A DNA stretch of 64,000 nt from Phycisphaerae bacterium (GTDB taxonomy: Bacteria; Planctomycetota; Phycisphaerae; Sedimentisphaerales; Anaerobacaceae), in contig JAQTLP010000006.1 of the NCBI GenBank assembly GCA_028714855.1, positions 124,001 through 188,000 of the forward strand, in the 5' to 3' direction. The translations under genes were made by a program, and so were the position numbers. The notes under the pieces are model-generated. The model saw only the letters and a program-made list of their open reading frames with translations, did not search any database and was not told where the DNA came from. How positions within the stretch are numbered: the stretch's first letter is position 1; each line of letters starts with the position of its first letter. This document shows positions 1-64,000 of this stretch, piece by piece.

Positions 1-1248
1 CAGCGCTGCCTGCACAGCAATGTTTGCAGTGATGTTATCTCTAACCTCGCCAATCATTATGATATTAGGGTCTTGTCTTAACAAACTCCGCAATGCCGTC
101 GAAAATTGAAAACCCACACCTTCGCTAACCTGAAACTGATTTATGCCCGCCATATTGCACTCTACAGGGTCTTCAACCGTGCAGATATTAACCTCATCGC
201 TGTTTAATTCAGCCAAAGCAGCGTAAAGGGTGGTATTTTTCCCTGAACCGGTTGGTCCTGTTACCAAAACTATACCATTTGGAGATTGTATCACTTTCCT
301 GAACAGCTGCAGGTTCTCGTAGGTAAATCCGAGAGATTCAAGACTAAAGAGAATCTTCTGCGGATCAATAATTCTGATAACCACTTTTTCGCCAAAGTTG
401 CCCGGCATAACCGACACACGTAAATCAATCGGCCTGCCGTCCTTTAAGACATGAATACCGCCGTCTTGAGGCAATCGGCGCTGAGCTATATCCAGTTCAG
501 CCATTATTTTGATACGCGAAACAATCGCAGCATGCATCTGATGAGGCGGGCATAACTTTTCATAAAGCTTGCCGTCGACCCTGTACCGGACACGCAGTTT
601 CTTATCATACGGCTCTATATGAACGTCACTGGCATTTTCCAGCACAGCGTTGTAAATAAGGTAATTAACCAACTTAACAACCGGCGATTGGCCCGCTATT
701 TCTGCAAGGTCGCCTATATCCGCTTTATACTTTTCTATCAGCGAAAAGTCTCCCAGTCCTTCCTCATCGATAATATCGTCAATGACAAAAACATTCGCCG
801 ACGGCAAATATGTCCCCAGCGTGGCCTTGATATCCTTTGTCGTAGCGCAGACTATCTGAACCTTACAGCCGCTTATACGTTCTACCTCATCTATCAAAAA
901 TACGTTTGTCGGCTCGTTCACCGCCACTGTAAGCTTATCTCCAACCTTAAACAGCGGCAGAATGACATGCTCTTCGAGAAATTCCCTCGGCAAAATATCG
1001 AGCACTTTTGCATCGCATATCTTCGGACTAACCTGGGCATAAGGCACATCGTACGCCTCTGCAAGCGCCGCGGCTATCTGATTCTCCGTACAATAATTCA
1101 TCTCGACCAAAAGCTCGCCGAGCAGCTTGCGATGCCCCTTTTCTTTCTGTTCAGCAAGAGCACTATCTATCTGCTCTTGTGTAACAATACCGCGACCCAT
1201 CAGCAATTGACCGAGCTGCGTCTTGTTTTCTGTTGCTATCCGACTCAT
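1..1248 (-). CDS. gspE: GspE/PilB-type secretion/pilus assembly ATPase (3' end outside window)
   Basis: Cytoplasmic hexameric ATPase that drives pseudopilus or pilus assembly. The visible 416 residues begin MSRIATENKTQLGQLLM and form an N-terminal MshEN/GspE_N domain (about 1-150). The RecA-like ATPase core follows, with Walker A GPTGSGKNT from about residue 331, after the family stretches DVHIEP and RLPQDGG. The Walker B region and C-terminus lie off the left edge. The start at 1248 follows a GAGGG Shine-Dalgarno. It is the last gene seen in a minus-strand operon that also carries pilMNO, the secretin and the pseudopilins. The platform protein GspF/PilC is not in the window and may lie just downstream. 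GspE and PilB cannot be told apart from sequence alone because the locus is a T2SS/T4P hybrid. Confidence 0.93.
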   Translation of the reverse strand, partial: MSRIATENKTQLGQLLMGRGIVTQEQIDSALAEQKEKGHRKLLGELLVEMNYCTENQIAAALAEAYDVPYAQVSPKICDAKVLDILPREFLEEHVILPLFKVGDKLTVAVNEPTNVFLIDEVERISGCKVQIVCATTKDIKATLGTYLPSANVFVIDDIIDEEGLGDFSLIEKYKADIGDLAEIAGQSPVVKLVNYLIYNAVLENASDVHIEPYDKKLRVRYRVDGKLYEKLCPPHQMHAAIVSRIKIMAELDIAQRRLPQDGGIHVLKDGRPIDLRVSVMPGNFGEKVVIRIIDPQKILFSLESLGFTYENLQLFRKVIQSPNGIVLVTGPTGSGKNTTLYAALAELNSDEVNICTVEDPVECNMAGINQFQVSEGVGFQFSTALRSLLRQDPNIIMIGEVRDNITANIAVQAAL

Positions 1249-1311
1249 ATTTTCCCTCAGTAACCGGCAACTGGTTAAAATCACCAATCACCATCTTCCA
1301 ATATCTGTTCT

Positions 1312-1647
1312 TTATGCAAAACTCTTTACCGCCTCGGTGAGTTCTGCGTAACACTCGAATTCTTTTTCGAGCCGGGTAATTTCCAGAATTTTCGTGACAG
1401 TCTCATCAAGTCCGGCCAACCTTATCTGGCAGTCGTTCTCGCTGCAGTAATCACGCACACACAACAATTGTTCCAATCCCACACTGTCAACAAACCCTAC
1501 CTCGCTCATATCAAGTACAATGCCGGACTTGTGTGTGTCAATTATCCCGGTAACCGTATTTTGGAACATTTCGACAGAGTCGCTGTCCAGTTCACCCTGC
1601 AGTCCCACAACCGCAACATCGTTATAATTTTGTGTTTTAATCTTCAT
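1312..1647 (-). CDS. STAS-domain anti-sigma-factor antagonist-like protein
   Basis: Single-domain STAS protein of 111 residues (SpoIIAA/RsbV type). In this family, phosphorylation of a conserved Ser by a cognate kinase and dephosphorylation by a PP2C-type phosphatase switch partner binding. The segment DMSEVGFVDSVGLEQLL around residues 46-62 carries the typical D-S-x-G, with Ser about 55 as the likely phosphosite. The start ATG overlaps the stop of the upstream HD-GYP gene by 4 nt (ATGA), so the two are translationally coupled. No matching anti-sigma kinase or phosphatase gene is visible nearby. It may serve the adjacent histidine kinase/HD-GYP system or a distant partner. Confidence 0.88.
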   Translation of the reverse strand: MKIKTQNYNDVAVVGLQGELDSDSVEMFQNTVTGIIDTHKSGIVLDMSEVGFVDSVGLEQLLCVRDYCSENDCQIRLAGLDETVTKILEITRLEKEFECYAELTEAVKSFA

Positions 1648-3326
1648 CTGACTAATTCCCCAACAGCAGAAATACCATATTCTGATAAATTACCGCTTCC
1701 ATAAATCTCAGAAAATCCCTCCTGCATAATACCCCAGAGTTGATGAAGGTCACTGTTAATAAATACCCTTCCTACTTTCTCGTCAAACTGTGTGCCTAAT
1801 CCCTTTTCTATTTCCGCTCGTGCTTCGTCTACAGTCATAGCGTCCCTGTAAGTGCGCTTCGATGTCATTGCATCAAAACTGTCCGCCAGTCCGACAATCT
1901 TGCCCACCAGCGGTATCTGCTTGCCCGTTAAACCGGTGGGATACCCCTTGCCATCAGACCGCTCGTGGTGATACAACACACCGGGCACAATATCACGCAT
2001 CTGTTTTATTCCGCTTAAAATACCCGCCCCTATTGACGGATGTTTCCTTATGTCGTTCATCTCCTCCTCGGTCAGCTTGCCTTTCTTGCGAAGCACCGCA
2101 TCATCTATTCCCATTTTCCCGATATCGTGCAGCAATCCGGTCAAATAAATCTTGTGCATCTCTTCTCTTTCCAATGGTTCTTCACCATCTATTCTCTCGG
2201 CAATCCATCGGGAGATAAATGCGACCCTTTCGGAATGGCCGCGAGTATATGGGTCCTTCGCATCAATACTGCTTGTTAATGCTTTTAACGAACCTATAAA
2301 TAATTCTTCGAGGTCCCTGAACAGTTTGCCGTTATCGATAAAAATGGCACATCCGTTAGCCACCGAATTAAACAGTTTCGCATCTGTGCTGTCGAAGTCC
2401 GGCTTGTCGACTCTGTTTATCGCAACCATCAGACCTATTATGGAGTTTGCTTTTTCGCTCTGGCGGAGTGCTTCTTCCGCCTCGCTGCTTCCTTCGGAAG
2501 AAGGAAATGATTTCCCCTTCAGTCTGCCCCAGAGAGGCACAGCAATAATACTTTTTATGTTCGCTGGCCAGTTATATTTGAAATGCGAATCGACTTCGCT
2601 GTCCAGCAACGCCTCGTGCCCATTGTTTATCTCCCCAACTAATCGGTTTTTTAAAACACTGGCCATTTGTTCATTCACATCTATCAACCCCAACCCCGCA
2701 GACAAAACCAGCCGCTTCTCGCCTTCTACGGCCCTTTCCAGCAGTATCGCCATACCCTCGACGCTGACAATATCAGCCAGGCTGTCACAAGCCATCTGAA
2801 GAAAAGTAGCATCCGGTTCAGTAACTTTCATATTTGTGCTGAGTTTGTGAAGCAGCACCAGTTCCTCGTAGGTTTGCGCCAATTCATTGCTGACCATATC
2901 AATTTGCTTCTCGGCCTCCCCATCCGTCTGAAAACTCTCTGCCAAAAACCCGAGCATCTCGTTCATTATTTGCCCCTCGTCGCTCATCTCTCCTCGCTCG
3001 CGGCCGCGGTCAATCAAAGCTGCTCCGACAGCTACGCCGTCAGATTTCAGAACGACAGCTAAAACCTGATTGCCTTCGTCGAATCGGCAAACTCTATCCT
3101 CTGTCCCGGCACCGCTTCCCTTGTTGCTTTGTTTTATAACCTGCTGGCTCAACTTTATTAACTGCTCCTGATCGCTTTTGAATTTGCCGCCGTCGCACAG
3201 CAATATTACTTTGTTGTCAGCATTACAAACCGCAAAATTGACGCCGAGCTTGTTCGTCTTGCCGCCAAAACTTTTCAATCCACGCAATTGTAATGGACTT
3301 AAATCTTTTTCGATTGCATTAAGCAT
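1644..3326 (-). CDS. GAF/HD-GYP domain protein, probable cyclic-di-GMP phosphodiesterase
   Basis: 560-residue cytoplasmic protein. Residues about 1-130 form an unrecognised N-terminal region. A short helical linker follows, then a GAF-like sensor domain (about 160-335) and a C-terminal HD-GYP domain (about 350-540). Catalytic motifs are intact: HSERV, H400-D401 in LLHDIGK, HH at 453-454 and GYP at 461-463. HD-GYP enzymes hydrolyse cyclic-di-GMP to pGpG or GMP. The gene lies between a receiver-only response regulator and a STAS protein inside the secretion operon and overlaps the STAS gene by 4 nt. This suggests that cyclic-di-GMP turnover is tied to secretion or pilus function, which is inference. 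Confidence 0.9.
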   Translation of the reverse strand: MLNAIEKDLSPLQLRGLKSFGGKTNKLGVNFAVCNADNKVILLCDGGKFKSDQEQLIKLSQQVIKQSNKGSGAGTEDRVCRFDEGNQVLAVVLKSDGVAVGAALIDRGRERGEMSDEGQIMNEMLGFLAESFQTDGEAEKQIDMVSNELAQTYEELVLLHKLSTNMKVTEPDATFLQMACDSLADIVSVEGMAILLERAVEGEKRLVLSAGLGLIDVNEQMASVLKNRLVGEINNGHEALLDSEVDSHFKYNWPANIKSIIAVPLWGRLKGKSFPSSEGSSEAEEALRQSEKANSIIGLMVAINRVDKPDFDSTDAKLFNSVANGCAIFIDNGKLFRDLEELFIGSLKALTSSIDAKDPYTRGHSERVAFISRWIAERIDGEEPLEREEMHKIYLTGLLHDIGKMGIDDAVLRKKGKLTEEEMNDIRKHPSIGAGILSGIKQMRDIVPGVLYHHERSDGKGYPTGLTGKQIPLVGKIVGLADSFDAMTSKRTYRDAMTVDEARAEIEKGLGTQFDEKVGRVFINSDLHQLWGIMQEGFSEIYGSGNLSEYGISAVGELVR

Positions 3327-3350
3327 AGCTTCACCTGAAAGAACACATTA

Positions 3351-3743
3351 TCACTTTTGCATTACCGATCTCTGATACAGAATATCCTCGATGCTTCTTA
3401 ACAGCTCCTTGGGACTGAACGGCTTACTGAGAAGCTCTGATATCCCAAGCTCTTTCACTTCTTTATCTTCAACAGCGAAGCCTCTTGCCGTCAGCATAAT
3501 TACCGGCATATCTTTTGTCGTTTCGTTCTGCCGAAGTTTCCGCACGAGTTCCACTCCCGTCATGCCTGGCATCTGATAATCCGTTACGATAATGTCCGGC
3601 TTCTCTTCACACGCCAGCTTAAAGGCGTCGTCGCCGTTCTCTGCCGATAGCACCTCATAGCCGTTATTACGAAGCTTTATAGTTACCACATGAACTATAT
3701 GTATTTCATCATCCGCAACTAAAACCTTTCTTGCTGTCATCAT
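3351..3743 (-). CDS. Stand-alone receiver-domain response regulator
   Basis: CheY-like receiver of 130 residues with no output domain. The acidic pocket is D11-D12, the phosphoacceptor is D55 (VTDYQMPG), and the T/K switch residues lie in MLTARG and SKPF. The ATG at 3743 is chosen because GGAG lies 5 nt upstream; a longer reading from a TTG at 3773 has no such site. It lies directly downstream of the histidine kinase gene and upstream of the HD-GYP gene, so it most likely carries the signal from that kinase. The target could be the HD-GYP protein or a secretion component. Confidence 0.92.
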   Translation of the reverse strand: MMTARKVLVADDEIHIVHVVTIKLRNNGYEVLSAENGDDAFKLACEEKPDIIVTDYQMPGMTGVELVRKLRQNETTKDMPVIMLTARGFAVEDKEVKELGISELLSKPFSPKELLRSIEDILYQRSVMQK

Positions 3744-3785
3744 TCTATCTCCAAAATATTCCTCGTATTCCAAACAATAGATGCT

Positions 3786-5153
3786 TCACGTTTTCGCTAC
3801 CTCCGCAGTCGCCAAAGGCAGCTCAAAACCAAATGTACTGCCGACGCCGGGCTTGCTTGTAACGAACACCCGGCCGTCGTGCGTTTTTTCAATTATTTGT
3901 TTAACAAGGTTGAGTCCCAACCCTGTCCCCTTCGCTTGTTTCTTATTTACGCCGACCCTGTAAAACTTATCAAAGATATGTTCTATTTCATCCTCAGGAA
4001 TACCGACCCCGGTATCAGTTATACTGACCCGTGCCAGGCCTGCGATTTCGTCAACCTCGGTTTCAATTTTTATCTTGCCCCCGCTCGGAGTATATTTAAC
4101 CGCGTTACTAAGCAGATTAACAATGACCTGCGATATCATATCTTTGTCCGCATAGACCTGGTCGAAAACAATCGGCTTTTGTCCGATAATCTCGATGTTT
4201 TTCTCTTCTGCGTAGTTTTTTATCATTTGTAGCTGTTCTTCTATTAGTATTGTCAGGCTGACAGGTACCTTTTCTACCTTTATCAGGCCCGATTCTATCC
4301 GCGAAGTATTCAGTATGTCCTCAATCAGCCGGTTCAGCCTTTTCGCCTGGCTTTGAATCACTGAATAAAATTCTTTTCTCGTCTGTTCGTCGTCCGCCTC
4401 CCCGTCAACCAGCATTTCAGAGCAGGCACTAATGGAAGCAAGGGGAGTTTTTAATTCGTGCGAAACGTGGTTTACAAAATCGTTTTTCATCTGCGATACT
4501 TCTTTCTCGCGTGTAATATCATGCAGCACTGCAACAACTCCGCAAACCTGCTCCCCTTCGTCGTGAATACAGGAAACAATGCAGTCGAAAGTTTTTGGTT
4601 CGTTCTTGCCTGAAAAAACAATTTCGCGCTTGGTATGTCGTGATTTGTTTTGCTTGCTTTGATGCAGAAAATCTGTAAATTCTTTTTCACCAGCATTTGT
4701 TTTTTCACTACTGACAAGCTCGCTGATAGGTTTGTGCTGCAAATTCTTATAATCAAAATTAAAAAGTTTGCCCGCCGCCTCATTTGCCATCAGCAGCTTG
4801 TCAAATTCATCGATAACGATAACAGCGTCGCGGATACCGTATATAATCGCATCGGTGTTTCCTTTTTGCCTTCGCAGCAATTGAACCTTAAGTTGCAAAT
4901 CCTCGATTTGCTTTTCGAGTTCTCCTATGTAACTGCTATTGCCGTCAAAATGTTTATTAATCGCTTCCCCCAGTTCATTTACTATTTTGCTGCTGTTTGG
5001 TTTGATGTGGCCCGATTGCTTTTCTCTGAGCTGCCGGGTCATGGATGTAATACCCCTAACCAGTCTCAGCCAATACCAGCCAAGCAAAGTCCCGCCTACC
5101 GCCGCGGCAATTGCAATAATAAAATATATGTTTGCTGCCGATTTCAAAATCAT
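3786..5153 (-). CDS. Membrane-anchored PAS sensor histidine kinase
   Basis: 455-residue kinase with one N-terminal membrane helix (about 10-29). A coiled-coil stretch (about 75-98) and a PAS domain (about 100-215) follow. The HisKA domain has H232 in SHELKTPLAS, and the HATPase_c domain carries an N box (NLLSNAVKYTP), a G1 box (DTGVGIP) and a G2 box (GTGLGLNLVK). There is no periplasmic sensor domain, so the PAS domain is the likely input. The phosphoryl acceptor is most plausibly the receiver protein encoded next. The gene starts 16 nt after the TPR lipoprotein gene, with GGAG close to the ATG. Confidence 0.93.
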   Translation of the reverse strand: MILKSAANIYFIIAIAAAVGGTLLGWYWLRLVRGITSMTRQLREKQSGHIKPNSSKIVNELGEAINKHFDGNSSYIGELEKQIEDLQLKVQLLRRQKGNTDAIIYGIRDAVIVIDEFDKLLMANEAAGKLFNFDYKNLQHKPISELVSSEKTNAGEKEFTDFLHQSKQNKSRHTKREIVFSGKNEPKTFDCIVSCIHDEGEQVCGVVAVLHDITREKEVSQMKNDFVNHVSHELKTPLASISACSEMLVDGEADDEQTRKEFYSVIQSQAKRLNRLIEDILNTSRIESGLIKVEKVPVSLTILIEEQLQMIKNYAEEKNIEIIGQKPIVFDQVYADKDMISQVIVNLLSNAVKYTPSGGKIKIETEVDEIAGLARVSITDTGVGIPEDEIEHIFDKFYRVGVNKKQAKGTGLGLNLVKQIIEKTHDGRVFVTSKPGVGSTFGFELPLATAEVAKT

Positions 5154-5168
5154 ATCTCCGATTTTTTC

Positions 5169-6377
5169 TTAATCTTCAGTCGTAAATCCCAAATCATCTA
5201 CATTTTTTCCTTTAGCCAGCAAATCGCCCAGCTTGCTGTGGGGTTCTATTTCCAGCGCTTTTTTATATGCTTGTCCTGCCTCGTTATCCAGGCCGAGTTG
5301 TTCATAACATCTTGCTCTCATAAGCCACGAAATGCCTCCGTTTTTCTCGTCTGAGGCCGTTTTTTCAAAGTTTTTGATTGCTGCGGCATAGTCCCCCATT
5401 GAATACTGGGCGCATCCTACAAGGGTAGTCGCATCCGCATCGCCTGGCTGCAAAACCAGCGCCCTTTCCCCGCACATAAGCGATCTCTCTGCCGCCCCTG
5501 CGCCCAACGCTGCCTGACCCATTTTCAACCAAATCTCAGCATCATCTCTTCCCTCGACGCTTAATTCGTTGTAGCAATTAACAGCTCTGTCATATTGAGC
5601 ACAGTTCACACTGCAAAGTGCCTCCGCTTGCAGATATAATTTCTTTTGCTGTTCGTCCTCGCATTGCTCGGCCAATTCATTAAAAATCTCCGCCCCTTCA
5701 CTCCACCGGCCGCTGAATACATAACAGTACCCAAGTGCTTCTGCTATGCTGCTGTCATCACCTCTCATTAGCATCGCCTCTTTGTAAAGCTCGATAGCTC
5801 GCTCATTTCCCCCCGCTCGCCACATCAAATCCGCTGCCGCAACCTTTAGCAAAACCTCTCTCGGCATAGCCGCTATTTTTTCTTCGAGCAGTTTTATCGC
5901 CTCTCCGGGTTTTTCCTGTTCAGCATATGTTTCGGCAACAGAAAGAATATAATCAACATTGGCAGGATTAAGCGCCAGCGCCTTATTGTAGTAAAACAGC
6001 GTCTGCTGACTTTGCTCCTGTCTTTCGGCCGCCACGCCAAGCCAATACCACCCTTCCCCAAGTTTTTCATCCAACTCAACTGCCAATTGCAATTCCTTTA
6101 CCGCATCTGTCCCCTTGTCCTCAGTCAAAAGCAGTTTACCATACAGCAAATGGACCTGAGCATTATTAGGGTCGGCGGTTATGCATTCAGAAACAGCCTC
6201 CCTGGCTTCATCTAAATCATTATTCTCATACTTCTGCTGGGCCAATTTCAGCTTTATCTCCGACGATGCTTTATCCCACCGCTCAGCCGCCAGCTTTTTG
6301 TTCTGTGAATGTGTTTCACAACCGATAATGTTCAAACAAACAATTATGGCCGTCACTATTATTGCTTTGCGTAACAT
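5169..6377 (-). CDS. TPR-repeat lipoprotein of the secretion/pilus locus
   Basis: 402-residue protein. It opens with a lipoprotein signal peptide, MLRKAIIVTAIIVCLNIIGC, whose Cys20 fits a lipobox. At least ten TPR-like helical repeats follow, for example YENNDLDEAREAVSECITADP and LGEGWYWLGVAAERQEQSQ. I chose ATG 6377 because AGGAAG lies upstream and the signal peptide then starts correctly; an upstream in-frame start would bury it. TPR lipoproteins such as PilF/PilW act as pilotins or assembly scaffolds for secretins. The position directly after the secretin gene fits that role but does not prove it. Confidence 0.82.
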   Translation of the reverse strand: MLRKAIIVTAIIVCLNIIGCETHSQNKKLAAERWDKASSEIKLKLAQQKYENNDLDEAREAVSECITADPNNAQVHLLYGKLLLTEDKGTDAVKELQLAVELDEKLGEGWYWLGVAAERQEQSQQTLFYYNKALALNPANVDYILSVAETYAEQEKPGEAIKLLEEKIAAMPREVLLKVAAADLMWRAGGNERAIELYKEAMLMRGDDSSIAEALGYCYVFSGRWSEGAEIFNELAEQCEDEQQKKLYLQAEALCSVNCAQYDRAVNCYNELSVEGRDDAEIWLKMGQAALGAGAAERSLMCGERALVLQPGDADATTLVGCAQYSMGDYAAAIKNFEKTASDEKNGGISWLMRARCYEQLGLDNEAGQAYKKALEIEPHSKLGDLLAKGKNVDDLGFTTED

Positions 6378-6403
6378 CTTTAATCTTCCTTCTTTATTTT
6401 GGT

Positions 6404-8140
6404 TTATTTCCTTAACCATTTTTCCGATTCTTCCCGTTCGATAACATCGAGCATAACTCTTTCTATCGTTGCCGCGCCGTCGGGAACGGTTTCGCGAATA
6501 ATCCTTTCTTTCAGACGTAATGCCTCTATGTATGTCGGCCGGGCTGCAAGTGCCCAGTTCAAATTGTTCAATGCGGCTTCCTTTTGGCCTGCAAGGTAAT
6601 ATTCCACAGCTTTTGCATAGCAGTCTTCATAAATCCGCATTCTTGAAATCGAGCTTATCCCTTTTCTCGAACCATGAACAATTCGGCTAACGTCATTTGC
6701 TCTGTCTGCAGATTCAGATGCAAGGTCTTGCGGGTCATTAATAATATGCGGAGTTATCAATACGACAAGCTCTGTGCGGACATTGGCGTCTTTAGTTCTT
6801 TTGAACAGCCCGCCGACAATAGGCATATCACCTACGATAGGCACCTGTGCATCGGTATTGGTGAGCTGTTCCTTGAACAGACCGCCCATAATTATCGTTT
6901 CGCCGTCCTTTACCATTATGTTGCTCTTAATCTGCGTAACAGTTTTTAAAGGTAAATTACCATTAGCATCCAGTACGGTTCCGGTACTCAGTTCAGGGCT
7001 AATCTCCATACGAACGTACCCATCCTCGCATATAAAAGGCCTGAACTTCAGAATTGTACCGCTTATAAGAAAGTCCACCGAAGTTGTTGTAGTCTGACCT
7101 TGAGTTGTGCTGGCGGTGTAGCCTCTTTCTTCACCGATATTTATATAACCGGCCTGTTTATTTAATGCCATAATCTTCGGATTGGCAAGCACAGTCGTAT
7201 TGGTAACTTCTTCAAGAGCGGTGATTGAAGCTATTACCTCTTCATTCGAAAATTCAGCAGTAAGGCCGGTTCCAGTCGGTGTTATCCCGCTTGTAAGACT
7301 TACCGCCATCCCAAAAGGCAACCCCACACCTGGGGTTGCCGTCATGCCGGCAATTTTTGTCCAGTCTATGCCGAATTGTGTGGTCTCGGAGAGTTCGGCC
7401 TTGAGAAGTGTAACTTCTACCAGTATCTGCTGCGGCTTTATGTCTACTTCCTTAATCATCTCTCCGATTTTTTCCAGCCTTTCAGGAAAATCGTAAACAA
7501 CTACCGTATCTCTCATACTGGTCGTATTACCGCCCTCTCCGGCTTCGGTGTCGACTGCTGCAGCAGCAGTCGAGGTAACCTTACCTGAGTCACTCAGCAG
7601 CGGTGTAACTAAGGCTTTTACTTCGGCCGCGTTGATGTAGTACAACGTAAAAACCTCATGTTCCATTCGGTCCTTGTCTTCTTTAAGCTTCTTGTATTCC
7701 CCTTCGGCATAGACTTTGACCAGCTGACCTTCTTGTTCGTATTTGAAGTCCACACCCAAAATCGCGTCCATTGCCTCTTCGAAGGTCACGTTGTATAGAC
7801 GCGTAAATCCCATTACCCCATCGACTTTCGCTGACGGCACTATATTCTTCTTATACATCGCCGACAAAACACGAAGTCCGTCTCTGATTTTACTGTCTCT
7901 ATCGAAGGTAATTGACTGTATCGTTCCGCCCGCCGCTATACCTTCGCCGCTGCTCACGCTAACGTCCTTTGTGATTATGTTTTCTTTGGCCTCGGTTGTC
8001 ACCGGGGCTTGCTCAACATCGCCAAACGCTGTTGCTGCTGTCACAGCCAATATCATCAGGATGCCTTGCACCGCAAAGCCAGATATGAGCAGCGCCATTT
8101 TGTTCTTGATTCCGTTTTTCAAACTTTTATTGTGACACAT
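6404..8140 (-). CDS. gspD: Type II/IV secretin (GspD/PilQ family)
   Basis: 578-residue outer-membrane secretin. After an N-terminal hydrophobic segment (about 15-38), the N-domain part carries a secretin/TonB short N-terminal-like fold (SITFDRDSKIRDGLRVLSAMY) and a stretch linking to the ring-building domain. The C-terminal secretin core (about 270-510) includes TTVLANPKIMALNKQAGYINIG and VPIVGDMPIVGGLFK, a hallmark of the family. About 60 residues with TPR-like character follow (AVEYYLAGQKEAALNNLNWALAARP), which is unusual and may contact the neighbouring TPR lipoprotein. ATG 8140 follows an AGAGAG site; the TTG immediately after the upstream stop is less likely. Confidence 0.93.
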   Translation of the reverse strand: MCHNKSLKNGIKNKMALLISGFAVQGILMILAVTAATAFGDVEQAPVTTEAKENIITKDVSVSSGEGIAAGGTIQSITFDRDSKIRDGLRVLSAMYKKNIVPSAKVDGVMGFTRLYNVTFEEAMDAILGVDFKYEQEGQLVKVYAEGEYKKLKEDKDRMEHEVFTLYYINAAEVKALVTPLLSDSGKVTSTAAAAVDTEAGEGGNTTSMRDTVVVYDFPERLEKIGEMIKEVDIKPQQILVEVTLLKAELSETTQFGIDWTKIAGMTATPGVGLPFGMAVSLTSGITPTGTGLTAEFSNEEVIASITALEEVTNTTVLANPKIMALNKQAGYINIGEERGYTASTTQGQTTTTSVDFLISGTILKFRPFICEDGYVRMEISPELSTGTVLDANGNLPLKTVTQIKSNIMVKDGETIIMGGLFKEQLTNTDAQVPIVGDMPIVGGLFKRTKDANVRTELVVLITPHIINDPQDLASESADRANDVSRIVHGSRKGISSISRMRIYEDCYAKAVEYYLAGQKEAALNNLNWALAARPTYIEALRLKERIIRETVPDGAATIERVMLDVIEREESEKWLRK

Positions 8141-8179
8141 AATTTGTCTCTCTTTTTTTAATACTTTTTCATTTATCAA

Positions 8180-8776
8180 TTATTGATTCTGGGCAAGTCT
8201 CAACGTTACTTCTGTCTCTCCGCACTTTATAGACACCACGTTTTCTTTAATTGCAGAGACCTCACATTCATATGTATAGATTCCGTTTCCGACAACCAGC
8301 TTGTCTCCTACCGACAGCAGCTTGTCGTTAATAAAAGCCTGAGGATTTTCGCCCTGCACTATTGCTTCCAGCCTCAGTTTTTCTGTAACTCGCTTGACTA
8401 TATCTTCATTATCGTTTCCTTCGTCGGCCATCACCTCTCGTCTATCGTCAGCCGGCCTTCCCTCTCCGCCTCTCATAAAATCCAACCAGCTGCCCACGGC
8501 AAAAAAGTCTCTGGCAAGTACGTCATTGCGGCCCTCGACCTTAGGCAATTCCATAAAAGATATCTTTAATTCCGGGTTTATCTGACTCTCGTTCACATCT
8601 TGTGCCACTACTGCCGCCTTGGCGCTCTGAGGCCCTTTTCTCATAAGCACTCTGACCCACATGAAGACCATTACTGTGATTAAACAAACCGCTATGGCGG
8701 TCTTTTTCTTCTCCGCTGCCAATCTGTAAAAATTCCTGTTGCCTCTATTACCGCTGTCCTTCATGTCCTGTTTCAT
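8180..8776 (-). CDS. GspC/PilP-like inner-membrane secretion protein
   Basis: 198 residues with a short cytoplasmic N-terminus, one membrane helix (about 27-45) and a periplasmic domain. Residues about 125-198 (KLRLEAIVQGENPQAFINDKLLSVGDKL) resemble the homology region of GspC and PilP, which links the inner-membrane platform to the secretin N-domains. The order PilM-PilN-PilO-this gene-secretin matches the conserved pilMNOPQ order and so supports a PilP/GspC role. Sequence similarity is weak, so the call rests partly on synteny. Confidence 0.7.
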   Translation of the reverse strand: MKQDMKDSGNRGNRNFYRLAAEKKKTAIAVCLITVMVFMWVRVLMRKGPQSAKAAVVAQDVNESQINPELKISFMELPKVEGRNDVLARDFFAVGSWLDFMRGGEGRPADDRREVMADEGNDNEDIVKRVTEKLRLEAIVQGENPQAFINDKLLSVGDKLVVGNGIYTYECEVSAIKENVVSIKCGETEVTLRLAQNQ

Positions 8777-8859
8777 ACCTTTCTTATCTCTCTTTCTGCT
8801 TGTCTCATCGTCAGGTGGTTATCCCGCTCGGGCCTGCAGTGAGCCTGTCGAACCATTTC

Positions 8860-9408
8860 CTACCCTTGTCCAGCCTCCGCCCTGTAATAAATAACCGCAT
8901 TTGTCTGCACAACCACTTCGCCGCCGAAATCATTATCATTCACAAGCTTTACACGTTCGATGCGAACCAGCCTGTCTAATCCTTGCACTTCTCTATAAAA
9001 TTCGAATATCTGCGACAGTCTGCCTTTACACTGCATATTTACTGGCACGCAGTTCAAATCCCCTGCTCTTACTTCTTTGCCGGGCTGAATCATCTGTCCC
9101 TTAAGATTATGCTCATTCATCAAGTCAGTGATTTTTTGCATAAATTCGCCAAGCTCTCGTCGCGCAGGTATTTGTCGCTCATAGTTTCCAACCGCTGCCC
9201 GCAGGCCAAGCAGTTCTTCTCTGGCTGCCGGCATCTGCCGGCTTTCATCTAAAGCCTTTGAAACAGCAAGCATCCGCAATGCGTAGGCCTGCCTGAGAAA
9301 TTCCGTTTCTCTCTTCAAAGGCAGATATCTAAACAGCACGAATCCGCAGATCATCACTGCCGCGGCTGCAAATATCGCTATTTGTCGTTTTTCTCGAAAT
9401 CGTATCAC
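8860..9408 (-). CDS. pilO: PilO/GspM-like inner-membrane assembly protein
   Basis: 182 residues with one N-terminal membrane helix (about 10-27), a coiled-coil segment (about 32-85) and a ferredoxin-like periplasmic domain (PVNMQCKGRLSQIFEFYREVQGLDRLVRIERV), the usual PilO layout. PilO pairs with PilN in the inner-membrane alignment complex. The start overlaps the stop of the PilN-like gene by 4 nt, so the two are probably co-translated. The call rests on domain layout and gene order. Confidence 0.85.
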   Translation of the reverse strand: MIRFREKRQIAIFAAAAVMICGFVLFRYLPLKRETEFLRQAYALRMLAVSKALDESRQMPAAREELLGLRAAVGNYERQIPARRELGEFMQKITDLMNEHNLKGQMIQPGKEVRAGDLNCVPVNMQCKGRLSQIFEFYREVQGLDRLVRIERVKLVNDNDFGGEVVVQTNAVIYYRAEAGQG

Positions 9409-10148
9409 AGACCTGCCGCCTTCTCCTTTTGTGCTTCTTCTGTAAGTTCATCCGCTGCTGCAGAATAAAATTCCTCTTGCCTGTAATTCGCCAGATTGCA
9501 GCTTATTTCAAATTCACTCACCTGAAATTTCTCTCCACCGGCACCGGCTGTTGTTTTCATCTCTTTGTTGCGAGTAAACAATGGTGTAACCTGAGAAAAA
9601 TAAGGCGAGTCTTCCAGATTGCATATCAATGTCGCTACTCCGCCTCCATCTGACGCAACACCATTTATCAACACCTTAAATCTAACGTCGCCGGGCAGTG
9701 ACGACTCTTTACTGCCAATATTACCACTGGCCGCTCTAACCGCAGAACGGCTGCTTGTTTTCTCTTCCCACCTGTTTCCGAACTTCTCGGCAATGAATTC
9801 GACTTTGCTCAACACTATCTTTTTATCAACCAAAAAGCTTATCTCAGCTAAAACATTTGCAACGTTAATTCTCGAATCAATTGCTTCTATAGTTCTCGCT
9901 TTTTCCTGTAATTGGGCCGTTTCGCTTTTAATCTCGGCGAATTCTTGTCCCGCACTTTTCACGCTCGCCGACTCAATCTCCGCCTGGGCAAGCTCCGCTT
10001 CGGCCCTTGAAAGCGAATGCGTCGCAACAAAATTCCACACCAATATCGCTACAAATATACCGCCTAAGCCGGCATATTGTGTGCGGTAGCTAATCCGCCG
10101 CTGTCTGCCGTTTTTATACCATGTTGGGAGAAAATCAATTTCTTTCAT
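9405..10148 (-). CDS. pilN: PilN/GspL-C-like inner-membrane assembly protein
   Basis: 247 residues beginning MKEIDFLPTWY, which matches the typical PilN start (INLLP-like). PilM binds this N-terminal motif. A membrane helix spans about 27-44, a coiled coil about 48-90, and a periplasmic ferredoxin-like domain fills the rest. It overlaps both the PilM gene (10145-10148) and the PilO gene (9405-9408) by 4 nt, so the three are tightly coupled. The tail is acidic and Glu/Ala-rich. Confidence 0.87.
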   Translation of the reverse strand: MKEIDFLPTWYKNGRQRRISYRTQYAGLGGIFVAILVWNFVATHSLSRAEAELAQAEIESASVKSAGQEFAEIKSETAQLQEKARTIEAIDSRINVANVLAEISFLVDKKIVLSKVEFIAEKFGNRWEEKTSSRSAVRAASGNIGSKESSLPGDVRFKVLINGVASDGGGVATLICNLEDSPYFSQVTPLFTRNKEMKTTAGAGGEKFQVSEFEISCNLANYRQEEFYSAAADELTEEAQKEKAAGL

Positions 10149-11404
10149 AATTTCCGCTGGCCTTCCCAGCCCTTAAGACTGAGCCCAACTGCTACTGCCC
10201 ACTCACAAAGTAAATTTCGTCTGTTACTGTCAAAATTCACTTTCGTACCATCTAAGATATCTAAGCCTTTCAACGGCTGTGCAATCTCAATCTTTGCGGT
10301 CAGGTGCCGTCTCAAAACATTCAGCAAAATTCTTTCGTACGCTTCTCCACCGGAAAAAACCGCCCGCTCAACATGCTTGCCCCTGAATGTCACCGTATAA
10401 TATCTTAGACACAGCGATATCTCTTTTGCCAGTTCCTCGGCGGCTGCCCCGATTGCATCAGCCATTACCTGCTGCGTCGATGTATCAAGAGCGCTTCGAC
10501 TGAGTACTTCGACGGCGGACTGCTCAGAACGACCTAACTGCTCAGCCGAATGACCGCCCCAATTCTCTTCCGCTTGCGGAATCGAATCAGAGTTGTCTCC
10601 CACCGGCGGGCTTAACTGCGACACACCAAGACCTGCGTCCGCCCTTAGCATACTTTCCATCTGCAGCTTTCCTCGAAGTATCTCGGCTTCGTCGATGCTG
10701 ACACCTAATTTCGATGAGATTTCGCTGTTAAATTTTTCCCCGCCAATCGGTATCTGCTTGGTAAAACTAATTTCTCCTCCGCGTCCGAACACCACCGTCG
10801 TGAACCGGCTGCCGACATCCACAAAAACAACCGTCTGCTCTTTGTCCTCCTCGCGCCGGCGCGACCTCTCAAAACTTCTGAACAACGCACATGGAACCGT
10901 ATCTATGGCAACAGGTCTAAGCCGCACCTCTTCGAGCATCGCAATATGGCTTCTTATTGTTTCATCGGATGCGGCAAACAATATCAGCTCATTCTTAATC
11001 TCATCGCCGCACTGAACATTCCCGGCAACCAAATAGTTAATTATGTCCTTCTCCGGGTCCATCCCGAAACGCTGACCGGCTTCTTTTTTCAATGCCTGCT
11101 CAATCTCGTCCGTTTCCGTCTCGGCCAATCGCAGACTCGTTATTTTTAATTTCTCACTTGGAAGACAAGAGACAACGTTCCGTCCGTGAAACTTACCCTC
11201 CGCCAGCATTTTCTTTATCGCAGAAATAATAAAGCTCCTTCTTGCTTTTTCATCACCGTTCATACCCCTAATATGGACCTTATCCGCTGCAAGGATACTT
11301 ATATGTTCCCCGCTCATCACCAGCTGAATCATCTTGATAGAATTGTGACCTATGTCCAATCCTATCGGCTGCAGACTTCGCGTTTTTAGTTTCCAGCTTA
11401 CCAT
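10145..11404 (-). CDS. pilM: PilM-type actin-like ATPase of the pilus/secretion platform
   Basis: 419-residue cytoplasmic protein of the FtsA/PilM actin-like fold. The nucleotide-binding segments are visible: PIGLDIGHNSIKMIQL near the N-terminus (phosphate 1), VVFVDVGSRFTTVVF in the middle (phosphate 2) and RAVFSGGEAYERILLNVL (adenosine). PilM recruits PilN to the inner-membrane platform. It is longer than usual because of a Ser/Gln-rich insertion (about 265-305) without clear fold. The gene overlaps pilN by 4 nt. Confidence 0.9.
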   Translation of the reverse strand: MVSWKLKTRSLQPIGLDIGHNSIKMIQLVMSGEHISILAADKVHIRGMNGDEKARRSFIISAIKKMLAEGKFHGRNVVSCLPSEKLKITSLRLAETETDEIEQALKKEAGQRFGMDPEKDIINYLVAGNVQCGDEIKNELILFAASDETIRSHIAMLEEVRLRPVAIDTVPCALFRSFERSRRREEDKEQTVVFVDVGSRFTTVVFGRGGEISFTKQIPIGGEKFNSEISSKLGVSIDEAEILRGKLQMESMLRADAGLGVSQLSPPVGDNSDSIPQAEENWGGHSAEQLGRSEQSAVEVLSRSALDTSTQQVMADAIGAAAEELAKEISLCLRYYTVTFRGKHVERAVFSGGEAYERILLNVLRRHLTAKIEIAQPLKGLDILDGTKVNFDSNRRNLLCEWAVAVGLSLKGWEGQRKL

Positions 11405-11421
11405 TTACGTTTTTCCTATCA

Positions 11422-12018
11422 TCACTCAATCGAGATAAAACCTGTAACGGGTTCTACCCTTATGGTCATACTAAAGTCCCCTGCCGCGATGCTGATTGTC
11501 CCGCTGTTTAACGCTGCCCCGCTTCCGCTGTAAGGACTGCCAAGATAATCGAACGTAATCGTATCACTCGAATCAAAATCAGCACCGTCGATAACAACAT
11601 TTTCCAGTCTCGAATCACTGCTGAAGGTCATTCTGTAAGGTTTCTTCGTGACAGGGTGCGTAAGTATTATTCCGTCCGCGTCGCGGATTTCGTAATAGCC
11701 GCCGCCCGGACTAAAAAACACCGAATAATTCTCCTGCCTGCTGATTGCCATACTTTTGGTATATTCCAGGTCCGCAGCAATCACATTCGCCGCAGACCGA
11801 ATCTGCACACTGTCCATAGAGCCTATCATTGGCACAGCAATCATCGCTGCTATTGCGATTATCATCACCACAAGCAAAATCTCCACCAAAGTAAAACCGC
11901 CGCCCGGATGGCGAATCCTCCGAAGCCGGTGTCGCAAATTAGCTGTCTTTTTTTCTTTGTCTTTGCGCACTATATCACCCTTTACATCAGTTCTTTTTTC
12001 GTCCTCTTTAAGATGCAT
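11422..12018 (-). CDS. GspH/FimT-like minor pseudopilin with a long leader
   Basis: Prepilin-like protein of 198 residues. The type III signal GGG/FTLVEILLVVMIIAIAAMIAV has Gly at -1 and Glu at +5, followed by a GspH/FimT-like globular domain (ADLEYTKSMAISRQENYSVFF). ATG 12018 follows GAGG with 5-nt spacing and gives a 41-residue, strongly basic leader, far longer than the usual 5-15 residues. A GTG about 16 codons further in has AAGGG upstream and would give about 25 residues, so the start is uncertain. Prepilin peptidase should cleave after the last Gly. Confidence 0.85.
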   Translation of the reverse strand: MHLKEDEKRTDVKGDIVRKDKEKKTANLRHRLRRIRHPGGGFTLVEILLVVMIIAIAAMIAVPMIGSMDSVQIRSAANVIAADLEYTKSMAISRQENYSVFFSPGGGYYEIRDADGIILTHPVTKKPYRMTFSSDSRLENVVIDGADFDSSDTITFDYLGSPYSGSGAALNSGTISIAAGDFSMTIRVEPVTGFISIE

Positions 12019-12036
12019 CTTTACCTCGATTTTCAA

Positions 12037-12305
12037 CGCTTACATTGGTTTCCCGCCATTTAACCATCGCTTTTTATCGGCCTATATCCGCAAGTGCAAT
12101 ATCAGCTTAGTTTCTTCACATCACTAAAGTCAGAAACAGTAAAACCGACACAATCGTCAAAATAAGGTAGGAAAAAATCAAACCATTTCTATGCTTTTGA
12201 AAAGGCGGGAATATGCAATTTATGTCTTAAGCTCGAGGATTTTTCTTTGGGATTGCCGCAAAGGCCGATAAGCACGTCGGCTTTAAGCTGTCCGATAACG
12301 CGACC
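12037..12305. other. Intergenic segment inside the pseudopilin operon
   Basis: About 270 nt between the PilX/GspK-like and GspH-like genes, which is long for this compact operon. Read on the minus strand, it contains short stems such as GCCGA(N8)TCGGC near 12260-12278 and CTTTG(N9)CAAAG near 12246-12265. It also repeats ATGCTTTTGAAAA (12189-12201 and 12318-12330). I see no ORF with a convincing start and cannot assign a function. Confidence 0.4.
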
Positions 12306-13373
12306 TTAAGGCCTTGCGATGCTTTTGAAAAACGCCCCAGCCACAGGACTCCACCTTACAGGATCGACACTTGGCCAGGTCGTAATTTCTGTCTTCGACG
12401 GCGCAGCGGTTATAACCATACGACCGGCGCCTGTAAGCAAATCTTTGAGGAACAATCCGCCGGTTATGTTGACGTCGCCGCTGTTTGCTAATCTTACGTT
12501 AACAATAGCAAGGCCATTGACACGCAGGTAGCCGTCTGTTGCTACTATCACATTGCCGGTTACTAACATCGCCGGCAAATTTTCTCCTGCCGTAATGACG
12601 TTTCCGTTTCCTGTTATTGTCAGGTTGCCTTCAACAATAAGCATGCCTTCGATTTGGACATTGCTGGCTAATTCCAAATTGCCGTAGTAATAACACACCT
12701 GCGAAGAGCCGCCCAGACTATTGCTATCAAGAGTATTGGCATCTATGGTTTGTACAGAATAATGCGAGGTAAAGTCCCCCGCCGCAACTTGCGGCCAAGT
12801 CAGTGACAAATCCCCCCTTGCCTTAAGTCGCCCTGTTAAGATTCCACCTCCGGCTAAACCATTTGCAAACACATCGCCGTAGATTGTGCCGCTGTTTGCT
12901 AATGTGCCGTTACAATAGACATCACCGTTGATTGTAACATTGGGTACGATTAATATGCCTTTTTCTACCCAGAATGCTATGCACGGGTCGAGTCGCAATT
13001 CTGCCTCTAAACGGCTGCGCCCGATTCTTTCGCCGTTCTTCTCTCTATACGCATCACAAATTATCTGATAATTACATTCCCCATTTGCATCTTGAGCCAC
13101 ACTTACATCGTAGAAATCTTCGCTGCCGCCCGTTAATTGCTGACCGGTAACCGCCCAATTTCCCAAATAGGTATTGTCATTGAGTATCAATCCCCTGGCG
13201 TATTCCAGCCCAGATTCCGCCAGATAATCCATTTGTGTCCGAAGTATCATATTCTCCCCGCAGGCCAGCTCCACATCGCTTCGCGACAAAAAGCTCAGCG
13301 ACAAAATCGTTATTGCCATAACGATAAGCAGCACAACAAATAGTGCCGACCCTTTTCTATTAGTATTCTTCAT
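12306..13373 (-). CDS. PilX/GspK-like prepilin protein with a repetitive C-terminal domain
   Basis: 355 residues. The N-terminus MKNTNRKGSALFVVLLIVMA has the hydrophobic helix and GSAL start of PilX/GspK N-terminal domains, with G-S instead of G-F at the cleavage site. The mid and C-terminal part (about 140-330) is built of short turns such as TINGDVYCNGTLANSGTIYG and VQIEGMLIVEGNLTITGNG. These suggest a right-handed beta-helix like bactofilins. Its place between GspJ- and GspH-like genes matches GspK, but a canonical GspK domain is not seen. The beta-helix makes a tip or scaffold role possible. Confidence 0.75.
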   Translation of the reverse strand: MKNTNRKGSALFVVLLIVMAITILSLSFLSRSDVELACGENMILRTQMDYLAESGLEYARGLILNDNTYLGNWAVTGQQLTGGSEDFYDVSVAQDANGECNYQIICDAYREKNGERIGRSRLEAELRLDPCIAFWVEKGILIVPNVTINGDVYCNGTLANSGTIYGDVFANGLAGGGILTGRLKARGDLSLTWPQVAAGDFTSHYSVQTIDANTLDSNSLGGSSQVCYYYGNLELASNVQIEGMLIVEGNLTITGNGNVITAGENLPAMLVTGNVIVATDGYLRVNGLAIVNVRLANSGDVNITGGLFLKDLLTGAGRMVITAAPSKTEITTWPSVDPVRWSPVAGAFFKSIARP

Positions 13374-13375
13374 AT

Positions 13376-13927
13376 CTAATCGTCATCACTTGCAACAGCA
13401 TCGCCCGCAGTGTTCAGCAGATTTCCTGCCCAGCCGCGCAGAGCAGCGTTTATCTGGTACCGGCGGGTAGCGATGTCTTCAACAATATCGAATGAAATAC
13501 TTACAAATTTTCTTTTCATCACCAGCAACGACGGCTCATCAAATTGAAATTGCACATTACTGCACTGGGCAATCAGCACCACAGGGTCGGCGCCGGGATC
13601 GCGAAGCTGCAGTTTGCCGTCCACAGCTTCTATATAAGTTTGTTCACTGCTATCGATTACGTTATCGCTGTTATCGTCCGACTTCCAGATAGTAATGGAA
13701 GTAGCTGTATCGCCGCATATAAGTTTGCAGTGGCGAATCAACTCCGAAATCCTGACGCTTGCGAAACGCACCTGTGCTTGTTTCTCCGCCATATCGTTTG
13801 TAGTTTCATTCACTGCCCCGAGGGTGTAAGCTAAAGTGGCCGTAGCAGCAAGAACTATACTGACAACCATCAATGCCATCAGCAGCTCAACAAACGTAAA
13901 ACCATTTTCGTTTCTCTTTGCTCGCAT
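13376..13927 (-). CDS. GspJ/PilW-like minor pseudopilin
   Basis: 183 residues with a prepilin signal NG/FTFVELLMALMVVSIVLAA (Gly -1, Glu +5) and a GspJ/PilW-like body (QVRFASVRISELIRHCKLICGD). Minor pseudopilins I, J and K form the tip complex that starts pseudopilus growth. It lies 2 nt upstream of the GspK-like gene and 17 nt after the GspI-like gene, matching the usual I-J-K order. Confidence 0.85.
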   Translation of the reverse strand: MRAKRNENGFTFVELLMALMVVSIVLAATATLAYTLGAVNETTNDMAEKQAQVRFASVRISELIRHCKLICGDTATSITIWKSDDNSDNVIDSSEQTYIEAVDGKLQLRDPGADPVVLIAQCSNVQFQFDEPSLLVMKRKFVSISFDIVEDIATRRYQINAALRGWAGNLLNTAGDAVASDDD

Positions 13928-13944
13928 CCCGTTTTCCCAATGCG

Positions 13945-14385
13945 TTACTTGCTTATAAGCCGTTTTATAATTGCGATTTCCTTCCCGTCATAATTTACCT
14001 GTACCGTCGCGAGAATAAATTTCGCTTCCTCAGTCTCGTCTTCTTGCGGCACCCACACATCCGCACAGGTTACTTCCCTGCTGAATTTGGCATAATTCAA
14101 ATCGGTAAACTCTGTCCTGCTCGCATCCTCTACGTGGCCTTGTTCCTCGGCGTAATTGTAATTATCTACAATATTAACATCGTTTAAGTGGTCGGAAATT
14201 ATTTCCTCCATCAAATCGCCTGCCAGTTTCGCCCCCAGCGTCCGATGCTCACCTTCAGCCCGAACCGCCAATCCGCTGGTAAATGGAAGCAGTATTCCCG
14301 CCGCGGCAATACCCAGCACCAAAGTGGCTATTGCCGCCTCAGCCAATGAAAATCCCTTTCGATTTCTCCAGCTTCGTTTTTTCAT
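13945..14385 (-). CDS. GspI/PilV-like minor pseudopilin
   Basis: 146 residues. The prepilin signal KG/FSLAEAAIATLVLGIAAAG has Gly -1 and Glu +5, followed by GAKLAGDLMEEIISDHL, the helix seen in GspI/PilV relatives. It is the first gene of the I-J-K tip set and follows a hairpin/U-tract that separates it from the upstream pseudopilin genes. Confidence 0.85.
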   Translation of the reverse strand: MKKRSWRNRKGFSLAEAAIATLVLGIAAAGILLPFTSGLAVRAEGEHRTLGAKLAGDLMEEIISDHLNDVNIVDNYNYAEEQGHVEDASRTEFTDLNYAKFSREVTCADVWVPQEDETEEAKFILATVQVNYDGKEIAIIKRLISK

Positions 14386-14415
14386 TAATCAATTATCAAT
14401 AGTAAATAATAAATT

Positions 14416-14461
14416 AAAAAAGCCGACCCGTCGCAGGCAATCGCCTCGGCAACGGTCAGCC
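14416..14461 (-). terminator. Hairpin with U-tract downstream of the degenerate pseudopilin
   Basis: On the minus strand GGCTGACC (14454-14461) pairs with GGTCGGCT (14421-14428) through 8 pairs including two G-U, followed by a run of T (14416-14421). It lies 40 nt after the stop of the minor pseudopilin gene and may attenuate transcription into the gspIJK-like genes. Part of its stem matches the hairpin at 14938-14979. Confidence 0.6.
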
Positions 14462-14500
14462 GGTTGTCCCTTTTCGATTACTCAGTCGTCTATTGACTCT

Positions 14501-14914
14501 TTACAGAGCCGCACATGCAGCATCATTGTCGGCCTGAAACATGCCCGTCTTCGTATCAAGCCGCCATCCTGCCTCCCCGGCCCCGGCCGGCTCTCCATCA
14601 AAACGGATTGTTTTAAGACCGTTAAATGGATTCGTTGGTATCCGCTCAACATACGGACCGTGCTCGCCGACTGTTGTTGTCATAGCTGTTTCAAAACTTT
14701 TGTATGAATCCGCAGGAGGAAGAATATCTTCGTGCTGAACTCGGTATAAATCTATCTGAATACGCATTGCTTCAAGCCCGTCAACCAACCCGGAAATCTT
14801 TGCTTCTTCGTTACTCGCTTCCGTAAACTGCGGACTAATCATCTTCCCGGCTATGCCCAACACAATTGCCACGACCATTACTTCGACATACGACAAGCGA
14901 ATATTCTTTTCCAT
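14501..14914 (-). CDS. Degenerate GspG-like pseudopilin lacking the cleavage glycine
   Basis: 137 residues starting MEKNIRLSYVEVMVVAIVLG. The helix and the Glu at +5 of a prepilin are kept, but Gly -1/Phe +1 is replaced by Arg-Leu, so prepilin peptidase may not cut it. The body parallels the neighbouring major pseudopilin: QFTEASNEEAKISGLVDGLEAMRIQIDLY aligns with its QFTDASEDAKESALLSNLQTMRGQIELY, so it looks like a diverged tandem copy. Two ATGs (14926 and 14914) are separated by a run of G. I use 14914, for which the G-run acts as the ribosome-binding site. Confidence 0.8.
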   Translation of the reverse strand: MEKNIRLSYVEVMVVAIVLGIAGKMISPQFTEASNEEAKISGLVDGLEAMRIQIDLYRVQHEDILPPADSYKSFETAMTTTVGEHGPYVERIPTNPFNGLKTIRFDGEPAGAGEAGWRLDTKTGMFQADNDAACAAL

Positions 14915-14915
14915 A

Positions 14916-14924
14916 CCCCCCCCC
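14916..14924 (-). repeat. G9 homopolymer at a pseudopilin start
   Basis: Nine consecutive C on the plus strand (G on the coding strand) lie between two in-frame ATG codons of the degenerate pseudopilin. The tract overlaps the ribosome-binding region. Runs of eight or more G are slippage-prone in many bacteria, so length variation would alter spacing or frame from the first ATG. Phase variation is inferred only. Confidence 0.6.
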
Positions 14925-14932
14925 ATACTCTT

Positions 14933-14979
14933 AAAAAGGGCTGACCAACTCTCGGCCCTCGCCCAGGGCTGGTCAGCCC
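14933..14979 (-). terminator. Strong hairpin/U-tract after the major pseudopilin
   Basis: On the minus strand a perfect 10-bp stem, GGGCTGACCA (14938-14947 as plus) with TGGTCAGCCC (14970-14979), encloses a secondary stem (GCCC/GGGC) and is followed by five T (14933-14937). It lies 30 nt downstream of the major pseudopilin stop. It probably terminates or attenuates so that the major pseudopilin is made in excess over the rest of the operon. Confidence 0.8.
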
Positions 14980-15008
14980 GGTTATCTGTCCCTCAACGAT
15001 TCCGATTG

Positions 15009-15455
15009 TTACAGATTAACATGGTTCGGGTCATCGCTATCATCAGCCTGGAAAAGCCCTATATTGGCACCGGTAGTAACAAGGTTCCAGCCGTGGCTGT
15101 CATCTCCTGCCGTTCCATCCTCATCAATAGTGTTCAATTCATTGAAAGGATTAGCAGGAATCTTCTGCATATAAGGCCCATAGGCGCCGGCCGCATCAGC
15201 AGCGCCATCGACATCAGTTCGACCGGTTAAAGCAGCTGCAACGGCGGCGGTACCTGCGCCAGGCAGGGCGCCATTGTGCTGAGCCTTATACAGCTCGATT
15301 TGTCCGCGCATCGTTTGAAGGTTGCTGAGCAATGCACTCTCTTTAGCGTCCTCGCTCGCGTCCGTAAACTGAGGAATCACAATGGCCGCAAGAATACCAA
15401 GAATGACTACAACAATCAGAATTTCCACTAATGTAAAACCGCTTTTCGCTTTCAT
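15009..15455 (-). CDS. gspG: Major pseudopilin (GspG-like)
   Basis: 148 residues with a canonical prepilin start, MKAKSG/FTLVEILIVVVILGILAAI (Gly -1, Phe +1, Glu +5). The GspG-like body includes KIPANPFNELNT, similar to the conserved P-x-N-P-W/F region near the C-terminus. It should be the main pseudopilus subunit after prepilin peptidase processing. It is the first gene of the long secretion operon, with AAAGGG upstream of the ATG, its own promoter about 255 nt away and a strong hairpin behind it. The tail is acidic (QADDSDDPNHVNL). Confidence 0.92.
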   Translation of the reverse strand: MKAKSGFTLVEILIVVVILGILAAIVIPQFTDASEDAKESALLSNLQTMRGQIELYKAQHNGALPGAGTAAVAAALTGRTDVDGAADAAGAYGPYMQKIPANPFNELNTIDEDGTAGDDSHGWNLVTTGANIGLFQADDSDDPNHVNL

Positions 15456-15799
15456 CTTTTATCCCTTTCTCAAAATAGAAATTTCACTTTTTTCATTCAA
15501 ACTATCGTCTTAATCAAAGCAGCACTTGACCACACTTAACCTTCTCTTGATATCGTTAACCCCCTCCATAAACAAGAAATGTCAAAAATCCCCCCAAAAT
15601 ACTTCTAAAAATCTCCTTCCGATTCTTAATTAACAATAAGACTTACCGCTCACGTCCTAAAACATTTTAGTTTGCCGCGTACAAAACTATATGACTGTGT
15701 CCGAATAAAAATATATAAAATAAACGCCCCAATGCCAAATTTTAAGGTATGAAATATCGGATGTGGCCGGATTCCCCCCAATGCTGCCGCCCCAGCTAA
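15456..15799. other. Promoter region and long 5' leader of the secretion operon
   Basis: 344 nt of AT-rich non-coding DNA between tsaE and the major pseudopilin gene. It holds a promoter candidate at 15710-15738 and an untranslated leader of about 250 nt. I could not match the leader to a cyclic-di-GMP or other riboswitch class by eye. Confidence 0.5.
15710..15738 (-). promoter_or_regulatory. Sigma-70-like promoter for the secretion operon
   Basis: On the minus strand TTGGCA (15733-15738) lies 17 nt upstream of TATATT (15710-15715), both close to consensus. It points toward the major pseudopilin gene. It was found by eye, with no transcript data. Confidence 0.45.
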
Positions 15800-16246
15800 C
15801 TAACAACTGATATAATCAGGCATATTTTCGATGTGTATTTCTCTCTTGCTCTTCCCCGCGTGAGAAAGCTCGACCCGAATGTAATCTATGTTCTTCAGCG
15901 CAGATTCGATTTTATCAGCCCATTCAATCAGAACTGCCGACCCCGGCTGGCAGTAATCATCGAAACCCAGCATCTCGAATTCAGAAATAGATTCCAGCCG
16001 GTAAGCGTCTATATGATAGATATCCAGCCGGCCCTTATATTCATTGATTATAACAAACGTCGGGCTGGTAACTTTTTTACTTTCCGCCGCCCCCGCGCCG
16101 GACGCAATCCCTTTGATAAGATGTGTCTTGCCGCTGCCCAGCGCCCCGCACAAAGCTATAACCTCTCCCCCTTTTAACTGCGAGCCGACCTTTCTGCCAA
16201 GCTCTATCGTCTCCTCCGGCGAATTCGTTATTACATCGATAGTCAT
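15800..16246 (-). CDS. tsaE: TsaE, tRNA threonylcarbamoyladenosine biosynthesis ATPase
   Basis: 148 residues of the TsaE P-loop family, with Walker A GALGSGKTH at 34-42 and the family segment TSPTFVIINEYKGRLDIYHIDAYRL, then ADKIE near the end. TsaE works with TsaB and TsaD to transfer the threonylcarbamoyl group onto A37 of ANN-decoding tRNAs. It ends a minus-strand operon with argH and thiL. The TsaC domain for the first step is encoded at 32156. Confidence 0.95.
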   Translation of the reverse strand: MTIDVITNSPEETIELGRKVGSQLKGGEVIALCGALGSGKTHLIKGIASGAGAAESKKVTSPTFVIINEYKGRLDIYHIDAYRLESISEFEMLGFDDYCQPGSAVLIEWADKIESALKNIDYIRVELSHAGKSKREIHIENMPDYISC

Positions 16247-16273
16247 CTTAAATCATAAATCGAAAATAATAAA

Positions 16274-17191
16274 TCACTTCAGGTGGTCGTACCCCTTCGC
16301 TTCCAAATCTCTAATCTGCCCGTCCGGCATTTTTATCTGCATTTTTTTAGTGTCGGTGATTGTTCCAATTTGCGTAATCGCCGTCGTCCCGCCCCACTGC
16401 TTCAGTAGTTTCCGGTATTCTCCTTCAGAAAGAGTAAAGAGCAGCTCGAAATCTTCCCCGTCATTCAGCGCGGAATTCAACGGCTCCTTGCCTTTTTTCG
16501 CTTCATCCGATATCGGAATCTGCTCCGCGTTTATAATGGCCCCCACTCCGCTCTGCCGGCAAATCCGGTTCAAATCGCTGCTCAGCCCGTCGCTTATATC
16601 AATCATCGAATTTACCGCCGCCTTTTTGGTTATCTCCAGCGCCTCTTTGACCCTTGGCTCGAACTCCAGATGTTTTTTAACGCCTGCCCCGCCCAGCGTC
16701 CCCGTAACGCAAATCACGTCCGCGAATTTCGCGCCCGACCGCTTTACAGGTTTGCCGCCTCCCGGCTTGCTGAGCATCGCAACATTTATTGCCAGCGCCT
16801 CCTTCCCCTTCCAGCTCGTGATGTCCCCGCCTACAAGCTCGCAACCAAATTTCCCGCCCGCCAGCACTATCCCGCTGTGTAGCTGCTTTAATTCTTCCTC
16901 GCCGAAACCTCTCGGCAGCGCAACAGAAACAACCGCAGCGACAGGAATTGTCGCCATCGCCGCGCAATCGCTTAAGCTCACCGCCATCGCTTTATACCCG
17001 ACCTGCTTTAGAGTTGTTTTCTCCAGCTCGAAGTGCACCCCGTCCAGCAGCATATCCGTGGTAACAAAAACCGACTCCTCGCTCCATCGGATTTGGGCCA
17101 TATCGTCCCCAATCCCTATCGGAAAATCTGCCGCCGCCAGCTTGCTTTGACTGGCAAACCACGCGGTTATCTCATCTTCCCTGCCGTTCAT
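16274..17191 (-). CDS. thiL: Thiamine-monophosphate kinase ThiL
   Basis: 305 residues of the AIR-synthase/PurM-like ThiL family, with GIGDDMAQI (Mg/ATP-binding acidic motif), [24 protein letters not shown] and [12 protein letters not shown]. It phosphorylates thiamine monophosphate to the diphosphate cofactor. Its ATG overlaps the argH stop by 4 nt and tsaE follows 27 nt later, so the three genes are cotranscribed. Confidence 0.95.
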
Positions 17192-18579
17192 CGCTCTCCC
17201 AGCCGCTTATTCCAATACGCAATTTGCTCCTTTGCCTGCTTCACCCCGGCCGCGCCCTCCGTAACGTATTTACTCACAACCTTGCCCGCGCCTAAATGCT
17301 CATACACATCCGCCTCGATTGCGCCGCAGTGCCGCTTAAATTCATCCAGAGTAATCTCAGCCAATTTCTTGTTTTGCTTTTCGCACTGACAAACTAACGT
17401 CCCGACAATGCCGTGCGCCTCACGGAAAGCAACGCCCTTCCCGACCAGATACTCCGCCAAAGCCGTAGCATCTAAAAACCCTTCGTCCAGTCCTGCCGAG
17501 ATTTTCTTGGTTTCGAATTTCGTATGTGAAACAATCGCGCCTGCCGCATCTAAGGAAGCCTTGACCGTATCGCTCGCCGCAAAAATATGAATCTTGTCCT
17601 CTTGCAAATCGCGGTTGTAGCCCGATGGCTGTCCTTTCAAAATCGTCAGCATCCCCATCAGTGAGCCGTAAACGCGACCCGTTTTTCCGCGAATCAATTC
17701 CAGAATGTCCGGATTGCGCTTTTGCGGCATCATGCTCGACGACGTGCAGTACGCCTCGTCAATCTGAACAAAACCGAATTCGCTGGATGAGTAAATTATC
17801 CAGTCCTCAGCCAGGCGCGATAGATGTGTCGCAATAAGCGCGCAATCGAAAATAAATTCGGCGCAAAAATCTCTGTCGCTGACCGCATCGATGCTATTAT
17901 AGCTTGTTTCCGCGAAACCTAACTGTTGTGCTGTGCTTTTTCTGTCTATCGCCAGCGTTGACCCAGCCAGAGCGCCGCTGCCTAAGGGCGAAACGCTTAA
18001 AAGCGACTTGCAGTTTTTCAGCCGGATAAAGTCTCGCTCTAACTGCTCCACAAAACTTAACAGATACGATGCAATAACAATCGGCTGTGCCCGCTGAAGG
18101 TGCGTATAGCCCGGCATCACATCTTCCGCATATTTGCCCGCCAGTTTAACAAACCCCTTTTGCAGGCCTGTCACTTTCGCCCGCAGCGCATCAATTTCGT
18201 CTCGCATCCAGAGCCGAATATCGGTAGCGACCTGGTCGTTTCGGCTTCTGCCGGTATGAAGTTTCTTGCCTGCTTCGCCGATTTTCGAAACCAGCGCCGC
18301 CTCTATCGCCATATGAATATCTTCGTATGTCTTGTCGAATTTGAACCGCCCCGCCTCGATTTCCTGCGATATCTCAACCAGACCATCCTTAATCTGTTTG
18401 AATTCTTCTTTGGTAATCAGCTTCTGCTCCGCCAGCATCTGCGCATGGGCAATCGAGCCGACGATATCATATTTGTAAAGCCGCTTATCTACCGACAGCG
18501 ACTCTACGAAGTCTATAGTGATTTCGTCCGGCTGCCCTTCCAGCCGCTTTTCCCAGCTTTTCTTCTTTTCATTGTCCAT
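17188..18579 (-). CDS. argH: Argininosuccinate lyase
   Basis: 463 residues, full length for the aspartase/fumarase superfamily. The signature [11 protein letters not shown] is at about 280-290, the conserved THLQRAQP includes the general-acid region near H160, and HTGRSRNDQ is at 108-116. It cleaves argininosuccinate to arginine and fumarate, the last step of arginine synthesis. It starts the argH-thiL-tsaE operon. No other arg genes are in the window. Confidence 0.96.
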
Positions 18580-18666
18580 AACTTTCGCCCCGACAAAAAT
18601 ATTATTAACGAATTAACTATACGCCCCGCCCCCCATTGTGTCAACCTTTCTGTTGGCACCTATGCG

Positions 18667-18707
18667 GCTCAAAAAAAGGACGGCTGACATTTGTCAGCCG
18701 TCCTTTT
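18667..18707 (-). terminator. Rho-independent terminator of the GH30 gene
   Basis: A perfect 15-bp stem (18674-18688 with 18693-18707) closes on an ATTT loop. On the minus strand it ends in a run of T derived from the A7 at 18671-18677. It lies 24 nt after the GH30 stop codon and upstream of argH, so it separates the two transcription units. Confidence 0.9.
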
Positions 18708-18730
18708 ATCATTTACTAAATTACCATTAA

Positions 18731-21700
18731 CTATTGGTGTTTAACCACGAGCCCTATAATCATCTGACGGTTTATAGAACTGGAGTAAGTCGCGCTTGGT
18801 GTCTCGTTAGCGCCCGTAGCTGATTTATGGCCTGTTACACCGGTAACAGTTCCGCCCATTGTCTGGTCGTTGCCTTCGGTGAAGCCGTTGTTGAGCGTGT
18901 ATGAGCCGGAATTGCCGCAGGTGGCGCCGAGAATAACCATATCACCGCTGCTTGTCGCAAGTGAAGAGGTAGTAACCGGATTACTCGTGCTTCCACCAGT
19001 ACCGGTTGCTCCGGTAGATGTCGTCTGGTTGACATTTGAGAAAAATGCACTGGAGTATCCGGCGCTACCCGGTGCGGTGCCGCTCCATGTAGGAGTAAAC
19101 GTGCTGCTGCTCGCTGCAGCTACGTCTGTCTCCTTAAGAATAAATATCGCGGCATACGCATAACCGCTGGCGGCGTTGTAGTTATATTCAAGCACCTTGG
19201 TCATTGACTGACCGCCATATGTTACAGCGCTGAGATTCATAGTACTTGTGGACTCGGCGTGTGCGATGAATATCAAAGCACGGTTGGAACCCGATTCCTT
19301 TGTATGAGATGTTCCAGTTCCCCACGAACCCAGGAGACTGACCGGACTACCGCCTCCAGCTGCGGTGGTAAAGCTCCACACCGTTCCTGTGGTCGTGCCG
19401 TAGTCGTTTTTCTCATCGATGCGCCAGTAATAGGTCGTGCTGGCGGTCATTGTTCCTGTATCATAGGTTGTGCCTGTCTGGTTGCCCCTGAAGGTGCCGG
19501 GACTTGAGGTTCCGAAGTACACATCGTGCGAGGTCGCCCCTGACCCGGCTGTCCAGCTAAGGTCGGTCGTAACGCCGACGCTTGTTGCGCCGTTGGATGG
19601 CGACGGATTGCTTGCCTGTCCGGGCGCAGACCCACCTCCTGAGCCGCCGGCCTGGACAACGAAGCCGAGAAGTGCCTGGCGGTTAGTAGAAGTTGAGTGC
19701 GTTACGCTCGGTGTTTCAGATGCGCCTGTTGCGGGTTTGTGTCCGCCCATTCCATCGAAACTGGATACTCCAAGGTCAACACCTTTTGTAAAACCATTAT
19801 TTGCTGTATACGTTCCTGTTTCAGTACAGGTACCGCCCTCAATGACCATATCACCGCTGCTGGTAGCCAATGCGGAGGTTGTTATGGTCCCGGTATTCGA
19901 TACGCCGTTAGTTGCATAAGCTCCGACAAGGTCTGCCTGGTCGACGCCGCCAAGAAATACGCTTGTTATCGAAGTCGAAGTTGGCGAGCCGCCCCAGGAT
20001 GCGCTGATGGTGCTGCTGGTTGCGGCGTTGACGCCGGCTTCATTAAGGATAAATGCCCCGACGTATGCGCGGGTTTGCCAGCTGTAGGACTGGACTCTAT
20101 CTGTGATTTTCGTCATCGTTTGTCCGCCATAAGTTACAGTAGACAGGGTAGGATTTCTCCATGAACTGCCCTCAGCGTGCGCAATCACGATGAGTGCACG
20201 GTTACTGCCCGACTCTTTGGTATGAGATGTGCCGTTTACCCATGAGCCGAGGAGTTCAATGCCTTCGCCGGCTGGGTCGGTAGTCGCGGACATAGTGCTC
20301 GACCAGCCCGTCACATTGGGGGTGGCAGCACTGTCGCGCGCTCTGGCCCTGAACGAATACTGGGTACTCGCCGTCAGGCCTGAGGCAACGTATGTCGAGC
20401 TGCTTTGCCAGCCGCTGCTCTTGCTGCCGTCATTTGTGCATTCGAAGTAATATTGCACCGGCGGACTGGTGGCATCGGTGGCGGTCGTTGCGGTCATTGT
20501 GATTGTGCTTGAGCCCGTTGCCGTCGGGAATGAAGACCATGTCATCGGGTCAGGCGTCGGTGGTGTTGTATCCTGCACCGGCGGATCGGTGGTCGCATAT
20601 TGCGTACTTGACCAGCCGTTCACGTTTGGAGTAGCAGCACTGTCGCGTGCCTGGACCCTGAATGAGTACTGAGTATTCGGTGTCAGACCAGAAGCCGTAT
20701 AAGATGCACTCGATTGCCAGCTGCTGCTCTTGCTGCCGTCATTGGTGCATTCGAAGTAATACTGCACCGGCGGGCTGTCGGCATCCGTGGCGGTCGTTGC
20801 GGTCATCGCGATTGTGGTCTGTCCGGTTGCCTCCGGGAATGAAGACCAGGTCATCGGATCAGGCGTCGGTGGAGTAGTATCTGCTGTGCCGATAGTGCCA
20901 ACAAAAGTGTTCATACTGCTCGCAGCCAAAGTATTAGTACTGCCGACAGAGCCTCTGTTAGCCATATTAGAGGAACTTGTTGTTTCATACTTTGTATAAC
21001 TGCTCACAGTACCGCCAGACACTGAAAACGTCACGCTCTGGGAAGAGGAGTTCTGGTTTATAGCGACAATAACAACAGTGCTGCCGCTTTTATACGCAGT
21101 TACATAAACATTAGATTGCGGGCTGGCTGTCGCATCTACCCTGACGTATCCCGGCCGGACGAATTTAGCGAAATGGCTCATAACGTAACCGCGTTTGGTG
21201 ATATTTCCGCTTTCGTCGATTGGGCCGTAGCTTCTTCTTATATACCACCATATGTATGCACTCATGTTTTGAGTCATACAATTATGTATTTCCCTGCCTG
21301 TTGCAAGTGCGCCTGACCAGGTAGTATCATTCACGAGATGCTCGGTCATCCAATATTCTTTCCCTGAATAGGTGCCGCTTCCTCCGTAAATATGGATACC
21401 TACTATGTCACACTGCGATGAAGATGCTACAGTGTTCATATAACTTGAATTAAAACCGGTTGTTTCAGGAGCAAGTACCCGGGTTGGAATTACTGATGCA
21501 TTATTATTAAGGAAAGTTTGCATTTGTGATGCAGTCCATCCGCACGAATCGTAATCCGGCAAATAATCTGGTTCGTTCTGAACAGAAATGGCATATAGTG
21601 ATGCTCCGTTTGACGACATGTAATTAGCAAAATCCCTTAAATAATTGGCAAAAGCACTGTATGAACTTGTACTCAGTTGACCTCCGACGACATTATTGTT

Positions 21701-22039
21701 AGTTTTCATAGATGGCGGGGGCGACCATGGTGATGCCATTATAATCGCTCCGTGATTTGCGGCTCTTTGAGCAGTAGGGACTACATCGGCCCAGTCGTCT
21801 TCGTAAGGGGGAACCTCGACACGCAAAATGCTAAAGCCGATCTGTCCGTCACCGTTGCCAAAAGCCTTGTCTGCCTGGGCAGCAGTCAAATCGTCAATCC
21901 ATCTGGGGAAATTCATACCGCCATAGCCCCTCATAGTCTGCCTCGTAGTGTCTAAATTGATGTTCGCGGTCCCCGCCTCCGCCGTTTGGCTTAGAAGTAA
22001 CATCAGCGCAATGATTACTGTTAAATATGTCTTTTTCAT
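18731..22039 (-). CDS. Secreted GH30 family (xylanase-type) glycoside hydrolase with FN3 and duplicated C-terminal modules
   Basis: 1102 residues. A signal peptide (1 to about 22) precedes a GH30 catalytic barrel (about 25-320) close to subfamily 8 glucuronoxylanases. The acid/base is E156 in SVQNEPDY and the nucleophile is E233 in YWMTEHL; SPWSPPPSMKTN is typical. A beta side-domain reaches about 385. Two near-identical FN3 repeats follow (about 386-590), then a module of about 200 residues (starting LLGSWVNGTSHTKESGSNRA), a third FN3 and a second copy of that module at the C-terminus. ATG 22039 follows AAGGAG. It probably releases xylan oligomers outside the cell. The modules could bind carbohydrate or anchor the enzyme; I do not recognise them. 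Confidence 0.92.
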   Translation of the reverse strand: MKKTYLTVIIALMLLLSQTAEAGTANINLDTTRQTMRGYGGMNFPRWIDDLTAAQADKAFGNGDGQIGFSILRVEVPPYEDDWADVVPTAQRAANHGAIIMASPWSPPPSMKTNNNVVGGQLSTSSYSAFANYLRDFANYMSSNGASLYAISVQNEPDYLPDYDSCGWTASQMQTFLNNNASVIPTRVLAPETTGFNSSYMNTVASSSQCDIVGIHIYGGSGTYSGKEYWMTEHLVNDTTWSGALATGREIHNCMTQNMSAYIWWYIRRSYGPIDESGNITKRGYVMSHFAKFVRPGYVRVDATASPQSNVYVTAYKSGSTVVIVAINQNSSSQSVTFSVSGGTVSSYTKYETTSSSNMANRGSVGSTNTLAASSMNTFVGTIGTADTTPPTPDPMTWSSFPEATGQTTIAMTATTATDADSPPVQYYFECTNDGSKSSSWQSSASYTASGLTPNTQYSFRVQARDSAATPNVNGWSSTQYATTDPPVQDTTPPTPDPMTWSSFPTATGSSTITMTATTATDATSPPVQYYFECTNDGSKSSGWQSSSTYVASGLTASTQYSFRARARDSAATPNVTGWSSTMSATTDPAGEGIELLGSWVNGTSHTKESGSNRALIVIAHAEGSSWRNPTLSTVTYGGQTMTKITDRVQSYSWQTRAYVGAFILNEAGVNAATSSTISASWGGSPTSTSITSVFLGGVDQADLVGAYATNGVSNTGTITTSALATSSGDMVIEGGTCTETGTYTANNGFTKGVDLGVSSFDGMGGHKPATGASETPSVTHSTSTNRQALLGFVVQAGGSGGGSAPGQASNPSPSNGATSVGVTTDLSWTAGSGATSHDVYFGTSSPGTFRGNQTGTTYDTGTMTASTTYYWRIDEKNDYGTTTGTVWSFTTAAGGGSPVSLLGSWGTGTSHTKESGSNRALIFIAHAESTSTMNLSAVTYGGQSMTKVLEYNYNAASGYAYAAIFILKETDVAAASSSTFTPTWSGTAPGSAGYSSAFFSNVNQTTSTGATGTGGSTSNPVTTSSLATSSGDMVILGATCGNSGSYTLNNGFTEGNDQTMGGTVTGVTGHKSATGANETPSATYSSSINRQMIIGLVVKHQ

Positions 22040-22131
22040 TTTTTTCTCCTTATAATTGTGTTTCTCCCGTCTTCTCGCCGGCGCGTCGTTTTTTGTGATA
22101 TGTACCACTGAATCCGACTGTGCACCGGCAT
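22036..22131 (-). CDS. Leader ORF translationally coupled to the GH30 gene
   Basis: 31-codon ORF (MPVHSRIQWYISQKTTRR..., very basic, ending IIRRKK). It has a TAGGAG site just before its ATG, and its TGA overlaps the GH30 ATG as ATGA. It could couple or attenuate translation of the enzyme gene. The product shows no known attenuation motif such as runs of one amino acid. Chance is possible given the short length. Confidence 0.4.
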   Translation of the reverse strand: MPVHSRIQWYISQKTTRRREDGRNTIIRRKK

Positions 22132-22508
22132 ATTCTCCTATATGCACTTGATTTGTTTGTCTGACACCTCCTTAGCTCCCGAACAACCCCGGCTCCAAAA
22201 GCGATTATAAAAAGCCTTTAAGAACAACGTTGTCGACCAAATGCCCGACGTATATATCAAATACGAAAGAGGCATGACCCCTTAAACACAAGACCTTGGA
22301 GTTTTTGTCGATGAATTGTCCCCCTGTTATTCCCGCAAACAACCCCTTTTCCCTTTGTGGTCTTGCCTCTGTGTATAGCCATGGCAGTTATAAAACTTTT
22401 TTTCCTCTTTCCGTCAAGAAAAAAAATGGAAATAAAAGCAAGAAAATCTTGCCCGTTTTAACTTAACTTTTTGCTTTTTAGCGGTATTATGATAAGCCGT
22501 AAAGACTT
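22132..22508. other. Intergenic region between GH30 and a divergent small gene
   Basis: About 375 nt without a supported gene. On the minus strand a near-perfect Shine-Dalgarno (AAGGAGGTG, about 22169-22177) has no start codon at usable distance. The part next to 22509 is AT-rich with a possible TATGAT -10 element near 22489. No RNA gene was recognised. Confidence 0.4.
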
Positions 22509-22739
22509 ATGGATACTATTCTTTTGATAATTGCTGGCCCTTTGTTTGTTATATCTCTTATTGCGCACATTTACGTAAAGCTGCGTTTGAACCCGAAGCA
22601 GGGCTCAGACCTTGATGACTATTACTGCGAATTCGAAGACCGGCACCCCGGCTACGCAAAATATACAAAATGGTCGAAAATCACCTTTACCGCCGTCATC
22701 ATCAGCATGACTCTTTTACTCATAGCCGCCTTAATGTAA
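22509..22739 (+). CDS. Small two-helix membrane protein, unknown
   Basis: 76 residues with two predicted membrane helices (about 3-23 and 54-75). They flank a polar loop rich in Asp/Tyr (DLDDYYCEFEDRHPGYAKY). I do not recognise the family. It stands alone between the GH30 gene and the phage-like island and probably belongs to the host chromosome. The start follows no strong Shine-Dalgarno. Confidence 0.6.
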   Translation: MDTILLIIAGPLFVISLIAHIYVKLRLNPKQGSDLDDYYCEFEDRHPGYAKYTKWSKITFTAVIISMTLLLIAALM

Positions 22740-22764
22740 CAGAGCCGCAAACGTTAGTGAGCGG
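22738..22764 (+). repeat. Dispersed repeat copy (ACAGAGCCGC type)
   Basis: 27-nt element AACAGAGCCGC...GTGAGCGG, closely similar to 44350-44376 (TACAGAGCCGC...TGGAGCGG). Both are intergenic. It is probably part of a genome-wide dispersed repeat. Confidence 0.5.
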
Positions 22765-22989
22765 TAACCCCAAAACGTTTAGCCCCTCGTAGCGCAGTTT
22801 ACCTCGCCATCCTTTTGGCGGGCGGAGATCCCGGAATGCCGTTATCAGGGACCCAGTCTTTCAATTTCCTAATTCACTCCGCCTCACCGGCAACCTGTAC
22901 TAAATTTCCTTTTTCTCCCATCCACTCATCGCCTCATCTACTCATTCTCTACCTGCCTGATTGGTCCCTGAAATTCTTAACATTTTCTG

Positions 22990-23074
22990 ACATTTTGTCT
23001 CACTTTCACGTACATTTGTCACACTTTTCCGTACATTTGTACCAATTTCGTACACATTTATACCAATTTCTACC
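22990..23074. repeat. Tandem degenerate 21-22 bp repeats at the left of the island
   Basis: Four units of the form ACATTTnTnnCAnTTTnnnGT start at 22990, 23012, 23033 and 23054, a period of two helical turns. Their core TTTGTCnCACTTT resembles the reverse complement of AAATGGGACAAA, which recurs further right. Such spacing is typical of multi-site protein binding, for example transposase end sites or iterons. Confidence 0.65.
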
Positions 23075-23093
23075 ACTTTTTATTTTACCCAAT

Positions 23094-23128
23094 TGTAAAT
23101 TAACCGACTAAATGGGATATTTGGCTGG
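23094..23128 (+). repeat. 35-bp direct repeat, copy 1
   Basis: Begins TGTAAATTAACCGACTAAAT and contains CTAAATGGGATATTTGG. It matches copy 2 (23227-23261) at 33 of 35 positions; both are followed five bases later by GGGAAT. It is part of the island's left repeat region. Confidence 0.8.
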
Positions 23129-23226
23129 AAGACGGGAATGGCGGGGAAAGGGCGGGAAGGCGTGGGTTTGCGGCCCAAAAAAACGGTTTTAAGGCAATTT
23201 TTTAGGGAAGAAATTCGCGATTCAAA

Positions 23227-23261
23227 TGTAAACTAACCGACTAAATGGGATATTTGGCCGG
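23227..23261 (+). repeat. 35-bp direct repeat, copy 2
   Basis: Second copy, 133 bp from copy 1. The two differences are both T/C transitions. The shared core CTAAATGGGAT is close to the AAATGGGACAA core at 23361 and 31400. Confidence 0.8.
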
Positions 23262-23386
23262 TGGGTGGGAATACTCTGGATTCGACGGGAAAAAGTGGGA
23301 TTAAACCTCTGAAAAGCGGGTTTTTGGGGCATCCAAAGGGACAAATCAAACAACTGTTCTAAATGGGACAAAACGCCATTTTGGCA

Positions 23387-23410
23387 AAAAAGTTACAAGA
23401 AATGAGACAA
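23387..23410 (+). repeat. Left copy of the island's 24-nt inverted repeat
   Basis: AAAAAGTTACAAGAAATG followed by AGACAA. The reverse complement of 31396-31419 is identical except for one base (GGGACAA instead of GAGACAA). A related core (AAATGGGACAA) lies 39 bp upstream at 23361-23371. Confidence 0.85.
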
Positions 23411-23729
23411 AAACAGAAGCGATTTGCAAAACGTTTAAACTACCATCAAATCATTTATAACTGCATTTTAAGGCGTTTAAAGTAAATAGGAATTACGCTT
23501 AACTGGGTTTGAAAAACATCTAACAAAGTTGTTCAAAAATCATCTAACATTGCGTTTTTGAGCTAAAAATAGGGGGTAAAATTTGACGGTTTTTAGAGGG
23601 CGTGAGACTTTTAGGAAAAAAGTCAAGAGCTATTTTTAAGCTAAAAATGGGGGTGGCGAAAAAATCTGCAAAAATTCTCGGAATTTGTGAAAAAATTTTG
23701 TTATTAGCCGTGCTTATGGATTTTAAAAT
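23411..23729. other. AT-rich non-coding stretch left of the repressor gene
   Basis: It holds short direct repeats: AGCTAAAAATRGGGGGT near 23560 and 23638, and CATCTAACA near 23516 and 23541. It also has a small palindrome, ATTTTTAAGCTAAAAAT, near 23630-23648. There is no supported ORF. The palindrome is downstream of the repressor gene on the minus strand and could act in termination or as a binding site. Confidence 0.45.
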
Positions 23730-24167
23730 CTATCCCCTTTTTAGAACGCTTACTATAGCGGTATATTCGGCTTTTAGATGAGATAAACTGCGTTCATTCT
23801 GGGCCGCAGCCTCTTTGTTTTCTTCTCCTCGGAATCGTGCTGCTAAATCAAAAGACAAGTCTTTGTCCTCTAATTGTTTGATTCTTTCCCCCAATTCACG
23901 TAAATACTTTTCTGCAGCGGCACTTAGAACCTTTACGCTCGGCGAATGAACCCCAGTTATTAGCCAGTGCAAGTCAACATCTAAAATTAAGGCCAGCTTT
24001 TGAATGGCCGGAACCGGTGGAAAGGCTTTGGAGTTTTCATAACGAGAGATTTGAGTCGAATCGCTCAGGCCGAGCTTACGGGCCAGGTCGTTTCTCGTCA
24101 AACCTCTTTCCTCGCGGACCTGCCGCAATCTGTCAGAAAAATTTTGTATTTTTTGCTTTTTTGTCAA
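23730..24167 (-). CDS. XRE-family (cI-like) transcriptional repressor
   Basis: 145 residues. An N-terminal helix-turn-helix (about 10-65: LRQVREERGLTRNDLARKLGLSDSTQISRYE) is followed by a helical C-terminal part (about 80-145). It lacks a LexA-like peptidase domain, so RecA-triggered self-cleavage is not expected. The reading frame begins with TTG at 24167, with AAGG six nt upstream; no upstream ATG is in frame. It is divergent from the early genes, the usual arrangement for an element's lysogeny switch. Confidence 0.88.
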   Translation of the reverse strand: MTKKQKIQNFSDRLRQVREERGLTRNDLARKLGLSDSTQISRYENSKAFPPVPAIQKLALILDVDLHWLITGVHSPSVKVLSAAAEKYLRELGERIKQLEDKDLSFDLAARFRGEENKEAAAQNERSLSHLKAEYTAIVSVLKRG

Positions 24168-24250
24168 AATTAACCTTGTATCATTGAGGAAAAATCATAT
24201 AATCAGTCGATATAGTGATTGTTACTCATAAAAAGTTTTGACGTTTTATT
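24168..24250 (+). promoter_or_regulatory. Divergent promoter/operator region of the island
   Basis: TTGTAT (24176-24181), 16 nt, then TATAAT (24198-24203) form a strong sigma-70-type promoter toward the small early genes. The inverted half-sites AATCA (24201-24205) and TGATT (24216-24220) overlap the -10 region and are a candidate operator for the XRE protein encoded on the other strand. Confidence 0.65.
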
Positions 24251-24442
24251 ATGATAATTGTTAACGAAAAACCTATTCGCCTAACCAACAAAAAAGCCAT
24301 TCGGCTCGTAAAACTTCGGGCATTACACGAAGGCCGAACTGCCACCAACGCCGCGACTCAGACTATCATCGAGGCTTTAAGTGGCCGAGATTTTATCAAA
24401 AATGCAGACGCGGAGCAAGAGAAAAGTGGGGGCGGCCAATGA
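24251..24442 (+). CDS. Small early island protein, unknown (possible DNA-binding helix pair)
   Basis: 63 residues, basic in the middle (RLTNKKAIRLVKLRALHEGRTATNAATQTIIEAL). A short beta-like start followed by helices loosely recalls ribbon-helix-helix regulators, but I cannot assign it. It is the first gene behind the divergent promoter, and its stop overlaps the next start as ATGA. Confidence 0.6.
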   Translation: MIIVNEKPIRLTNKKAIRLVKLRALHEGRTATNAATQTIIEALSGRDFIKNADAEQEKSGGGQ

Positions 24443-24855
24443 CGGAAAACTGCTGGCTTAGTTTGGAAGAGACAGCGAAACGGCTCGGCGTCACCAAAAA
24501 AATTGCTAAGGGGCTGTGCGAAGAGGGGCAGTTACTCGGTGCGGAGAAAAAAAACGGCAAGTGGGAAATTCCGCTTAACAGCATCGTGTTATTTGAACGC
24601 CGTCGGCTCACGATGGTCCTTATTCCAAAGAAAATTTTAAAGGGAGTGAAATCACACCTGCTTGATTATCTTCATATAGTCGGCAAGGAAAGTGTCACCA
24701 TCGGAGACGAATTAATACAGAGAAAAACAGAGGCACTCCAAGACGATTTCACTCGCAATCGCATCGCTGTATTGGCAGACCAGCTTGAACGAAAGCAGAG
24801 GCAATTTGCTCAGATTTGGGAGACAGTCGAATGGCTAATAAAAATAATGGTCTGA
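24439..24855 (+). CDS. Winged-helix/excisionase-type HTH protein
   Basis: 138 residues. Positions about 5-50 (WLSLEETAKRLGVTKKIAKGLCEEGQL, then KKNGKWEIPLNSI) match the MerR/excisionase-type helix-turn-helix (HTH_17). The remainder is helical with a coiled-coil-like stretch. Possible roles are excisionase, early regulator or, less likely, a DNA-packaging recognition subunit; no terminase large subunit is nearby. It overlaps its upstream neighbour by 4 nt and its downstream neighbour by 25 nt. Confidence 0.7.
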   Translation: MTENCWLSLEETAKRLGVTKKIAKGLCEEGQLLGAEKKNGKWEIPLNSIVLFERRRLTMVLIPKKILKGVKSHLLDYLHIVGKESVTIGDELIQRKTEALQDDFTRNRIAVLADQLERKQRQFAQIWETVEWLIKIMV

Positions 24856-25073
24856 AAAAGCGGAATACGCAGACGCTGCGGCATTATGTGGAGTTTTATT
24901 TGGCCGATGTGTGCTTCGATTACAACACCTTAATCGAAGAAATTAAGGAAAATAAATTGCACCCAGGCCGGAATCATAAACCCGAAGAGCGAATAGCATT
25001 TTTACAGAAGCTTGCCGATGAGCAGGTTGATTGTATCGGGTGGGTTATAGCGGACCTGAAAAGGTTAAAATGA
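24831..25073 (+). CDS. Small island protein, unknown
   Basis: 80 residues (MANKNNGLKKRNTQTLRHYV...), helical and charged, with no recognised domain. ATG 24831 is chosen for GGGAG eight nt upstream; an earlier in-frame ATG at 24816 has no such site. It lies inside the early operon and overlaps the end of the HTH gene. Confidence 0.55.
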   Translation: MANKNNGLKKRNTQTLRHYVEFYLADVCFDYNTLIEEIKENKLHPGRNHKPEERIAFLQKLADEQVDCIGWVIADLKRLK

Positions 25074-25300
25074 TAGCAAAAATAGAGACATTTTTTTCAG
25101 CAAAAAGACCCTTGACGGCGAAGCTCGGCAAGGGTAAAAATAGCAGCGTGAAAACGAGAGACGTGGAAAACGAGAAAACATTTTGCGCTTTTAAAGACCT
25201 CGGATTGGCCCCTCCGCAAGGTTGGCCAGGTACTCTCGTACCTCACAAATCCGGGGTTTTTTTGTGCGCACGGTTAGGAGAAATATTATGCAAAGTGTGA
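25070..25300 (+). CDS. Doubtful small ORF overlapping structured RNA
   Basis: 76 codons from ATG 25070, which overlaps the preceding stop as ATGA. The reading frame runs through two strong RNA hairpins (25108-25135 and 25198-25256) and into the start of the next gene. The translation (MIAKIETFFSAKRPLTAKLG...) has no recognisable domain. The structures explain this stretch at least as well as a protein does. Confidence 0.25.
   Translation: MIAKIETFFSAKRPLTAKLGKGKNSSVKTRDVENEKTFCAFKDLGLAPPQGWPGTLVPHKSGVFLCARLGEILCKV
25108..25135 (+). other. Intergenic RNA hairpin
   Basis: ACCCTTG (25108-25114) pairs perfectly with CAAGGGT (25129-25135), followed by AAAAA. It lies 62 nt upstream of the three-way junction and may be part of the same structured leader. 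Confidence 0.5.
25198..25263 (+). terminator. Three-way-junction RNA ending in a U-tract
   Basis: The outer stem CCTCGGATT (25198-25206) with AATCCGGGG (25248-25256) has 9 pairs with one G-U. It encloses GGCC/GGCC (25207-25210 with 25224-25227) and AGGTAC-TCTC-GTACCT (25228-25243). Seven T follow (25257-25263). Topology and U-tract suggest a terminator or an RNA switch before the structural genes. The next ribosome-binding site is 12 nt on. Confidence 0.65.
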
Positions 25301-25821
25301 AAACCCAAAAGAGGACTAAGGAAGCGTTGCCGGTCGGGTCTGCTGAAGAGATACGACAGTTAGATGAGCCAACAGAAGCGGAAAAAAAGAAATTTCGAGA
25401 GGGCGTGAATATTATAATCGAATCGCTCAATCAAGAATTTGGTTTTTATATTCCGCCGTTTCAGCGAAAGCTGTATACGTATCTGTTTGCTAAAGCGGCA
25501 AACCTAACGCCGCCACCCGAAATAACCAAAGAGATTGAATCGGACAAATTCAAATCATACGAGGATTGCATAAAGAAATACAACAAACTTTTTGGCAAAC
25601 TACCTGGGATTGCCCAGGAAATTGTGCTGGCAAAATCACTTAAAGCTTTAGAGCCATTAGAGAAGGAATACGAAGAGGAGGTGGTGAGAGACAGGGCAAG
25701 AGATGAATTGATTGATTTTATCCACAATAGCGGACTGTCATACCCCGAACAGACGGATATTTATAAAGGACTTTTGGAGCAAGTGAGGAATAGTGGGTTA
25801 GTGGCGGCCGCCGCAAATTAA
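25288..25821 (+). CDS. Island protein of unknown function before the protease
   Basis: 177 residues, mostly helical and charged (about 40-165). ATG 25288 follows TAGGAG. I do not recognise a family. In tailed phages the gene before the prohead protease is often the portal, but portals are longer (about 380-500 residues) and this sequence shows none of their features. The C-terminus ends in a run of Ala (VAAAAN). Confidence 0.6.
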   Translation: MQSVKTQKRTKEALPVGSAEEIRQLDEPTEAEKKKFREGVNIIIESLNQEFGFYIPPFQRKLYTYLFAKAANLTPPPEITKEIESDKFKSYEDCIKKYNKLFGKLPGIAQEIVLAKSLKALEPLEKEYEEEVVRDRARDELIDFIHNSGLSYPEQTDIYKGLLEQVRNSGLVAAAAN

Positions 25822-25833
25822 GGAAGCAAAAAA

Positions 25834-26631
25834 ATGAGCGACAAGGAAGTCGATTTTAAGTCGTTAGTTGCAAGGATGCAAACCGGCGAGCGTGATTATA
25901 TCGCTCGAATTGAGACAAAAGGGGCTGAGTTTAAAGAGGCTCAGTCCCTTTTTGTCAAATCAATAGACGAAGCCAAGCGGCAGATTGAGGCCGTCGTTTC
26001 GACCGCTGACCTGGACCGCTACGATGAAATCATCGAGCCGGAAGCATTCCGCGAAACGCTCGGTATATATCTTAAAAACCCTATTGTTATCAGCTCTCAC
26101 CAAAATCGATTAGATACCGGCCACAGCAGTGTAGTAGGCCAGGTAATTAAAGCCTGGATTAATGCAAAAGGCCTGCACGTTATTATATGGTTTGCCGAGA
26201 CGGAGCTTGGTAATGAGTTTTGGTATCTTTATAAGAATAAATTTCAGAGGGCATTCAGCGTCGGCTTTATACCGCTGGAATGGAAGGACGAAACTAAAGA
26301 CGGACGGCGAGTGAGGATTCATATCAAAGTGGAGCTGCTCGAAATAAGCTGCGTGCCGGTCCCTGCAAACCGAAACGCCCTGAGCAAATCTAAACAGAGA
26401 AAAGCCGATTTCGTAGCCGAGAAAATCGCTCAGCGGCAGCAGCTTGAAAAGAATGCTGAGGATTATGCGATATTGACTTTTGGTGAGGACGAATACAACA
26501 AGTTTATGACCGGCGACGGACTCGATGCGCTCGAGCCGGATGATGCCGAGGCCGAATTTGACGAAACGGAATTTACCGGCGAAACGGAGTTGGGTTTTGA
26601 GCCGGATTATAGTTCGTATTTTGAGAATTAA
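25834..26631 (+). CDS. HK97-family prohead protease
   Basis: 265 residues of the caudoviral prohead serine protease family (herpesvirus-assemblin-like fold). Catalytic His is H89 in ISSHQNR and Ser is S142 in AFSVGF. The family closing motif ELLEISCVPVPAN (about 167-179) is intact. It matures capsids by cleaving the scaffold or N-terminal delta domain of the shell protein. The acidic C-terminus (about 215-265) could be scaffold-like. It lies just upstream of the capsid gene, the normal order. Confidence 0.92.
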   Translation: MSDKEVDFKSLVARMQTGERDYIARIETKGAEFKEAQSLFVKSIDEAKRQIEAVVSTADLDRYDEIIEPEAFRETLGIYLKNPIVISSHQNRLDTGHSSVVGQVIKAWINAKGLHVIIWFAETELGNEFWYLYKNKFQRAFSVGFIPLEWKDETKDGRRVRIHIKVELLEISCVPVPANRNALSKSKQRKADFVAEKIAQRQQLEKNAEDYAILTFGEDEYNKFMTGDGLDALEPDDAEAEFDETEFTGETELGFEPDYSSYFEN

Positions 26632-26837
26632 AAATTATGACAGATATGCGAGAAATGTTTTTCCGCCGGCCAGCCGCGAGCTGCGGAAGCTACCTTACAT
26701 ATCTTTCGCGGTGCGTAATTGACTGTAGTTTTCAATTCAGTCGGCGGGCGGGCTAAGTCCCACGGCTCGCCTGCTATTTTTCACGTGGGACGTGGGAACG
26801 TGGTAACAATGAAACTATAAATTGAGAGGTTTTATCT
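26632..26837. other. Protease-capsid intergenic segment with hairpin
   Basis: GCGGGCG (26744-26750) pairs with CGCCTGC (26768-26774, one G-U) and is followed by TATTTTT. The direct repeat ACGTGGGACGTGGGAACGTGG follows near 26783. A 39-codon ORF (26638-26757) lacks a ribosome-binding site and is not called. Confidence 0.45.
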
Positions 26838-28028
26838 ATGAAAACGTATGCGACCGCCGAAAAAGTGGCGGAAGGTTTTAAGGCCGCGAGCGAGCGAATA
26901 AGTTCTATCGAGAAGGAATCGCAGGTCTGCTTCCAGGAAACGAAAGAGGCGTTAGGGAGTCTCCAAAAGCAGCTCAGGCTTTATGCCCATTCGATTCTCG
27001 ATAAGAGTATGCAGGCCGGTGAATACCAGGGCTTCTGGCGAAACGATGAACAGGCCAAAGAGTTCGGCTCGCTGGTGCTGGCACTTGCCGGAAGACAATG
27101 CAAGGATATGGGCACAATTGAAAACCCGCTCGGCGGGGCAGTTGTACCCACTGAATTAAGCCGAGTGATGATTCAAAAGCTCGGCCAGTACGGGAAATTC
27201 CGCCGCAATAGCCTGGTTGTTCAAATGGGCAGCGGCAATCAGAAGGTCCCGCGTGTCACTACGGACTTGACGATTTACTGTCCTGACCAGGGCGGGGAAA
27301 TCCAAAAGAGTGACGTCAAGGCCGATATGGTCGGATTAAACACAAGAAAATTCGCCTGTCTGACCGTCATAAACCGCGAGCTTGACGAGGATTCTATCAT
27401 CGGCCTGGGCGAGATTGTCGGCCTCTCTATTACCCGCTCGATGGCGAAAAGAGAGGATGAGGTCGGCTTTATGGGTGACGGCACGTCGGAGTATTTCGGA
27501 ATGCTCGGCATCATCGGTGCGATGTTAAAAATTGCAACTGACCCGTCTGATATTCCTGGCCTTATCATCGGCAGCGGCAACACCTACGCTGAATTGACGC
27601 TCGATGATTTTACCAACGTCGTCGGTCTCTTGCCGAGTGAAGCAGACGACGGTGCAGGGTGGTTTATGAACAAAAAGTTTTATTACGGCACTGTTTATAA
27701 ACTGGCCAGGGCAGCCGGTGTTGCGAACATCTTTGAGATTTTGTCTAACCAGAAGGGCCGTTACCTTATGGGCTATCCGGTCGAGTTTATCCACTGTATG
27801 CCGTATGCGGCAGCCAACAGCCAGATTGTCGCCATACTCGGCGATCTAAAACTCGGTGCCTACCTGGGTGAGCGAAGGATGCTGGAGATTGCCCGCAGCG
27901 ATGAAGTGCTTTTCGGCAATGACCAAATCGCAATCAGAGGCACAGAGCGCATCGACGTTGCAGCTCACGGCGTTGGCGATGCAACCGAGCCAGGCTCGAT
28001 TGTCGCTCTGGCTACTGCTGCCAGTTAA
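26838..28028 (+). CDS. HK97-fold major capsid protein
   Basis: 396 residues. The N-terminal 70 or so are helical (KVAEGFKAASERISSIEKESQ), like a delta/scaffold domain that the protease may remove. The HK97 core follows: GGAVVPTELSRVMIQKL, KVPRVTTDLT, REDEVGFMGDGTSEYFGMLG and, near the end, VFFG-like YLGERRMLEIARSDEVLFGNDQIAIRGTERID. It forms the icosahedral shell. AGAGG lies before the ATG. An encapsulin role is possible in principle, but the dedicated protease argues for a virus-type capsid. Confidence 0.93.
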   Translation: MKTYATAEKVAEGFKAASERISSIEKESQVCFQETKEALGSLQKQLRLYAHSILDKSMQAGEYQGFWRNDEQAKEFGSLVLALAGRQCKDMGTIENPLGGAVVPTELSRVMIQKLGQYGKFRRNSLVVQMGSGNQKVPRVTTDLTIYCPDQGGEIQKSDVKADMVGLNTRKFACLTVINRELDEDSIIGLGEIVGLSITRSMAKREDEVGFMGDGTSEYFGMLGIIGAMLKIATDPSDIPGLIIGSGNTYAELTLDDFTNVVGLLPSEADDGAGWFMNKKFYYGTVYKLARAAGVANIFEILSNQKGRYLMGYPVEFIHCMPYAAANSQIVAILGDLKLGAYLGERRMLEIARSDEVLFGNDQIAIRGTERIDVAAHGVGDATEPGSIVALATAAS

Positions 28029-28114
28029 GCATCTTTGGTTTTTCAGAACAGAAATTTTTTACAGAAAAGATGTCTGAAACTTGTTTTTAACAACATAAAT
28101 TGGAGTCTAAAAAA

Positions 28115-28564
28115 ATGATAGAGGTTCAAGATACCAAACGGGTAATTATGCTCAGGCCCCAGCTTAAAAACAACGGGGCTTTTGAGAATAATACCTACGT
28201 GGATTGTGCCGGTTGGGGACATCTGCGAGTCGAGTTTATTCTCGGCGATACCGATGTTGCGGTTGGCTCAGGCGATGCAGCAACGCCGCCAAAACTTGAG
28301 GAATGCGATACCGAGGGCGGTTCGTATTCGGATATAACCGATGCTGAGCTTGCTGCCGTACTCGCAGCGAATGATGACAATAAGGCTAAGGCAATCGACT
28401 TGTCTTTAACGCATTCGCATAAGCGATTTGTGCGGGTAAACGCTCCAACGGCTGATAACGGCGTTACTGGATGCAATCTCTGTATTATCGCAACACTGTC
28501 CAAACCAAACATTGGTCCAAAGGATGCAGACGGCCAGGGATTGGCCGAGTTGGTTGTGGTGTGA
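28115..28564 (+). CDS. Small head-associated protein, unknown
   Basis: 149 residues, beta-rich (VDCAGWGHLRVEFILGDTDVAVGS, later KRFVRVNAPTADNGVTGCNLCIIATL). Its pattern recalls the small proteins often encoded next to capsid genes in tailed phages. They may be decoration or neck proteins, but no function is established here. ATG 28115 follows GGAG; the frame is open further upstream from a TTG. Confidence 0.65.
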   Translation: MIEVQDTKRVIMLRPQLKNNGAFENNTYVDCAGWGHLRVEFILGDTDVAVGSGDAATPPKLEECDTEGGSYSDITDAELAAVLAANDDNKAKAIDLSLTHSHKRFVRVNAPTADNGVTGCNLCIIATLSKPNIGPKDADGQGLAELVVV

Positions 28565-28578
28565 TTTGTTTACGGCGG

Positions 28579-28661
28579 CCAGGCCAGCGGGATGTATCGG
28601 TGGCCTGGCTGTTTGAACCCACATAGCTGTAATCAGGGCGGAGATTCGGGTTACCGCCCTG
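28579..28661 (+). other. Two perfect RNA hairpins between head and tail genes
   Basis: CCAGGCCA (28579-28586) with TGGCCTGG (28601-28608), then CAGGGCGG (28634-28641) with CCGCCCTG (28654-28661). Both stems are 8 bp without mismatch. The first is followed by only three T, so they may slow or end transcription, or stabilise mRNA ends. Confidence 0.6.
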
Positions 28662-28684
28662 GTTGCAGCGTTAAAGAGTGAAAA

Positions 28685-30358
28685 ATGACCAAAGAAATAA
28701 ACATACACGTTAAGACTACAGGGACACCCCAGACAAAGCAGGACTTTAAAGAGCTTGGCCAGTCCGGTCAAATGGTTGGCCAGGATATTGCTGCAGGGCA
28801 AAAACAGGCCGGAGCTGCTACAGAGGAAAGCACAAAAAAAATATCGGGAATGGGGCGGATATTAGAGAACGTTGCTACGCAGGCTAAGGCTTACATTGTA
28901 GCTTTTATTGGCTGGAAAGCTGTACAGGAAGTACTCAATTTTATAATTGAAAAGCTTGAGCGCATCGCACGGCTTCAAAATGAGGTTTACGAAAAATCAC
29001 TTACCTTTTCCGATATTGGCCAGCGCATAGAATTTCAAACCGGCACTACCGGCCAGCAGCAATACTGGACAGAGCAGGCCCTGAAAATTCAAAAAGCCGG
29101 AGCGTTGTCAAATCCTGCGGTTGCACAGCAGATGATGATTTCCGCCGATATTGCTTTTGCTAAACAGGGCGGCATTAAGAACCCGCAAGTTTTAAGTATG
29201 CTCACAGAGTTTTCGCCCTTTTTTGGTGCTGCCGGATTAGGGCCGGATGAAGTTTCCAAAGTATTTGAATTTGCCGGGACAGCGGGAATCGCACCGACAA
29301 CCGGAGCTTGGAAACAGTATTTTTCACAGCTACAGGCAGGGTTTACGTCAAGCAAAGCAACAAACTTCGGTGAATTTATGACCGGCCTGCAAAAAGGCGG
29401 GACCGCATATATGGCAATGGGCGGGACATTGCCGGAAGCAATAAGTGCATTCAGTGGAGCTCGCAGCGTGATGGCAAATGAGGCCCTTGCCGCTACACTT
29501 GTCGAACAAATCGCCAGATTATCAGCGGGCGGTTATGAAAAACCGCGAGCTGCTATCGAAAAAGGACTCGGCGTAAAATGGTCTCAGCTTTCAATGGACC
29601 AGCGGACGGCTGCCGTGCTGCAATATGTAGGCAGTATTCCAGGATCACAGAGAGCACAAAGGCTGACAGCCCAGGGCTTCCCTGCTGAGATGACAACACA
29701 GATAAGCAAAATGGTTACGCCGGAAGCAATGGGTGCAATGGCTGCAACCCGCGAGGCGGTATCAGCAGCAGAACCTGCCGCTGTTGACCAGCAGGCCCAG
29801 GCGTATCTGGATTCTGTACTTGGTAAATCACGTCAAACTGAGGCTGACATAGCTGCCAAACAAATGGAGGCAGGTCCGAAATTCGCCGACTGGCAAACAA
29901 GACTTAAAAAGGCCAAAGCCGAGCACGAAATTTTAGTTGCTAAAGGCCAGGACCGGATGCTGATGAGTGACATTATAGAGCCATACGTAATGGCAATGGA
30001 GGGGCTCGACAAAGACTTAACTGCTTTGATAGGTGAACTGCCGGAAGGTGAACGCAGAGAAAAAGCGATAGAGTTGCAGGGTAATATTCAAAAAACTATT
30101 ACTGCTATGCAGCCAGGGCTATGGCTTGGTTTGGGAATTCTTCCAGCATACGGAATCAGAAAGTTTTTTGAAAAAGGCGGAGCTGCCAAGCTGGGTTATA
30201 ATTTGTCGCAAAGATTTGACGCGATTGCAGCCGAAAGTGCTCCACAAACCATCAACAATGAGTTCCATTACCACCATGAACACATTACGAACTACAATCC
30301 TATGCAAGGCAGGGATGATAATAGAGGCGGCAGAGCCAAGCCGGAAGATTTACTTTAA
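28685..30358 (+). CDS. Tail tape-measure-like protein
   Basis: 557 residues. The N-terminus (MTKEINIHVKTTGTPQTKQD) and helical body resemble the start of tape-measure proteins. A hydrophobic segment lies at about 73-90 (AYIVAFIGWKAVQEVLNFII), long Ala/Gln-rich helices follow, and the polar tail has NNEFHYHHEHITNYNPMQG. It is short for the family, implying a short tail if functional. No tail tube, sheath, baseplate or portal gene accompanies it, so the assignment rests on this protein alone. Confidence 0.6.
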   Translation: MTKEINIHVKTTGTPQTKQDFKELGQSGQMVGQDIAAGQKQAGAATEESTKKISGMGRILENVATQAKAYIVAFIGWKAVQEVLNFIIEKLERIARLQNEVYEKSLTFSDIGQRIEFQTGTTGQQQYWTEQALKIQKAGALSNPAVAQQMMISADIAFAKQGGIKNPQVLSMLTEFSPFFGAAGLGPDEVSKVFEFAGTAGIAPTTGAWKQYFSQLQAGFTSSKATNFGEFMTGLQKGGTAYMAMGGTLPEAISAFSGARSVMANEALAATLVEQIARLSAGGYEKPRAAIEKGLGVKWSQLSMDQRTAAVLQYVGSIPGSQRAQRLTAQGFPAEMTTQISKMVTPEAMGAMAATREAVSAAEPAAVDQQAQAYLDSVLGKSRQTEADIAAKQMEAGPKFADWQTRLKKAKAEHEILVAKGQDRMLMSDIIEPYVMAMEGLDKDLTALIGELPEGERREKAIELQGNIQKTITAMQPGLWLGLGILPAYGIRKFFEKGGAAKLGYNLSQRFDAIAAESAPQTINNEFHYHHEHITNYNPMQGRDDNRGGRAKPEDLL

Positions 30359-30402
30359 AACGACTTTAAACAGGTTATAATTACAAGTTAACAGATAAAA
30401 AA

Positions 30403-30849
30403 ATGCCAAAAATCGCTGAAAAAAAATGTAAAAAGTGCGAGCAAGTAAAGCCTTCCTCTGATTTTTTCAGAGACAAAAATATAAAATCTGATGGCCTGAA
30501 AGCTATTTGCAAAGAGTGTTTTATGAACACCCCAGCTAAAGGCTTAGAAAATGAGAATCAAATCAACAGCGTAATACGAGAAATGGCTGAATTACAAGCC
30601 AACATAGACCACGAAAAGGCATTATGCGAAACCCGTATTTCACTGGTTAAGAAATACACAGATGAAATTATCGAACCCTCCACTTCTCACCAAACGTTTT
30701 TACAAACAATGCTTTTGACTTTCCTAAAAAAGCAGAAAATTAAAAGGTTCTCTCGCCAGTATCGTTTCGGCGTTATATCTTTTTCTCGCGGTAAACTGAG
30801 ATTACGCCTTGATGCTGACCTGGCAAAACAAATGATGGAGAAGCCGTGA
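30403..30849 (+). CDS. Zinc-ribbon island protein
   Basis: 148 residues. Two Cys pairs, CKKC at about 9-12 and CKEC at about 37-40, form a zinc ribbon. That arrangement is common in phage proteins related to HNH endonucleases, but no HNH catalytic motif is present. The rest is helical and basic. It follows the tape-measure gene by 44 nt. Function unknown. Confidence 0.65.
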   Translation: MPKIAEKKCKKCEQVKPSSDFFRDKNIKSDGLKAICKECFMNTPAKGLENENQINSVIREMAELQANIDHEKALCETRISLVKKYTDEIIEPSTSHQTFLQTMLLTFLKKQKIKRFSRQYRFGVISFSRGKLRLRLDADLAKQMMEKP

Positions 30850-31277
30850 AACTGACTATAATCAAAAACAGTTTATTAGCCGTTATTCGGGTGTTTGGGT
30901 TTTTTCTATGGTTGATTACAAGCTATATGCAGCGGCGGGTGACGCAGTTAATGGTATGCTCGCCCCTGATGAATCCTTACTTACCCAAAACCAAACCGCT
31001 TAACTGTTCCGAGCGAGAATGTGCGGTCCAGCAAATTTTAAGTATGTGGGAGAAAAAGAGTAACTGGACGGTTGCGAATGACCGGCGAAGGTTTGAGGCT
31101 ACAGAGTGGGGCCAGCAGGTAGCCAGAGATAATCCTGACCGTCATTTATACGCCGTGTTGTATCCTACCAGGAAGGAAAATTTAGCCCGCATCGCCAACG
31201 TGCTCCGAGCAATGGACGCCGAGGCATTCGCCAGGGTAATGCGGAATGCCGAGAAGATTCGATGCGACAAGCATTAG
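30846..31277 (+). CDS. Last island gene, unknown, with N-terminal hydrophobic helix
   Basis: 143 residues from a GTG start that overlaps the previous stop (GTGA), with GGAG upstream. A hydrophobic segment (about 10-27, LLAVIRVFGFFLWLITSYM) could be a membrane helix, as in some holins. The remainder is soluble and basic (FEATEWGQQVARDNPDRHLYAVLYP). No family recognised. Confidence 0.55.
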   Translation: MKLTIIKNSLLAVIRVFGFFLWLITSYMQRRVTQLMVCSPLMNPYLPKTKPLNCSERECAVQQILSMWEKKSNWTVANDRRRFEATEWGQQVARDNPDRHLYAVLYPTRKENLARIANVLRAMDAEAFARVMRNAEKIRCDKH

Positions 31278-31650
31278 TTTTACTAATATTTTAGTTGTCT
31301 AAAGTGTAGCTATATCGCCATTTTTTGGTGTTAAGATAGGCAAAATAGAGGTGGGGGTAGTCTAAGCATATCAATGATAACCAGGTGTCCAAAGCTTGTC
31401 CCATTTCTTGTAACTTTTTCCCATTTTGAAAGTTAAACTACAACAATTACACTTCTGTTAATGACCAGAAACAAGCGACCATTAACCAACAAACGCCCGA
31501 TAAAAAACCCAAAATCAGCATTTTTAACAAAAAAAACAAAGATTTTTTCTATAAACCTTGTTATTTTACCTAAATATCCTAAATTATCTATTTTAACATT
31601 GCCGATAGACTTCTTAATTGAAGGAACGACTTTTTATGGAGATTTAAGTT
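31278..31650. other. Right flank of the island, AT-rich
   Basis: 373 nt with the right inverted-repeat copy, a second TTCCCATTTT core 20 bp beyond it, and long A/T runs. It has no supported gene. Upstream of the PilZ gene the sequence contains GGAG nine nt before the ATG. Confidence 0.45.
31396..31419 (-). repeat. Right copy of the island's 24-nt inverted repeat
   Basis: On the plus strand TTGTCCCATTTCTTGTAAC followed by TTTTT. It is inverted relative to 23387-23410 with one mismatch. A second related core (CCCATTT at 31420-31426) lies 20 bp away, so at least two sites occur at this end. Confidence 0.85.
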
Positions 31651-31968
31651 ATGGAGACCTTAATAGAACAGCGTAAGGACACCCGAACCGCCCTTTCCTG
31701 GCCCGTAAGCATTTGGCTGCCTGAAGCTAACAGATTTTTCAATGGCCGAAGCTTCAATATCAGCAAAACCGGCGTTTTTATAAAGTTACCCATGACAACG
31801 CCGATTCGGCTGGGCCATACCGTGGAAATCAATTTCCCGCGGACAGAGGAATTAGCAAAAGAAAAAGGACAATTTGCCCGCATTAAAAGCGGCAAGGTAG
31901 TTAGGGTTGAGCGCAAAGATATTCTTAGAGATGCCAATATCGGCGTCGCTGTTAAGTTTGAGCAATAA
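31651..31968 (+). CDS. PilZ-domain protein, probable cyclic-di-GMP receptor
   Basis: 105 residues, a single PilZ domain. The N-terminal arginine motif (RKDTRTAL, RxxxR) and the downstream NISKTGVFI (N/D-x-S-x-x-G) are the two ligand-binding signatures. A closing GVAVKFE strand is typical. It stands alone beside the island and could read cyclic-di-GMP controlled by the HD-GYP and GGDEF proteins in this window. The target is not evident. Confidence 0.85.
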   Translation: METLIEQRKDTRTALSWPVSIWLPEANRFFNGRSFNISKTGVFIKLPMTTPIRLGHTVEINFPRTEELAKEKGQFARIKSGKVVRVERKDILRDANIGVAVKFEQ

Positions 31969-31989
31969 CAAAACAGTGGTTTTGGCTAA

Positions 31990-32043
31990 GTAATTTCGCA
32001 GCCCGTAGGTATTCTCCAGAAATGCGGATGAGGGAGGAGCGGA
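31990..32043 (+). other. Possible structured RNA upstream of a terminator
   Basis: TTCGCA (about 31992-31997) can pair with TGCGGA (about 32022-32027) around GCCCGTAGGTATTCTCC, followed by a purine-rich stretch that runs straight into the terminator hairpin. This layout is seen in riboswitch aptamer-terminator pairs, but I could not match a known class. Confidence 0.3.
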
Positions 32044-32079
32044 CGACTGATGACCGGGAAGGTTATCAGTCGTTTTTTT
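32044..32079 (+). terminator. Rho-independent terminator before the tsaC fusion gene
   Basis: CGACTGAT (32044-32051) pairs perfectly with ATCAGTCG (32065-32072), followed by seven T (32073-32079). It lies 76 nt after the PilZ stop and 77 nt before the next start. It could end the PilZ transcript or regulate the downstream gene. Confidence 0.85.
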
Positions 32080-32155
32080 GCGCTGTGGAACTCGAACAAT
32101 TTAAGCGGGGCGGAAAATCTTGTAATCGGGGGTGGTTTAGTGTATTTTTAGAATA

Positions 32156-33277
32156 ATGGAGACAAAGATAATTAAAATTGACCCTGTAAAAATTGACGCG
32201 GCGGAAATTAAGAAAGCGGCACAGGTAGTCGATGCCGGGGGGTTAGTGGCTTTTCCAACTGAAACAGTCTATGGAATCGCCTGCAGGGTCGAAACTGACT
32301 CGCTGGCAAAGCTCAATAACCTCAAGGGCAGAAGTTTTGATAAATATTACACGCTACATATCGGCAAAGCGGCCTATGTTGAAAAATACGTGCCAGCGGT
32401 GGGATTACGGGCAAAAAAACTGATTAAGAACTGCTGGCCCGGGCCATTGACTATAGTTTTTGAATTAACTGAAAGCGATATCGAAAAGCAAAAAAAGAAT
32501 CTGAAAAAAGAGGTTTTTGAGAACCTGTATAAAGATAATTCCATAGGCATTCGCTGTCCCGATAACGCGATAGCTGCAATGCTGCTGCAAGAAACGCAAC
32601 ATCCCGTAGTTGCGCCAAGTGCGAATAAAACGGGTCAGCTGGCGGCAACGGATGCAGAGCAGGTTTTGGCACAATTTTCAGGTCAGATTGACTTGCTGCT
32701 GGATGGAGGACCTTGCAAATACAAAAAAAGCAGCACTGTTGTTAAAATAGGTAAAAACGGGCTTGAGATTTTGAGGGAAGGCGCGTATTCCAAAGAAAAG
32801 CTGGAAGAGATATCGAAGGTCAAATTTTTGTTTGTATGCACGGGCAATACATGCAGAAGTCCTATGGCAGAGGGGATGTTTCGCAAATTTCTGGCGGAAA
32901 AATTACAATGCAAGGTTGACCAGCTCGACAAAATAGGTTATAAGGTATCTTCTGCCGGTTTGATGGATATGGCAGGCTCGCTAGCAAGTGAGGAAGCGAT
33001 AGCGGCTTGTGCGGCCAAAGGGATTGATATAAAAGCTCATAAGAGCACAACACTGACCCGACAGCTTGTTGAAGAGAGCGATTTTGTATTTGCTATGACG
33101 CGAATGCACCGCGAACGAGTTGTTGCTTTGTGCCCTGAAGCTGCAAACAAGTGTATACTACTGGCAGGGAATAAGGAAATTGTTGACCCTATAAGTCAAT
33201 CGCAGCGGGTTTTTAACGAGTGTGCAGAATCGATAGAAGAAGCTGCGAGAGAAAGGATTAGTGAATTTTGGATATGA
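32156..33277 (+). CDS. TsaC/Sua5 fused to a low-molecular-weight (arginine-type) phosphatase
   Basis: 373 residues. Residues about 15-215 are a Sua5/YrdC threonylcarbamoyl-AMP synthase domain (FPTETVYGIA, KNCWPGPLT, VAPSANKTG). Residues about 222-373 are a low-molecular-weight phosphatase domain with the P-loop CTGNTCRS (C228 to R234) and a C-terminal DPIS loop. Thr232 matches the Thr that gives Bacillus YwlE phospho-arginine specificity; tyrosine-type enzymes have Ile there. In B. subtilis ywlC, ywlE and rpiB (ywlF) are neighbours, so this looks like a fusion of a conserved cluster. No McsB kinase is in the window. Confidence 0.92.
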   Translation: METKIIKIDPVKIDAAEIKKAAQVVDAGGLVAFPTETVYGIACRVETDSLAKLNNLKGRSFDKYYTLHIGKAAYVEKYVPAVGLRAKKLIKNCWPGPLTIVFELTESDIEKQKKNLKKEVFENLYKDNSIGIRCPDNAIAAMLLQETQHPVVAPSANKTGQLAATDAEQVLAQFSGQIDLLLDGGPCKYKKSSTVVKIGKNGLEILREGAYSKEKLEEISKVKFLFVCTGNTCRSPMAEGMFRKFLAEKLQCKVDQLDKIGYKVSSAGLMDMAGSLASEEAIAACAAKGIDIKAHKSTTLTRQLVEESDFVFAMTRMHRERVVALCPEAANKCILLAGNKEIVDPISQSQRVFNECAESIEEAARERISEFWI

Positions 33278-33750
33278 AAGTAGCAGTAGGAAACGACCAT
33301 CGCGGATTTGAAGCCAAACAGCAAATCAAAAGCATAATTAGCCAGTTAGGCCACGAAGTTGTAGACGTCGGCAGCAACGATGACAATCCGGTCGATTACC
33401 CGGACGCCGCTTATCTGGCAGCAACGGCGGTATCAAACAAAGAAGCTGACAGAGCCATTTTAGCCTGCGGAACCGGTATAGGGATGAGTATAGCCGCAAA
33501 TAAAGTCAAGGGGGTCAGAGCTGCATTGTGCAATGACGAGTTGAGCGCCCGGGTTTCACGCCATCATAATGACGCAAATGTGCTTTGCCTGTCGGGGGAC
33601 CTGATAGGGGAAGTATTACTGCGAAAAATAGTTGAAGTCTGGCTGGAAACGGAATTCGATGGCGGAAGACACCAGAGAAGAATTAATAAAATAATGGCTA
33701 TTGAAGAAGGTAAAGACCCGAGAGACATAAAAAATACAAAGGGCAAATAG
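33274..33750 (+). CDS. rpiB: Ribose-5-phosphate isomerase B
   Basis: 158 residues of the RpiB/LacAB family. It has the start VAVGNDHRGFEAK, GSNDDNPVDYPDAAY, and the active-site Cys in ILACGTGIGMSIAANK, plus ALCNDELSARVSRHHNDANVLCLSG. It interconverts ribose-5-phosphate and ribulose-5-phosphate. Its ATG overlaps the stop of the tsaC-phosphatase fusion by 4 nt, mirroring the ywlC-ywlE-ywlF order of Bacillus. Confidence 0.95.
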   Translation: MKVAVGNDHRGFEAKQQIKSIISQLGHEVVDVGSNDDNPVDYPDAAYLAATAVSNKEADRAILACGTGIGMSIAANKVKGVRAALCNDELSARVSRHHNDANVLCLSGDLIGEVLLRKIVEVWLETEFDGGRHQRRINKIMAIEEGKDPRDIKNTKGK

Positions 33751-33759
33751 CCGCACAAG

Positions 33760-33796
33760 CGCAAAAAAATTTCAAGTTTTTGTTTTGCGTTTTTTT
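33760..33796 (+). terminator. Terminator after rpiB
   Basis: CGCAAAA (33760-33766) pairs with TTTTGCG (33783-33789); the inner A/T stretch extends the stem. Seven T follow. It lies 10 nt beyond the rpiB stop. Confidence 0.8.
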
Positions 33797-33861
33797 CGTA
33801 ATAGTTTCAAATCACGCCAGGCAGGAAACCAGGAAAAAGCGTTTCGAGGCGATTGAGTTAA

Positions 33862-34137
33862 ATGGCAGGCAAAGAATATTCAGCTTATCAGCGGGACGTT
33901 ATCTCGAGATACTATGAAAATCTCGATACGATAACGTTAAACAACCTACAGGAGTTAGTCAGCCAGCTTTACCTTGCCGGTAGTAAATCCAAGCAGACCC
34001 AGCTCTGGGAACGAGCACACAAGGCGATGCTGAAACTTAAGGTTAAACCTGCGATAATCGAGCATATTATGAACAAAAAAGATGTGGTCATCTTAGCGAA
34101 GAACCTCGAGGACTGGCTCGATACATCAAAGAAATAG
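33862..34137 (+). CDS. Small helical protein, unknown
   Basis: 91 residues, predicted all-helical (MAGKEYSAYQRDVISRYYEN...). It contains charged and Gln-rich segments and no recognised domain. It stands alone after the rpiB terminator and converges on the next gene with only 5 nt between the stops. No clear Shine-Dalgarno precedes the ATG (GGCGATTGAGTTAA). The even amino-acid composition and long open frame suggest that it is real. Confidence 0.65.
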   Translation: MAGKEYSAYQRDVISRYYENLDTITLNNLQELVSQLYLAGSKSKQTQLWERAHKAMLKLKVKPAIIEHIMNKKDVVILAKNLEDWLDTSKK

Positions 34138-34142
34138 ATTTT

Positions 34143-34355
34143 CTACTTATGGGGGAAGTAGCTCGCCTTTATCCAGTTGAAGTTTAAAATAAAGTGAAGG
34201 GCGATCAGACATAGAAATATAGCGCCGCCGGTTTTGTGAAAAATGCCGAAGACCTTAAACGAGAGATGGTCGCGAAGCAATACCGTTGCCGCCTGGTTGA
34301 TGAAAAACAGAAGTAAAATCGGATTTAAGATTTTAAGGGCGGTGTTTCTTTTCAT
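34143..34355 (-). CDS. Small membrane protein, DUF4405-like
   Basis: 70 residues with two membrane helices (about 8-25 and 42-60). They carry His at positions 30, 40 and 54 (GIFHKTGGAIFLCLIALHFILNFNW), a pattern like the DUF4405/cytochrome-b-like small proteins that may bind heme. A heme role is inference. GGGGG/AAACG lies before the ATG. Confidence 0.65.
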   Translation of the reverse strand: MKRNTALKILNPILLLFFINQAATVLLRDHLSFKVFGIFHKTGGAIFLCLIALHFILNFNWIKASYFPHK

Positions 34356-34395
34356 AATCGTTTCCCCCTTTTAATATAAACAGAACAACATCAGC

Positions 34396-35106
34396 CTAAC
34401 TATTTGAGGAATGATTGGCAAGCAATTTTACGACTGTCTCGGGTTTTATCTCGGCGAGGGAGTCGAAGATTAAATCGGCGTTTGCCTTCGCCAGATCTGA
34501 GCGGTTTCGAGTCGTGGTCAGGGCGATTACGGCCATTTTAGCAGCTTTGGCGGCCTCAATACCGGCGACGGCGTCTTCGACAACCACGCAGCTTCTCGCC
34601 GGAATTGAAAGTTTAACGGCGGCCTTGAGAAAAACCTGCGGAGAGGGTTTGCCTTCGGTGACATCATCAGAGGTAACATAAACGTCGAAATACCGGTCGA
34701 AGCAGAGACGCTCGCGGATAAGGTCAAGATTGGTTTTGGGTGCGGACGAGCCTATAGCCAAAGAAAAGCCGGTTTTCTTCAGGCCGGCCAGGAGTGTTTC
34801 GAGGCGTTCGTCCGGGGCGAGTTTATCGGCGATGATTCGACGATAAAGCTGCTCTTTCCAGTCTGAGAGCTGCTTGAGCTGACTGGAAGAGAGCGTCCGG
34901 CCGAACAGCATAGGGAGGATTCTGTCGTTGGTCATTCCGAAGGTGGCGGCAAAGAAATCATCGGATATGTCAACGCCCTGTTTTTCGGCAAAGGCGAACC
35001 AAGCCTGTTTATGCGCCCAGCCGGTGTCAACCAGGACGCCATCAAGGTCAAAGATAACGGCTTTCTTAGGCCGATTTGTTCGAGAATCAGATGCAGTATC
35101 AATCAA
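34396..35106 (-). CDS. HAD-superfamily beta-phosphoglucomutase-like enzyme
   Basis: 236 residues. Motif I is FDLDGVLVDT with the nucleophile Asp, the cap domain lies at about 30-100, motif II is in IGSSAP, and motif IV is VVEDAVAGIEAA. The DxDGV(I/L)xDT plus VEDAxxGxxAA pattern is typical of beta-phosphoglucomutase and related sugar phosphatases. No ATG is available; a TTG at 35106, overlapping the upstream stop, gives the full N-terminus. The substrate is not determined. Confidence 0.85.
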   Translation of the reverse strand: MIDTASDSRTNRPKKAVIFDLDGVLVDTGWAHKQAWFAFAEKQGVDISDDFFAATFGMTNDRILPMLFGRTLSSSQLKQLSDWKEQLYRRIIADKLAPDERLETLLAGLKKTGFSLAIGSSAPKTNLDLIRERLCFDRYFDVYVTSDDVTEGKPSPQVFLKAAVKLSIPARSCVVVEDAVAGIEAAKAAKMAVIALTTTRNRSDLAKANADLIFDSLAEIKPETVVKLLANHSSNS

Positions 35107-36418
35107 AGGGTAGTTTTACGCCGCCTGTCGGTGATTTTTGTACTTCGCTTTTACGGCCTTCGACGGGCGCTGCTGCCCCGGTCTTTTTGAGTCGGCAAAT
35201 AAGCCCTTCAGACAGCTTCGCTAAATCGCCCTCGATGACCTTTGCATAGGAGATTTTCGGCATTACCTTGTCAATTCTTATAGTTGCAACGAGAGTCTCC
35301 GTTGTACCCAGAGATTCCCTTGTATCAGCATCGAATAATTCCTTGCCCTGCGAGACGATATCCAATAATTGCCCGACCGCGATTCTTGAGCCGCCCTGAT
35401 TGATAATGACCTGTCCGTCTTTATCGATGCTCGCGATGCGGATGGGGTAGAGATTGTCGATGATAATATCAACCATCTGATTGGCGGCCATTCCAATGAA
35501 ATTATCCGTCAGCTCCTTCCAGTCGAGGTCCTGCGGCTCCCATTTTTTGACGAGCTTCTTGATATCATTGACCTTATCGAGCGCGATATCGAGGACGCCT
35601 GCCAGTTTGACTTGTCTTGTCGGACCGACGATGAGGCGGTATTCGAAAGAAAAATGTGCCTCATACTCGGTAACCGTTCGGCCGATGGCCTGCGAATAAG
35701 ATTCTTTAGTCACGATGCCGGCCCTGTTGATTGTTCCGACGAGCATATAGTCAACGCCGAGGGCCTCGCCCAGCTTGGCCATTTCCTCCATAGAAGCATC
35801 GCCTGAGAGTAGGAAGTTTCTTTCCTGAGCGAATTCCTGCATATATTCACGGTCGAGGACATTGAACTTGTTTGTCTGCGTCAGCGCGGCGGTCAATTTC
35901 TGCGAGAACAGGCGCGATGTATCGAGGGACGGGTTTAAGATATTGCCGAACTGGTAAAATCCAGTAAGTGTCCTTATGGGCATTACGGCAAGTTTCAAGC
36001 GGGCGCTTTTTTCAGGAGACTCATAATCGAATACCGCAACCTTCAGCGTTACCTCGTAGGTGCCGTCGTCGAGCTTTTTCTCGTTTAAGACCTCATAGGT
36101 TTTTACCAAACCTGCAACGTCGGTCCTGAGGGTGGTTCCGCCGGTATCAACACCTACGGCGTCGAACTCGACTTTTTTGCCGGATGGGGTTTTTTCGATG
36201 TCCGCTGATGCGGAACGATAACTGAAATCGGTGTTTATGGAACTAATCGCGACGCCTTTGACCTGTGCGACGGCCTGTCTGAGGGCATTATTAATTGCCT
36301 CGTCTCTGCTGACGCCGCGGCCTTTCGTTTCGACTGTTTTAGTCGTATTGGGGTCGGCGGAAAACACCTGCGGGCAAGCCAATGCGAGGATGGTCAAAAA
36401 GAGAAGTGCCTTTTTCAT
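35099..36418 (-). CDS. CsgG-related secreted/envelope protein
   Basis: 439 residues with a signal peptide (MKKALLFLTILALACPQVFSA). A short domain rich in ALRQAVAQVKGV follows, and then a CsgG-like fold (about 145-320: LAVMPIRTLTGFYQFG, LTQTNKFNVLDREYMQEFAQE, MAKLGEALGVDYMLVGTI). The Cys in the signal region is not in a good lipobox, so it may be periplasmic. ATG 36418 follows GGGAGG. It is the last gene of a four-gene envelope cluster with LpoB-, YcfL- and COG3014-like lipoproteins. Confidence 0.82.
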   Translation of the reverse strand: MKKALLFLTILALACPQVFSADPNTTKTVETKGRGVSRDEAINNALRQAVAQVKGVAISSINTDFSYRSASADIEKTPSGKKVEFDAVGVDTGGTTLRTDVAGLVKTYEVLNEKKLDDGTYEVTLKVAVFDYESPEKSARLKLAVMPIRTLTGFYQFGNILNPSLDTSRLFSQKLTAALTQTNKFNVLDREYMQEFAQERNFLLSGDASMEEMAKLGEALGVDYMLVGTINRAGIVTKESYSQAIGRTVTEYEAHFSFEYRLIVGPTRQVKLAGVLDIALDKVNDIKKLVKKWEPQDLDWKELTDNFIGMAANQMVDIIIDNLYPIRIASIDKDGQVIINQGGSRIAVGQLLDIVSQGKELFDADTRESLGTTETLVATIRIDKVMPKISYAKVIEGDLAKLSEGLICRLKKTGAAAPVEGRKSEVQKSPTGGVKLPFD

Positions 36419-36461
36419 TTTTAGGGCCTCCCATAAAAGTAAAATAACACGTTTTTTTACG

Positions 36462-37076
36462 TTACCAGGCAACGGACTTATTGCTGCCGCGTTTTCCTAT
36501 GAGGGTTTCATTCTGCCAGATTACAAGTCCGCTGGCAATTTCCGAAACCCTGAGCTGGAAATAGTACTCAACCTGCTGGCGGTTTTTGTCGTAACGGACA
36601 TTCCTCTGGAAAATTTTGCCGGAGACGCTCAGGTGAGGCGAAACCAACGTGCCTTTTCCCGGAAGGGTATCCTGGTCAAATTCATCCTCGATGTCCGAAT
36701 CTTTAATATCCTTCCTTATGTCATAGGTCGTCTGGTCTATTTTGCTGCCGACGGCGGAGGTCATAACAACCTGGCCGCTATTGAGAAGCTCCTGCTCGAC
36801 TTTGGCCATCAGCTGGTCGGTGTCGATTCTCTGCATAGTGTCATTTACAATACGGCCTGTTGCCATAACATACCTGCTGCCGTCCGCTTTCTTCAGTGCG
36901 CCCGAACCGAGCATAGACTGAACCATTTCACTTGCGGCCTGGTCAAAGTCCCTGTAATCGAGGGCCATAACAGGCTTGCCGTCATCATGCATAGTGTCGA
37001 TGTATGAAGTTTGCGGCGCGCAGCCGGTGAGCAAAATAACGCCCATTGCGATGATTTGAAATACTGCTGTTTTCAT
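36462..37076 (-). CDS. lpoB: LpoB-like penicillin-binding-protein activator lipoprotein
   Basis: 204 residues. Lipobox LLTGC (Cys19) is followed by a linker and an LpoB/CsgG-like domain (MVQSMLGSGALKKADGSRYVMATGRIVNDTMQRIDTDQL, VSPHLSVSGKIFQR). In enterobacteria LpoB reaches from the outer membrane to activate PBP1B. The neighbour YcfL matches the enterobacterial ycfL-lpoB pairing. Whether it controls peptidoglycan synthesis here is inference. Confidence 0.85.
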   Translation of the reverse strand: MKTAVFQIIAMGVILLTGCAPQTSYIDTMHDDGKPVMALDYRDFDQAASEMVQSMLGSGALKKADGSRYVMATGRIVNDTMQRIDTDQLMAKVEQELLNSGQVVMTSAVGSKIDQTTYDIRKDIKDSDIEDEFDQDTLPGKGTLVSPHLSVSGKIFQRNVRYDKNRQQVEYYFQLRVSEIASGLVIWQNETLIGKRGSNKSVAW

Positions 37077-37079
37077 AAA

Positions 37080-37517
37080 TTACTCCCACTTTCTTGTATC
37101 CATTCTGAAATTTACAGCTTCGGGTCTTGGGGCGACGACTTTGAAACTAAACGTAGATTTACCCATCGCCGACATTCGCTGCCAAACACTCGTTTTGGTT
37201 TGAATCACCACACCGTCCTGGTCAATCCATTCCACCCTGTATTGGAACTTTCTGGTAAATTGCGATTCGTTGTGTCCGTTAACGTTAAGCTCGAGAACTC
37301 CGCCTTTAGTCCTGCGCAAAATGGCCTGGTCAACTTTAATACCTTCGCCAATCAATGCACTAAAGGCATAGCCGACAGGCCGGGTCACGACGTTATCAAC
37401 AAGGTCATCGCTTCCCACGTCCGCCCTTAAGTGGATGTTGGAGTCCGGCGGCTCATGACAACCTGCAAACACCAACGCAACGGCAAAAAGCAATATTATG
37501 TTTATGATCGTTTTCAT
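37080..37517 (-). CDS. YcfL-like (DUF1425) lipoprotein
   Basis: 145 residues with a lipobox in ALVFAGC (Cys about 20). The DUF1425/YcfL-type beta domain includes FQYRVEWIDQDGVVIQTKTSVWQRMSAMG. In E. coli ycfL precedes lpoB, as here, where the LpoB-like gene begins 3 nt after its stop. Function is not established in any organism that I know of. Confidence 0.82.
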   Translation of the reverse strand: MKTIINIILLFAVALVFAGCHEPPDSNIHLRADVGSDDLVDNVVTRPVGYAFSALIGEGIKVDQAILRRTKGGVLELNVNGHNESQFTRKFQYRVEWIDQDGVVIQTKTSVWQRMSAMGKSTFSFKVVAPRPEAVNFRMDTRKWE

Positions 37518-37549
37518 TTTTTACCCCTATTGTAAAAGGAAATATCTGT

Positions 37550-38947
37550 TTAAAAAGCCATAACATTACAAACCGGCACAGCCCGGTTAGTTATTATCTT
37601 AATATAAACAATCGCATTATTACACTGGGGAATATCAATGTCAAGCGGGAGAGAGCCCGGGGGAGTAATTTTTAATTTGCCGTCTTTCGGCTTCGGCAAG
37701 CGCGCAACCTGAAAATCTTTCGGCAAAGCCGTCCATATCCTTACATCCGCTGCGGTCGTTGCGAAACTATAAGCCGCCATTGCGAACGACATAGCCGTTG
37801 CAGCATTGGAGCCCTGCTGCTCAATAGCATACTGAGCAACCGCCTTTGCCGTTGCAGATATAATAGCCCTTATCAAAATACCGGGGTAATCTTTGCTGAA
37901 CTCGGTCTGAACGACCCTGTCCATATCGGCAACTGGAAGCGTCATATACTCCTTGCCATCGGCATTTACGAGCAAATACGGGAACGCCTGATTCCTGAAT
38001 TCCAATTTCGGCAGAGCAATGCCGACGTATTTAACATGGCTTGTAACAATGAACACGGGCAGGTCTATGCGGAATTCTTCCTTTACAGGACCGAGGCCGT
38101 TTTCGAAGATTACCCAGACCGTATTTTCGAGCCGCCCTCCCCCGCCAAGTACTCCCTCAGTAACACTGAGGTCCTCGGCTATAAAGGGATTGTTTCCAAC
38201 CATTCCGTAAGATTCTTTGAGTAAATCCACCGCCTTGGTGTGGTCACCGACCAGATTGAAATATACACCCGCCATATAAGTCGCAAACGGATTGACGAAA
38301 TCGGGGTAGGCCTGGAAATTATAAAGGTTTGGGTATTTCTGTGCCAGCAGGTCATGCGTTGTCTGACTTTCAGCGGTTGATTTTGCCTGCGCGCTTTGCT
38401 GCTGATTCTTCTCCATCTCGGCGTTTAATTTATTTATTTCTTCGACGAATTTTTCCTTTGCGCGCCTCTGCCTGTCGAGGGCACGATTGAACTCAACTCT
38501 CGCCAAATCCTGTTTACCTTCGGCCATAAAATTCAGGGCTTTATACGTGTTGAGCATCACGCCGTCATACTCTTCGCCTCTATAAGGGATGACATTTTCA
38601 TTAACGGCCGTTGAGCCAATAATATCGCCGCCCTTAAACTGCTCATCATAGAATTTCAGCATACCCTCGGCCTTGTCGAAACACTCGGTGCTTTTGGGGT
38701 AATTCTGGCGGATTCTTTCAACGGAGGCAAGCTGCAGCGCCCAGAGCAGGTCCTCGCCATTCGGATTTTTCCGCTGGCCTATCTTTTTCTCGGCAAAAAG
38801 AGCGGAGTTATCGTAATTCGATGCCTCGAAACTCGTGTTAAAGACCTTAAGCTGGTCTTTGGGGGCATTACAACCGGTTGAAAAAGATAAACTAAAAAGG
38901 GTTAAGATTGCGAACAAAAAAGGACAGCCGACTTTTGCTTTATTCAT
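37550..38947 (-). CDS. COG3014-like TPR lipoprotein
   Basis: 465 residues with a lipoprotein signal (lipobox LSFSTGC, Cys26). Helical TPR-like repeats follow (about 35-190), with a Gln/Lys-rich coiled coil (about 165-195) and a beta-rich C-terminal half. It resembles COG3014 lipoproteins, which commonly sit beside LpoB- and YcfL-like genes. ATG 38947 follows TTGGAG. It is the first gene of the envelope cluster. A scaffold role is likely but unproven. Confidence 0.8.
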   Translation of the reverse strand: MNKAKVGCPFLFAILTLFSLSFSTGCNAPKDQLKVFNTSFEASNYDNSALFAEKKIGQRKNPNGEDLLWALQLASVERIRQNYPKSTECFDKAEGMLKFYDEQFKGGDIIGSTAVNENVIPYRGEEYDGVMLNTYKALNFMAEGKQDLARVEFNRALDRQRRAKEKFVEEINKLNAEMEKNQQQSAQAKSTAESQTTHDLLAQKYPNLYNFQAYPDFVNPFATYMAGVYFNLVGDHTKAVDLLKESYGMVGNNPFIAEDLSVTEGVLGGGGRLENTVWVIFENGLGPVKEEFRIDLPVFIVTSHVKYVGIALPKLEFRNQAFPYLLVNADGKEYMTLPVADMDRVVQTEFSKDYPGILIRAIISATAKAVAQYAIEQQGSNAATAMSFAMAAYSFATTAADVRIWTALPKDFQVARLPKPKDGKLKITPPGSLPLDIDIPQCNNAIVYIKIITNRAVPVCNVMAF

Positions 38948-39116
38948 TATCGCTCTCCAAATCAAGTCCACTGCACATATTTAAAAACAATCAGGCGCAA
39001 TTATATTATCAGCAAAGCTATGGTCAAGAAAAATGCCCGGAGTTTTAACCGGTTTTAAGATGTTCCCTGTTTCGGGATTTTACCCCCCCCGGCCGCCGAT
39101 TACCATCGACAATCGC

Positions 39117-40553
39117 CTATTCCTGCGGCGTGGTGGAACAGGCAGTTACTACCCTGTTTCGCCCGGAGTGTTTCGCTTCGTAGAGTGCGTCGTCGGCGCG
39201 TTTTAATACGGTTTCTGCGGTATCCGGCGGAGGCCCTTCGCTCCATTCAGCCAGACCGCAGCTTATCGTAACCGATTTGATTTTAGGCAGTGAAATAGTT
39301 TTAACGTGACGTCTCAGCCTCTCCAGAAGGACTTTAGCGCCGCTGAGTTTCGTTTCGAGCATCAGCAGGACGAATTCATCGCCTCCATATCGAGCGATTA
39401 TAACATCCGTCGTTCGCACATTGTGCCGCATAGTTTTGGCCAAGAGTTTTAGCACCTTATCGCCGGCAACGTGGCCGGCGGTGTCGTTGATTTGCTTGAA
39501 GTTGTCGACATCCACAACAGCAATAGAAAAACAGCAATCGTAGCGCGCCGCCCTTGCACACTCAGCCTTGAGGACCCTCTCAAGCACGCGGCGCGTTCCA
39601 AGGCCGGTTAAAGGGTCTGTCTCGCTGTCACGCCGAGCTTCCTCGTAATTCTGATAGAGTTTCGCGTTGGTAAGGTTCACATTGAGGACATCCCGCAAAA
39701 GCGAAGCCTTGTACAGCAGCAGCTCTTCGGGGCCGGTCGAGTCCGGATTATGCCAGCACATACAAAGAAACCCGCACATAGTTACGCTGCTGTCGGCATT
39801 GCCGTTGGTCTGGTCGCAGATACTAATCGGAATGATAAGTCCCGTCGGCTTACTGCACTGATTACAGACTTCTTTGCATATTTCGCTGCAGGGTTCGCCG
39901 AAGACAATTCGCCTGTCCAGTGATAATTCCCTGATTTTCTCCTGGCTAAGCAGCTTCTCTCTGGTAGGCGGAAAACCTCTTCGATAAATTACAGGGGATG
40001 GAGAATCTTTTTGGTTAAAGCAGAGGATAGCACGGTCGGCATTGAAGCTTTTTGGGACTTCGTTTATAGCCAACGCGACAACATCTTCAAATTCGAGACT
40101 TTTTAATCCGGTAGGAAGCATAGCAAGCTGTTCGGCCGCGCTTCTCATCGCTTCATTATTACTGAGCTGATGAGCTATTACGTCCCTGCTGGAGACCATA
40201 CCTATGGGGACGCCATTCTCAACAATCGGCACATGGCGTATCTTGTGTTCGGCCATGAGCTGCTCGACCTTTACAGCCGGGGTGTCCGTAGTGCAGGATA
40301 CCACATCGGTGGTCATAATGTCCCTGACAGATAGACTTTCCGGCGACAAAGCCTTGGTCATTACTTTTGCAAGCATATCCCGCTCGGTAACTATGCCGGA
40401 AAATTTATTCTGCGCATCAAGCACTATGAGACATCCGACCTGATTATCAGTCATTTTTTTGGCCGCCTGTGCGACAGTGTCATTTTCTTTGATTGTCAGG
40501 ATCTCAAGCGGCTCTACTGCCTGCTCAATATCTTTCACTGTCGGTATTTTCAT
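39117..40553 (-). CDS. CBS-pair, Cys-rich sensor and GGDEF diguanylate cyclase
   Basis: 478 residues. Tandem CBS domains (about 12-130) usually bind adenine nucleotides. A GAF-like sensor region (about 150-285) carries clustered Cys at 222, 226, 230 and 233 and again at 260, 264 and 266, suggesting a metal or redox site. The GGDEF domain (about 308-470) has an intact GGDEF at 390-394. The RTTD just upstream is spaced six residues away instead of the five usual for the inhibitory I-site. It makes cyclic-di-GMP, probably under energy and redox control. Confidence 0.92.
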   Translation of the reverse strand: MKIPTVKDIEQAVEPLEILTIKENDTVAQAAKKMTDNQVGCLIVLDAQNKFSGIVTERDMLAKVMTKALSPESLSVRDIMTTDVVSCTTDTPAVKVEQLMAEHKIRHVPIVENGVPIGMVSSRDVIAHQLSNNEAMRSAAEQLAMLPTGLKSLEFEDVVALAINEVPKSFNADRAILCFNQKDSPSPVIYRRGFPPTREKLLSQEKIRELSLDRRIVFGEPCSEICKEVCNQCSKPTGLIIPISICDQTNGNADSSVTMCGFLCMCWHNPDSTGPEELLLYKASLLRDVLNVNLTNAKLYQNYEEARRDSETDPLTGLGTRRVLERVLKAECARAARYDCCFSIAVVDVDNFKQINDTAGHVAGDKVLKLLAKTMRHNVRTTDVIIARYGGDEFVLLMLETKLSGAKVLLERLRRHVKTISLPKIKSVTISCGLAEWSEGPPPDTAETVLKRADDALYEAKHSGRNRVVTACSTTPQE

Positions 40554-40656
40554 AACCCTGGGGCCTTTTCAAACAAAAAGCTTTTAAACATTGCCTTTAT
40601 CGGATAAAAAATTGGTGCCTGATTAACGGAAAACCTGCTACTTATACGTGTTTTTA

Positions 40657-40679
40657 GAAAAAAAACAAGTCTAACTTGT
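40657..40679 (-). terminator. Terminator of the 67-residue gene
   Basis: On the minus strand ACAAGT-TAG-ACTTGT (40665-40679) is followed by eight T (40657-40664). It lies 16 nt after the stop at 40696, which supports that small gene being transcribed. Confidence 0.7.
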
Positions 40680-40695
40680 GATACTGCGAGAGGCT

Positions 40696-40899
40696 TCATC
40701 TGCGCCACTCGGGCTTGCGAACCATCAATGGCGGCATCTGCTGAGGATTGGCCCTCTGATTGGTCTTATTAACACAACTCCTGTTACTCGGATACCAGCG
40801 GATGTTGAACAGCTTGACGTTCAAAGGCAATCCGCCTTCGTGAAGCCCCCTGCGGCGGGCGAAATAAGGCTTGTTTTTCTCTAATTTACTAAACATCAT
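40696..40899 (-). CDS. Small basic protein, unknown
   Basis: 67 residues, strongly basic (FARRRGLHEGGL, ending MVRKPEWRR), with no recognised domain. Support comes from context. A 14-codon ORF with a strong ribosome-binding site ends at its start codon (ATGA overlap), and a hairpin/U-tract follows its stop. The composition could also fit a nucleic-acid-binding peptide. Moderate confidence only. Confidence 0.45.
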   Translation of the reverse strand: MMFSKLEKNKPYFARRRGLHEGGLPLNVKLFNIRWYPSNRSCVNKTNQRANPQQMPPLMVRKPEWRR

Positions 40900-40940
40900 C
40901 GATTCTCTTCTGAAGCAGCACTTAAACAGCTTTGAACCAT
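40896..40940 (-). CDS. 14-codon leader peptide upstream of the 67-residue gene
   Basis: ATG 40940 follows TAGGAGGGTG, the best Shine-Dalgarno in the neighbourhood. The peptide MVQSCLSAASEENR stops at TGA overlapping the next ATG. It may couple translation, because the downstream ATG has only weak AGAG upstream. Confidence 0.4.
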   Translation of the reverse strand: MVQSCLSAASEENR

Positions 40941-41127
40941 CACCCTCCTATCGGCCGATTTTCACAACGACTTTTGTAAAATATCCAAGGGGATTAATGC
41001 GCAACGCCATTAACAGCAAAAGGTTACGTTTTGTGATATATTACAAAATGTGGCCCTATAATGTGACCGGTAGTCAAAGATTCACCGGCATTTTCCACTG
41101 AGCTGAATACTCTTTCACTATTATGTT
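40941..41127. other. Intergenic region upstream of the leader peptide
   Basis: 187 nt containing the 20-bp palindrome at 41029-41048 and AT-rich flanks. No ORF is supported here. Confidence 0.4.
41029..41048. promoter_or_regulatory. 20-bp palindrome, candidate operator
   Basis: TTTTGTGATA/TATTACAAAA is a 20-bp inverted repeat with one mismatch; the inner TGTGATATATTACA looks like a dimeric regulator site. It lies about 90 nt upstream of the leader peptide of the 67-residue gene. The regulator is unknown. Confidence 0.5.
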
Positions 41128-41715
41128 TTACCAATTTGCCTGTTTGATGCTCTGCCATTTGGCCGGCTGGAAGTCGATTTTGAGTAATTCAACCCGGCTG
41201 ATAAGCCATCCGCCATTGGACTGCTTCTCAAGGTTTGCCTGCACTTCTACAAGCATTTGCTGCTTGAAGCCTTGATAAATGAAACTTCGCTTGTCGAATA
41301 ATATCCTTACAGTAAAAATTGTGGTCGCTTTTGGCGGCTGAATATCCATTGAGACAGGTCTTTTTATGTTCTTTTCAATAAGAGGTTCTGAGAGCATCTC
41401 TCTGCAGTATTCCATCAAAACACTTTTCGAGCGGTGTATCGAATCGGCATAGTCATCGGCGATAATAGTCTCGATGGTAGCGGGGTCTTCGTCCTCGACG
41501 GCTTGCACGCCTTTATCAATCACAGCATTGATTTTTTCCAAATCGGTCTCGACGAGAAAATCCAGACCGAAAGCGGCGACAACTAAAAGCGCCGGCAGAA
41601 GCCATAACCACCAATGATATTTTCCCGGGGCGACACTCCGAAGTATCAGCAGAATGAGCGAGGCGACGGCCGCTATGATTATCAAACCCCACGGATGCTC
41701 AAAGACATCGAACAT
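41128..41715 (-). CDS. Membrane protein with NTF2/SnoaL-like domain, unknown
   Basis: 195 residues. Two membrane helices (about 8-26 and 36-54) precede a soluble domain (about 56-195) whose pattern (VIDKGVQAVEDEDPATIETIIADDYADSIHRSK) resembles NTF2-like/SnoaL domains. Such domains often have structural or ligand-binding roles. It lies 19 nt after the UPF0210 gene on the same strand. Function unknown. Confidence 0.7.
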   Translation of the reverse strand: MFDVFEHPWGLIIIAAVASLILLILRSVAPGKYHWWLWLLPALLVVAAFGLDFLVETDLEKINAVIDKGVQAVEDEDPATIETIIADDYADSIHRSKSVLMEYCREMLSEPLIEKNIKRPVSMDIQPPKATTIFTVRILFDKRSFIYQGFKQQMLVEVQANLEKQSNGGWLISRVELLKIDFQPAKWQSIKQANW

Positions 41716-41734
41716 TGGTTTAAAATTTCCCCAA

Positions 41735-43096
41735 TTAGTTCCGCAATGCCTGCACCGGCGAAGGTATTCGACCTTTCCGGTTGATGAACTCAGGCGAGGC
41801 GGTTTTCGCCACCTTCATAACGGGGGCCGAGCCGAGAAGGCCGCCGAAATGCACAATCCCGCCCGCCTTTCTGCCGATGGCGGGAATTACCCGCACGCCT
41901 GTGGTTTTATTGTTTATCACGCCGATTGAAAGCTCATCGGCGATTATCGCCGAGAGCGTTTCGGCGTCCGTGTTGCCCGGCACGGCGAACATATCCAGGC
42001 CGACCGAACATACGCTGGTCAATGCTTCGAGCTTTTCGAGATTCAAGGTACCGTCGCGGACGGCCCGAATCATACCTGCATCTTCGCTGATGGGAATAAA
42101 CGTTCCAGATAGTCCCCCCACGTTCCCGGAAGCCATAGCGCCGCCTTTTTTTACGGCGTCCATCAAAAGAGCCAGTGCCGCCGTCGAGCCGGGTAGTCCC
42201 ATGCGTCTGACGCCCATTGCCTCGATAATATCCGCCACCGAATCGCCGGCCGACGTTGTCGATGCCAGGGAGATATCGACAATGCCGAAATCGATTTTCA
42301 TTAGTTCCGCTATTTCGCGGCCGATAAGCTCGCCGGCACGGGTAATCTTAAAAACGGTCCGCTTGATTACCTCGGACAACTTCGTCAGGTCGCAGTCGGG
42401 ATTCTGCGAAACGACGTCGCGCACCACGCCGGGGCCGGATATTCCGATGTTCAGCGAAAAGTCCGGCTCGCCGATTCCATGATGAGCGCCGGCCATAAAG
42501 GGATTGTCTTCAGGCACGTTGGCAAAGACCGCTATTTTGGTGCAGCCGATGCCGTTCTTGGAACGCGCTGCCAGCTTTTTCAGCGTGTGGCCGAACTTCG
42601 CCACAGCGTTCATATTTACCCCTGCTGCCGTCGATGCCAGATTCAGAAATCCGCAAACTCTCTGTGTTCCGGAAAGCGCCTGTGGAATCGATTCTATCAG
42701 GATTTCATCGGCGGCCGTCATTCCCTTCTGCACCATTGCGCCGAACCCGCCGATGAAGTCGATGTCCGCTTCTTTGGCGGCGGAATCGAGCGTTTTGGCA
42801 ATCTTTACCGCTGCGGAAATTTTACGCGGCAGCGGTTCGAGCAATAGTGCGACAGGCGTAACGGCTATACGCCTGTTCGTTATCGGTATACCATATTTTT
42901 GCTCTACGAAGTCGGCAAATTTATTCAGCAGTTTTCCTTTTTCAACGATTCGCTTTCGCATTCGCCCGGCTAATTTATCCACCCTGCGGTCCATGCAGTC
43001 CTTCAGATTGATGCCGAGCGTTACGGTGCGGATGTCGAAGTGGTGGTCCAGCGTCATTCTTACGGTTTCAAAGACTTCCTCGACCGATATTCGCAT
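41735..43096 (-). CDS. UPF0210 / PFL-family protein (DUF711)
   Basis: 453 residues, full length for the DUF711 (UPF0210) family: TVTLGINLKDCMDRR, NIGISGPGVVRD, STTSAGDSVADIIEAMG, PGSTAALALLMDAVKKGGAMASGNVGGLSGTFIP and VGLDMFAVPGNTDAETLSAIIADE. The fold resembles pyruvate formate-lyase, but the glycyl-radical site is not evident to me. It lies 2 nt after the ACT-domain partner (UPF0237), a conserved pair in many bacteria. The biochemical role is unknown. Confidence 0.92.
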   Translation of the reverse strand: MRISVEEVFETVRMTLDHHFDIRTVTLGINLKDCMDRRVDKLAGRMRKRIVEKGKLLNKFADFVEQKYGIPITNRRIAVTPVALLLEPLPRKISAAVKIAKTLDSAAKEADIDFIGGFGAMVQKGMTAADEILIESIPQALSGTQRVCGFLNLASTAAGVNMNAVAKFGHTLKKLAARSKNGIGCTKIAVFANVPEDNPFMAGAHHGIGEPDFSLNIGISGPGVVRDVVSQNPDCDLTKLSEVIKRTVFKITRAGELIGREIAELMKIDFGIVDISLASTTSAGDSVADIIEAMGVRRMGLPGSTAALALLMDAVKKGGAMASGNVGGLSGTFIPISEDAGMIRAVRDGTLNLEKLEALTSVCSVGLDMFAVPGNTDAETLSAIIADELSIGVINNKTTGVRVIPAIGRKAGGIVHFGGLLGSAPVMKVAKTASPEFINRKGRIPSPVQALRN

Positions 43097-43098
43097 AA

Positions 43099-43440
43099 TT
43101 AAATCCTGTGCATTGCCTTGAATATGTTTTCGTTCTGAATCGTTATATTCAGCGACATTTCCGCGGCGGCCTTGTCGAGCAGTTTCCGGATTTTGGCCAT
43201 ATCGGCAGAGGCCTTGGTTATATCGACCGCCATTGCCATTACGAAATAGTTTTCCATAACCTTCTGATTAACATCGACAATGTTTATATTGGCGCCGGAC
43301 ATAATTATCGCCAGTTTCGCGATTATGCCGACCCTGTCGGCGCCGGTAACGGTGACGATGCAGATTTGGGCGGCTTCTGCGGCTTGTCTCGGCGAAGCGT
43401 AGCGAAGACGGACGCCCGTGTGTTTTTTCGATACAGCCAT
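43099..43440 (-). CDS. ACT-domain protein (UPF0237)
   Basis: 113 residues. An N-terminal extension of about 27 residues precedes an ACT domain (IVTVTGADRVGIIAKLAIIMSGANINIVDVNQKVMENYFVMAMAVDI) that should bind a small ligand, usually an amino acid. ATG 43440 follows a perfect GGAGG; the longer reading is less likely. It always pairs with UPF0210 in species that carry both, as here. Confidence 0.93.
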   Translation of the reverse strand: MAVSKKHTGVRLRYASPRQAAEAAQICIVTVTGADRVGIIAKLAIIMSGANINIVDVNQKVMENYFVMAMAVDITKASADMAKIRKLLDKAAAEMSLNITIQNENIFKAMHRI

Positions 43441-43460
43441 TTTTTTCCTCCTGGATTTCC

Positions 43461-44219
43461 TTACGCTACAATATCTTTCCATTTTTTTTGAGCGAGCTGG
43501 GCGGTTTCTTCGTGGTTCGTCATACCCAGTGACAAAGCGGTTATGGTTATATAGCCGTCAGCCAGCGCGGTTGAGTCGGTGGAATCGTCCTCGTGGCGAT
43601 GCTGGCCGGCCTCCAGTTGATAAACGGTTTGCCCCTGCTCGTTTTGTTGAGGAACGTAATGCTCGTGGAAGCCGCCTGTCGATTGAGGGACGACTTTTAC
43701 CCCTTTGGGCTTGCCCTTCGATAATTGCGGGATATTGATATTGACGACGTGGCCGTTTTTTATGGGTAAAAGTTTTTTTATAATTTCGACGCAATACTCG
43801 GCGCCTTTTTCATAGTCCATTTTATCATCGACGACCAGACTCGTCGCAACCGCCGGCACTTTCAAAAACGCCGCTTCCATCGCGGCGGCGACGGTGCCGG
43901 AATAGTAGATGTTTATTCCTGCGTTTGCGCCGCTATTTATGCCGGAAATGACCAAATCTATCGGCTGCTTGCAAAGCTGCAGACAGGCGATTTTCACGCA
44001 ATCGGCAGGCGACCCCTGAACGCTGAAGCCGGTGAATTGGCCGTTGATATCGACCTTGTTGCAAACCAGCGGCCCATAGAAAGTAACGCTGTGGCTGGTT
44101 CCCGACCGGCTGTCAGCGGGCGCAACGACAGTTACATCACCGATTTTCACCAGCTCTTTGTAAATGGCGGCCAAACCCGGTGCGAATATCCCATCGTCAT
44201 TTGTCAGTAATATATGCAT
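43461..44219 (-). CDS. surE: 5'/3'-nucleotidase SurE
   Basis: 252 residues of the SurE family. The metal-binding start is MHILLTNDDGIFAPGL (D8, D9), then PADSRSGTSHSVTF, QGSPADCVKIACL and DLVISGINSGANAGINIYYSGTVAAAMEAA. It dephosphorylates nucleoside monophosphates and related compounds. It ends 20 nt before the ACT gene start, so it may share a transcript with the UPF0210 pair. Confidence 0.95.
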   Translation of the reverse strand: MHILLTNDDGIFAPGLAAIYKELVKIGDVTVVAPADSRSGTSHSVTFYGPLVCNKVDINGQFTGFSVQGSPADCVKIACLQLCKQPIDLVISGINSGANAGINIYYSGTVAAAMEAAFLKVPAVATSLVVDDKMDYEKGAEYCVEIIKKLLPIKNGHVVNINIPQLSKGKPKGVKVVPQSTGGFHEHYVPQQNEQGQTVYQLEAGQHRHEDDSTDSTALADGYITITALSLGMTNHEETAQLAQKKWKDIVA

Positions 44220-44349
44220 AAGCGCGTATCATAACGAAAAAATCTGAAATTTCAAATCTTAAATCTCCCCCGCCCCCAACCTGACCTGTTTTGTATTTAG
44301 CCCCGCAATCCTGCCCTCGAATGTAGTTGTCGGGGGTTATTGCGCGGGT

Positions 44350-44376
44350 TACAGAGCCGCGACAGTAATGGAGCGG
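44350..44376 (+). repeat. Dispersed repeat copy (ACAGAGCCGC type)
   Basis: Second copy of the element at 22738-22764, here between surE and the membrane-TPR gene. Both copies share ACAGAGCCGC and a terminal GAGCGG. Confidence 0.5.
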
Positions 44377-44405
44377 CAAATCCGCCCAATCCTACACCTT
44401 AGTAT

Positions 44406-45302
44406 CTAGGTCTGTGTGTTTTGCTGTTTGGCTTTAAATTCCGAAAGCTTTTCCTCGTACGATTTTATCCGTCCTGGGTTCGGCCTAAGATCAATGGACT
44501 GCTTCATATACTCTAATCCCTTTTCGTATTCTCCCCGCTCGTATAGTATCATGCCGAGAAAATTGAAATAGCAGGCCTTGTCGCTATCACTGTTCGCTTT
44601 CTCTGCCGATATTAATTCTTCGGCTTTAGCCATATACTTGTCTGTTTCAGTTGTATTATTACGAAAAAGCTCACAGAAATGAGCTAACTGGCACCATAGA
44701 AAAATCCCTTCCGGTGCCGTTTCACATGCTTTCAGGAATGCATCATGTGCTTTATCAAAATCATGGGCATTGAGAAATTCGTTACCTCTTTCGAGCAGGC
44801 CGGCGGCAACTATGTTACAAAGTGGTTGCTTATGGTAGTAACGCCTTTCCGCCCGCAAGGTCATCAGTTCATACACCAACCAAAAGCTTAAGGGCAACAT
44901 TGTAACCAAATGAAATACAAACTTGTCTGAATAGTGATTGAAAATGAAAAAGATTCTCACTGCTGACATCGCTAAGGCAAAAACCACAGCCCACCACAAA
45001 GCGAACACAACTTTTTTCATCCAGACAGCATACGTGACAATTTCAAGATGTCTGCGCAGCCAATCTTTATAACTCGACAATGCTGACCACAGGGCTAATG
45101 TAAGTAGCCCAACTGCCTCCGATATTTTCTCGAACCACCATGATGGCCCTGTTGTAAGGTGCCGTACTTTAGCTTGTTCATACAAGTGGAATGTGCGTAT
45201 AAAAAGTACCACACCTCCAAGCAAAAAAAGTGCCGAGAGTATAATCAACAAGTAATCCAGCAAATCATTCGACAACCAGGATAACCAGCGGCTCTTCCTC
45301 AT
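44406..45302 (-). CDS. Polytopic membrane protein with TPR tail, unknown
   Basis: 298 residues. Four predicted membrane helices (about 16-36, 62-78, 95-115 and 128-148) are followed by a soluble TPR-like domain (about 165-285, with AHDFDKAHDAFLKACETAPEGIF and YERGEYEKGLEYMKQSIDLRPNP). No catalytic motif is visible. It is monocistronic as far as the sequence shows. Confidence 0.7.
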   Translation of the reverse strand: MRKSRWLSWLSNDLLDYLLIILSALFLLGGVVLFIRTFHLYEQAKVRHLTTGPSWWFEKISEAVGLLTLALWSALSSYKDWLRRHLEIVTYAVWMKKVVFALWWAVVFALAMSAVRIFFIFNHYSDKFVFHLVTMLPLSFWLVYELMTLRAERRYYHKQPLCNIVAAGLLERGNEFLNAHDFDKAHDAFLKACETAPEGIFLWCQLAHFCELFRNNTTETDKYMAKAEELISAEKANSDSDKACYFNFLGMILYERGEYEKGLEYMKQSIDLRPNPGRIKSYEEKLSEFKAKQQNTQT

Positions 45303-45902
45303 ATTCCTCTATCACTGCAAAACAACTCTTCTATTTACTGCTATGATATTATCCAAAACCTGTCTCTTTTCAACACCAAAATTTCCTATGTAATCAGCGC
45401 AATCCGCGATTAAAAAATCAATCAAAAATGATGGTACCTTTTGATAAATCCTGAAATTTTGTAAATTTTTTTACTCCTTTTCCCATATCGAGTTACGAGG
45501 TTTATCCGCCGCAGGCGTAATCGAATTTTCGCACCATTCGCGCATGTCCGTCCAATTAGGAAAGGAACGTATTCTAAACATTATGAAAGATATGGAACAA
45601 CAAAACACGGTTAATTTAGGCAATCGGTGTTTGAAAAATTCGTGTTTATTCGTGGTTAATTTTTCGTGCCTTAGTGCCTTCGTGGCCAAAACTCAATCAA
45701 TCAAAATGAATAAATTATGCAAAACGAACCCAATTTCCGAAATGCCAAAAATTGCTATAACATCAGTAATGACAATAACTACGAACTATGAACAACGAAC
45801 TGTGAACTATCAAAAACGAACCCAAACAAAGCCAATTTCTTGTTAAAATGGGTAATTACAATCGCCATTGAAGGATAACTTAAAAACTATACAATAGCTG
45901 TT
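45303..45902. other. Intergenic region filled with dispersed repeats
   Basis: 600 nt with no supported gene. 45471-45690 carries the TTCGTG-rich element (minus translation reads ...ATKALRHEKLTTNKHEF). 45715-45800 carries a second element whose plus translation reads QNEPNFRNAKNCYNISNDNN in one frame and KTNPISEMPKIAI in another. Translations of this kind recur as spurious small ORFs in related genomes, which marks them as genomic repeats, not genes. Confidence 0.55.
45471..45845. repeat. Composite dispersed repeat (TTCGTG/KTNPI type)
   Basis: The two adjoining repeat types described for this intergenic region: the CGTG-rich block (45630-45690) with the hexamer TTCGTG recurring, and the AT-rich block at about 45715-45845 that reads through as KTNPI/QNEPNF and ends TKPIS. 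Copy number elsewhere in the genome cannot be seen from this window. Confidence 0.5.
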
Positions 45903-46598
45903 ATGGAAAAATACTCGCCGAACAAAAAGTGTATCGTAATGAATAGAGACGAGGCCCGGGCGTTCGACGCCTGGGCGATAAATACGCTCGGAATACCGGG
46001 CGCAGTATTGATGGAAAACGCCGGCCGAAGCTGTGCCGAACTGATTAAAGACAAACTCGCCGGCGTCGCCAATCCTAAAGTCTGTATCTTCTGCGGAACG
46101 GGTAACAACGGCGGCGACGGTTATGTGATTGCGAGACATCTTTTAAACAGCGGTTTCGAGGTTACGGTAGTTATATGCGGCGACCGCGGTAAAATAAAAG
46201 GTGACGCAAAAATAAATCTGGATATATTAGAAAAGCTCGGCCAATCCATCGAACAACTAAACCTTGATGACGGCGACATCTCTGGCAGGATTAAAGGTTT
46301 CGCGGCTAGCGCCGATATGCTTGTTGACGCAATTTTCGGAACAGGATTAACCGGACAGTTAAGCGATGAATACAAGCAGCTTATAGAGAGCATAAACGCT
46401 CAGCATTGCCCTATCTTAGCGGTTGATATACCATCGGGTCTGGATTGCGATACAGGTGAATCGCTTGGCGCAGCTATAAGGGCCAGTTTCACCGTAACCT
46501 TCGTTGCGGTCAAGAAAGGGTTCACGGCCGCAAAAGCAAACGCCTATACAGGCGAAATTTTTGTCGCCTCTATAGGCGTTGAACCTATGTCAAATTAA
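45903..46598 (+). CDS. nnrE: NAD(P)HX epimerase (YjeF N-terminal domain)
   Basis: 231 residues, only the epimerase domain. Motifs are MNRDEARAFDAWAINTLGIPGAVLMENAGR, CGTGNNGGDGYVIARHL, DAIFGTGLTGQL and VDIPSGLDCDTGE. It repairs damaged NAD(P)HX by R/S interconversion. The dehydratase half (NnrD), often fused to it, is absent and is probably encoded elsewhere. It converges on the next gene with 15 nt between the stops. Confidence 0.92.
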   Translation: MEKYSPNKKCIVMNRDEARAFDAWAINTLGIPGAVLMENAGRSCAELIKDKLAGVANPKVCIFCGTGNNGGDGYVIARHLLNSGFEVTVVICGDRGKIKGDAKINLDILEKLGQSIEQLNLDDGDISGRIKGFAASADMLVDAIFGTGLTGQLSDEYKQLIESINAQHCPILAVDIPSGLDCDTGESLGAAIRASFTVTFVAVKKGFTAAKANAYTGEIFVASIGVEPMSN

Positions 46599-46613
46599 TC
46601 TGCCTGCCGCGGA

Positions 46614-48479
46614 TTAAAACGCGTCCGGCCTGGCTGACAGCGTCTTGTATCCTATGAAGTATAGGAATCTTTCGAGGTTAAATACAGGCATCGAGAGCTT
46701 TTGTGCCCGCTCCTGTATCTCTTTGTAAGAGGTAAGTCTTTTCAAAGATGCCTCGTATTTTTCCATCGCCGTCGGGTCGACTTCCATTTGTTCGAAAGTC
46801 GGCTTTTTGAGTATCGTGGGTATTGTTCCAAGAACGAGGAAATCGGTGTCGATGGTAATTTCATCAGCCACTCTGCCGCCCCACTTCTGGATGAGGGCTT
46901 TTATCTTATCGGCTCCCTCATAATCGATATTTCCATCGCCATTAAGGTCGAATTCACCCGCTACCACAAACGTGTTTGTTTTATCACTATCCCAAACTAA
47001 ATTTGCAATAGCATCATCCATGATAATCGGGTTTTTGGTGGAACTTACAATGCGTGCGGTTGAGATGTTTTTCCCGACGTTAAACACTTCGATTTCAGCT
47101 TTTCCCTTGCCTTCTCTGAGTATGGGGGTATTTTTTTCATAAACCGAGAAAGTCAGTCCCCGATAAACATGGTCATCGCTTCCGAGATTGATATGGACTA
47201 CTTTTGCCGCGTCGTCGACCAATATTATTTTCCCATCGGGCTTATACGCAGCTATTTCACTGTCAGGCGAGGGAACAAGCGCATGAAGCTTTTCGAGGGC
47301 GCGTTTTATTCTCTCTTCGGCGGTCGTCAATTCCGCTTCTGTTTTGAGCAGCTGCTGGCTCAGTTTCTTTCGATTGTCTCTTTCCTCCTCGAGCTGCGTC
47401 ATAAGAGTCTGAACCTGCTGGTCGGAAGTTTGCTGCAGCATTACTTTAAGGTCATTGTAATCTTTTTTGATTTCGTCAACCTGCATCTGATATTTTTCTT
47501 TTTCAGCCAGGAGTGTTTGCTCTTTCTCAAGACCTACCCTTATCGCATCATCAAACCGATTTTTCAGTTTATCAAACTGGTCCTGGAAGAAAAGAGCCGT
47601 ATTAGTAGTGCCGTCCAGCTTTGCTTTAAGTTTCTCTACTACCCCTACAAGTCCGACGATGTTTGGGTCATCGATTTCAATATAAGCCTGCTGCCGTCGT
47701 TCGAAATCTTCCGGTTTTTCAGGCTGCGCAGGCTGCAGTGCCTGCTGGTAACTTTCCATGACTTCCGCCGGCGTTGGAACAATAGACAGACTAGCAACCT
47801 GCTTGTCAGCATTGTAAGCAATTCTTACATCAAGGACGCCATTCTCGAATTGGCAGGTGACAGATACAACATTAGAGTCAGCTTCTGTTTCGGTCATGGA
47901 GCCAAGCTGTTTTTGGAAAGGCCCCATCTGTTCGATAGTCGCTTTCCACACTTCTTCAAGTTTCTCAGGAGGCAACGCATTTTTCACCGCTTCATTGAAG
48001 TCCTCTGTCACTACCGAAAACTGCTGAGCGGCCAGTAACTCGACGAGCTCATTGGTTGGAGTGTTTGGTTCGACGCTTTCGGCAACTGGAACGTTTGGTT
48101 CAACGGCAAGGCGCTGCTGGGTCAATGATTCGAGTATGTCCTTGACCTTTCTATCTGCGGTGTCGAATTTGACTTCGGCAGAGGTATCTTCCGGCAGGCC
48201 TCCGACTATCATGGACATTGTTCCATCAAGATAATCGACCATAGTGCCGAGCCTGCTTTTTCGCGACTGTTTCGCCCCCACTATCGCTCCTATTTTACTC
48301 AGTTCCGCCTTGCTGGCCATCTCGTCCATCTGGCTTTGTAAAGCAGCTTCTGCTGTTCTATGTTTTTCGGCCTGGAGATAAAAGATAACCGCAACGACCG
48401 TTGAGATGATAAAAAGGCCGACAAATGTTATTACGGTATAGAGCATAGCGTTATTTTGCTGTCTTTGGCCTACCGGCAT
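46614..48479 (-). CDS. Membrane-anchored coiled-coil protein with a BRCT-like domain and EF-hand-like insert
   Basis: 621 residues. A membrane helix (about 15-35) precedes a DUF3887-like domain (about 140-250: FNEAVKNALPPEKLEEVW, VTCQFENGVLDVRIAYN), a long coiled coil (about 310-410) and a beta-rich domain (about 425-500). A terminal segment (about 504-553: FVVAGEFD, then IKALIQKWGGRV and DTDFLVLG) has the layout of a BRCT domain. DLNGDGNIDYEG (511-522), a perfect calcium-binding EF-hand/dockerin-type loop, lies between its first two elements. ATG 48479 follows AGGAG. Function unknown; cell envelope is likely. Confidence 0.72.
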   Translation of the reverse strand: MPVGQRQQNNAMLYTVITFVGLFIISTVVAVIFYLQAEKHRTAEAALQSQMDEMASKAELSKIGAIVGAKQSRKSRLGTMVDYLDGTMSMIVGGLPEDTSAEVKFDTADRKVKDILESLTQQRLAVEPNVPVAESVEPNTPTNELVELLAAQQFSVVTEDFNEAVKNALPPEKLEEVWKATIEQMGPFQKQLGSMTETEADSNVVSVTCQFENGVLDVRIAYNADKQVASLSIVPTPAEVMESYQQALQPAQPEKPEDFERRQQAYIEIDDPNIVGLVGVVEKLKAKLDGTTNTALFFQDQFDKLKNRFDDAIRVGLEKEQTLLAEKEKYQMQVDEIKKDYNDLKVMLQQTSDQQVQTLMTQLEEERDNRKKLSQQLLKTEAELTTAEERIKRALEKLHALVPSPDSEIAAYKPDGKIILVDDAAKVVHINLGSDDHVYRGLTFSVYEKNTPILREGKGKAEIEVFNVGKNISTARIVSSTKNPIIMDDAIANLVWDSDKTNTFVVAGEFDLNGDGNIDYEGADKIKALIQKWGGRVADEITIDTDFLVLGTIPTILKKPTFEQMEVDPTAMEKYEASLKRLTSYKEIQERAQKLSMPVFNLERFLYFIGYKTLSARPDAF

Positions 48480-48642
48480 AGTAAAACTCCTTAGAAGCAC
48501 CAAAAAATCACATATTAATCCGTCCGTGACGGACTAAGACCGTCAAAACACTCTATTATCGTCTAAAAAGGGTTCTAAATCAACAAAAAACTTTCGGAAG
48601 GTCTTATAATATATCCTGATTTCGGTACCAGAAGCCAAAGCC

Positions 48643-49326
48643 TCAAAGTTTCTCCAAGAGGGCCGGCAACTGGGTAATTTTGCTTATTACATGCTTAGCG
48701 GAAGCATTAGGAGCATCGGAGACTGATGTATGTATGCGAGCTGGACGGGTTATCTGGACGGTCAAAAAACCTAATTTATTCGGTGCGATAAAATCTTTTT
48801 TCTCGTTGTCAGCGACGTAAGCTATAGCCTGCGGTTTTGCGTTTAGTGTTTGCATAAGTTTCTCAAAGCCGGTCGGTGAGGGCTTCCAGAATTGTCTGCC
48901 GAGCTGTTCGGTGTAGATTATGCACTTAAAATAGTTTTCGATTTTGAGGGCCTGGACTTTCAGCTGCTGAGCAGGCAAAAAACCATCCGTCAGCAAAGCT
49001 AATGTATATTTTTTGCTTAGCTGCCGAAGGACTTTCTCGGAATCTGCCGGCAGAAGAATTTGCGGAGAATGGCTTCGATAAGTTTCTATCAGTTTTTCTA
49101 TGAGCCGGTCATCATAGCTTAAGCCGAGGTCATCGAGAGCCGCGTTGAATGTATTTGTGTGATTGCCAGCGGTGAACTGCTTCCACAAGCTGTCAAAAAT
49201 CTCCTCGGGAGACAGCACGTCCACCAGATTAGAGAGGGACAGGGCAACGGCTTTGAAGCCGCTTCGGCAATAGTCGAGCTCATCGTAAAGCGTGTCGTCT
49301 AAATCAAAAACAACTGTTGTTATCAT
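48643..49326 (-). CDS. HAD-superfamily phosphatase (subfamily IA)
   Basis: 227 residues. Motif I is VVFDLDDTLYDELDYC, motif II is LALLTDGF, and motif III/IV includes KPSPTGFEKLM, AYVADNEKKDF. The layout is that of pyrimidine-nucleotidase/YjjG-like HAD phosphatases. ATG 49326 follows GGAG located in the preceding codons; the earlier ATG is out of spacing. Substrate unknown. Downstream of the glycosyltransferase-like gene by 14 nt, so cotranscribed. Confidence 0.85.
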   Translation of the reverse strand: MITTVVFDLDDTLYDELDYCRSGFKAVALSLSNLVDVLSPEEIFDSLWKQFTAGNHTNTFNAALDDLGLSYDDRLIEKLIETYRSHSPQILLPADSEKVLRQLSKKYTLALLTDGFLPAQQLKVQALKIENYFKCIIYTEQLGRQFWKPSPTGFEKLMQTLNAKPQAIAYVADNEKKDFIAPNKLGFLTVQITRPARIHTSVSDAPNASAKHVISKITQLPALLEKL

Positions 49327-49352
49327 ATTTCGCTCCATGTTTTCAGTTTGTT

Positions 49353-50816
49353 TTATTTTTCCGCATTTGCTACGTATATTGGAATTACAGGACCATCCGG
49401 GGTGAATTGGTCAGAGTCGAATTGGGTTATTTTATAGCCGTGTTGCTCCAGGCCTTCCACAAGAACAGCGTAAGTTTCGAGCAACCATATCTGCCGGCGT
49501 GCGAGAACAGCCTGCTTAAACATTTCAATCGACTGTACCCGCTGCTCTCCACCACAGAGGCCAGCAAGACATTCGACGTTAATCCAGTGTGGTGTAACTG
49601 ATTCTTGTAAGAGGTAATGTTCGAAAAGAGTACCTTGGTTCCAGTTGCCTATAACAAGATAGTCAAGGGCGGCAACCTTGCTTATTTGGACAACGGTGTT
49701 TCGATATGCGGTATGGCATTTATTTAACACTCGTATTTTTTTAAATGCGTCAAGACCATTCATAAAGACAGCAAGAATTATCACAATCATTGCGGCGTAA
49801 GTAGTCGACTTGGAGCAAGCCTTATTGTTTAAGATTCTCAGGATCAGACCAAGCCCCAGACCACCAACTACGCAGAGCATAGCATAAGCAGGCAGTTGAG
49901 GAGGTATGTCTTTGATTTTTTCGGCCAAGAATAAGGTGACAAGCCAGAGTATAAGCAGAGCAAGGGCAAGGGGCCGGAATTGTTTTCGGCCGAAAATCTC
50001 AAGCAGACCTGCAACAACAAGCGGTATGCAGAAAAAAAACCCGGAAAATATTTCGCGGCCTTCTTTGTCCATCGCCCATTTGAGGCTGAAGGAGCGATTA
50101 GCAGCCTCGAACAGACCGCGGCCACCAAAGAAATAAGACTGACGAACCGAAAATATTATGACAGCAGCAGAAACCGAGAAAATTGCGCAGAACAGCAAAA
50201 GCGGACGCAGGCGTGGTCGCAGTATGAAAAAGCAGGGTAAGGCAAGAATCGCACTCGGTGTTATTAAGAAAGATAAGAGAAATGACAAGCTTGCAACGAT
50301 GGGTTTATTCAGCAGCCAGAGCAAAATCGACAGGAGGAAGAAACAAACCTGCGGGGTATATACCTCGGCGTAGATTGAATTTTCGAGGAATATATGGTGT
50401 GTAAAAAGCAACAGACTCGCGGCAACAGATGGAACGTGTTTATGACAAATAGTAAAAGTTATAAAGTAAACCAGCATAATGCTTAAGGCGCCGAGAAGAC
50501 AATTCATCAAATTTATTGCATGGTCATCGGAGCCGGGCAAGATGCGGATGAATCCAGCACCGAGCAAGTAGTAGCCGAGGTGTACCGGCCTTTCGGTGAA
50601 ATTGAGATTTCGCATCTGCTGCAAATAAACTGCTGCATCACCATTAAAAAGAGCATCTGTGCCCAAAGAAGCAAAGGTGGCAAAAACTATCAGAAAGATT
50701 ATAAGGCCAATGAAGGTAGCTTTTGTTTTACAGGGCCGAATGGTTTCGAGAAATGGGTTGGCAAAGTTGTTTAATCCGACTTCAAATCTTTCGAGCATCA
50801 GCCTGGCATAAGTCAT
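49353..50816 (-). CDS. Polytopic glycosyltransferase-like (DUF2723/ArnT-type) membrane protein
   Basis: 487 residues with at least ten membrane helices. A large first loop carries GDAAVYLQQMRNLNFTERPVHLGYYLLG, typical of lipid-linked sugar transferases of the ArnT/PMT/DUF2723 group. That loop holds a conserved acidic pair (GD at about 58-59) that may be catalytic. A soluble C-terminal domain (about 360-487) follows. No undecaprenyl or O-antigen genes are next to it. Substrate unknown. Confidence 0.7.
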   Translation of the reverse strand: MTYARLMLERFEVGLNNFANPFLETIRPCKTKATFIGLIIFLIVFATFASLGTDALFNGDAAVYLQQMRNLNFTERPVHLGYYLLGAGFIRILPGSDDHAINLMNCLLGALSIMLVYFITFTICHKHVPSVAASLLLFTHHIFLENSIYAEVYTPQVCFFLLSILLWLLNKPIVASLSFLLSFLITPSAILALPCFFILRPRLRPLLLFCAIFSVSAAVIIFSVRQSYFFGGRGLFEAANRSFSLKWAMDKEGREIFSGFFFCIPLVVAGLLEIFGRKQFRPLALALLILWLVTLFLAEKIKDIPPQLPAYAMLCVVGGLGLGLILRILNNKACSKSTTYAAMIVIILAVFMNGLDAFKKIRVLNKCHTAYRNTVVQISKVAALDYLVIGNWNQGTLFEHYLLQESVTPHWINVECLAGLCGGEQRVQSIEMFKQAVLARRQIWLLETYAVLVEGLEQHGYKITQFDSDQFTPDGPVIPIYVANAEK

Positions 50817-50929
50817 TACGGGCTTTCTCCGTGTATATTCTGAGGTATACTAAGGTTTGTTCGGATAAATGTCAATTGCGTTACAGGACGAAACCTGTTA
50901 AATAAGGGTAATTACAAAGCTGTGAGATT

Positions 50930-51646
50930 ATGAGCAAACAAAGATTACAGAAAGTTTTGGCGGCGGCAGGTGTCGCTTCCCGCAGGAAGTGTGAAGAACT
51001 GATACTTGAAGGGACGGTGTGCGTGAACGGCGGGGTTGTGGACAGTCTGCCAGCTTTTGTTGACCCTGAAAAAGACATCATAACCGTGGACGGCAGAAAA
51101 ATTTACGCTGCCCGGAAGGTATATTTTCTTTTGAATAAGCCCAAAGGCGTGATTTGCACAAATTCAGACCCGCAGGGAAGAAAAAAAGCTATAGATATCA
51201 TCCCGGGGCGTGAACGCATCTTTTGTGTCGGCAGGCTCGATATCGAAAGCACAGGAATAATTATACTAACCAACGACAACGAACTGGCAAACAGATTGAC
51301 GCATCCAAGATATGGACTGGCGAAAACATACGTTGTCAACGTCAAAGGTGAGCTTAGCGGTGAGCAAATAGAAAAGCTGAAAAAAGGGGTCTGGCTGGCT
51401 GAGGGCAAAACCGGCAGAGCGACAATAAAGATATTAAAGCGCAACCGTAAAGAATCATTGGCAGAAGTAACTATTCGAGAAGGGCTTAACCGCGAGGTCA
51501 GAAGGATGTTCGCAAAGATGGGTTTGCCTGTAAAATCATTGACAAGGACGCAGATTGGCAAAATTAACGCACGAGGCCTCGGTATCGGTAAATTCAGGGC
51601 ACTAACGAAGGCAGAAGTAGAATATCTGAAGAAAACGACGAATTGA
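50930..51646 (+). CDS. rluB: Pseudouridine synthase of the RsuA/RluB family
   Basis: 238 residues. An S4 domain (about 3-50: RLQKVLAAAGVASRRKCEELI) precedes the catalytic domain, with GRLDIESTGIIILTNDNELANRL containing the active-site Asp in GRLD. REGLNREVRRMFAKMGLPV is the family C-terminal motif. It modifies U in rRNA (RluB acts on 23S, RsuA on 16S), and the target cannot be told from sequence. It starts the operon with rpmB and gatCAB on the plus strand. Confidence 0.93.
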   Translation: MSKQRLQKVLAAAGVASRRKCEELILEGTVCVNGGVVDSLPAFVDPEKDIITVDGRKIYAARKVYFLLNKPKGVICTNSDPQGRKKAIDIIPGRERIFCVGRLDIESTGIIILTNDNELANRLTHPRYGLAKTYVVNVKGELSGEQIEKLKKGVWLAEGKTGRATIKILKRNRKESLAEVTIREGLNREVRRMFAKMGLPVKSLTRTQIGKINARGLGIGKFRALTKAEVEYLKKTTN

Positions 51647-51740
51647 AATTTAGGCTTGCAATTTTCCCAAGAGTGAGTATATTTGTATAGTTTTAAGGTA
51701 ATTGTGGCAATAACCTGAGTATATAATCGGGAGCTTATTA

Positions 51741-51995
51741 ATGTCGAGAGTATGTCATTTTACAGGTAGACGGACGAAAAGCGGGAACAGTATCACACGG
51801 CGCGGCAAGGCAAAGTATCTTGGCGGGGTCGGAAGAAAAATTACCGGCATTTCGAAAAGAAAGTTTAAGCCGAACATACAAACGGTCCGGGCTGTTATTG
51901 ATGGTAAGGTTGTCAGAATCAAGGCCTCGGTCAAAGCAATACGTATGGGCCTTGTTCAAAAGCCGCTTAAACGGAAATATAAACCGGAAGAGTAA
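51741..51995 (+). CDS. rpmB: Ribosomal protein bL28
   Basis: 84 residues, complete. The opening SRVCHFTGRRTKSGNSITRRG and the segment PNIQTVRAVIDGKVVRIKASVKAIRMG are typical of bL28. GGGAG lies before the ATG. The zinc-type CxxC pairs seen in some bL28 are absent (only one Cys), so this is a Cys-minus form. Confidence 0.96.
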   Translation: MSRVCHFTGRRTKSGNSITRRGKAKYLGGVGRKITGISKRKFKPNIQTVRAVIDGKVVRIKASVKAIRMGLVQKPLKRKYKPEE

Positions 51996-52076
51996 AGAAC
52001 ATAAGAATACAAGTCTTATGTGCTGAAATCTGCGGGGCGGGTTTTGCCTCGCTTTTTTTATTTAGGCAGGAAAAAA

Positions 52077-52376
52077 ATGGGGAAAAGAATCGACCAAACA
52101 GAGGTGAGGAAGGTCGCTAAATTATCCCGTCTGGATTTGAGCGAAGAAGAAATTGCGGAATTTACGGGTCAGCTAAGTGCAATCCTTGACTATGTTGCAA
52201 AAATGAACGAGCTGGACACCGCCGGCGTCGAACCTCTGGCACATTGTCTGCCGATAAGTAATGTTTTTCGGGAAGATGTCGTCAAGGAATCGCTTGGGAC
52301 TGAAAAGACGCTGGCAAATGCACCGGATAGAGACGGGGAATTTTTCAAGGTTCCGAAAATTCTGGAAGAACCATAG
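52077..52376 (+). CDS. gatC: Glutamyl-tRNA(Gln) amidotransferase subunit C
   Basis: 99 residues. The GatC family pattern is present: VRKVAKLSRLDLSEEEIAEFTGQLSAILDYVAKMNELDTAGVEPLAH, then FREDVVKES and FFKVPKILEE at the end. ATG 52077 is chosen because GGCAGGAA lies upstream. It stabilises the GatAB core that converts Glu-tRNA(Gln), and often Asp-tRNA(Asn), to the amidated form. Confidence 0.95.
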   Translation: MGKRIDQTEVRKVAKLSRLDLSEEEIAEFTGQLSAILDYVAKMNELDTAGVEPLAHCLPISNVFREDVVKESLGTEKTLANAPDRDGEFFKVPKILEEP

Positions 52377-52397
52377 TTATTGATGATTGATTATTAA

Positions 52398-53861
52398 ATG
52401 GACTGGCAAAGCGCAAAAGAGTTACGGGATAAAATCAGAACCGGCGAGACAAGCAGCGTTGAAGCAACTGAGGCGGTTTTTGAACGCATTGCTAATTCAG
52501 AGCCTGCCATTGGGGCGTATATAAGCACATTTGAAAAATCGGCCATCGACAAGGCGAGAGAGATTGACAAACGCATAGCCAACGGCGAGGCGGTTGGAGA
52601 ACTGGCGGGCGTGCCGGTGGCGATAAAGGATAATATGTGCACCACTTTCGGGACAACCACCTGCGCTTCGAAGATATTAAAGAATTTCCACGCACCATAT
52701 AACGCAACAGTTGTTGATAAGCTGATTGCTGCCGATGCCGTGATAGTCGGCAAGACGAATCTGGATGAGTTTGCGATGGGTTCGAGCACGGAAAACTCCA
52801 GTCTGAAACAGACGGTTAATCCGTGGGACATAAAGCGAGTGCCGGGCGGGAGCAGCGGCGGGTCAACAGCAGCCGTGGCGGCGGGACTTTGCTGCGCGGC
52901 GCTTGGTTCGGATACGGGCGGTTCGATTCGTCAGCCGGCAAGTTTCTGCGGAGTGGTGGGACTAAAGCCGACTTATGGAAGGGTTTCACGATACGGGCTT
53001 GTGGCTTACGGTTCAAGTCTGGACCAAATCGGGCCAATAACACGCACGGTGGGCGATTGTGCGTTAATGATGAATGTTATAACGGGACACGATGAGAAAG
53101 ACAGTACCAGCGTAAGCGAATCGGTTGTGCCGGCCTGCAACTACCTTGAGAAACTCGATGAACCGATAAGCGGACTGAAAATCGGCATTGTGCCGGGGCT
53201 TAACACCGGCAGTGACAGTGATGTGCAAAAGGCAATCAGCGGAGCGATTGAGGTATATAAAAAACTCGGGGCGGAAATAATTGAAGTAGAAATGCCGCAT
53301 TTTGATTATGCAATTGCCGCTTATTACGTAATAGCTACAGCCGAGGCATCGAGCAATCTGGCAAGATACGACGGCGTGCATTACGGACACCGCACGAAAA
53401 ATCCTAAAGATTACATCGAGGTCTATACAAAATCGCGGGCAGAAGGATTCGGCAAAGAAGTCAAGAGGCGAATAATGTTGGGTACTTATGCGCTGTCGAG
53501 CGGCTATTATGACGCGTATTACCTGAAGGCGCTTAAGGTCAGAAATTTGATACGCGGCGATTTCACCAAAGCTTTCGAGAGATGCCAGGCCATTTTGATG
53601 CCTGTTTCGCCAACGACTGCTTTTAAAATCGGCGAAAAGGTCGATGACCCACTGAAAATGTATCTTTCGGATATTTATACGATAGCCGCGAACCTCGCCG
53701 GGGTTCCAGGTATCAGTATCCCGTGCGGATTCGACAAAAATAATCTGCCGGTCGGGTTACAGATACTAACGCCTGCGTTCAGTGAAGATAAGCTGCTGCG
53801 GATTTCAAGAATGTTCGAGGCGCAAACTGACTGGCATAAAAAGAAGCCTGCGATTAGATAA
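52398..53861 (+). CDS. gatA: Glutamyl-tRNA(Gln) amidotransferase subunit A
   Basis: 487 residues of the amidase signature family. The Ser-cisSer-Lys triad is visible in GVPVAIKDNMC (Lys about 76) and GGSSGGSTAAVAAGL; DTGGSIRQPASFCGVVGLKPTYGRVSRYG follows. It releases ammonia from glutamine for GatB. It follows gatC by 21 nt, and its stop shares a base with the gatB start (TAATG). Presence of gatCAB suggests that a glutaminyl-tRNA synthetase may be missing, which cannot be checked here. Confidence 0.97.
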   Translation: MDWQSAKELRDKIRTGETSSVEATEAVFERIANSEPAIGAYISTFEKSAIDKAREIDKRIANGEAVGELAGVPVAIKDNMCTTFGTTTCASKILKNFHAPYNATVVDKLIAADAVIVGKTNLDEFAMGSSTENSSLKQTVNPWDIKRVPGGSSGGSTAAVAAGLCCAALGSDTGGSIRQPASFCGVVGLKPTYGRVSRYGLVAYGSSLDQIGPITRTVGDCALMMNVITGHDEKDSTSVSESVVPACNYLEKLDEPISGLKIGIVPGLNTGSDSDVQKAISGAIEVYKKLGAEIIEVEMPHFDYAIAAYYVIATAEASSNLARYDGVHYGHRTKNPKDYIEVYTKSRAEGFGKEVKRRIMLGTYALSSGYYDAYYLKALKVRNLIRGDFTKAFERCQAILMPVSPTTAFKIGEKVDDPLKMYLSDIYTIAANLAGVPGISIPCGFDKNNLPVGLQILTPAFSEDKLLRISRMFEAQTDWHKKKPAIR

Positions 53862-55324
53862 TGAGTGAATTGCAATACAAGGTTTTGGTAGGGCTTGAGA
53901 TTCACGTGCATCTTAGCACGAAGACGAAGATGTTCTGCGGCTGTGCGCTGAGTTTTGGAGAAGAAGCCAATAGCAGAGTATGCCCGGTGTGTCTCGGTAT
54001 GCCGGGCGTGCTGCCGGTGATGAATAAGCAAGCATTCGAATATGCAGTGCTAGCGGCACTGGCCCTTAATTGTGAGATAGCAAAATTTACAAAGTGGGAC
54101 AGAAAAGGGTATTACTATCCGGATTTACCGAAAAATTATCAGATAAGTCAGTATGATTTGCCGCTCAGCAGAAACGGCTTTATTGAAATACCGCTGGAGT
54201 CTGGAAAAACCAAGAGGATTGGAATAATCAGGGCGCACCTTGAGGAAGACGCTGGAAAGAACCTGCACGCGACGGGAAACTTTTCACAGGTCGACTTAAA
54301 CCGTGCGGGGACACCTTTACTGGAGATTGTAACCGAGCCCGATATGAACAGCGCTGCGGAAGTTCGTGCGCTGGCGGAGGAATTGCAAAGAATGGTCAGA
54401 TACTTAGGCGTCTCGGAGGCGGATATGCAAAAAGGCCATATGCGCTTCGAGCCGAACGTCAATCTGGTTATCACTAAAGACAGCAAAGAATACAAAACAC
54501 CGATTGCCGAAATCAAGAACCTCAACAGTTTCAGGGCGCTGGAGAAAAGCATCGAATACGAAATCGGCAGGCAGCTTGACCGATTCCTCGAAATAGGCGA
54601 AGTGATGGAGATGGGCAACAAGAGCACCCGCGGCTGGGATGACGTAAAGGAGGCGACAGTCCTGCAGAGAGAAAAAGAAGAAGCACACGATTACAGATAT
54701 TTTCCAGAACCTGACCTTGTGCCGGTTGAATTGACAGAAGAGCAGCTCAAAGACATCAAGTCTCGCTTATGTGAGCTGCCTATAAAAAAGCAAATGCGTT
54801 ATGTTAATGAATACAAATTAAGTGATTACGACGCAGGCGTTTTAACGGCGGAGCGTGCAACAGGAGAATTTTTCGATGAGGCAGTTAAAGCCGGCGGCGA
54901 GCCGAAACGGGTTTGTAATCTGCTCACGCAGGTCGGTCTGAAATTAGCAAATGAAAAAGGCTGCAGCGTCGCCGAGTTGGGTATCAAACCTGATGGTCTA
55001 GCTAAATTAGCTATGATGGTTGAATCCGGCGAAATCAGTGCGACCGCAGCTAACACCATTTTAGGAGAAATGGTTAAAATAGGCAAAAGCCCACAAGAAC
55101 TGGCAGAGCAGCTAAACCTTATTCAGAAAAGCGATGCAGGAGAACTGGAAAAGATAGTTGAGCAGGTACTTGCGGAAAACCACAGGGCGGTTGATGATGT
55201 AAAAAGCGGCGGAAAAAGAAGCAAAAAGGCTGAAGGGTTTCTATTGGGGCAGGTTATGCAGAAGACGAGGGGGCAGGCAAATCCAAAAGTTGTTTCTGAA
55301 ATTATTTCAAAAAAATTGTCTTGA
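53861..55324 (+). CDS. gatB: Aspartyl/glutamyl-tRNA amidotransferase subunit B
   Basis: 487 residues, full length. The N-terminal GatB kinase-like domain has GLEIHVHLSTKTKMFCGC, VCPVCLGMPGVLPVMNKQA, FDRKGYYYPDLPKNYQISQYDLP-type residues and RIHLEEDAGK-like RAHLEEDAGKNLH. The YqeY-like C-terminal tail ends in VVSEIISKKLS. It binds and phosphorylates misacylated tRNA before amidation. Tight coupling to gatA (shared base) is typical. Confidence 0.97.
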   Translation: MSELQYKVLVGLEIHVHLSTKTKMFCGCALSFGEEANSRVCPVCLGMPGVLPVMNKQAFEYAVLAALALNCEIAKFTKWDRKGYYYPDLPKNYQISQYDLPLSRNGFIEIPLESGKTKRIGIIRAHLEEDAGKNLHATGNFSQVDLNRAGTPLLEIVTEPDMNSAAEVRALAEELQRMVRYLGVSEADMQKGHMRFEPNVNLVITKDSKEYKTPIAEIKNLNSFRALEKSIEYEIGRQLDRFLEIGEVMEMGNKSTRGWDDVKEATVLQREKEEAHDYRYFPEPDLVPVELTEEQLKDIKSRLCELPIKKQMRYVNEYKLSDYDAGVLTAERATGEFFDEAVKAGGEPKRVCNLLTQVGLKLANEKGCSVAELGIKPDGLAKLAMMVESGEISATAANTILGEMVKIGKSPQELAEQLNLIQKSDAGELEKIVEQVLAENHRAVDDVKSGGKRSKKAEGFLLGQVMQKTRGQANPKVVSEIISKKLS

Positions 55325-55623
55325 CATTTCCTACTATTTTTAGAAAAATTATAACATTAGGCGGACAAGAGAAAAAGCGAACCAGCAGCCAGAGCTTTCT
55401 GACCATAGTTACAAATCAGTATCAGGTAGCTCGTTATGTGGGGGAATATAGGGATGTGGAATATGGATGCCGGCGAAAGGGAGATTACGGGGGAAACACA
55501 GGTGATTTCTTTGCGCATAACCAAAATTAGAGCAAATCAGCCACGATTTACCCATTCACAAGAACATAGATGACGAGTTAGGCAAAGCCCGGCGCAGCGG
55601 GTAAACGAGAGAAAGGCAAGAAG
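55325..55623. other. Intergenic region between gatB and the CheB-CheR gene
   Basis: 299 nt with no convincing ORF (a 69-codon frame at 55321 has no ribosome-binding site) and a short CCCG/CGGG hairpin near 55588-55601. It probably carries the promoter of the CheB-CheR operon, though no -35/-10 pair stands out. Confidence 0.35.
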
Positions 55624-58578
55624 ATGGCAAGGAGCAAGGCAAGTCGGAGAAAGAAAGGCCTCAGAATTGAAAAGCCTGTGACTTCGCCTGAACGCAAGCC
55701 GCGAAGAGGAAAGAGAGAACCTCCAATTGTTGGCATAGGAGCGTCTGCGGGCGGGCTTGAGGCACTCGAGGGATTTTTCCGGCACATGCCGTCGAATAGC
55801 GGGATGGCGTTTGTTGTGATCCAGCACTTGTCTCCTCAGCATGTTAGCGCAATGGACACGCTTCTGACACGCTACACGGAAATGCAGGTCCTGAATATCG
55901 AAGATGGGATTAGAGTCAAGCCGAACCATATCTACCTGAACCCGCCCGATAAGCACGTTGTGATAATGAACGGCAAACTATGCCTGATGGAGCCAAAGGA
56001 GCCCCATGGGGTGAAGATGCCTATCAACTATTTTCTGCGCTCTCTCGCTGAGGACAGGGGTGAAAAAGCAATCTGCATTATCCTCTCTGGAACAGGGTCA
56101 GACGGGGCTTTGGGGTTGAAGGCGGTGAAAGGTGAAGGCGGCCTTGCGATAGCTCAGAATGAGAAGCAGGCCAAGTTTGACGGCATGCCGCGAAGCGCGA
56201 TAGATACGGGGCTGGTGGACTTAGTTTTGCCTGTTGAGAGAATGGGCGATGAGCTGATGAAGTATTCGCAGCATCCGTATGTTGAAGGCGGGCAGGTCAG
56301 GACGGACAAAAAGTCGCTTGGCGACTATATGAGAAAGATATTCTTCCTGATTAGATCAAAAGCTGGGCACGATTTTTCGAATTACAAGCAGAATACGATT
56401 CTGCGCCGGACTGAGAGGCGAATGGCTCTGCACCACATTAACCAGATATCAGAGTACGTTCATTATCTTGAGCAAAAACCGGACGAGATTATTGCCTTGC
56501 ACAAAGACATGCTCATCACTGTAACAAATTTCTTCAGAGACGCGGGGGCGTTTGAGATTCTTGAGCGAAAGGTGCTGCCGGAACTGCTCAAATCAAAGCC
56601 TGATGAAGGGGCGGTGCGGGTATGGGTTGCGGGGTGCGGGACTGGTGAAGAAGCGTATTCCATAGCGATACTGCTGGCCGAAACCATGGCGAAACTGAAA
56701 AAGCAGCTGGAAGTTCAGGTTTTCGCCACTGACCTGGACTCCGAAGGAATCGAGCACGCACGGATTGGGGTATACCCTGAGAGTATTGCCGCAGACATTT
56801 CAGCGGAGCGGCTGCTGCGCTTCTTCGTAAAGGAGGATACCGGCTACAAGGTTAAGAAACAGATTCGGGAAATGGTTGTCTTTGCCGCTCATGACCTTAT
56901 CAAGGACCCGCCTTTTTCAAAATTAGACTTAGTCACCTGCAGAAATGTTCTTATTTATATGGACGCTTTGCTGCAAAGAAAGATATTGCGGCTGTTCGAT
57001 TACACGTTGAATCCGAAAGGGGTCTTGTTCCTGGGCACATCCGAAACCATCGGAGGTCTTACAGAAAGATTTGAGCCGATAGATGCCAAGTGGCGAATCT
57101 TCAGACACAAAGGGACTGTTCCCAAAGCGCGTATGGTGCATTCCCTTGCAGTATTTAATAACTTCAAGGATGAAGGGCAGGACACAAGGGGAGTTGATAT
57201 TAAGAAATTCGCCGAAAGGACAATTCTTCAGAGTTACGCACCGCCGTGTGTTCTGGTAGATAAGAAATATAACGTCGTTTATTTTAACGGCAGGACGGAG
57301 ATGTACCTGTCGCCGCCTGTGGGCGAACCGACTTTTAATGTTTTGAAGATGGCTCGCGACGAGCTACGCTATACGCTGAGCACAATGCTCCATAAGGCGG
57401 GCACGCAGAAAAAGACGGTTGTTTGTGAAGGGGTAAAAATAAAACATAATAACGGCATTCTAACGATAAACCTCGTAGTCAGACCTATTACTGAACCGGC
57501 GGCCATGAGTGGTTTGTTAATGGTTGTATTTGAGAGCAAGAAACCTTTGGGCAAACTTTCCAGGAAGAAAGAGAAGAAAACTGTGGGGAGCAATGACGTT
57601 AAGCCGCGGGAAGAAGCCCTTGAACAGGAATTACAATCAACAAAAGAGTGTCTCCAGACAACAATAGAAGAGATGGAAACCTCTAACGAAGAGCTGCAGT
57701 CAACGAACGAGGAACTGCAAAGCACAAACGAGGAGCTGGAAACATCGAGAGAGGAGCTGCAATCAACCAACGAGGAGTTGCAGACAATGAACTCGGAACT
57801 TCAGGAGAAGGTCGAGGAATTGTCCAACGCCAACAACGATTTGAACAATCTGCTTGGCAGTACTGAGATAGGAACGATATTTCTTGACAACGGCCTTAGA
57901 ATCAAACGTTTCACGCCGGCAACAGGTGTTTTTTTCAAAATCATCAGCAGCGATGTGGGCAGGCCAATCAGTGACATTGCCCATAACCTGGGATACGACG
58001 GTTTTCTTGAAGATATCAAGCAGGTTATCAATAATCTCGGGCAAATAGATAGAGAACTGCAGACCAGGGAAGGCAAGTCGTACATTATGCGGATTCTTCC
58101 GTACAGAACGGTTGAAAATGTTGTCGACGGAGTGGTAATTACCTTTCTTGACATCACGGCTCAAAAGAAGTCGCAGGAACGTGAATCCGCCGCGAAAGCA
58201 GCTCAGGTTTATACACAGGCCATTTTGGATACTGTTCGGGAGCCGCTGGTGGTTCTGGATGAGAACCTTCGCGTTGTGTCGGCGAACAGGTCTTTTTACG
58301 AAACTTTCGAGGTCAATCGCGAGAATACCGAGCAGAAGCTGATTTACGAACTTGGGGACGGTCAGTGGGATATCCCACGATTGCGAGAGCTTTTGGAGCA
58401 GATTTTGCCCGAAGATAAGCAGTTCGAAGGCCTTGAAGTTACACACGATTTCCTTGGGATTGGGCGCAGAGTGATGCTTCTCAACGGCCGGCATATCTTG
58501 CAGGAGAATCAGGATAAGCAGAGAATTTTGCTTGCCATCGAAGATATTACCCATCGCCACGAGAAAAAATTGACCTGA
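55624..58578 (+). CDS. CheB-CheR fusion protein with coiled coil and PAS domains
   Basis: 984 residues. The CheB methylesterase domain (about 34-215) has S41 in GIGASAGG, H68 in VIQHLSPQH and D about 164 in SGTGSDGALG. The CheR methyltransferase domain (about 235-500) has AGCGTGEEAYSIA and a CRNVLIYM motif. A coiled coil (about 655-745) of repeated ELQSTNEELQ units and two PAS domains (about 745-855 and 870-975) follow. There is no kinase domain. It may sense signals and methylate or demethylate receptors. The next gene supplies a kinase, so the pair could act as a two-component system. Confidence 0.92.
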   Translation: MARSKASRRKKGLRIEKPVTSPERKPRRGKREPPIVGIGASAGGLEALEGFFRHMPSNSGMAFVVIQHLSPQHVSAMDTLLTRYTEMQVLNIEDGIRVKPNHIYLNPPDKHVVIMNGKLCLMEPKEPHGVKMPINYFLRSLAEDRGEKAICIILSGTGSDGALGLKAVKGEGGLAIAQNEKQAKFDGMPRSAIDTGLVDLVLPVERMGDELMKYSQHPYVEGGQVRTDKKSLGDYMRKIFFLIRSKAGHDFSNYKQNTILRRTERRMALHHINQISEYVHYLEQKPDEIIALHKDMLITVTNFFRDAGAFEILERKVLPELLKSKPDEGAVRVWVAGCGTGEEAYSIAILLAETMAKLKKQLEVQVFATDLDSEGIEHARIGVYPESIAADISAERLLRFFVKEDTGYKVKKQIREMVVFAAHDLIKDPPFSKLDLVTCRNVLIYMDALLQRKILRLFDYTLNPKGVLFLGTSETIGGLTERFEPIDAKWRIFRHKGTVPKARMVHSLAVFNNFKDEGQDTRGVDIKKFAERTILQSYAPPCVLVDKKYNVVYFNGRTEMYLSPPVGEPTFNVLKMARDELRYTLSTMLHKAGTQKKTVVCEGVKIKHNNGILTINLVVRPITEPAAMSGLLMVVFESKKPLGKLSRKKEKKTVGSNDVKPREEALEQELQSTKECLQTTIEEMETSNEELQSTNEELQSTNEELETSREELQSTNEELQTMNSELQEKVEELSNANNDLNNLLGSTEIGTIFLDNGLRIKRFTPATGVFFKIISSDVGRPISDIAHNLGYDGFLEDIKQVINNLGQIDRELQTREGKSYIMRILPYRTVENVVDGVVITFLDITAQKKSQERESAAKAAQVYTQAILDTVREPLVVLDENLRVVSANRSFYETFEVNRENTEQKLIYELGDGQWDIPRLRELLEQILPEDKQFEGLEVTHDFLGIGRRVMLLNGRHILQENQDKQRILLAIEDITHRHEKKLT

Positions 58579-58611
58579 GTGAGCCTTTTGTTGCTCTGAG
58601 GAGTTTGAAAA

Positions 58612-60252
58612 ATGGGGATACCGAAAGACAAATCAGATGATTCCAAGAATCTTCGCGAGCAGGCGGAGAAGAAAGCAAAGCAGCAGATAGTGGAATTTCG
58701 GAATCAGCGGGGGCAGGACACGGCCGAGCTGATTCACGAGCTGCGTGTTCATCAGATTGAGCTGGAAATCCAGAATGAAGAGCTTAGGAACGCCCAATTG
58801 GAGCTCGCTGAGTCTCGGAACAAATATTGCGAACTGTATGACTTTGCTCCTGTGGGTTATTTTACCCTGAATAAGGAGGGACTGGTTGTCGGAGCAAATC
58901 TTACCGGCGCCGCCCTTTTGGGTGAGGAAAGAGGCAATCTACTTAAAAGCAAATTCTCTCATTTTATTGCCCCAAGTTCTCAGGACGATTTCTATTTATA
59001 CCGCAAGCGAGTTGTTGAAAGCGAGGCCAGGCAGAGTTGCGAAGTCAAACTGCGCAGGAAAGACGGCACTGAATTCATTGCTCAATTGGTGAGTGTCGCT
59101 GTTACGGAGCAGAAGGGCAAATATGACCAGTTTCGTATGACAATGATAGACATCACTGAGCGCAAGAAAGCCGAGGAGGAACTGCGAAAATCAGAATATG
59201 AAAAGACTTTGGTTTTGGATAATGCCAGTGAAATAATCGCTTATCATGATACAGACCTCAATATCCTGTGGGCCAACAGGGCGTATCTGAAAGCAACCGG
59301 CTTATCGCTAACACAGATACAAGGAAAGAAATGTTACCACGCATGGGGCCTCGACAGTCCCTGTAAAGACTGCCCGGTCACAAAGACAATAGAAACCGGA
59401 GAACCACAAGGTGCCGAATTAACGCCACAAAATCAGCCGCACTGGCCTCCCGATATGGGTTCCTGGCTGTCAAAAGCCGCCCCTGTGAAAGATAAGACCG
59501 ACAGCATTACCGGTGCGATTGAGGTTGCCTACGACATCACTGAGCGCAAAAAGGCCGAGCAGGAACTTCTTGAGGACCAGGCGAAGCTTAAGTCTCTGGC
59601 CTCGCAGTTGGTTTTGGCCAAAGAGCGCGAAAGGCGCCGTCTCGCTACCGAGCTGCACGACCGAATCAGCCAGTCGCTGGTTATTTCCAAAATCAAGTTA
59701 GATACCCTTCGCAAGTCGTGGCGCAGCCGAAAATTCGATAAAGTGCTGGAGGATATCTGTAATTCCATAGGCCAGACGATTCAGGATACCAGGGCTTTGA
59801 CATTCGACCTCGGCAGCCCTGTACTGCATGAGCTGGGTTTTGAGACGGCGGTGTCGGAATGGCTTACAGACCGAATCCAGAAAAAGCACGATATTACCGT
59901 GGAGTTCGAAGATGACAGAGAGCCCAAGCCGTTAGATGATGACGTTCGTATCCTTTTGTTTCGTGATGTGCGGGAACTGCTTACCAACGTTGTTAAACAT
60001 GCCAGTGCTCATAAGGTAAAAGTTTCTATCCGCAAAGTCGGCAGCGAGATACATATCAGTATTGAAGACGATGGCTGGGGGTTTGATACTAAGAAAGCAG
60101 CCGCAACGGCAGCAGGAGAAGGCGGATTTGGGCTTTTCAGTATTCGAGAGCGGCTGGGGCAGTTAGGAGGGCACCTTGAGATTGAATCTGAACCCGGCTG
60201 CGGAACGAAGGCAACACTTATAGCGCCGCTTAAGCAGGCAAAAAGTGAATAG
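58612..60252 (+). CDS. PAS-PAS HisKA_3 sensor histidine kinase
   Basis: 546 residues, cytoplasmic. A coiled coil (about 15-72) precedes PAS domain 1 (about 70-185) and PAS domain 2 (about 195-315). PAS 2 carries C251-x-x-C254 in SPCKDCPV, a possible redox or metal site. The HisKA_3 domain has H349 in RRRLATELHDRIS, and HATPase_c has EDDGWGFD and GGFGLFSIRERLGQLGG. NarX-type kinases of this kind normally phosphorylate a NarL-type regulator, here the next gene. Confidence 0.92.
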   Translation: MGIPKDKSDDSKNLREQAEKKAKQQIVEFRNQRGQDTAELIHELRVHQIELEIQNEELRNAQLELAESRNKYCELYDFAPVGYFTLNKEGLVVGANLTGAALLGEERGNLLKSKFSHFIAPSSQDDFYLYRKRVVESEARQSCEVKLRRKDGTEFIAQLVSVAVTEQKGKYDQFRMTMIDITERKKAEEELRKSEYEKTLVLDNASEIIAYHDTDLNILWANRAYLKATGLSLTQIQGKKCYHAWGLDSPCKDCPVTKTIETGEPQGAELTPQNQPHWPPDMGSWLSKAAPVKDKTDSITGAIEVAYDITERKKAEQELLEDQAKLKSLASQLVLAKERERRRLATELHDRISQSLVISKIKLDTLRKSWRSRKFDKVLEDICNSIGQTIQDTRALTFDLGSPVLHELGFETAVSEWLTDRIQKKHDITVEFEDDREPKPLDDDVRILLFRDVRELLTNVVKHASAHKVKVSIRKVGSEIHISIEDDGWGFDTKKAAATAAGEGGFGLFSIRERLGQLGGHLEIESEPGCGTKATLIAPLKQAKSE

Positions 60253-60262
60253 GAAGGGAAAA

Positions 60263-60916
60263 ATGAGCATAAAAATCTTATTAGTAGATGACCACGCAAT
60301 CGTACGACAGGGGCTGCATTCTTTGCTCGAAAAAGAACCTGACATAAAGGTTGTGGGCGGAGCCGAAGACGGCCGCAAGGCGCTTGAGCTTACCAGGGAA
60401 TTGCTGCCGGATGTAGTCGTTATGGATATAACTATGCCGAATCTCAACGGAGTGGAAGCTGCACGCCTGATTACTCAGGAATTCCCAAAAGTAAAAGTAA
60501 TTGCCTTGTCGATGCATTCTGACAAGACATTTGTCGTCAGTATGCTCAAGGCCGGAGCGTCAGGCTACGTATTGAAGGAATGCCTGTCCGATGAGCTGGT
60601 CGAGGCAATACGAGCCGTCGCCGGAGACGGCTGGTATATCAGCCGCAGAATAACCGGCGTAGTAATGGGGGATTATGTAAATCGCCTGCTCGAAACGACC
60701 AAGTCGCCGCTGGAAACCCTTACAGACAGAGAACTCCAGGTGCTTCAGCCCGTAGTTGAAGGAAAAAGCACCAAACAGATTGCTTTAGAGCTTCACGTAA
60801 GTACCAAAGCCATCGAGGCAGCTCGCCGTAAGATTATGGAAAAGCTGGATGTGCATAGTGTTCCCGAGCTTGTCGTAAAAAGCATACAGTGGGGCCTGAT
60901 TTCTCTTCAGCGGTAA
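60263..60916 (+). CDS. NarL/FixJ-family response regulator
   Basis: 217 residues. The receiver domain has D9-D10, phosphoacceptor D55 (VVMDITMPN) and switch residues in ALSMH and K103 region (GYVLKE). The LuxR-type HTH (about 150-217) has LTDREL, QIALELHVSTKAIEAARRKIMEKLDVHS. It binds DNA after phosphorylation by the HisKA_3 kinase upstream, 10 nt away. ATG 60263 follows AGGAAGGG. Target genes are not evident. Confidence 0.94.
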   Translation: MSIKILLVDDHAIVRQGLHSLLEKEPDIKVVGGAEDGRKALELTRELLPDVVVMDITMPNLNGVEAARLITQEFPKVKVIALSMHSDKTFVVSMLKAGASGYVLKECLSDELVEAIRAVAGDGWYISRRITGVVMGDYVNRLLETTKSPLETLTDRELQVLQPVVEGKSTKQIALELHVSTKAIEAARRKIMEKLDVHSVPELVVKSIQWGLISLQR

Positions 60917-60945
60917 GTTTTTCGATATGGAGGTTTTAGAAACTA

Positions 60946-61590
60946 TCATCTCTGCTTTTGCAGGATTTTAGTTTCTGTCCCTGCGATTAATCTTTTTATA
61001 TTTTCACGGTGGCGCACAATAACCATAATCGGTATAACAATAGCCGCGATAAGCAGCGGCCATAGGTTAACAAAATTCCAGCCTTGTATTAATACAATCA
61101 TCAGAATCAGGGCGAGAGGAAAAGCAACAGAAGCAGCGATGGAGGCCAGCGAGATATACCGCCATAATAAGACGACCGCTACCCATATAAAAAAAGCAAC
61201 AGCAGCACAAATCGTGTAGTAGGGCCAAAGGCCGAGCGCTACGCCGAAGCTGGTAGCGACACCTTTGCCGCCCTTGAATTTTAAGTATATCGGGAAGATA
61301 TGGCCTAATATAGCTGCACAACCGACAGCAAGCGCAAAGACAAGTTGTGCGACACTTGGCGGAGAGGAAAAGATATAAGTGGCAACTAACATCGGCACCA
61401 GCCCTTTTGCGGCATCCAGAAAAAAACACATATAAGCCCATTTTTTACCAAGCGCCCGCGACAGGTTCGTTGCGCCGATATTACCTGAACCGATGCTGCG
61501 GAGGTCCTTGCCGTGAGCTGCGGCGATAATCAAACCAAAAGGTATTGAGCCGAGCAAATACGCGCCAACAATCAAAATCGCAATTTTCAT
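60946..61590 (-). CDS. plsY: Glycerol-3-phosphate acyltransferase PlsY
   Basis: 214 residues, polytopic (about five membrane helices). The PlsY motifs are all present: GSIPFGLIIAAAHGKDLRSIGSGNIGATN (motif 1), HIFPIYLKFKGGKGVATSFG (motif 2) and, near the end, VIVRHRENIKRLIAGTE (motif 3). It transfers an acyl group from acyl-phosphate to glycerol-3-phosphate, the first step of membrane phospholipid synthesis. Its start shares a base region with the stop of the glycosyltransferase gene (61590), so both are cotranscribed. Confidence 0.96.
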   Translation of the reverse strand: MKIAILIVGAYLLGSIPFGLIIAAAHGKDLRSIGSGNIGATNLSRALGKKWAYMCFFLDAAKGLVPMLVATYIFSSPPSVAQLVFALAVGCAAILGHIFPIYLKFKGGKGVATSFGVALGLWPYYTICAAVAFFIWVAVVLLWRYISLASIAASVAFPLALILMIVLIQGWNFVNLWPLLIAAIVIPIMVIVRHRENIKRLIAGTETKILQKQR

Positions 61591-62783
61591 TATTTCCCCC
61601 GCTTTTCGAGTATTGATTCATAAACAGGTATCAGCTGTTTAGCAACCCGGCTGACGGAAACTTTTTCTGCGAGATTATCCGCAACAATCGCATGTGATGC
61701 TTTACGGATATTGTTCGTATCTGTGAAGAAGCTAATGGCCTGCGCCAGTGCTTGGATATTTTCCGCACGATCGATTACTTTGCCGTGCCGGTCGTTGACA
61801 AATAAATCGGCTGCACCGTTAAATTTTGTTGTTATCACGGGCTTGCCGGCTGCAATCGCTTCGAGAATAAACCTGCTTGACGGGTCATAAAAGGTAGGCA
61901 GAACAGCCACATCTATTATTGACAGGACGTCCTGAATATGACGAACAGCGCCTAAAAAGACAATTTTCCGATGGACGCCAAGCTTCTTTGATAGGCGGAG
62001 ATATTTGTTTGTTCTGCCATTACCAGCTATTATTAAATAAGCCTTTCGTCCCATGACGTTCGGCGATACAAGTCGCATCGCTTTTATCAAACAGGCAAGT
62101 CCCTTCAGTCTGAAATTGTTTGCGGCGAATAAGAAAAAGACAGGGTTGTCAGCTTCCTCGAGTCCTAATTGAGTGAGTATTTGACTACGGAGTTTATCTG
62201 TCCATGGAGTATCGATTTCTTTATTTATTTTTACGCCGTTAGGGACAACGACTATTCGGTCATCATCAATGCCGTAGTATTTTTTGAACTGCTCAGCAAT
62301 ATACATGGAAAGTGCGGCGATTACCGGCCCATTCGGATTTTCGCAAAGTTTTCTCTCTGCCCGCAAAAGTATATCTCGTCGAAGGTTGGCAAAAGCCGTT
62401 ATCCTCTTATAAAGTTCGATGACTTTGTTCTGGTAACTGACAGCATTACGCAGAACAGATTCGGCGTAGCAGCCCGCCCGCGGCTGATATACATCAGCAA
62501 AATCAAAAGGCAATATGCTGTGAACTAAACAATAGTGATTTACCGACAAATGTTTCTGCACCGCCTTCGCAAACGTAAAGTAACCGGTACGCCTGCCGGG
62601 AGTATCCTGGCATAAAATATGAACGTTTTTAGCGTTTGCCTGCCCTTTTGCAGCAATTATGTCCACTTCAAGCCCAAGCGCAGACAGCGCATCTGTCAGC
62701 TCAAAGACAGAGCGTTCCGCCCCGCCGAGGGCGACATCTATCCGCTCTGTTATCATCGCGATTTTCTTGTTCGCTAAAGACAT
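61590..62783 (-). CDS. GT4-family glycosyltransferase
   Basis: 397 residues of the GT-B glycosyltransferase 4 family. The N-terminal donor-side domain has TERIDVALGGAERSVFELTDAL. The C-terminal half has GRTNKYLRLSKKLGVHRKIVFLGAVRHIQDVLSIIDVAVLPTFYDPSSRFILEAIAAGKPVITTKF, with the E-x7-E-like nucleotide-sugar-binding motif (FILEAIAAGKP). Likely involved in LPS core or another surface glycan, given the GT9-kinase neighbour. The start at 62783 lacks a strong Shine-Dalgarno; an in-frame TTG at 62795 is possible. Confidence 0.9.
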   Translation of the reverse strand: MSLANKKIAMITERIDVALGGAERSVFELTDALSALGLEVDIIAAKGQANAKNVHILCQDTPGRRTGYFTFAKAVQKHLSVNHYCLVHSILPFDFADVYQPRAGCYAESVLRNAVSYQNKVIELYKRITAFANLRRDILLRAERKLCENPNGPVIAALSMYIAEQFKKYYGIDDDRIVVVPNGVKINKEIDTPWTDKLRSQILTQLGLEEADNPVFFLFAANNFRLKGLACLIKAMRLVSPNVMGRKAYLIIAGNGRTNKYLRLSKKLGVHRKIVFLGAVRHIQDVLSIIDVAVLPTFYDPSSRFILEAIAAGKPVITTKFNGAADLFVNDRHGKVIDRAENIQALAQAISFFTDTNNIRKASHAIVADNLAEKVSVSRVAKQLIPVYESILEKRGK

Positions 62784-62791
62784 AAATTTTA

Positions 62792-64000
62792 TCAACTTGC
62801 AAAAGGAACAACCCTACCGTGCTTTATATCGTGTTGCGCCATCCATCTTGTTTTATTCATTACTCTACGGATAAATACTTTATCTTTCCAGGTTAGTTTT
62901 CTGCGACCGGTATAGCCAAGATAAAAACGTAACCTGTCTGTTCTCGAAAAATACCTGCCTGGTGCTGAGTAATAAAGCTGCGCAATATCTTTTATCTGAA
63001 ATCGTTCGGCTAATAAGCCCGGCTTGAAGGTGCGTGCCAGGTCTATCAAATAAAACCGGCCGTCGTCGCTATAGAATATATGAGAAAGGTAAAGGTCTCG
63101 ATGCCGGTAACCCGTTTCATGGAATTTTTTTACAAAGGCAGCCAATTGAGCAATAAAATTTCTTCGCAGTTTCAAATTTTCGATTGTATCCGGGGCATTG
63201 AAGCAATCGGGCAGCTTCCGCTCCAAAGACTCTGCATCGGGGATTTTTTCGGTAATTATAAAACTTCTTTTCTCGAAAAATACACCCCCCTGCTCGCCGT
63301 AAGAGACAATCTTAGGCGTGTTTACGCCTGCAGCTGCAAGTTTGGCTGTCGGCTCAACATCAAAGAAGCCGCAACTTGTCCGCCTGTGAGCCGAAAGCCA
63401 GTTTCCAAGCTGAACTAAGATTGGCGGTGAGTCGTAGCGTTTCAAAAACAGCGTGGCCGGAGGCGAATTTATTTCAAATCGTAAGCGGCTGCGATGCCCC
63501 GGCAGATTGTCCTTGGTTAGATTATGAGCTTCATTAAAAGAGAAAACAGCATCTATTGAGGTCAAGCCCAATTCGCCAAGGCCGGTTTTATAATCTTCAT
63601 CACAGAAGAATGATTCTGAAATTTCTGTAAATTTTTGCTCGGCCTTAAAAGCCGCCTGTCTTTGGCCGGTTCCGAGAAATTTTTTCGCAGCATTACAGAC
63701 CATTTCTACCGTGATCGCCTGCATACATAAATGTTCGCTCTTACTACAGGTAGGCTTGGCACAAGGAGCGCAAGGCACATCGCCGATTATCTGGATTTCA
63801 TTTTTGTAACCGGTTTCTGTCCAGGCCGGGCTGTTCGGGCCGAACAGACTGATAACCTTACGCCGCAGCGCTATGGCTATGTGTCGCGGACCTGTATCAT
63901 TGCTTATTACCAAATCCGCCGCGGCAAAAAGCGATTTCAATTCGCCAAGACTTACAGGCTTCTCTGCGAGGTTGATAAGCTTAAACTTGCTCAAACCGCA
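62792..64000 (-). CDS. GT9 heptosyltransferase-like/LPS-kinase (WaaP/InaA-type) fusion (5' end outside window)
   Basis: The visible 402 codons start inside a GT9 (heptosyltransferase) C-terminal half, with DLVISNDTGPRHIAIALRRKVISLFGPN. A Cys-rich linker follows (CAPCAKPTCSKSEHLC), then a WaaP/InaA-type kinase domain (about 160-400). The kinase catalytic HRDLYLSHIF carries the Asp, and LIDLARTF carries the DLAR metal motif. The reading frame has no stop before the right edge, so the gene extends beyond it. The product probably adds a heptose-like sugar and phosphorylates it on a lipid-linked core glycan. Confidence 0.88.
   Translation of the reverse strand, partial: CGLSKFKLINLAEKPVSLGELKSLFAAADLVISNDTGPRHIAIALRRKVISLFGPNSPAWTETGYKNEIQIIGDVPCAPCAKPTCSKSEHLCMQAITVEMVCNAAKKFLGTGQRQAAFKAEQKFTEISESFFCDEDYKTGLGELGLTSIDAVFSFNEAHNLTKDNLPGHRSRLRFEINSPPATLFLKRYDSPPILVQLGNWLSAHRRTSCGFFDVEPTAKLAAAGVNTPKIVSYGEQGGVFFEKRSFIITEKIPDAESLERKLPDCFNAPDTIENLKLRRNFIAQLAAFVKKFHETGYRHRDLYLSHIFYSDDGRFYLIDLARTFKPGLLAERFQIKDIAQLYYSAPGRYFSRTDRLRFYLGYTGRRKLTWKDKVFIRRVMNKTRWMAQHDIKHGRVVPFAS

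Follow-up and report, generated by a model that had tools for sequence, protein, structure and literature searches.

The gspG-gspG2 locus

The window, that is, the whole 64,000-nucleotide stretch of DNA that was analysed, carries on its minus strand a filament operon in which the canonical gene of the major pseudopilin, gspG, is followed by a tandem paralog, here called GspG2. The gene order of the operon is common to the window and its relatives. The features of the locus are listed below; residues are numbered from the processing site, which an arrow marks in the motifs.

6404-8179, secretin-like GspD, named by eye and not by family search
8860..14385 (-), remaining genes of the filament operon (PilV-like, further pseudopilin, GspK-like, GspH, PilM, PilN, PilO), from family searches
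12306-13373 (-), GspK-like gene, separate from GspG2, from family search
14421..14470 (-), second hairpin of terminator-like form, downstream of the paralog, from terminator scan
14501-14926 (-), open reading frame from the first in-frame ATG, 141 aa, starting MGGGMEKNIRLSYVEVMVVAIVLGIAGKMISPQF...
14501..14914 (-), coding region of the gspG paralog GspG2 as counted from the second ATG, 137 aa; Met column common to 20/20 orthologs; TIGR01710 E 6e-6
14831..14896 (-), predicted N-terminal hydrophobic helix, +1 to +22, with Lys at +18, fast-evolving in the ortholog alignment
14882..14884 (-), Glu11 codon (position +5), Glu in 17/20 orthologs
14888..14890 (-), Tyr9 codon (position +3; Leu in canonical GspG), invariant across the paralog clade
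14897..14899 (-), Arg6 codon (position -1; Gly in canonical GspG), from the ortholog alignment
14916..14924 (-), G9 tract in a G-rich ribosome-binding region (C9 on the plus strand), sharing its first G with the upstream in-frame ATG
14932..14980 (-), terminator-like hairpin and T run between gspG and the paralog, -35.4 kcal/mol, z -6.8
15009..15455 (-), canonical gspG, major pseudopilin, G↓FTLVE, from family searches

Near the filament operon, a large protein is encoded at 18731-22147 on the minus strand. By eye, it has a glycosidase-like start and repeated fibronectin-like modules, and it is possibly a secreted substrate.

The neighbouring GspG begins MKAKSG↓FTLVE(IL...) and GspG2 begins MEKNIR-LSYVE: positions -1/+1 are Arg-Leu instead of Gly-Phe, while Glu+5 is retained. 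The original prediction had described just such a pseudopilin paralog, and the alignment to the neighbour bears it out, with the motif lost in 20/20 orthologs that are under purifying selection (see below). The canonical neighbour matches the prepilin-motif models Pfam N_methyl and TIGR02532; GspG2 matches neither, and in the Pfam and NCBIfam searches these models were matched by 0/20 paralogs. A Pfam search with the GspG2 of the window returned nothing, while across the 20 paralogs T2SSG was found in one and two chance-looking families in others. The score of GspG2 against TIGR01710 (26.3 bits, E 6e-6) is under the equivalog cut-off of 88.85 bits, as is that of the canonical neighbour (57.9 bits). 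The kinship of the two proteins is clear from profile comparison, in which a GspG2 profile matched the neighbouring GspG with 99.9% probability. A prepilin peptidase gene is present in the genome of the window.

Start codon and G tract

Nine G had been noted between two in-frame ATGs at the ribosome-binding site, and slippage there had been proposed to switch or tune expression. The run itself is present, and no G/C run of the window is longer; the sole other run of at least 7 is a C8 at 39083-39090. However, the upstream ATG supplies the first G of the tract, and it is the second ATG that is the likely start of GspG2 (14914), since the column of this codon is Met in 20/20 orthologs and the ATG preceding the G run occurs in only two of the 20 genomes, both of the window's genus. 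The upstream ATG was also considered as the beginning of a valid class III signal (MGGG↓MEKNI) and was rejected on inspection, as a charged stretch follows the Gly and there is no Glu at +5.

With the likely start downstream of the tract, slippage could not shift the frame of GspG2 and would alter spacing only. A sister species reads ATGGGGGGGACGATG, with G7 at unchanged spacing, and differs by substitutions with no change in length. The 20 genomes differ in the longest run of G found in the 30 bases before the start (2 to 9), and in most of them the purine-rich sequence there is interrupted. The length of the run in the window and its overlap with the ribosome-binding region might suggest a switch, by phase variation or by tuning. 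This proposal is not supported, as the likely start is downstream, the tract is not conserved and the other relatives have plain or interrupted purine-rich ribosome-binding sites, and it is very improbable. An extreme ribosome-binding site is the best account of the tract.

Distribution and loss of the processing site

A single-protein search of a collection of genome contigs found no relative, and an alignment search gave 17 loci. Those relatives of the locus that carry a name are metagenome-assembled Phycisphaerae, Sedimentisphaerales and Planctomycetota, which suggests an uncultured planctomycete of this class as the host. A profile search of the family's 89 genomes found an ortholog, among the matches listed, in 20 genomes from 11 genera; presence in relatives had been proposed as a check, and the paralog is there. 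A profile search of 161 genomes of the order placed all 20 carriers within this one family (two further matches under its threshold, G112 and G080, proved to be canonical G↓F genes and do not enter the counts), and 397 sampled genomes of the class held no ortholog outside it.

The residue at -1 was scored for the fetched loci, among the matches listed by the search of 89 genomes. In the 20 orthologs it is Arg (15), Gln (2), Cys (1), Leu (1) or Asn (1) and never Gly or Ala, whereas all 20 adjacent canonical GspGs have Gly in an invariant G↓FTLVE. Given 0/20 against 20/20 in adjacent genes, the loss of the motif is beyond chance. The +3 residue separates the two genes as sharply, with Tyr in 20/20 paralogs and Leu in 20/20 canonical copies. 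The +5 residue of the paralogs is Glu in 17, Arg in 2 and Gly in 1 (n = 20, window included). Their leaders are devoid of any Gly or Ala past the Met in 13 cases, and 3 of the 20 have Ala at -2.

The paralog lies directly behind canonical gspG, on the same strand, in 20/20 genomes. Synteny was taken for 11 of these Gly-less genomes, and the gspG-paralog order is identical in all 11; tsaE lies upstream in 9/9 where the stretch reached that far, and HK-RR-HD-GYP genes lie downstream in 7 of the 9 with sufficient sequence.

Inverted constraint

The constraint on helix and head is inverted between the paralog and the canonical protein. Over the helix (+1 to +25), mean pairwise identity is 99.2% among canonical copies and 40.9% among paralogs; over the remainder, that is, the head, it is 51.6% and 61.9%, respectively (20 sequences each). 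Arg or Lys stands at +18 or +19 in 11/20 paralogs and Asp at +21 in one, while the canonical copies are all uncharged there. The hydrophobic stretch after the site is there in the paralogs in weakened form, with a mean hydropathy of 1.9-3.0 versus 3.65 in canonical copies, and it contains a charged residue in 12/20 paralogs. In 10 close pairs, chosen from 190 possible, dN/dS is 0.22-0.38 for the paralog and 0.21-0.40 for the canonical gene of the same genomes; in the first 30 codons of the paralog it is higher in several pairs, although over few sites. The identity contrast and dN/dS together indicate that the head of the paralog is selected and that the helix is free of the usual pattern of the filament core. 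Fast divergence of the helix and loss of the processing site might also be expected of a decaying, functionless duplicate. This explanation was rejected on dN/dS and on a head that is better conserved than that of the working copy, in genes with no internal stop in any of the 20, and it deserves next to no weight.

Predicted fold of the head

The AlphaFold2 model of GspG2 has a pLDDT of 84.5, lowest across the N-terminal third. It was compared with 42 PDB chains, and the five that match best are all crystal or NMR structures of GspG major pseudopilins, with Z from 5.2 to 7.4, values that by the aligner's own guidance (under 8) are not strong by themselves: 3gn9 (Z 7.4, rmsd 2.5, 84 residues), 1t92 (Z 7.0, rmsd 2.7, 85 residues), 4lw9 (Z 6.9, rmsd 2.8, 80 residues), 3g20 (Z 6.8, rmsd 3.9, 93 residues) and 5o2y (Z 5.2, rmsd 2.8, 86 residues). 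The model of the canonical neighbour (pLDDT 89.5) likewise has GspG in all of its top five, and the same guidance applies to its scores, among them 1t92 (Z 7.4, rmsd 2.9, 94 residues), 3g20 (Z 7.3, rmsd 4.6, 102 residues) and 4lw9 (Z 7.2, rmsd 2.9, 95 residues). Foldseek searches against the PDB were weak for both (best E 0.62 for GspG2 and 0.13 for the canonical control). As modelled, the predicted head of GspG2 is as GspG-like as that of the working copy.

Hairpins flanking the paralog

The likely start of GspG2 (14914) is 94 bases past the end of canonical gspG. In 20/20 genomes, the spacer between the two genes contains a hairpin followed by at least 4 T, and in 3 of 12 consensus pairs the pairing is preserved by changes on both sides. 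The hairpins at 14932-14980 and 14421-14470 are related, being of the GGCTGACC...GGTC[A/G]GC type, and flank the paralog. Similar hairpins are seen in relatives, between tandem pseudopilin genes. Intrinsic terminators are the basis for expecting less transcript past such a structure. The first hairpin should, given its resemblance to them, let gspG outproduce the paralog; as a counterpoint, a simple terminator scan of the stretch gave 3 sites against a shuffle mean of 1.7, rates that are close.

Phylogeny and sister copies

The 20 paralogs form one clade (100/99) in the tree built from 81 proteins. They do so again in a head-only tree (100/95), which was built without four long-branch rows that the full tree included (L029_2356, L031_2113, L022_1468, L022_1957). 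Sister to the 20 in the 81-protein tree (92/92) are five copies from two genera, which keep Gly-Phe and whose +5 residue is Gln in four and Arg in one; the head-only tree holds all 25 together at 99/94.

The surroundings of the sister copies differ from those of the window. The locus reads argH-thiL-tsaE-[copy] in the five genomes, and gspG, pilMNO and the secretin gene gspD were not found there in 5/5. RR and HD-GYP genes follow the copy in four of the five (in L152 neither was found behind it), and no kinase was found beside the sister copies. In L146 (5500-9300) and L151-L154, the site holds one GspG-like gene, and the filament operon was not found between tsaE and RR/HD-GYP. The four sister copies of one genus have a dN/dS of 0.06-0.19. 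Other filament ATPases occur in 5/5 of these genomes, and a prepilin peptidase above cut-off in 4/5.

Further pseudopilin copies were also seen. A tandem clade with Ala at -1 (A↓FTLxE) lies behind gspG in L063 (oriented 1884-2582), L020, L028, L085 and L097. These 'AF' paralogs, with Ala at -1 in 5/6 rows and Gly in the sixth (L071), were rejected as members of the same family, since they group separately (100/100) and occur together with the Gly-less paralog in one genome, G082. The tandem copies of L086, L087, L090 and L093, all of one genus, keep Gly-Phe and have Gln in place of Glu5; they were likewise rejected as clade members, as they fall outside it in the tree, in a clade of their own. 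A pseudopilin at L095:821-1327 (METRRRFTKVRILL...) has neither Gly at -1 nor Glu5. The tree places it among canonical GspGs, so its motif loss is probably an independent event.

Possible role of GspG2

The conserved Gly of the prepilin leader is called 'absolutely critical' for processing in one review (PMC4471445), and in another the class III leader 'invariably ends' in Gly or Ala (PMC10191384). Both reviews have Glu5 pairing with the N-terminal amine (PMC10191384, PMC4471445). Because the reviews make Gly or Ala essential and its loss at -1 is conserved in 20/20 orthologs, GspG2 is likeliest uncleaved and membrane-bound, as originally predicted. The cap or regulator role suggested along with this is possible.

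The reading favoured here, at a probability of about 0.52, is that GspG2 would be an uncleaved, membrane-anchored and non-elongating GspG head, an accessory that presents this head at the assembly platform as a dock, a primer or a base cap. The major pseudopilin would have been duplicated, and the copy, having lost its prepilin-peptidase site, would have been retained for its periplasmic head. GspG2 would insert via its N-terminal helix while the leader stays cytoplasmic, giving a single-pass inner-membrane protein. With its N-terminal amine masked and a helix that departs from, and is presumably mismatched to, the filament core, it would be barred from serving as a regular subunit of the filament. 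Present in low abundance, it may contact pseudopilins at the assembly platform, where its Glu+5 (17/20) could engage the terminal GspG through that subunit's free amine, while GspG2 would offer none to the next subunit. In this it would be the converse of the tip subunit, which lacks Glu5.

For an accessory of this kind speak the loss of Gly/Ala, purifying selection, the conserved head, the degenerate helix and the fixed place behind gspG and the hairpin. Against the base-cap version stands the absence of Glu+5 from 3/20 paralogs and from all five sister copies; and the persistence of sister copies where gspG and the operon were not found at the locus implies that a role confined to the filament is not general.

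GspG2 resembles the major pseudopilin GspG of type II secretion systems (TIGR01710) in sequence (E 6e-6), predicted head fold, operon, long N-terminal helix and, mostly, Glu+5, but differs from it in having no Gly or Ala at -1 (20/20), Tyr rather than Leu at +3, an unconserved helix and a score under the cut-off. Like GspK, the minor pseudopilin of the tip, it is a pseudopilin relative missing one of two polymerisation features. The tip subunit GspK is cleaved. The missing feature is not the same, however: GspG2 keeps Glu5 and loses the cleavage site, while the tip minor pseudopilin is described without Glu5 (PMC10191384). TfpY of Pseudomonas aeruginosa is portrayed as an accessory that contacts pilins and is absent from the pilus (PMC11841053). 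Its way of working is like that proposed for GspG2, in that a membrane partner of the major pilin is thought to touch pilins outside the pilus; unlike GspG2, TfpY has three membrane helices and is no pilin paralog (PMC11841053). A further parallel is offered by the mitochondrial GspGs of some protists, which function where no GspO-type peptidase is recognised yet keep maturation features and appear matured (PMC8134430). For GspG2, conversely, the peptidase gene is present and the site gone. PilS senses PilA (PMC6058289), and a link of GspG2 to the HK-RR genes of the operon, which would sense it in this manner, is possible.

Three rival explanations are each unlikely, the first two being the main ones. 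The head may have been recruited to a task apart from the filament, for instance as a membrane-tethered sensor or adaptor, with gspG merely its origin. The sister copies, which join the window's group in the head-only clade and are under selection at a locus where the filament genes were not found and RR and HD-GYP genes mostly follow, point this way; yet they have kept Gly-1 and may still be cleaved, other filament ATPases are present in their genomes and might be served by the copy, and all 20 Gly-less copies still adjoin gspG. About as unlikely is the notion that the N-terminus has turned into a Sec signal peptide, with signal peptidase I cutting after Ala+27 and releasing a soluble periplasmic GspG head. 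Pro+22 and Ala+27 are present in 20/20 paralogs, a small residue (A/G/S/T/V) occupies -3 of the putative site in 19/20, and in 11/20 the hydrophobic core is cut short by a basic residue at +18/+19. However, canonical GspGs share the P-Q-F-[TS]-x-A stretch, which argues that it is inherited rather than new, and an invariant Tyr+3 and a Glu+5 in 17/20 would be left unexplained.

Less probable again is that GspG2 is still cleaved, at an alternative residue or a shifted site, and serves as a divergent minor pseudopilin of the filament. Its place in a pseudopilin operon, the frequent Glu+5 and the prepilin peptidase of the genome would suit such a subunit, and Ala at -2 leaves a slightly shifted cleavage possible in 3/20. 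Most leaders (13/20) nevertheless have no Gly or Ala past the Met, the Gly is rated absolutely critical in the review cited above (PMC4471445), and the helix has lost a core sequence that is 99% identical among canonical subunits.

A broader and doubtful reading would see in the 25 copies a once-duplicated pseudopilin whose N-terminus was disabled in two ways, by loss of the cleavage site in 20 genomes and of Glu5 in 5. Its head, exapted into a module either held in the membrane or released, would have a role outliving the filament operon, making this a non-polymerising lineage.

In the open-licence literature searched, no description of an uncleavable or unprocessed pilin like GspG2 was found. 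Type IV filament subunits are defined by their cleaved leader, and the natural exceptions met in papers concern Glu5. GspG2 would naturally separate the two presumed signals of subunit addition, the free N-terminal amine and Glu5, which are otherwise approached via laboratory mutants. A conserved paralog lineage that lacks the cleavage site and keeps its head under selection would show the pilin fold to be usable without polymerising.

Follow-up and report, generated by a model that had tools for sequence, protein, structure and literature searches.

A helically phased T-tract array beside a capsid island with Mu-type ends in a Phycisphaerae genome: probably two independent neighbours

Results and Discussion

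The window, that is, the whole 64-kb stretch of DNA that was analysed here, presents a T-tract array and a capsid island next to each other. The array consists of ten helically phased T-tracts on the plus strand (22983..23082); it was read directly and is a type-A member of a family that the sequence model R2 recovers across the genome. The island, of 8,349 bp and with TGTA...TACA termini (23094..31442, plus strand), was delimited with the homologous islands L085, L086, L179, L210 and L211. It starts at 23094 with TGTAAATTAACCGACTAAATGGGATA, 12 bp past the last T-tract unit, its inverted matching end closes at 31442, and it separates the array from a PilZ gene. Upstream of the array, the alignment of A-type copies showed a flank common to other copies of this type, with degenerate CTCATCTACTCATC words (22900..22982, plus strand). 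Short degenerate word repeats (CTCATCTACTCATC, TGAACAATGAACTACGAAC and CAAATTCCAAATCACC-like), which in the window occupy 22840-22960, were observed beside many arrays in these genomes. Further to the left there is a GH30/XynC-like protein (18731-22147), whose C-terminal part (19360-20890) belongs to an expanded repeat or domain family, with many matches in the same genome (G000; C2:52-60 kb and C1:268-271 kb) and in the related genome G005.

The island encodes an XRE-family repressor (HTH_3/HTH_19; 23730..24167, minus strand) and, on the plus strand, an HTH_17 protein (24439..24855), an S78 prohead protease identified in the domain/PHROGs scan (25834..26631), an HK97-type major capsid protein (26838..28028), a 154-aa protein (phrog_5707; 28100..28564) that most islands keep downstream of their capsid gene, a 557-aa protein (28685..30358) with homologues in other islands that match tail tape-measure families weakly, a Mu Gam-like/endonuclease-VII-like protein (30403..30849) and a 143-aa protein conserved in homologous islands (30846..31277). 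The island has, then, its own capsid gene together with the protease. The stretch from the island end to the XRE gene contains small direct repeats, AAAAACATCTAACA and TTTTTRAGCTAAAAATRGGGG (23507-23653). The Pfam and PHROGs scans gave no integrase domain among the island ORFs and no transposase match among the island proteins, no Rep or replication initiator family was present among the proteins scanned, and portal, terminase and a tail set were not found on the island. The first-pass annotation had stated that the window lacks a transposase; this was confirmed, and the whole 98%-complete genome is also devoid of the Pfam domains PF09299 (Mu-transpos_C) and PF00665 (rve). Since these two domains are missing, the island cannot move by a MuA route of its own.

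The T-runs of the array start at 22983, 22993, 23004, 23015, 23025, 23036, 23046, 23057, 23067 and 23077, with a spacing of 10-11 bp (about 10.5 bp), and the units are, in order, TTTTCTGACA, TTTTGTCTCAC, TTTCACGTACA, TTTGTCACAC, TTTTCCGTACA, TTTGTACCAA, TTTCGTACACA, TTTATACCAA, TTTCTACCAC and TTTTTA. Four units with a 21-22 bp period had been described previously at this position. The period is real and corresponds to two 10.5-bp turns, but the number and extent of the units were wrong, and the exact TTTGTCNCACTTT occurs in the reported array only at 22994 and 23015. Only one chain of at least five T-runs at 9-12 bp spacing exists in the 64-kb window, which is this array, and when samples of 200-400 kb from this genome and related ones were dinucleotide-shuffled, chains of at least six T-runs appeared at 0-0.33 per sample.

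The array belongs to a family that is dispersed in the chromosome. The sequence TTTGTCTCACTTT occurs exactly 15 times in the 2.31-Mb genome, and model R2 recovered 30 loci at E<=0.002; it should be noted that R2 and R3 were trained on part of the copies that they recover. The alignment separated two subtypes: type A, to which the copy in the window belongs, and type B, which has GCGCAGGGGGG and AACTTGCGCGTTTGGTGCTACCC as its flanks. Type-B copies present the inverted flanks CAAATGCGCAGG / CTTGCGCGTTTG, and type-A copies such as the one in the window do not. These are discrete arrays of roughly 60-110 bp, and their strongest period was 10.0-10.75 bp in 15 of 15 copies. Their lengths differ by increments of about 10 and 21 bp; a coding repeat was ruled out because 10 is not a multiple of three. 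The arrays are intergenic, with few overlaps, all of them with spurious-looking ORFs of at most 160 aa. A functional class of neighbour genes was also considered and rejected, the flanking genes being ordinary ones of metabolism and tRNA modification (MtaB, LeuA, LpxB, MenA, PanB, LarE).

A role as transcription terminators or structured RNAs, for which the U-rich, pyrimidine-rich transcript strand and the pairing of the inverted flanks in the predicted fold could speak, appears very improbable. The arrays have no preferred orientation relative to the genes on either side (tandem-same 7, tandem-opposite 9, convergent 6, divergent 8), on which ground a terminator or promoter element was rejected; the fold z-score was -0.43, and in the nine loci scanned no Rfam family was detected at the array, with only sub-threshold chance matches, so that a structured RNA was rejected as well.

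When other genomes were compared, the sequence of the units was found to change from genome to genome while the phasing was the same: units are TTTCTTGCAA in G005 and TTTTTGCGCA in G024, which belong to other genera, and TTTGGCTAAG in G001, of the same genus, where the CAAAYRCGCARG flanks of type-B copies are kept. When 17 arrays of five genomes were aligned, almost all invariant columns fell in T-tracts, about 10 positions apart; a recurrent A precedes the T-tract, and the columns between tracts are variable. The first-pass annotation had proposed the conservation of units and spacing as a test, and for the T-array the answer is divided: the spacing is conserved and the unit sequence is not. 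A generic model found 28 arrays in G000, 31 in G005 and 15 in G001, against small numbers in the remaining genomes of the order; this contrast is indicative only, because the model was trained on those same three genomes. As arrays are abundant in only 3 of the 159 genomes searched, the trait is lineage-restricted.

The positions of the arrays are also partly shared. An orthologous neighbour gene in common with an array locus of G000 was found at 12 of 24 array loci of G005, compared mostly as 4-kb pieces, and at 4 of 11 of G001, versus 8 of 110 comparison pieces (1/20 plus 7/90, one of the seven itself adjoining an array) that were drawn from G001, G003 and G013 and not from random G005 loci. 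Fisher tests gave p = 4e-6 for G005 and p = 9e-6 for G005 and G001 pooled with the PilZ cases excluded. Side and strand of the array relative to the orthologous gene agreed in 18 of the 22 cases compared. For the array of the window, the corresponding site lies upstream of PilZ, where G005 has an array and G001 a degenerate array with inverted flanks. At the G001 locus (L090), T-arrays with differing unit sequences flank PilZ on both sides (12778-12851 and about 13480-13600). In another genome (L095, G023:C26, 4846-5755) the order ADSL, 76-aa membrane protein, PilZ and Sua5 is the same, with no island and with PilZ inverted.

In addition, a calculation with wedge parameters predicted a strong curvature for the arrays, with a mean bend of 128 degrees per ~73 bp compared with 47 in shuffles, a bend of 102 being the 99.9th percentile of the window. 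The positional conservation, the agreement in side and strand and the high predicted curvature therefore favour a DNA-shape element. The array would act as a strongly bent segment for a nucleoid protein or another wrapping protein, and a sequence-specific operator or an RNA is disfavoured against such a role. Species have in common the phasing and, in part, the place of the arrays in the chromosome and their orientation, while the sequence between tracts turns over and is homogenised within each genome. With moderate confidence we infer that the arrays are curved-DNA chromosomal elements, the copies, their phasing and their partly shared positions being observed, the curvature predicted, and a protein partner and a function presumed.

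A different explanation is that the arrays are miniature mobile repeats of MITE, BOX or REPIN type, that is, selfish sequences with CAAAYRCGCARG inverted flanks, moved by a transposase in trans and with no function for the host. The about 30 dispersed copies, the inverted flanks of type B, the strongly variable copy number among genomes and the presence of Y1 transposase genes in G000, G001 and G005 are all consistent with it. Against it, the positions and orientations are orthologous across genera, the sequence is replaced and yet the phasing is kept, type-A copies like that of the window have no inverted flanks, and the Y1 genes are adjoined by neither arrays nor inverted flanks. We consider this explanation rather unlikely, although a selfish repeat that is inherited vertically is a serious rival of the DNA-shape element. 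A RAYT/REPIN system in particular was rejected: the Y1 genes exist, but the repeats around them are absent.

Regarding the island, its left end is formed by the terminal repeat TGTAAATTAACCGACT-AAATGGGATA, with a site at +17 (23094..23119, plus strand), and by a GGGAAT box at +41 (23134, plus strand). A second, internal copy of this signature lies 133 bp inside the first (23227..23252, plus strand), and a scan with the AAATGRGAYA motif located two additional plus-strand sites, AAATGGGACA (23361..23370) and the weaker AAATGAGACA (23400..23409). At the other end, on the minus strand, a pair of sites (31397..31426), whose CCCATTT cores at 31400 and 31420 are separated by exactly 20 bp, is followed by the right terminus (31427..31442), which on the inverted strand reads TGTAGTTTAACTTTCA. 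The sites that had been reported on the right side of the array, AAATGGGATA at 23110 and 23243, AAATGGGACA at 23361 and AAATGAGACA at 23400, are all present; with an inverted copy at 31397-31406, absent from that earlier description, they amount to 5 matches of AAATGRGAYA in the 64-kb window, where 0.65 are expected, and 5 or more were obtained in 1 of 100 shuffles. As for the two 35-bp repeats reported there, they are the best-matching stretch within a 101-nt direct repeat of 71% identity, whose copies lie 133 bp apart. The left-end signature is duplicated in three islands: that of the window (23094/23227, 133 bp), L085 (3753/3847, 94 bp) and L211 (1016/1136, 120 bp).

The same arrangement of the ends, with the diverged motifs AAATGGCGTAAA and AAATGGCGGAAA, was observed in the islands of L085 (from G057, a genome placed in the same family as that of the window) and of G005, and it is also present in G063, G156 and G113 (L210, L211). 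From the homologues, a left rule (site at +17, GGGA at +41) and a right rule (two CCA..T cores separated by exactly 20 bp, followed by 12 bases and TACA) could be derived. L210 passes the search pattern and fits the left rule only in a looser, GGGG-shifted form, and at the right end of L169 AACA replaces TACA. Inverted multi-site ends at fixed distances from TG...CA termini are found in the window, L085, L086, L179, L210 and L211, and in the partial elements L169, L181 and L209; the positions of the sites and a recognisable A..TGG core are conserved, which is the outcome that the test of conservation gave for the island ends. The left signature had 25 matches in 2.58 Mb of sampled DNA (stretches around matches plus spaced samples, with places sampled under several ids counted again), and all of them are in capsid islands or MuA contigs. 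Eight island ends have the right signature; its only two matches in 2.43 Mb of other DNA are in the MuA contigs L188 and L192.

Target duplications are the weakest part of the transposon case. The candidate 5-bp duplication of the window, CCAAT (23089..23093, without strand), has as partner ACAAT at 31443-31447, a 4/5 match. The G005 island has a perfect 5/5 duplication (ATAGT), L085 shows one only with a shifted terminus, and at the canonical ends there is none in L085, L179, L210 and L211; the duplication is clean in 1 of the 6 islands checked.

The first-pass annotation had united the TTTGTC units and the AAATGGGAYA sites in a single bidirectional array of transposase-end type. The units do face the sites, and TTTTGTCTCACTT and AAATGAGACAAAA form an imperfect 13-nt inverted repeat. 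Nevertheless, copies of the T-array family exist elsewhere in the genome without AAATGGGAYA sites, and the homologous islands carry the end sites without T-arrays, for which the T-array was also rejected as a part of the island. A single array is hardly credible in view of these results. The comparison with transposase ends is supported for the right half, whose end signature is found, in the DNA examined, only in capsid islands and MuA contigs, and is not supported for the TTTGTC units. The other suggestion, a replication origin with iterons, could appeal to the direct repeats 133 bp apart and to the AT-rich stretches that adjoin the XRE gene. It was discarded as highly improbable: the island proteins have no Rep-type match, the motif recurs in inverted orientation at the opposite island end, with fixed distances to the termini, and conserved termini with paired inverted ends suit a transposon end better.

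Related elements that do carry a transposase were found. In the viral contig L166/L186, the protease and the capsid are 74% and 63% identical to those of the window. Two modules of ~8.6 kb with capsid, MuA and MuB lie there in direct tandem with abutting ends (121-17056). The first module, bounded by left ends, encodes XRE, protease, capsid, a 150-aa protein, MuA and MuB, and the second protease, capsid, MuA and MuB. The MuA proteins have the domains PF02914, PF09299 and PF09039, and MuB-like AAA genes are alongside. Of the scanned ORFs in the first, complete module, none was recognised as a portal, terminase or tail gene. In L212-L214, MuA is located upstream of protease and capsid. Other tandem islands were observed in L211 (968-1016 and 8183-8225), where exactly 5 bp (CACGC) separate the right end of one from the left end that follows, and TTTGGATTTCGCTCTACA is repeated just outside the second right end. 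A helper element for the island of the window was not found in its own genome. In G005, a Mu-like prophage with MuA and MuB genes, the MuB with an N-terminal HTH, was observed (L182, G005:C46, 8763-11814); it was rejected as an island helper in that genome, since no A..TGG end sites were seen in the 20 kb read.

The HTH_17 protein of the window shares 40% identity, over only 40 aa, with the N-terminal domain of a MuA transposase, and its gene occupies the slot held by MuA in L213/L214. It is possible that this gene is a MuA remnant. This resemblance, the lack of the searched transposase domains in the genome and the conservation of a tape-measure-like gene with other tail genes absent, which could mean reductive decay, would agree with the chance loss of MuA, MuB, portal, terminase and tail genes from a Mu-like prophage in decay. 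Such an origin is a possibility of some weight, though not the one that we favour. The homologous islands are alike in their compact size (7.2-8.8 kb between recognised ends), across several genera their genes follow a similar order (repressor, protease, capsid, 150-aa, ~550-aa, Gam-like), and both ends are intact. Furthermore, the capsid differences between the window and L085 reach 0.55 at the third codon position and 0.21-0.28 at positions 1-2, and the protease and the 150-aa gene also differ mainly at third positions; this concentration indicates that the capsid is under purifying selection and that the three genes were selected for. Purifying selection on capsid and protease, like the other features mentioned, argues against decay. 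We consider a transposable, capsid-bearing satellite more probable than a decayed prophage, the present data fitting either a satellite or a slow decay.

From 23094 onwards, the AAATGGGAYA sites form the left end of this capsid island of 8.35 kb, whose multi-site inverted ends of TG...CA type are such as Mu-family transposases recognise. Most likely, the island is a non-autonomous transposable satellite derived from an element bearing MuA and MuB; it would be moved in trans, and may be active at present. Its landing between the T-array and the PilZ gene, 12 bp past the former, would be due to chance.

Phage Mu and Mu-like phages (MuA/MuB, attL/attR) share with the island several sites per end, asymmetric ends, TG...CA termini, a divergent repressor and a Gam-like gene, and the sister elements of the island encode MuA and MuB. 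Unlike Mu, the island measures 8.3 kb, neither MuA/MuB nor portal, terminase or a tail set could be found in it, and its ends are characterized by the A..TGG motif, a 16-nt terminal spacer and a right pair spaced by 20 bp. Capsid-forming PICIs and other satellites are also small chromosomal islands with their own capsid gene and repressor, and they would likewise depend on a helper; the island differs from them in having Mu-type transposon ends instead of an att site, with no integrase found. Phage-satellite families (P4-like, PICI, PLE, PICMI) have been reviewed, with MITEs treated as transposase-dependent hitchers (PMC11389934). Like MITEs, the island is non-autonomous, with ends recognisable by a transposase in trans, but it has 8 kb and conserved phage head genes, whereas MITEs have about 300 nt and no genes.

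With respect to the T-arrays, prokaryotic A/T-tracts in 10-11 bp phase have been associated with curvature and with nucleoid proteins (Tong and Mrazek 2014, PMC3940949). The arrays share this phasing of A/T-tracts, and differ in being discrete and countable, with species-specific units at orthologous sites. They have in common with other repeats a modular, intergenic nature and variable internal units. BOX and REP/REPIN families are modular intergenic repeats in which the number of internal units varies. The unit of the T-arrays is, in contrast to those families, a T-tract of 10-11 bp in helical phase, and the positions are partly conserved across genera despite the replaced sequence. Full-text searches of the open-access literature gave no paper naming such arrays or such islands.

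Conclusions

Taken together, the array and the island are probably two neighbouring and independent features: a curved-DNA element and a capsid island that is, most likely, a non-autonomous transposable satellite. A broader joint reading is less secure, and we put it forward as a speculation with the balance of probability clearly against it. In its first part, the arrays would be a new class of chromosomal landmark, with ~30 orthologous sites per genome. Equally tentatively, selection would keep the 10.5-bp phasing while the units are replaced in concert in each species, as if they were co-evolving with a wrapping protein. The remaining part, held with the same reserve, is that a lineage of transposons of ~8.6 kb would encode a phage capsid and protease together with MuA/MuB, no portal or terminase having been found in them, and would have transposase-free satellites, that of the window among them.

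Many prokaryotic genomes show helically phased A/T-tracts as a statistical property. If the landmark reading is true, arrays that are conserved in place with a rewritten sequence would give countable sites and a protein partner that can be searched for. The end signature of the islands, for its part, separates capsid islands and MuA contigs from the other DNA examined, and makes transposase-dependent capsid satellites findable in metagenomes.
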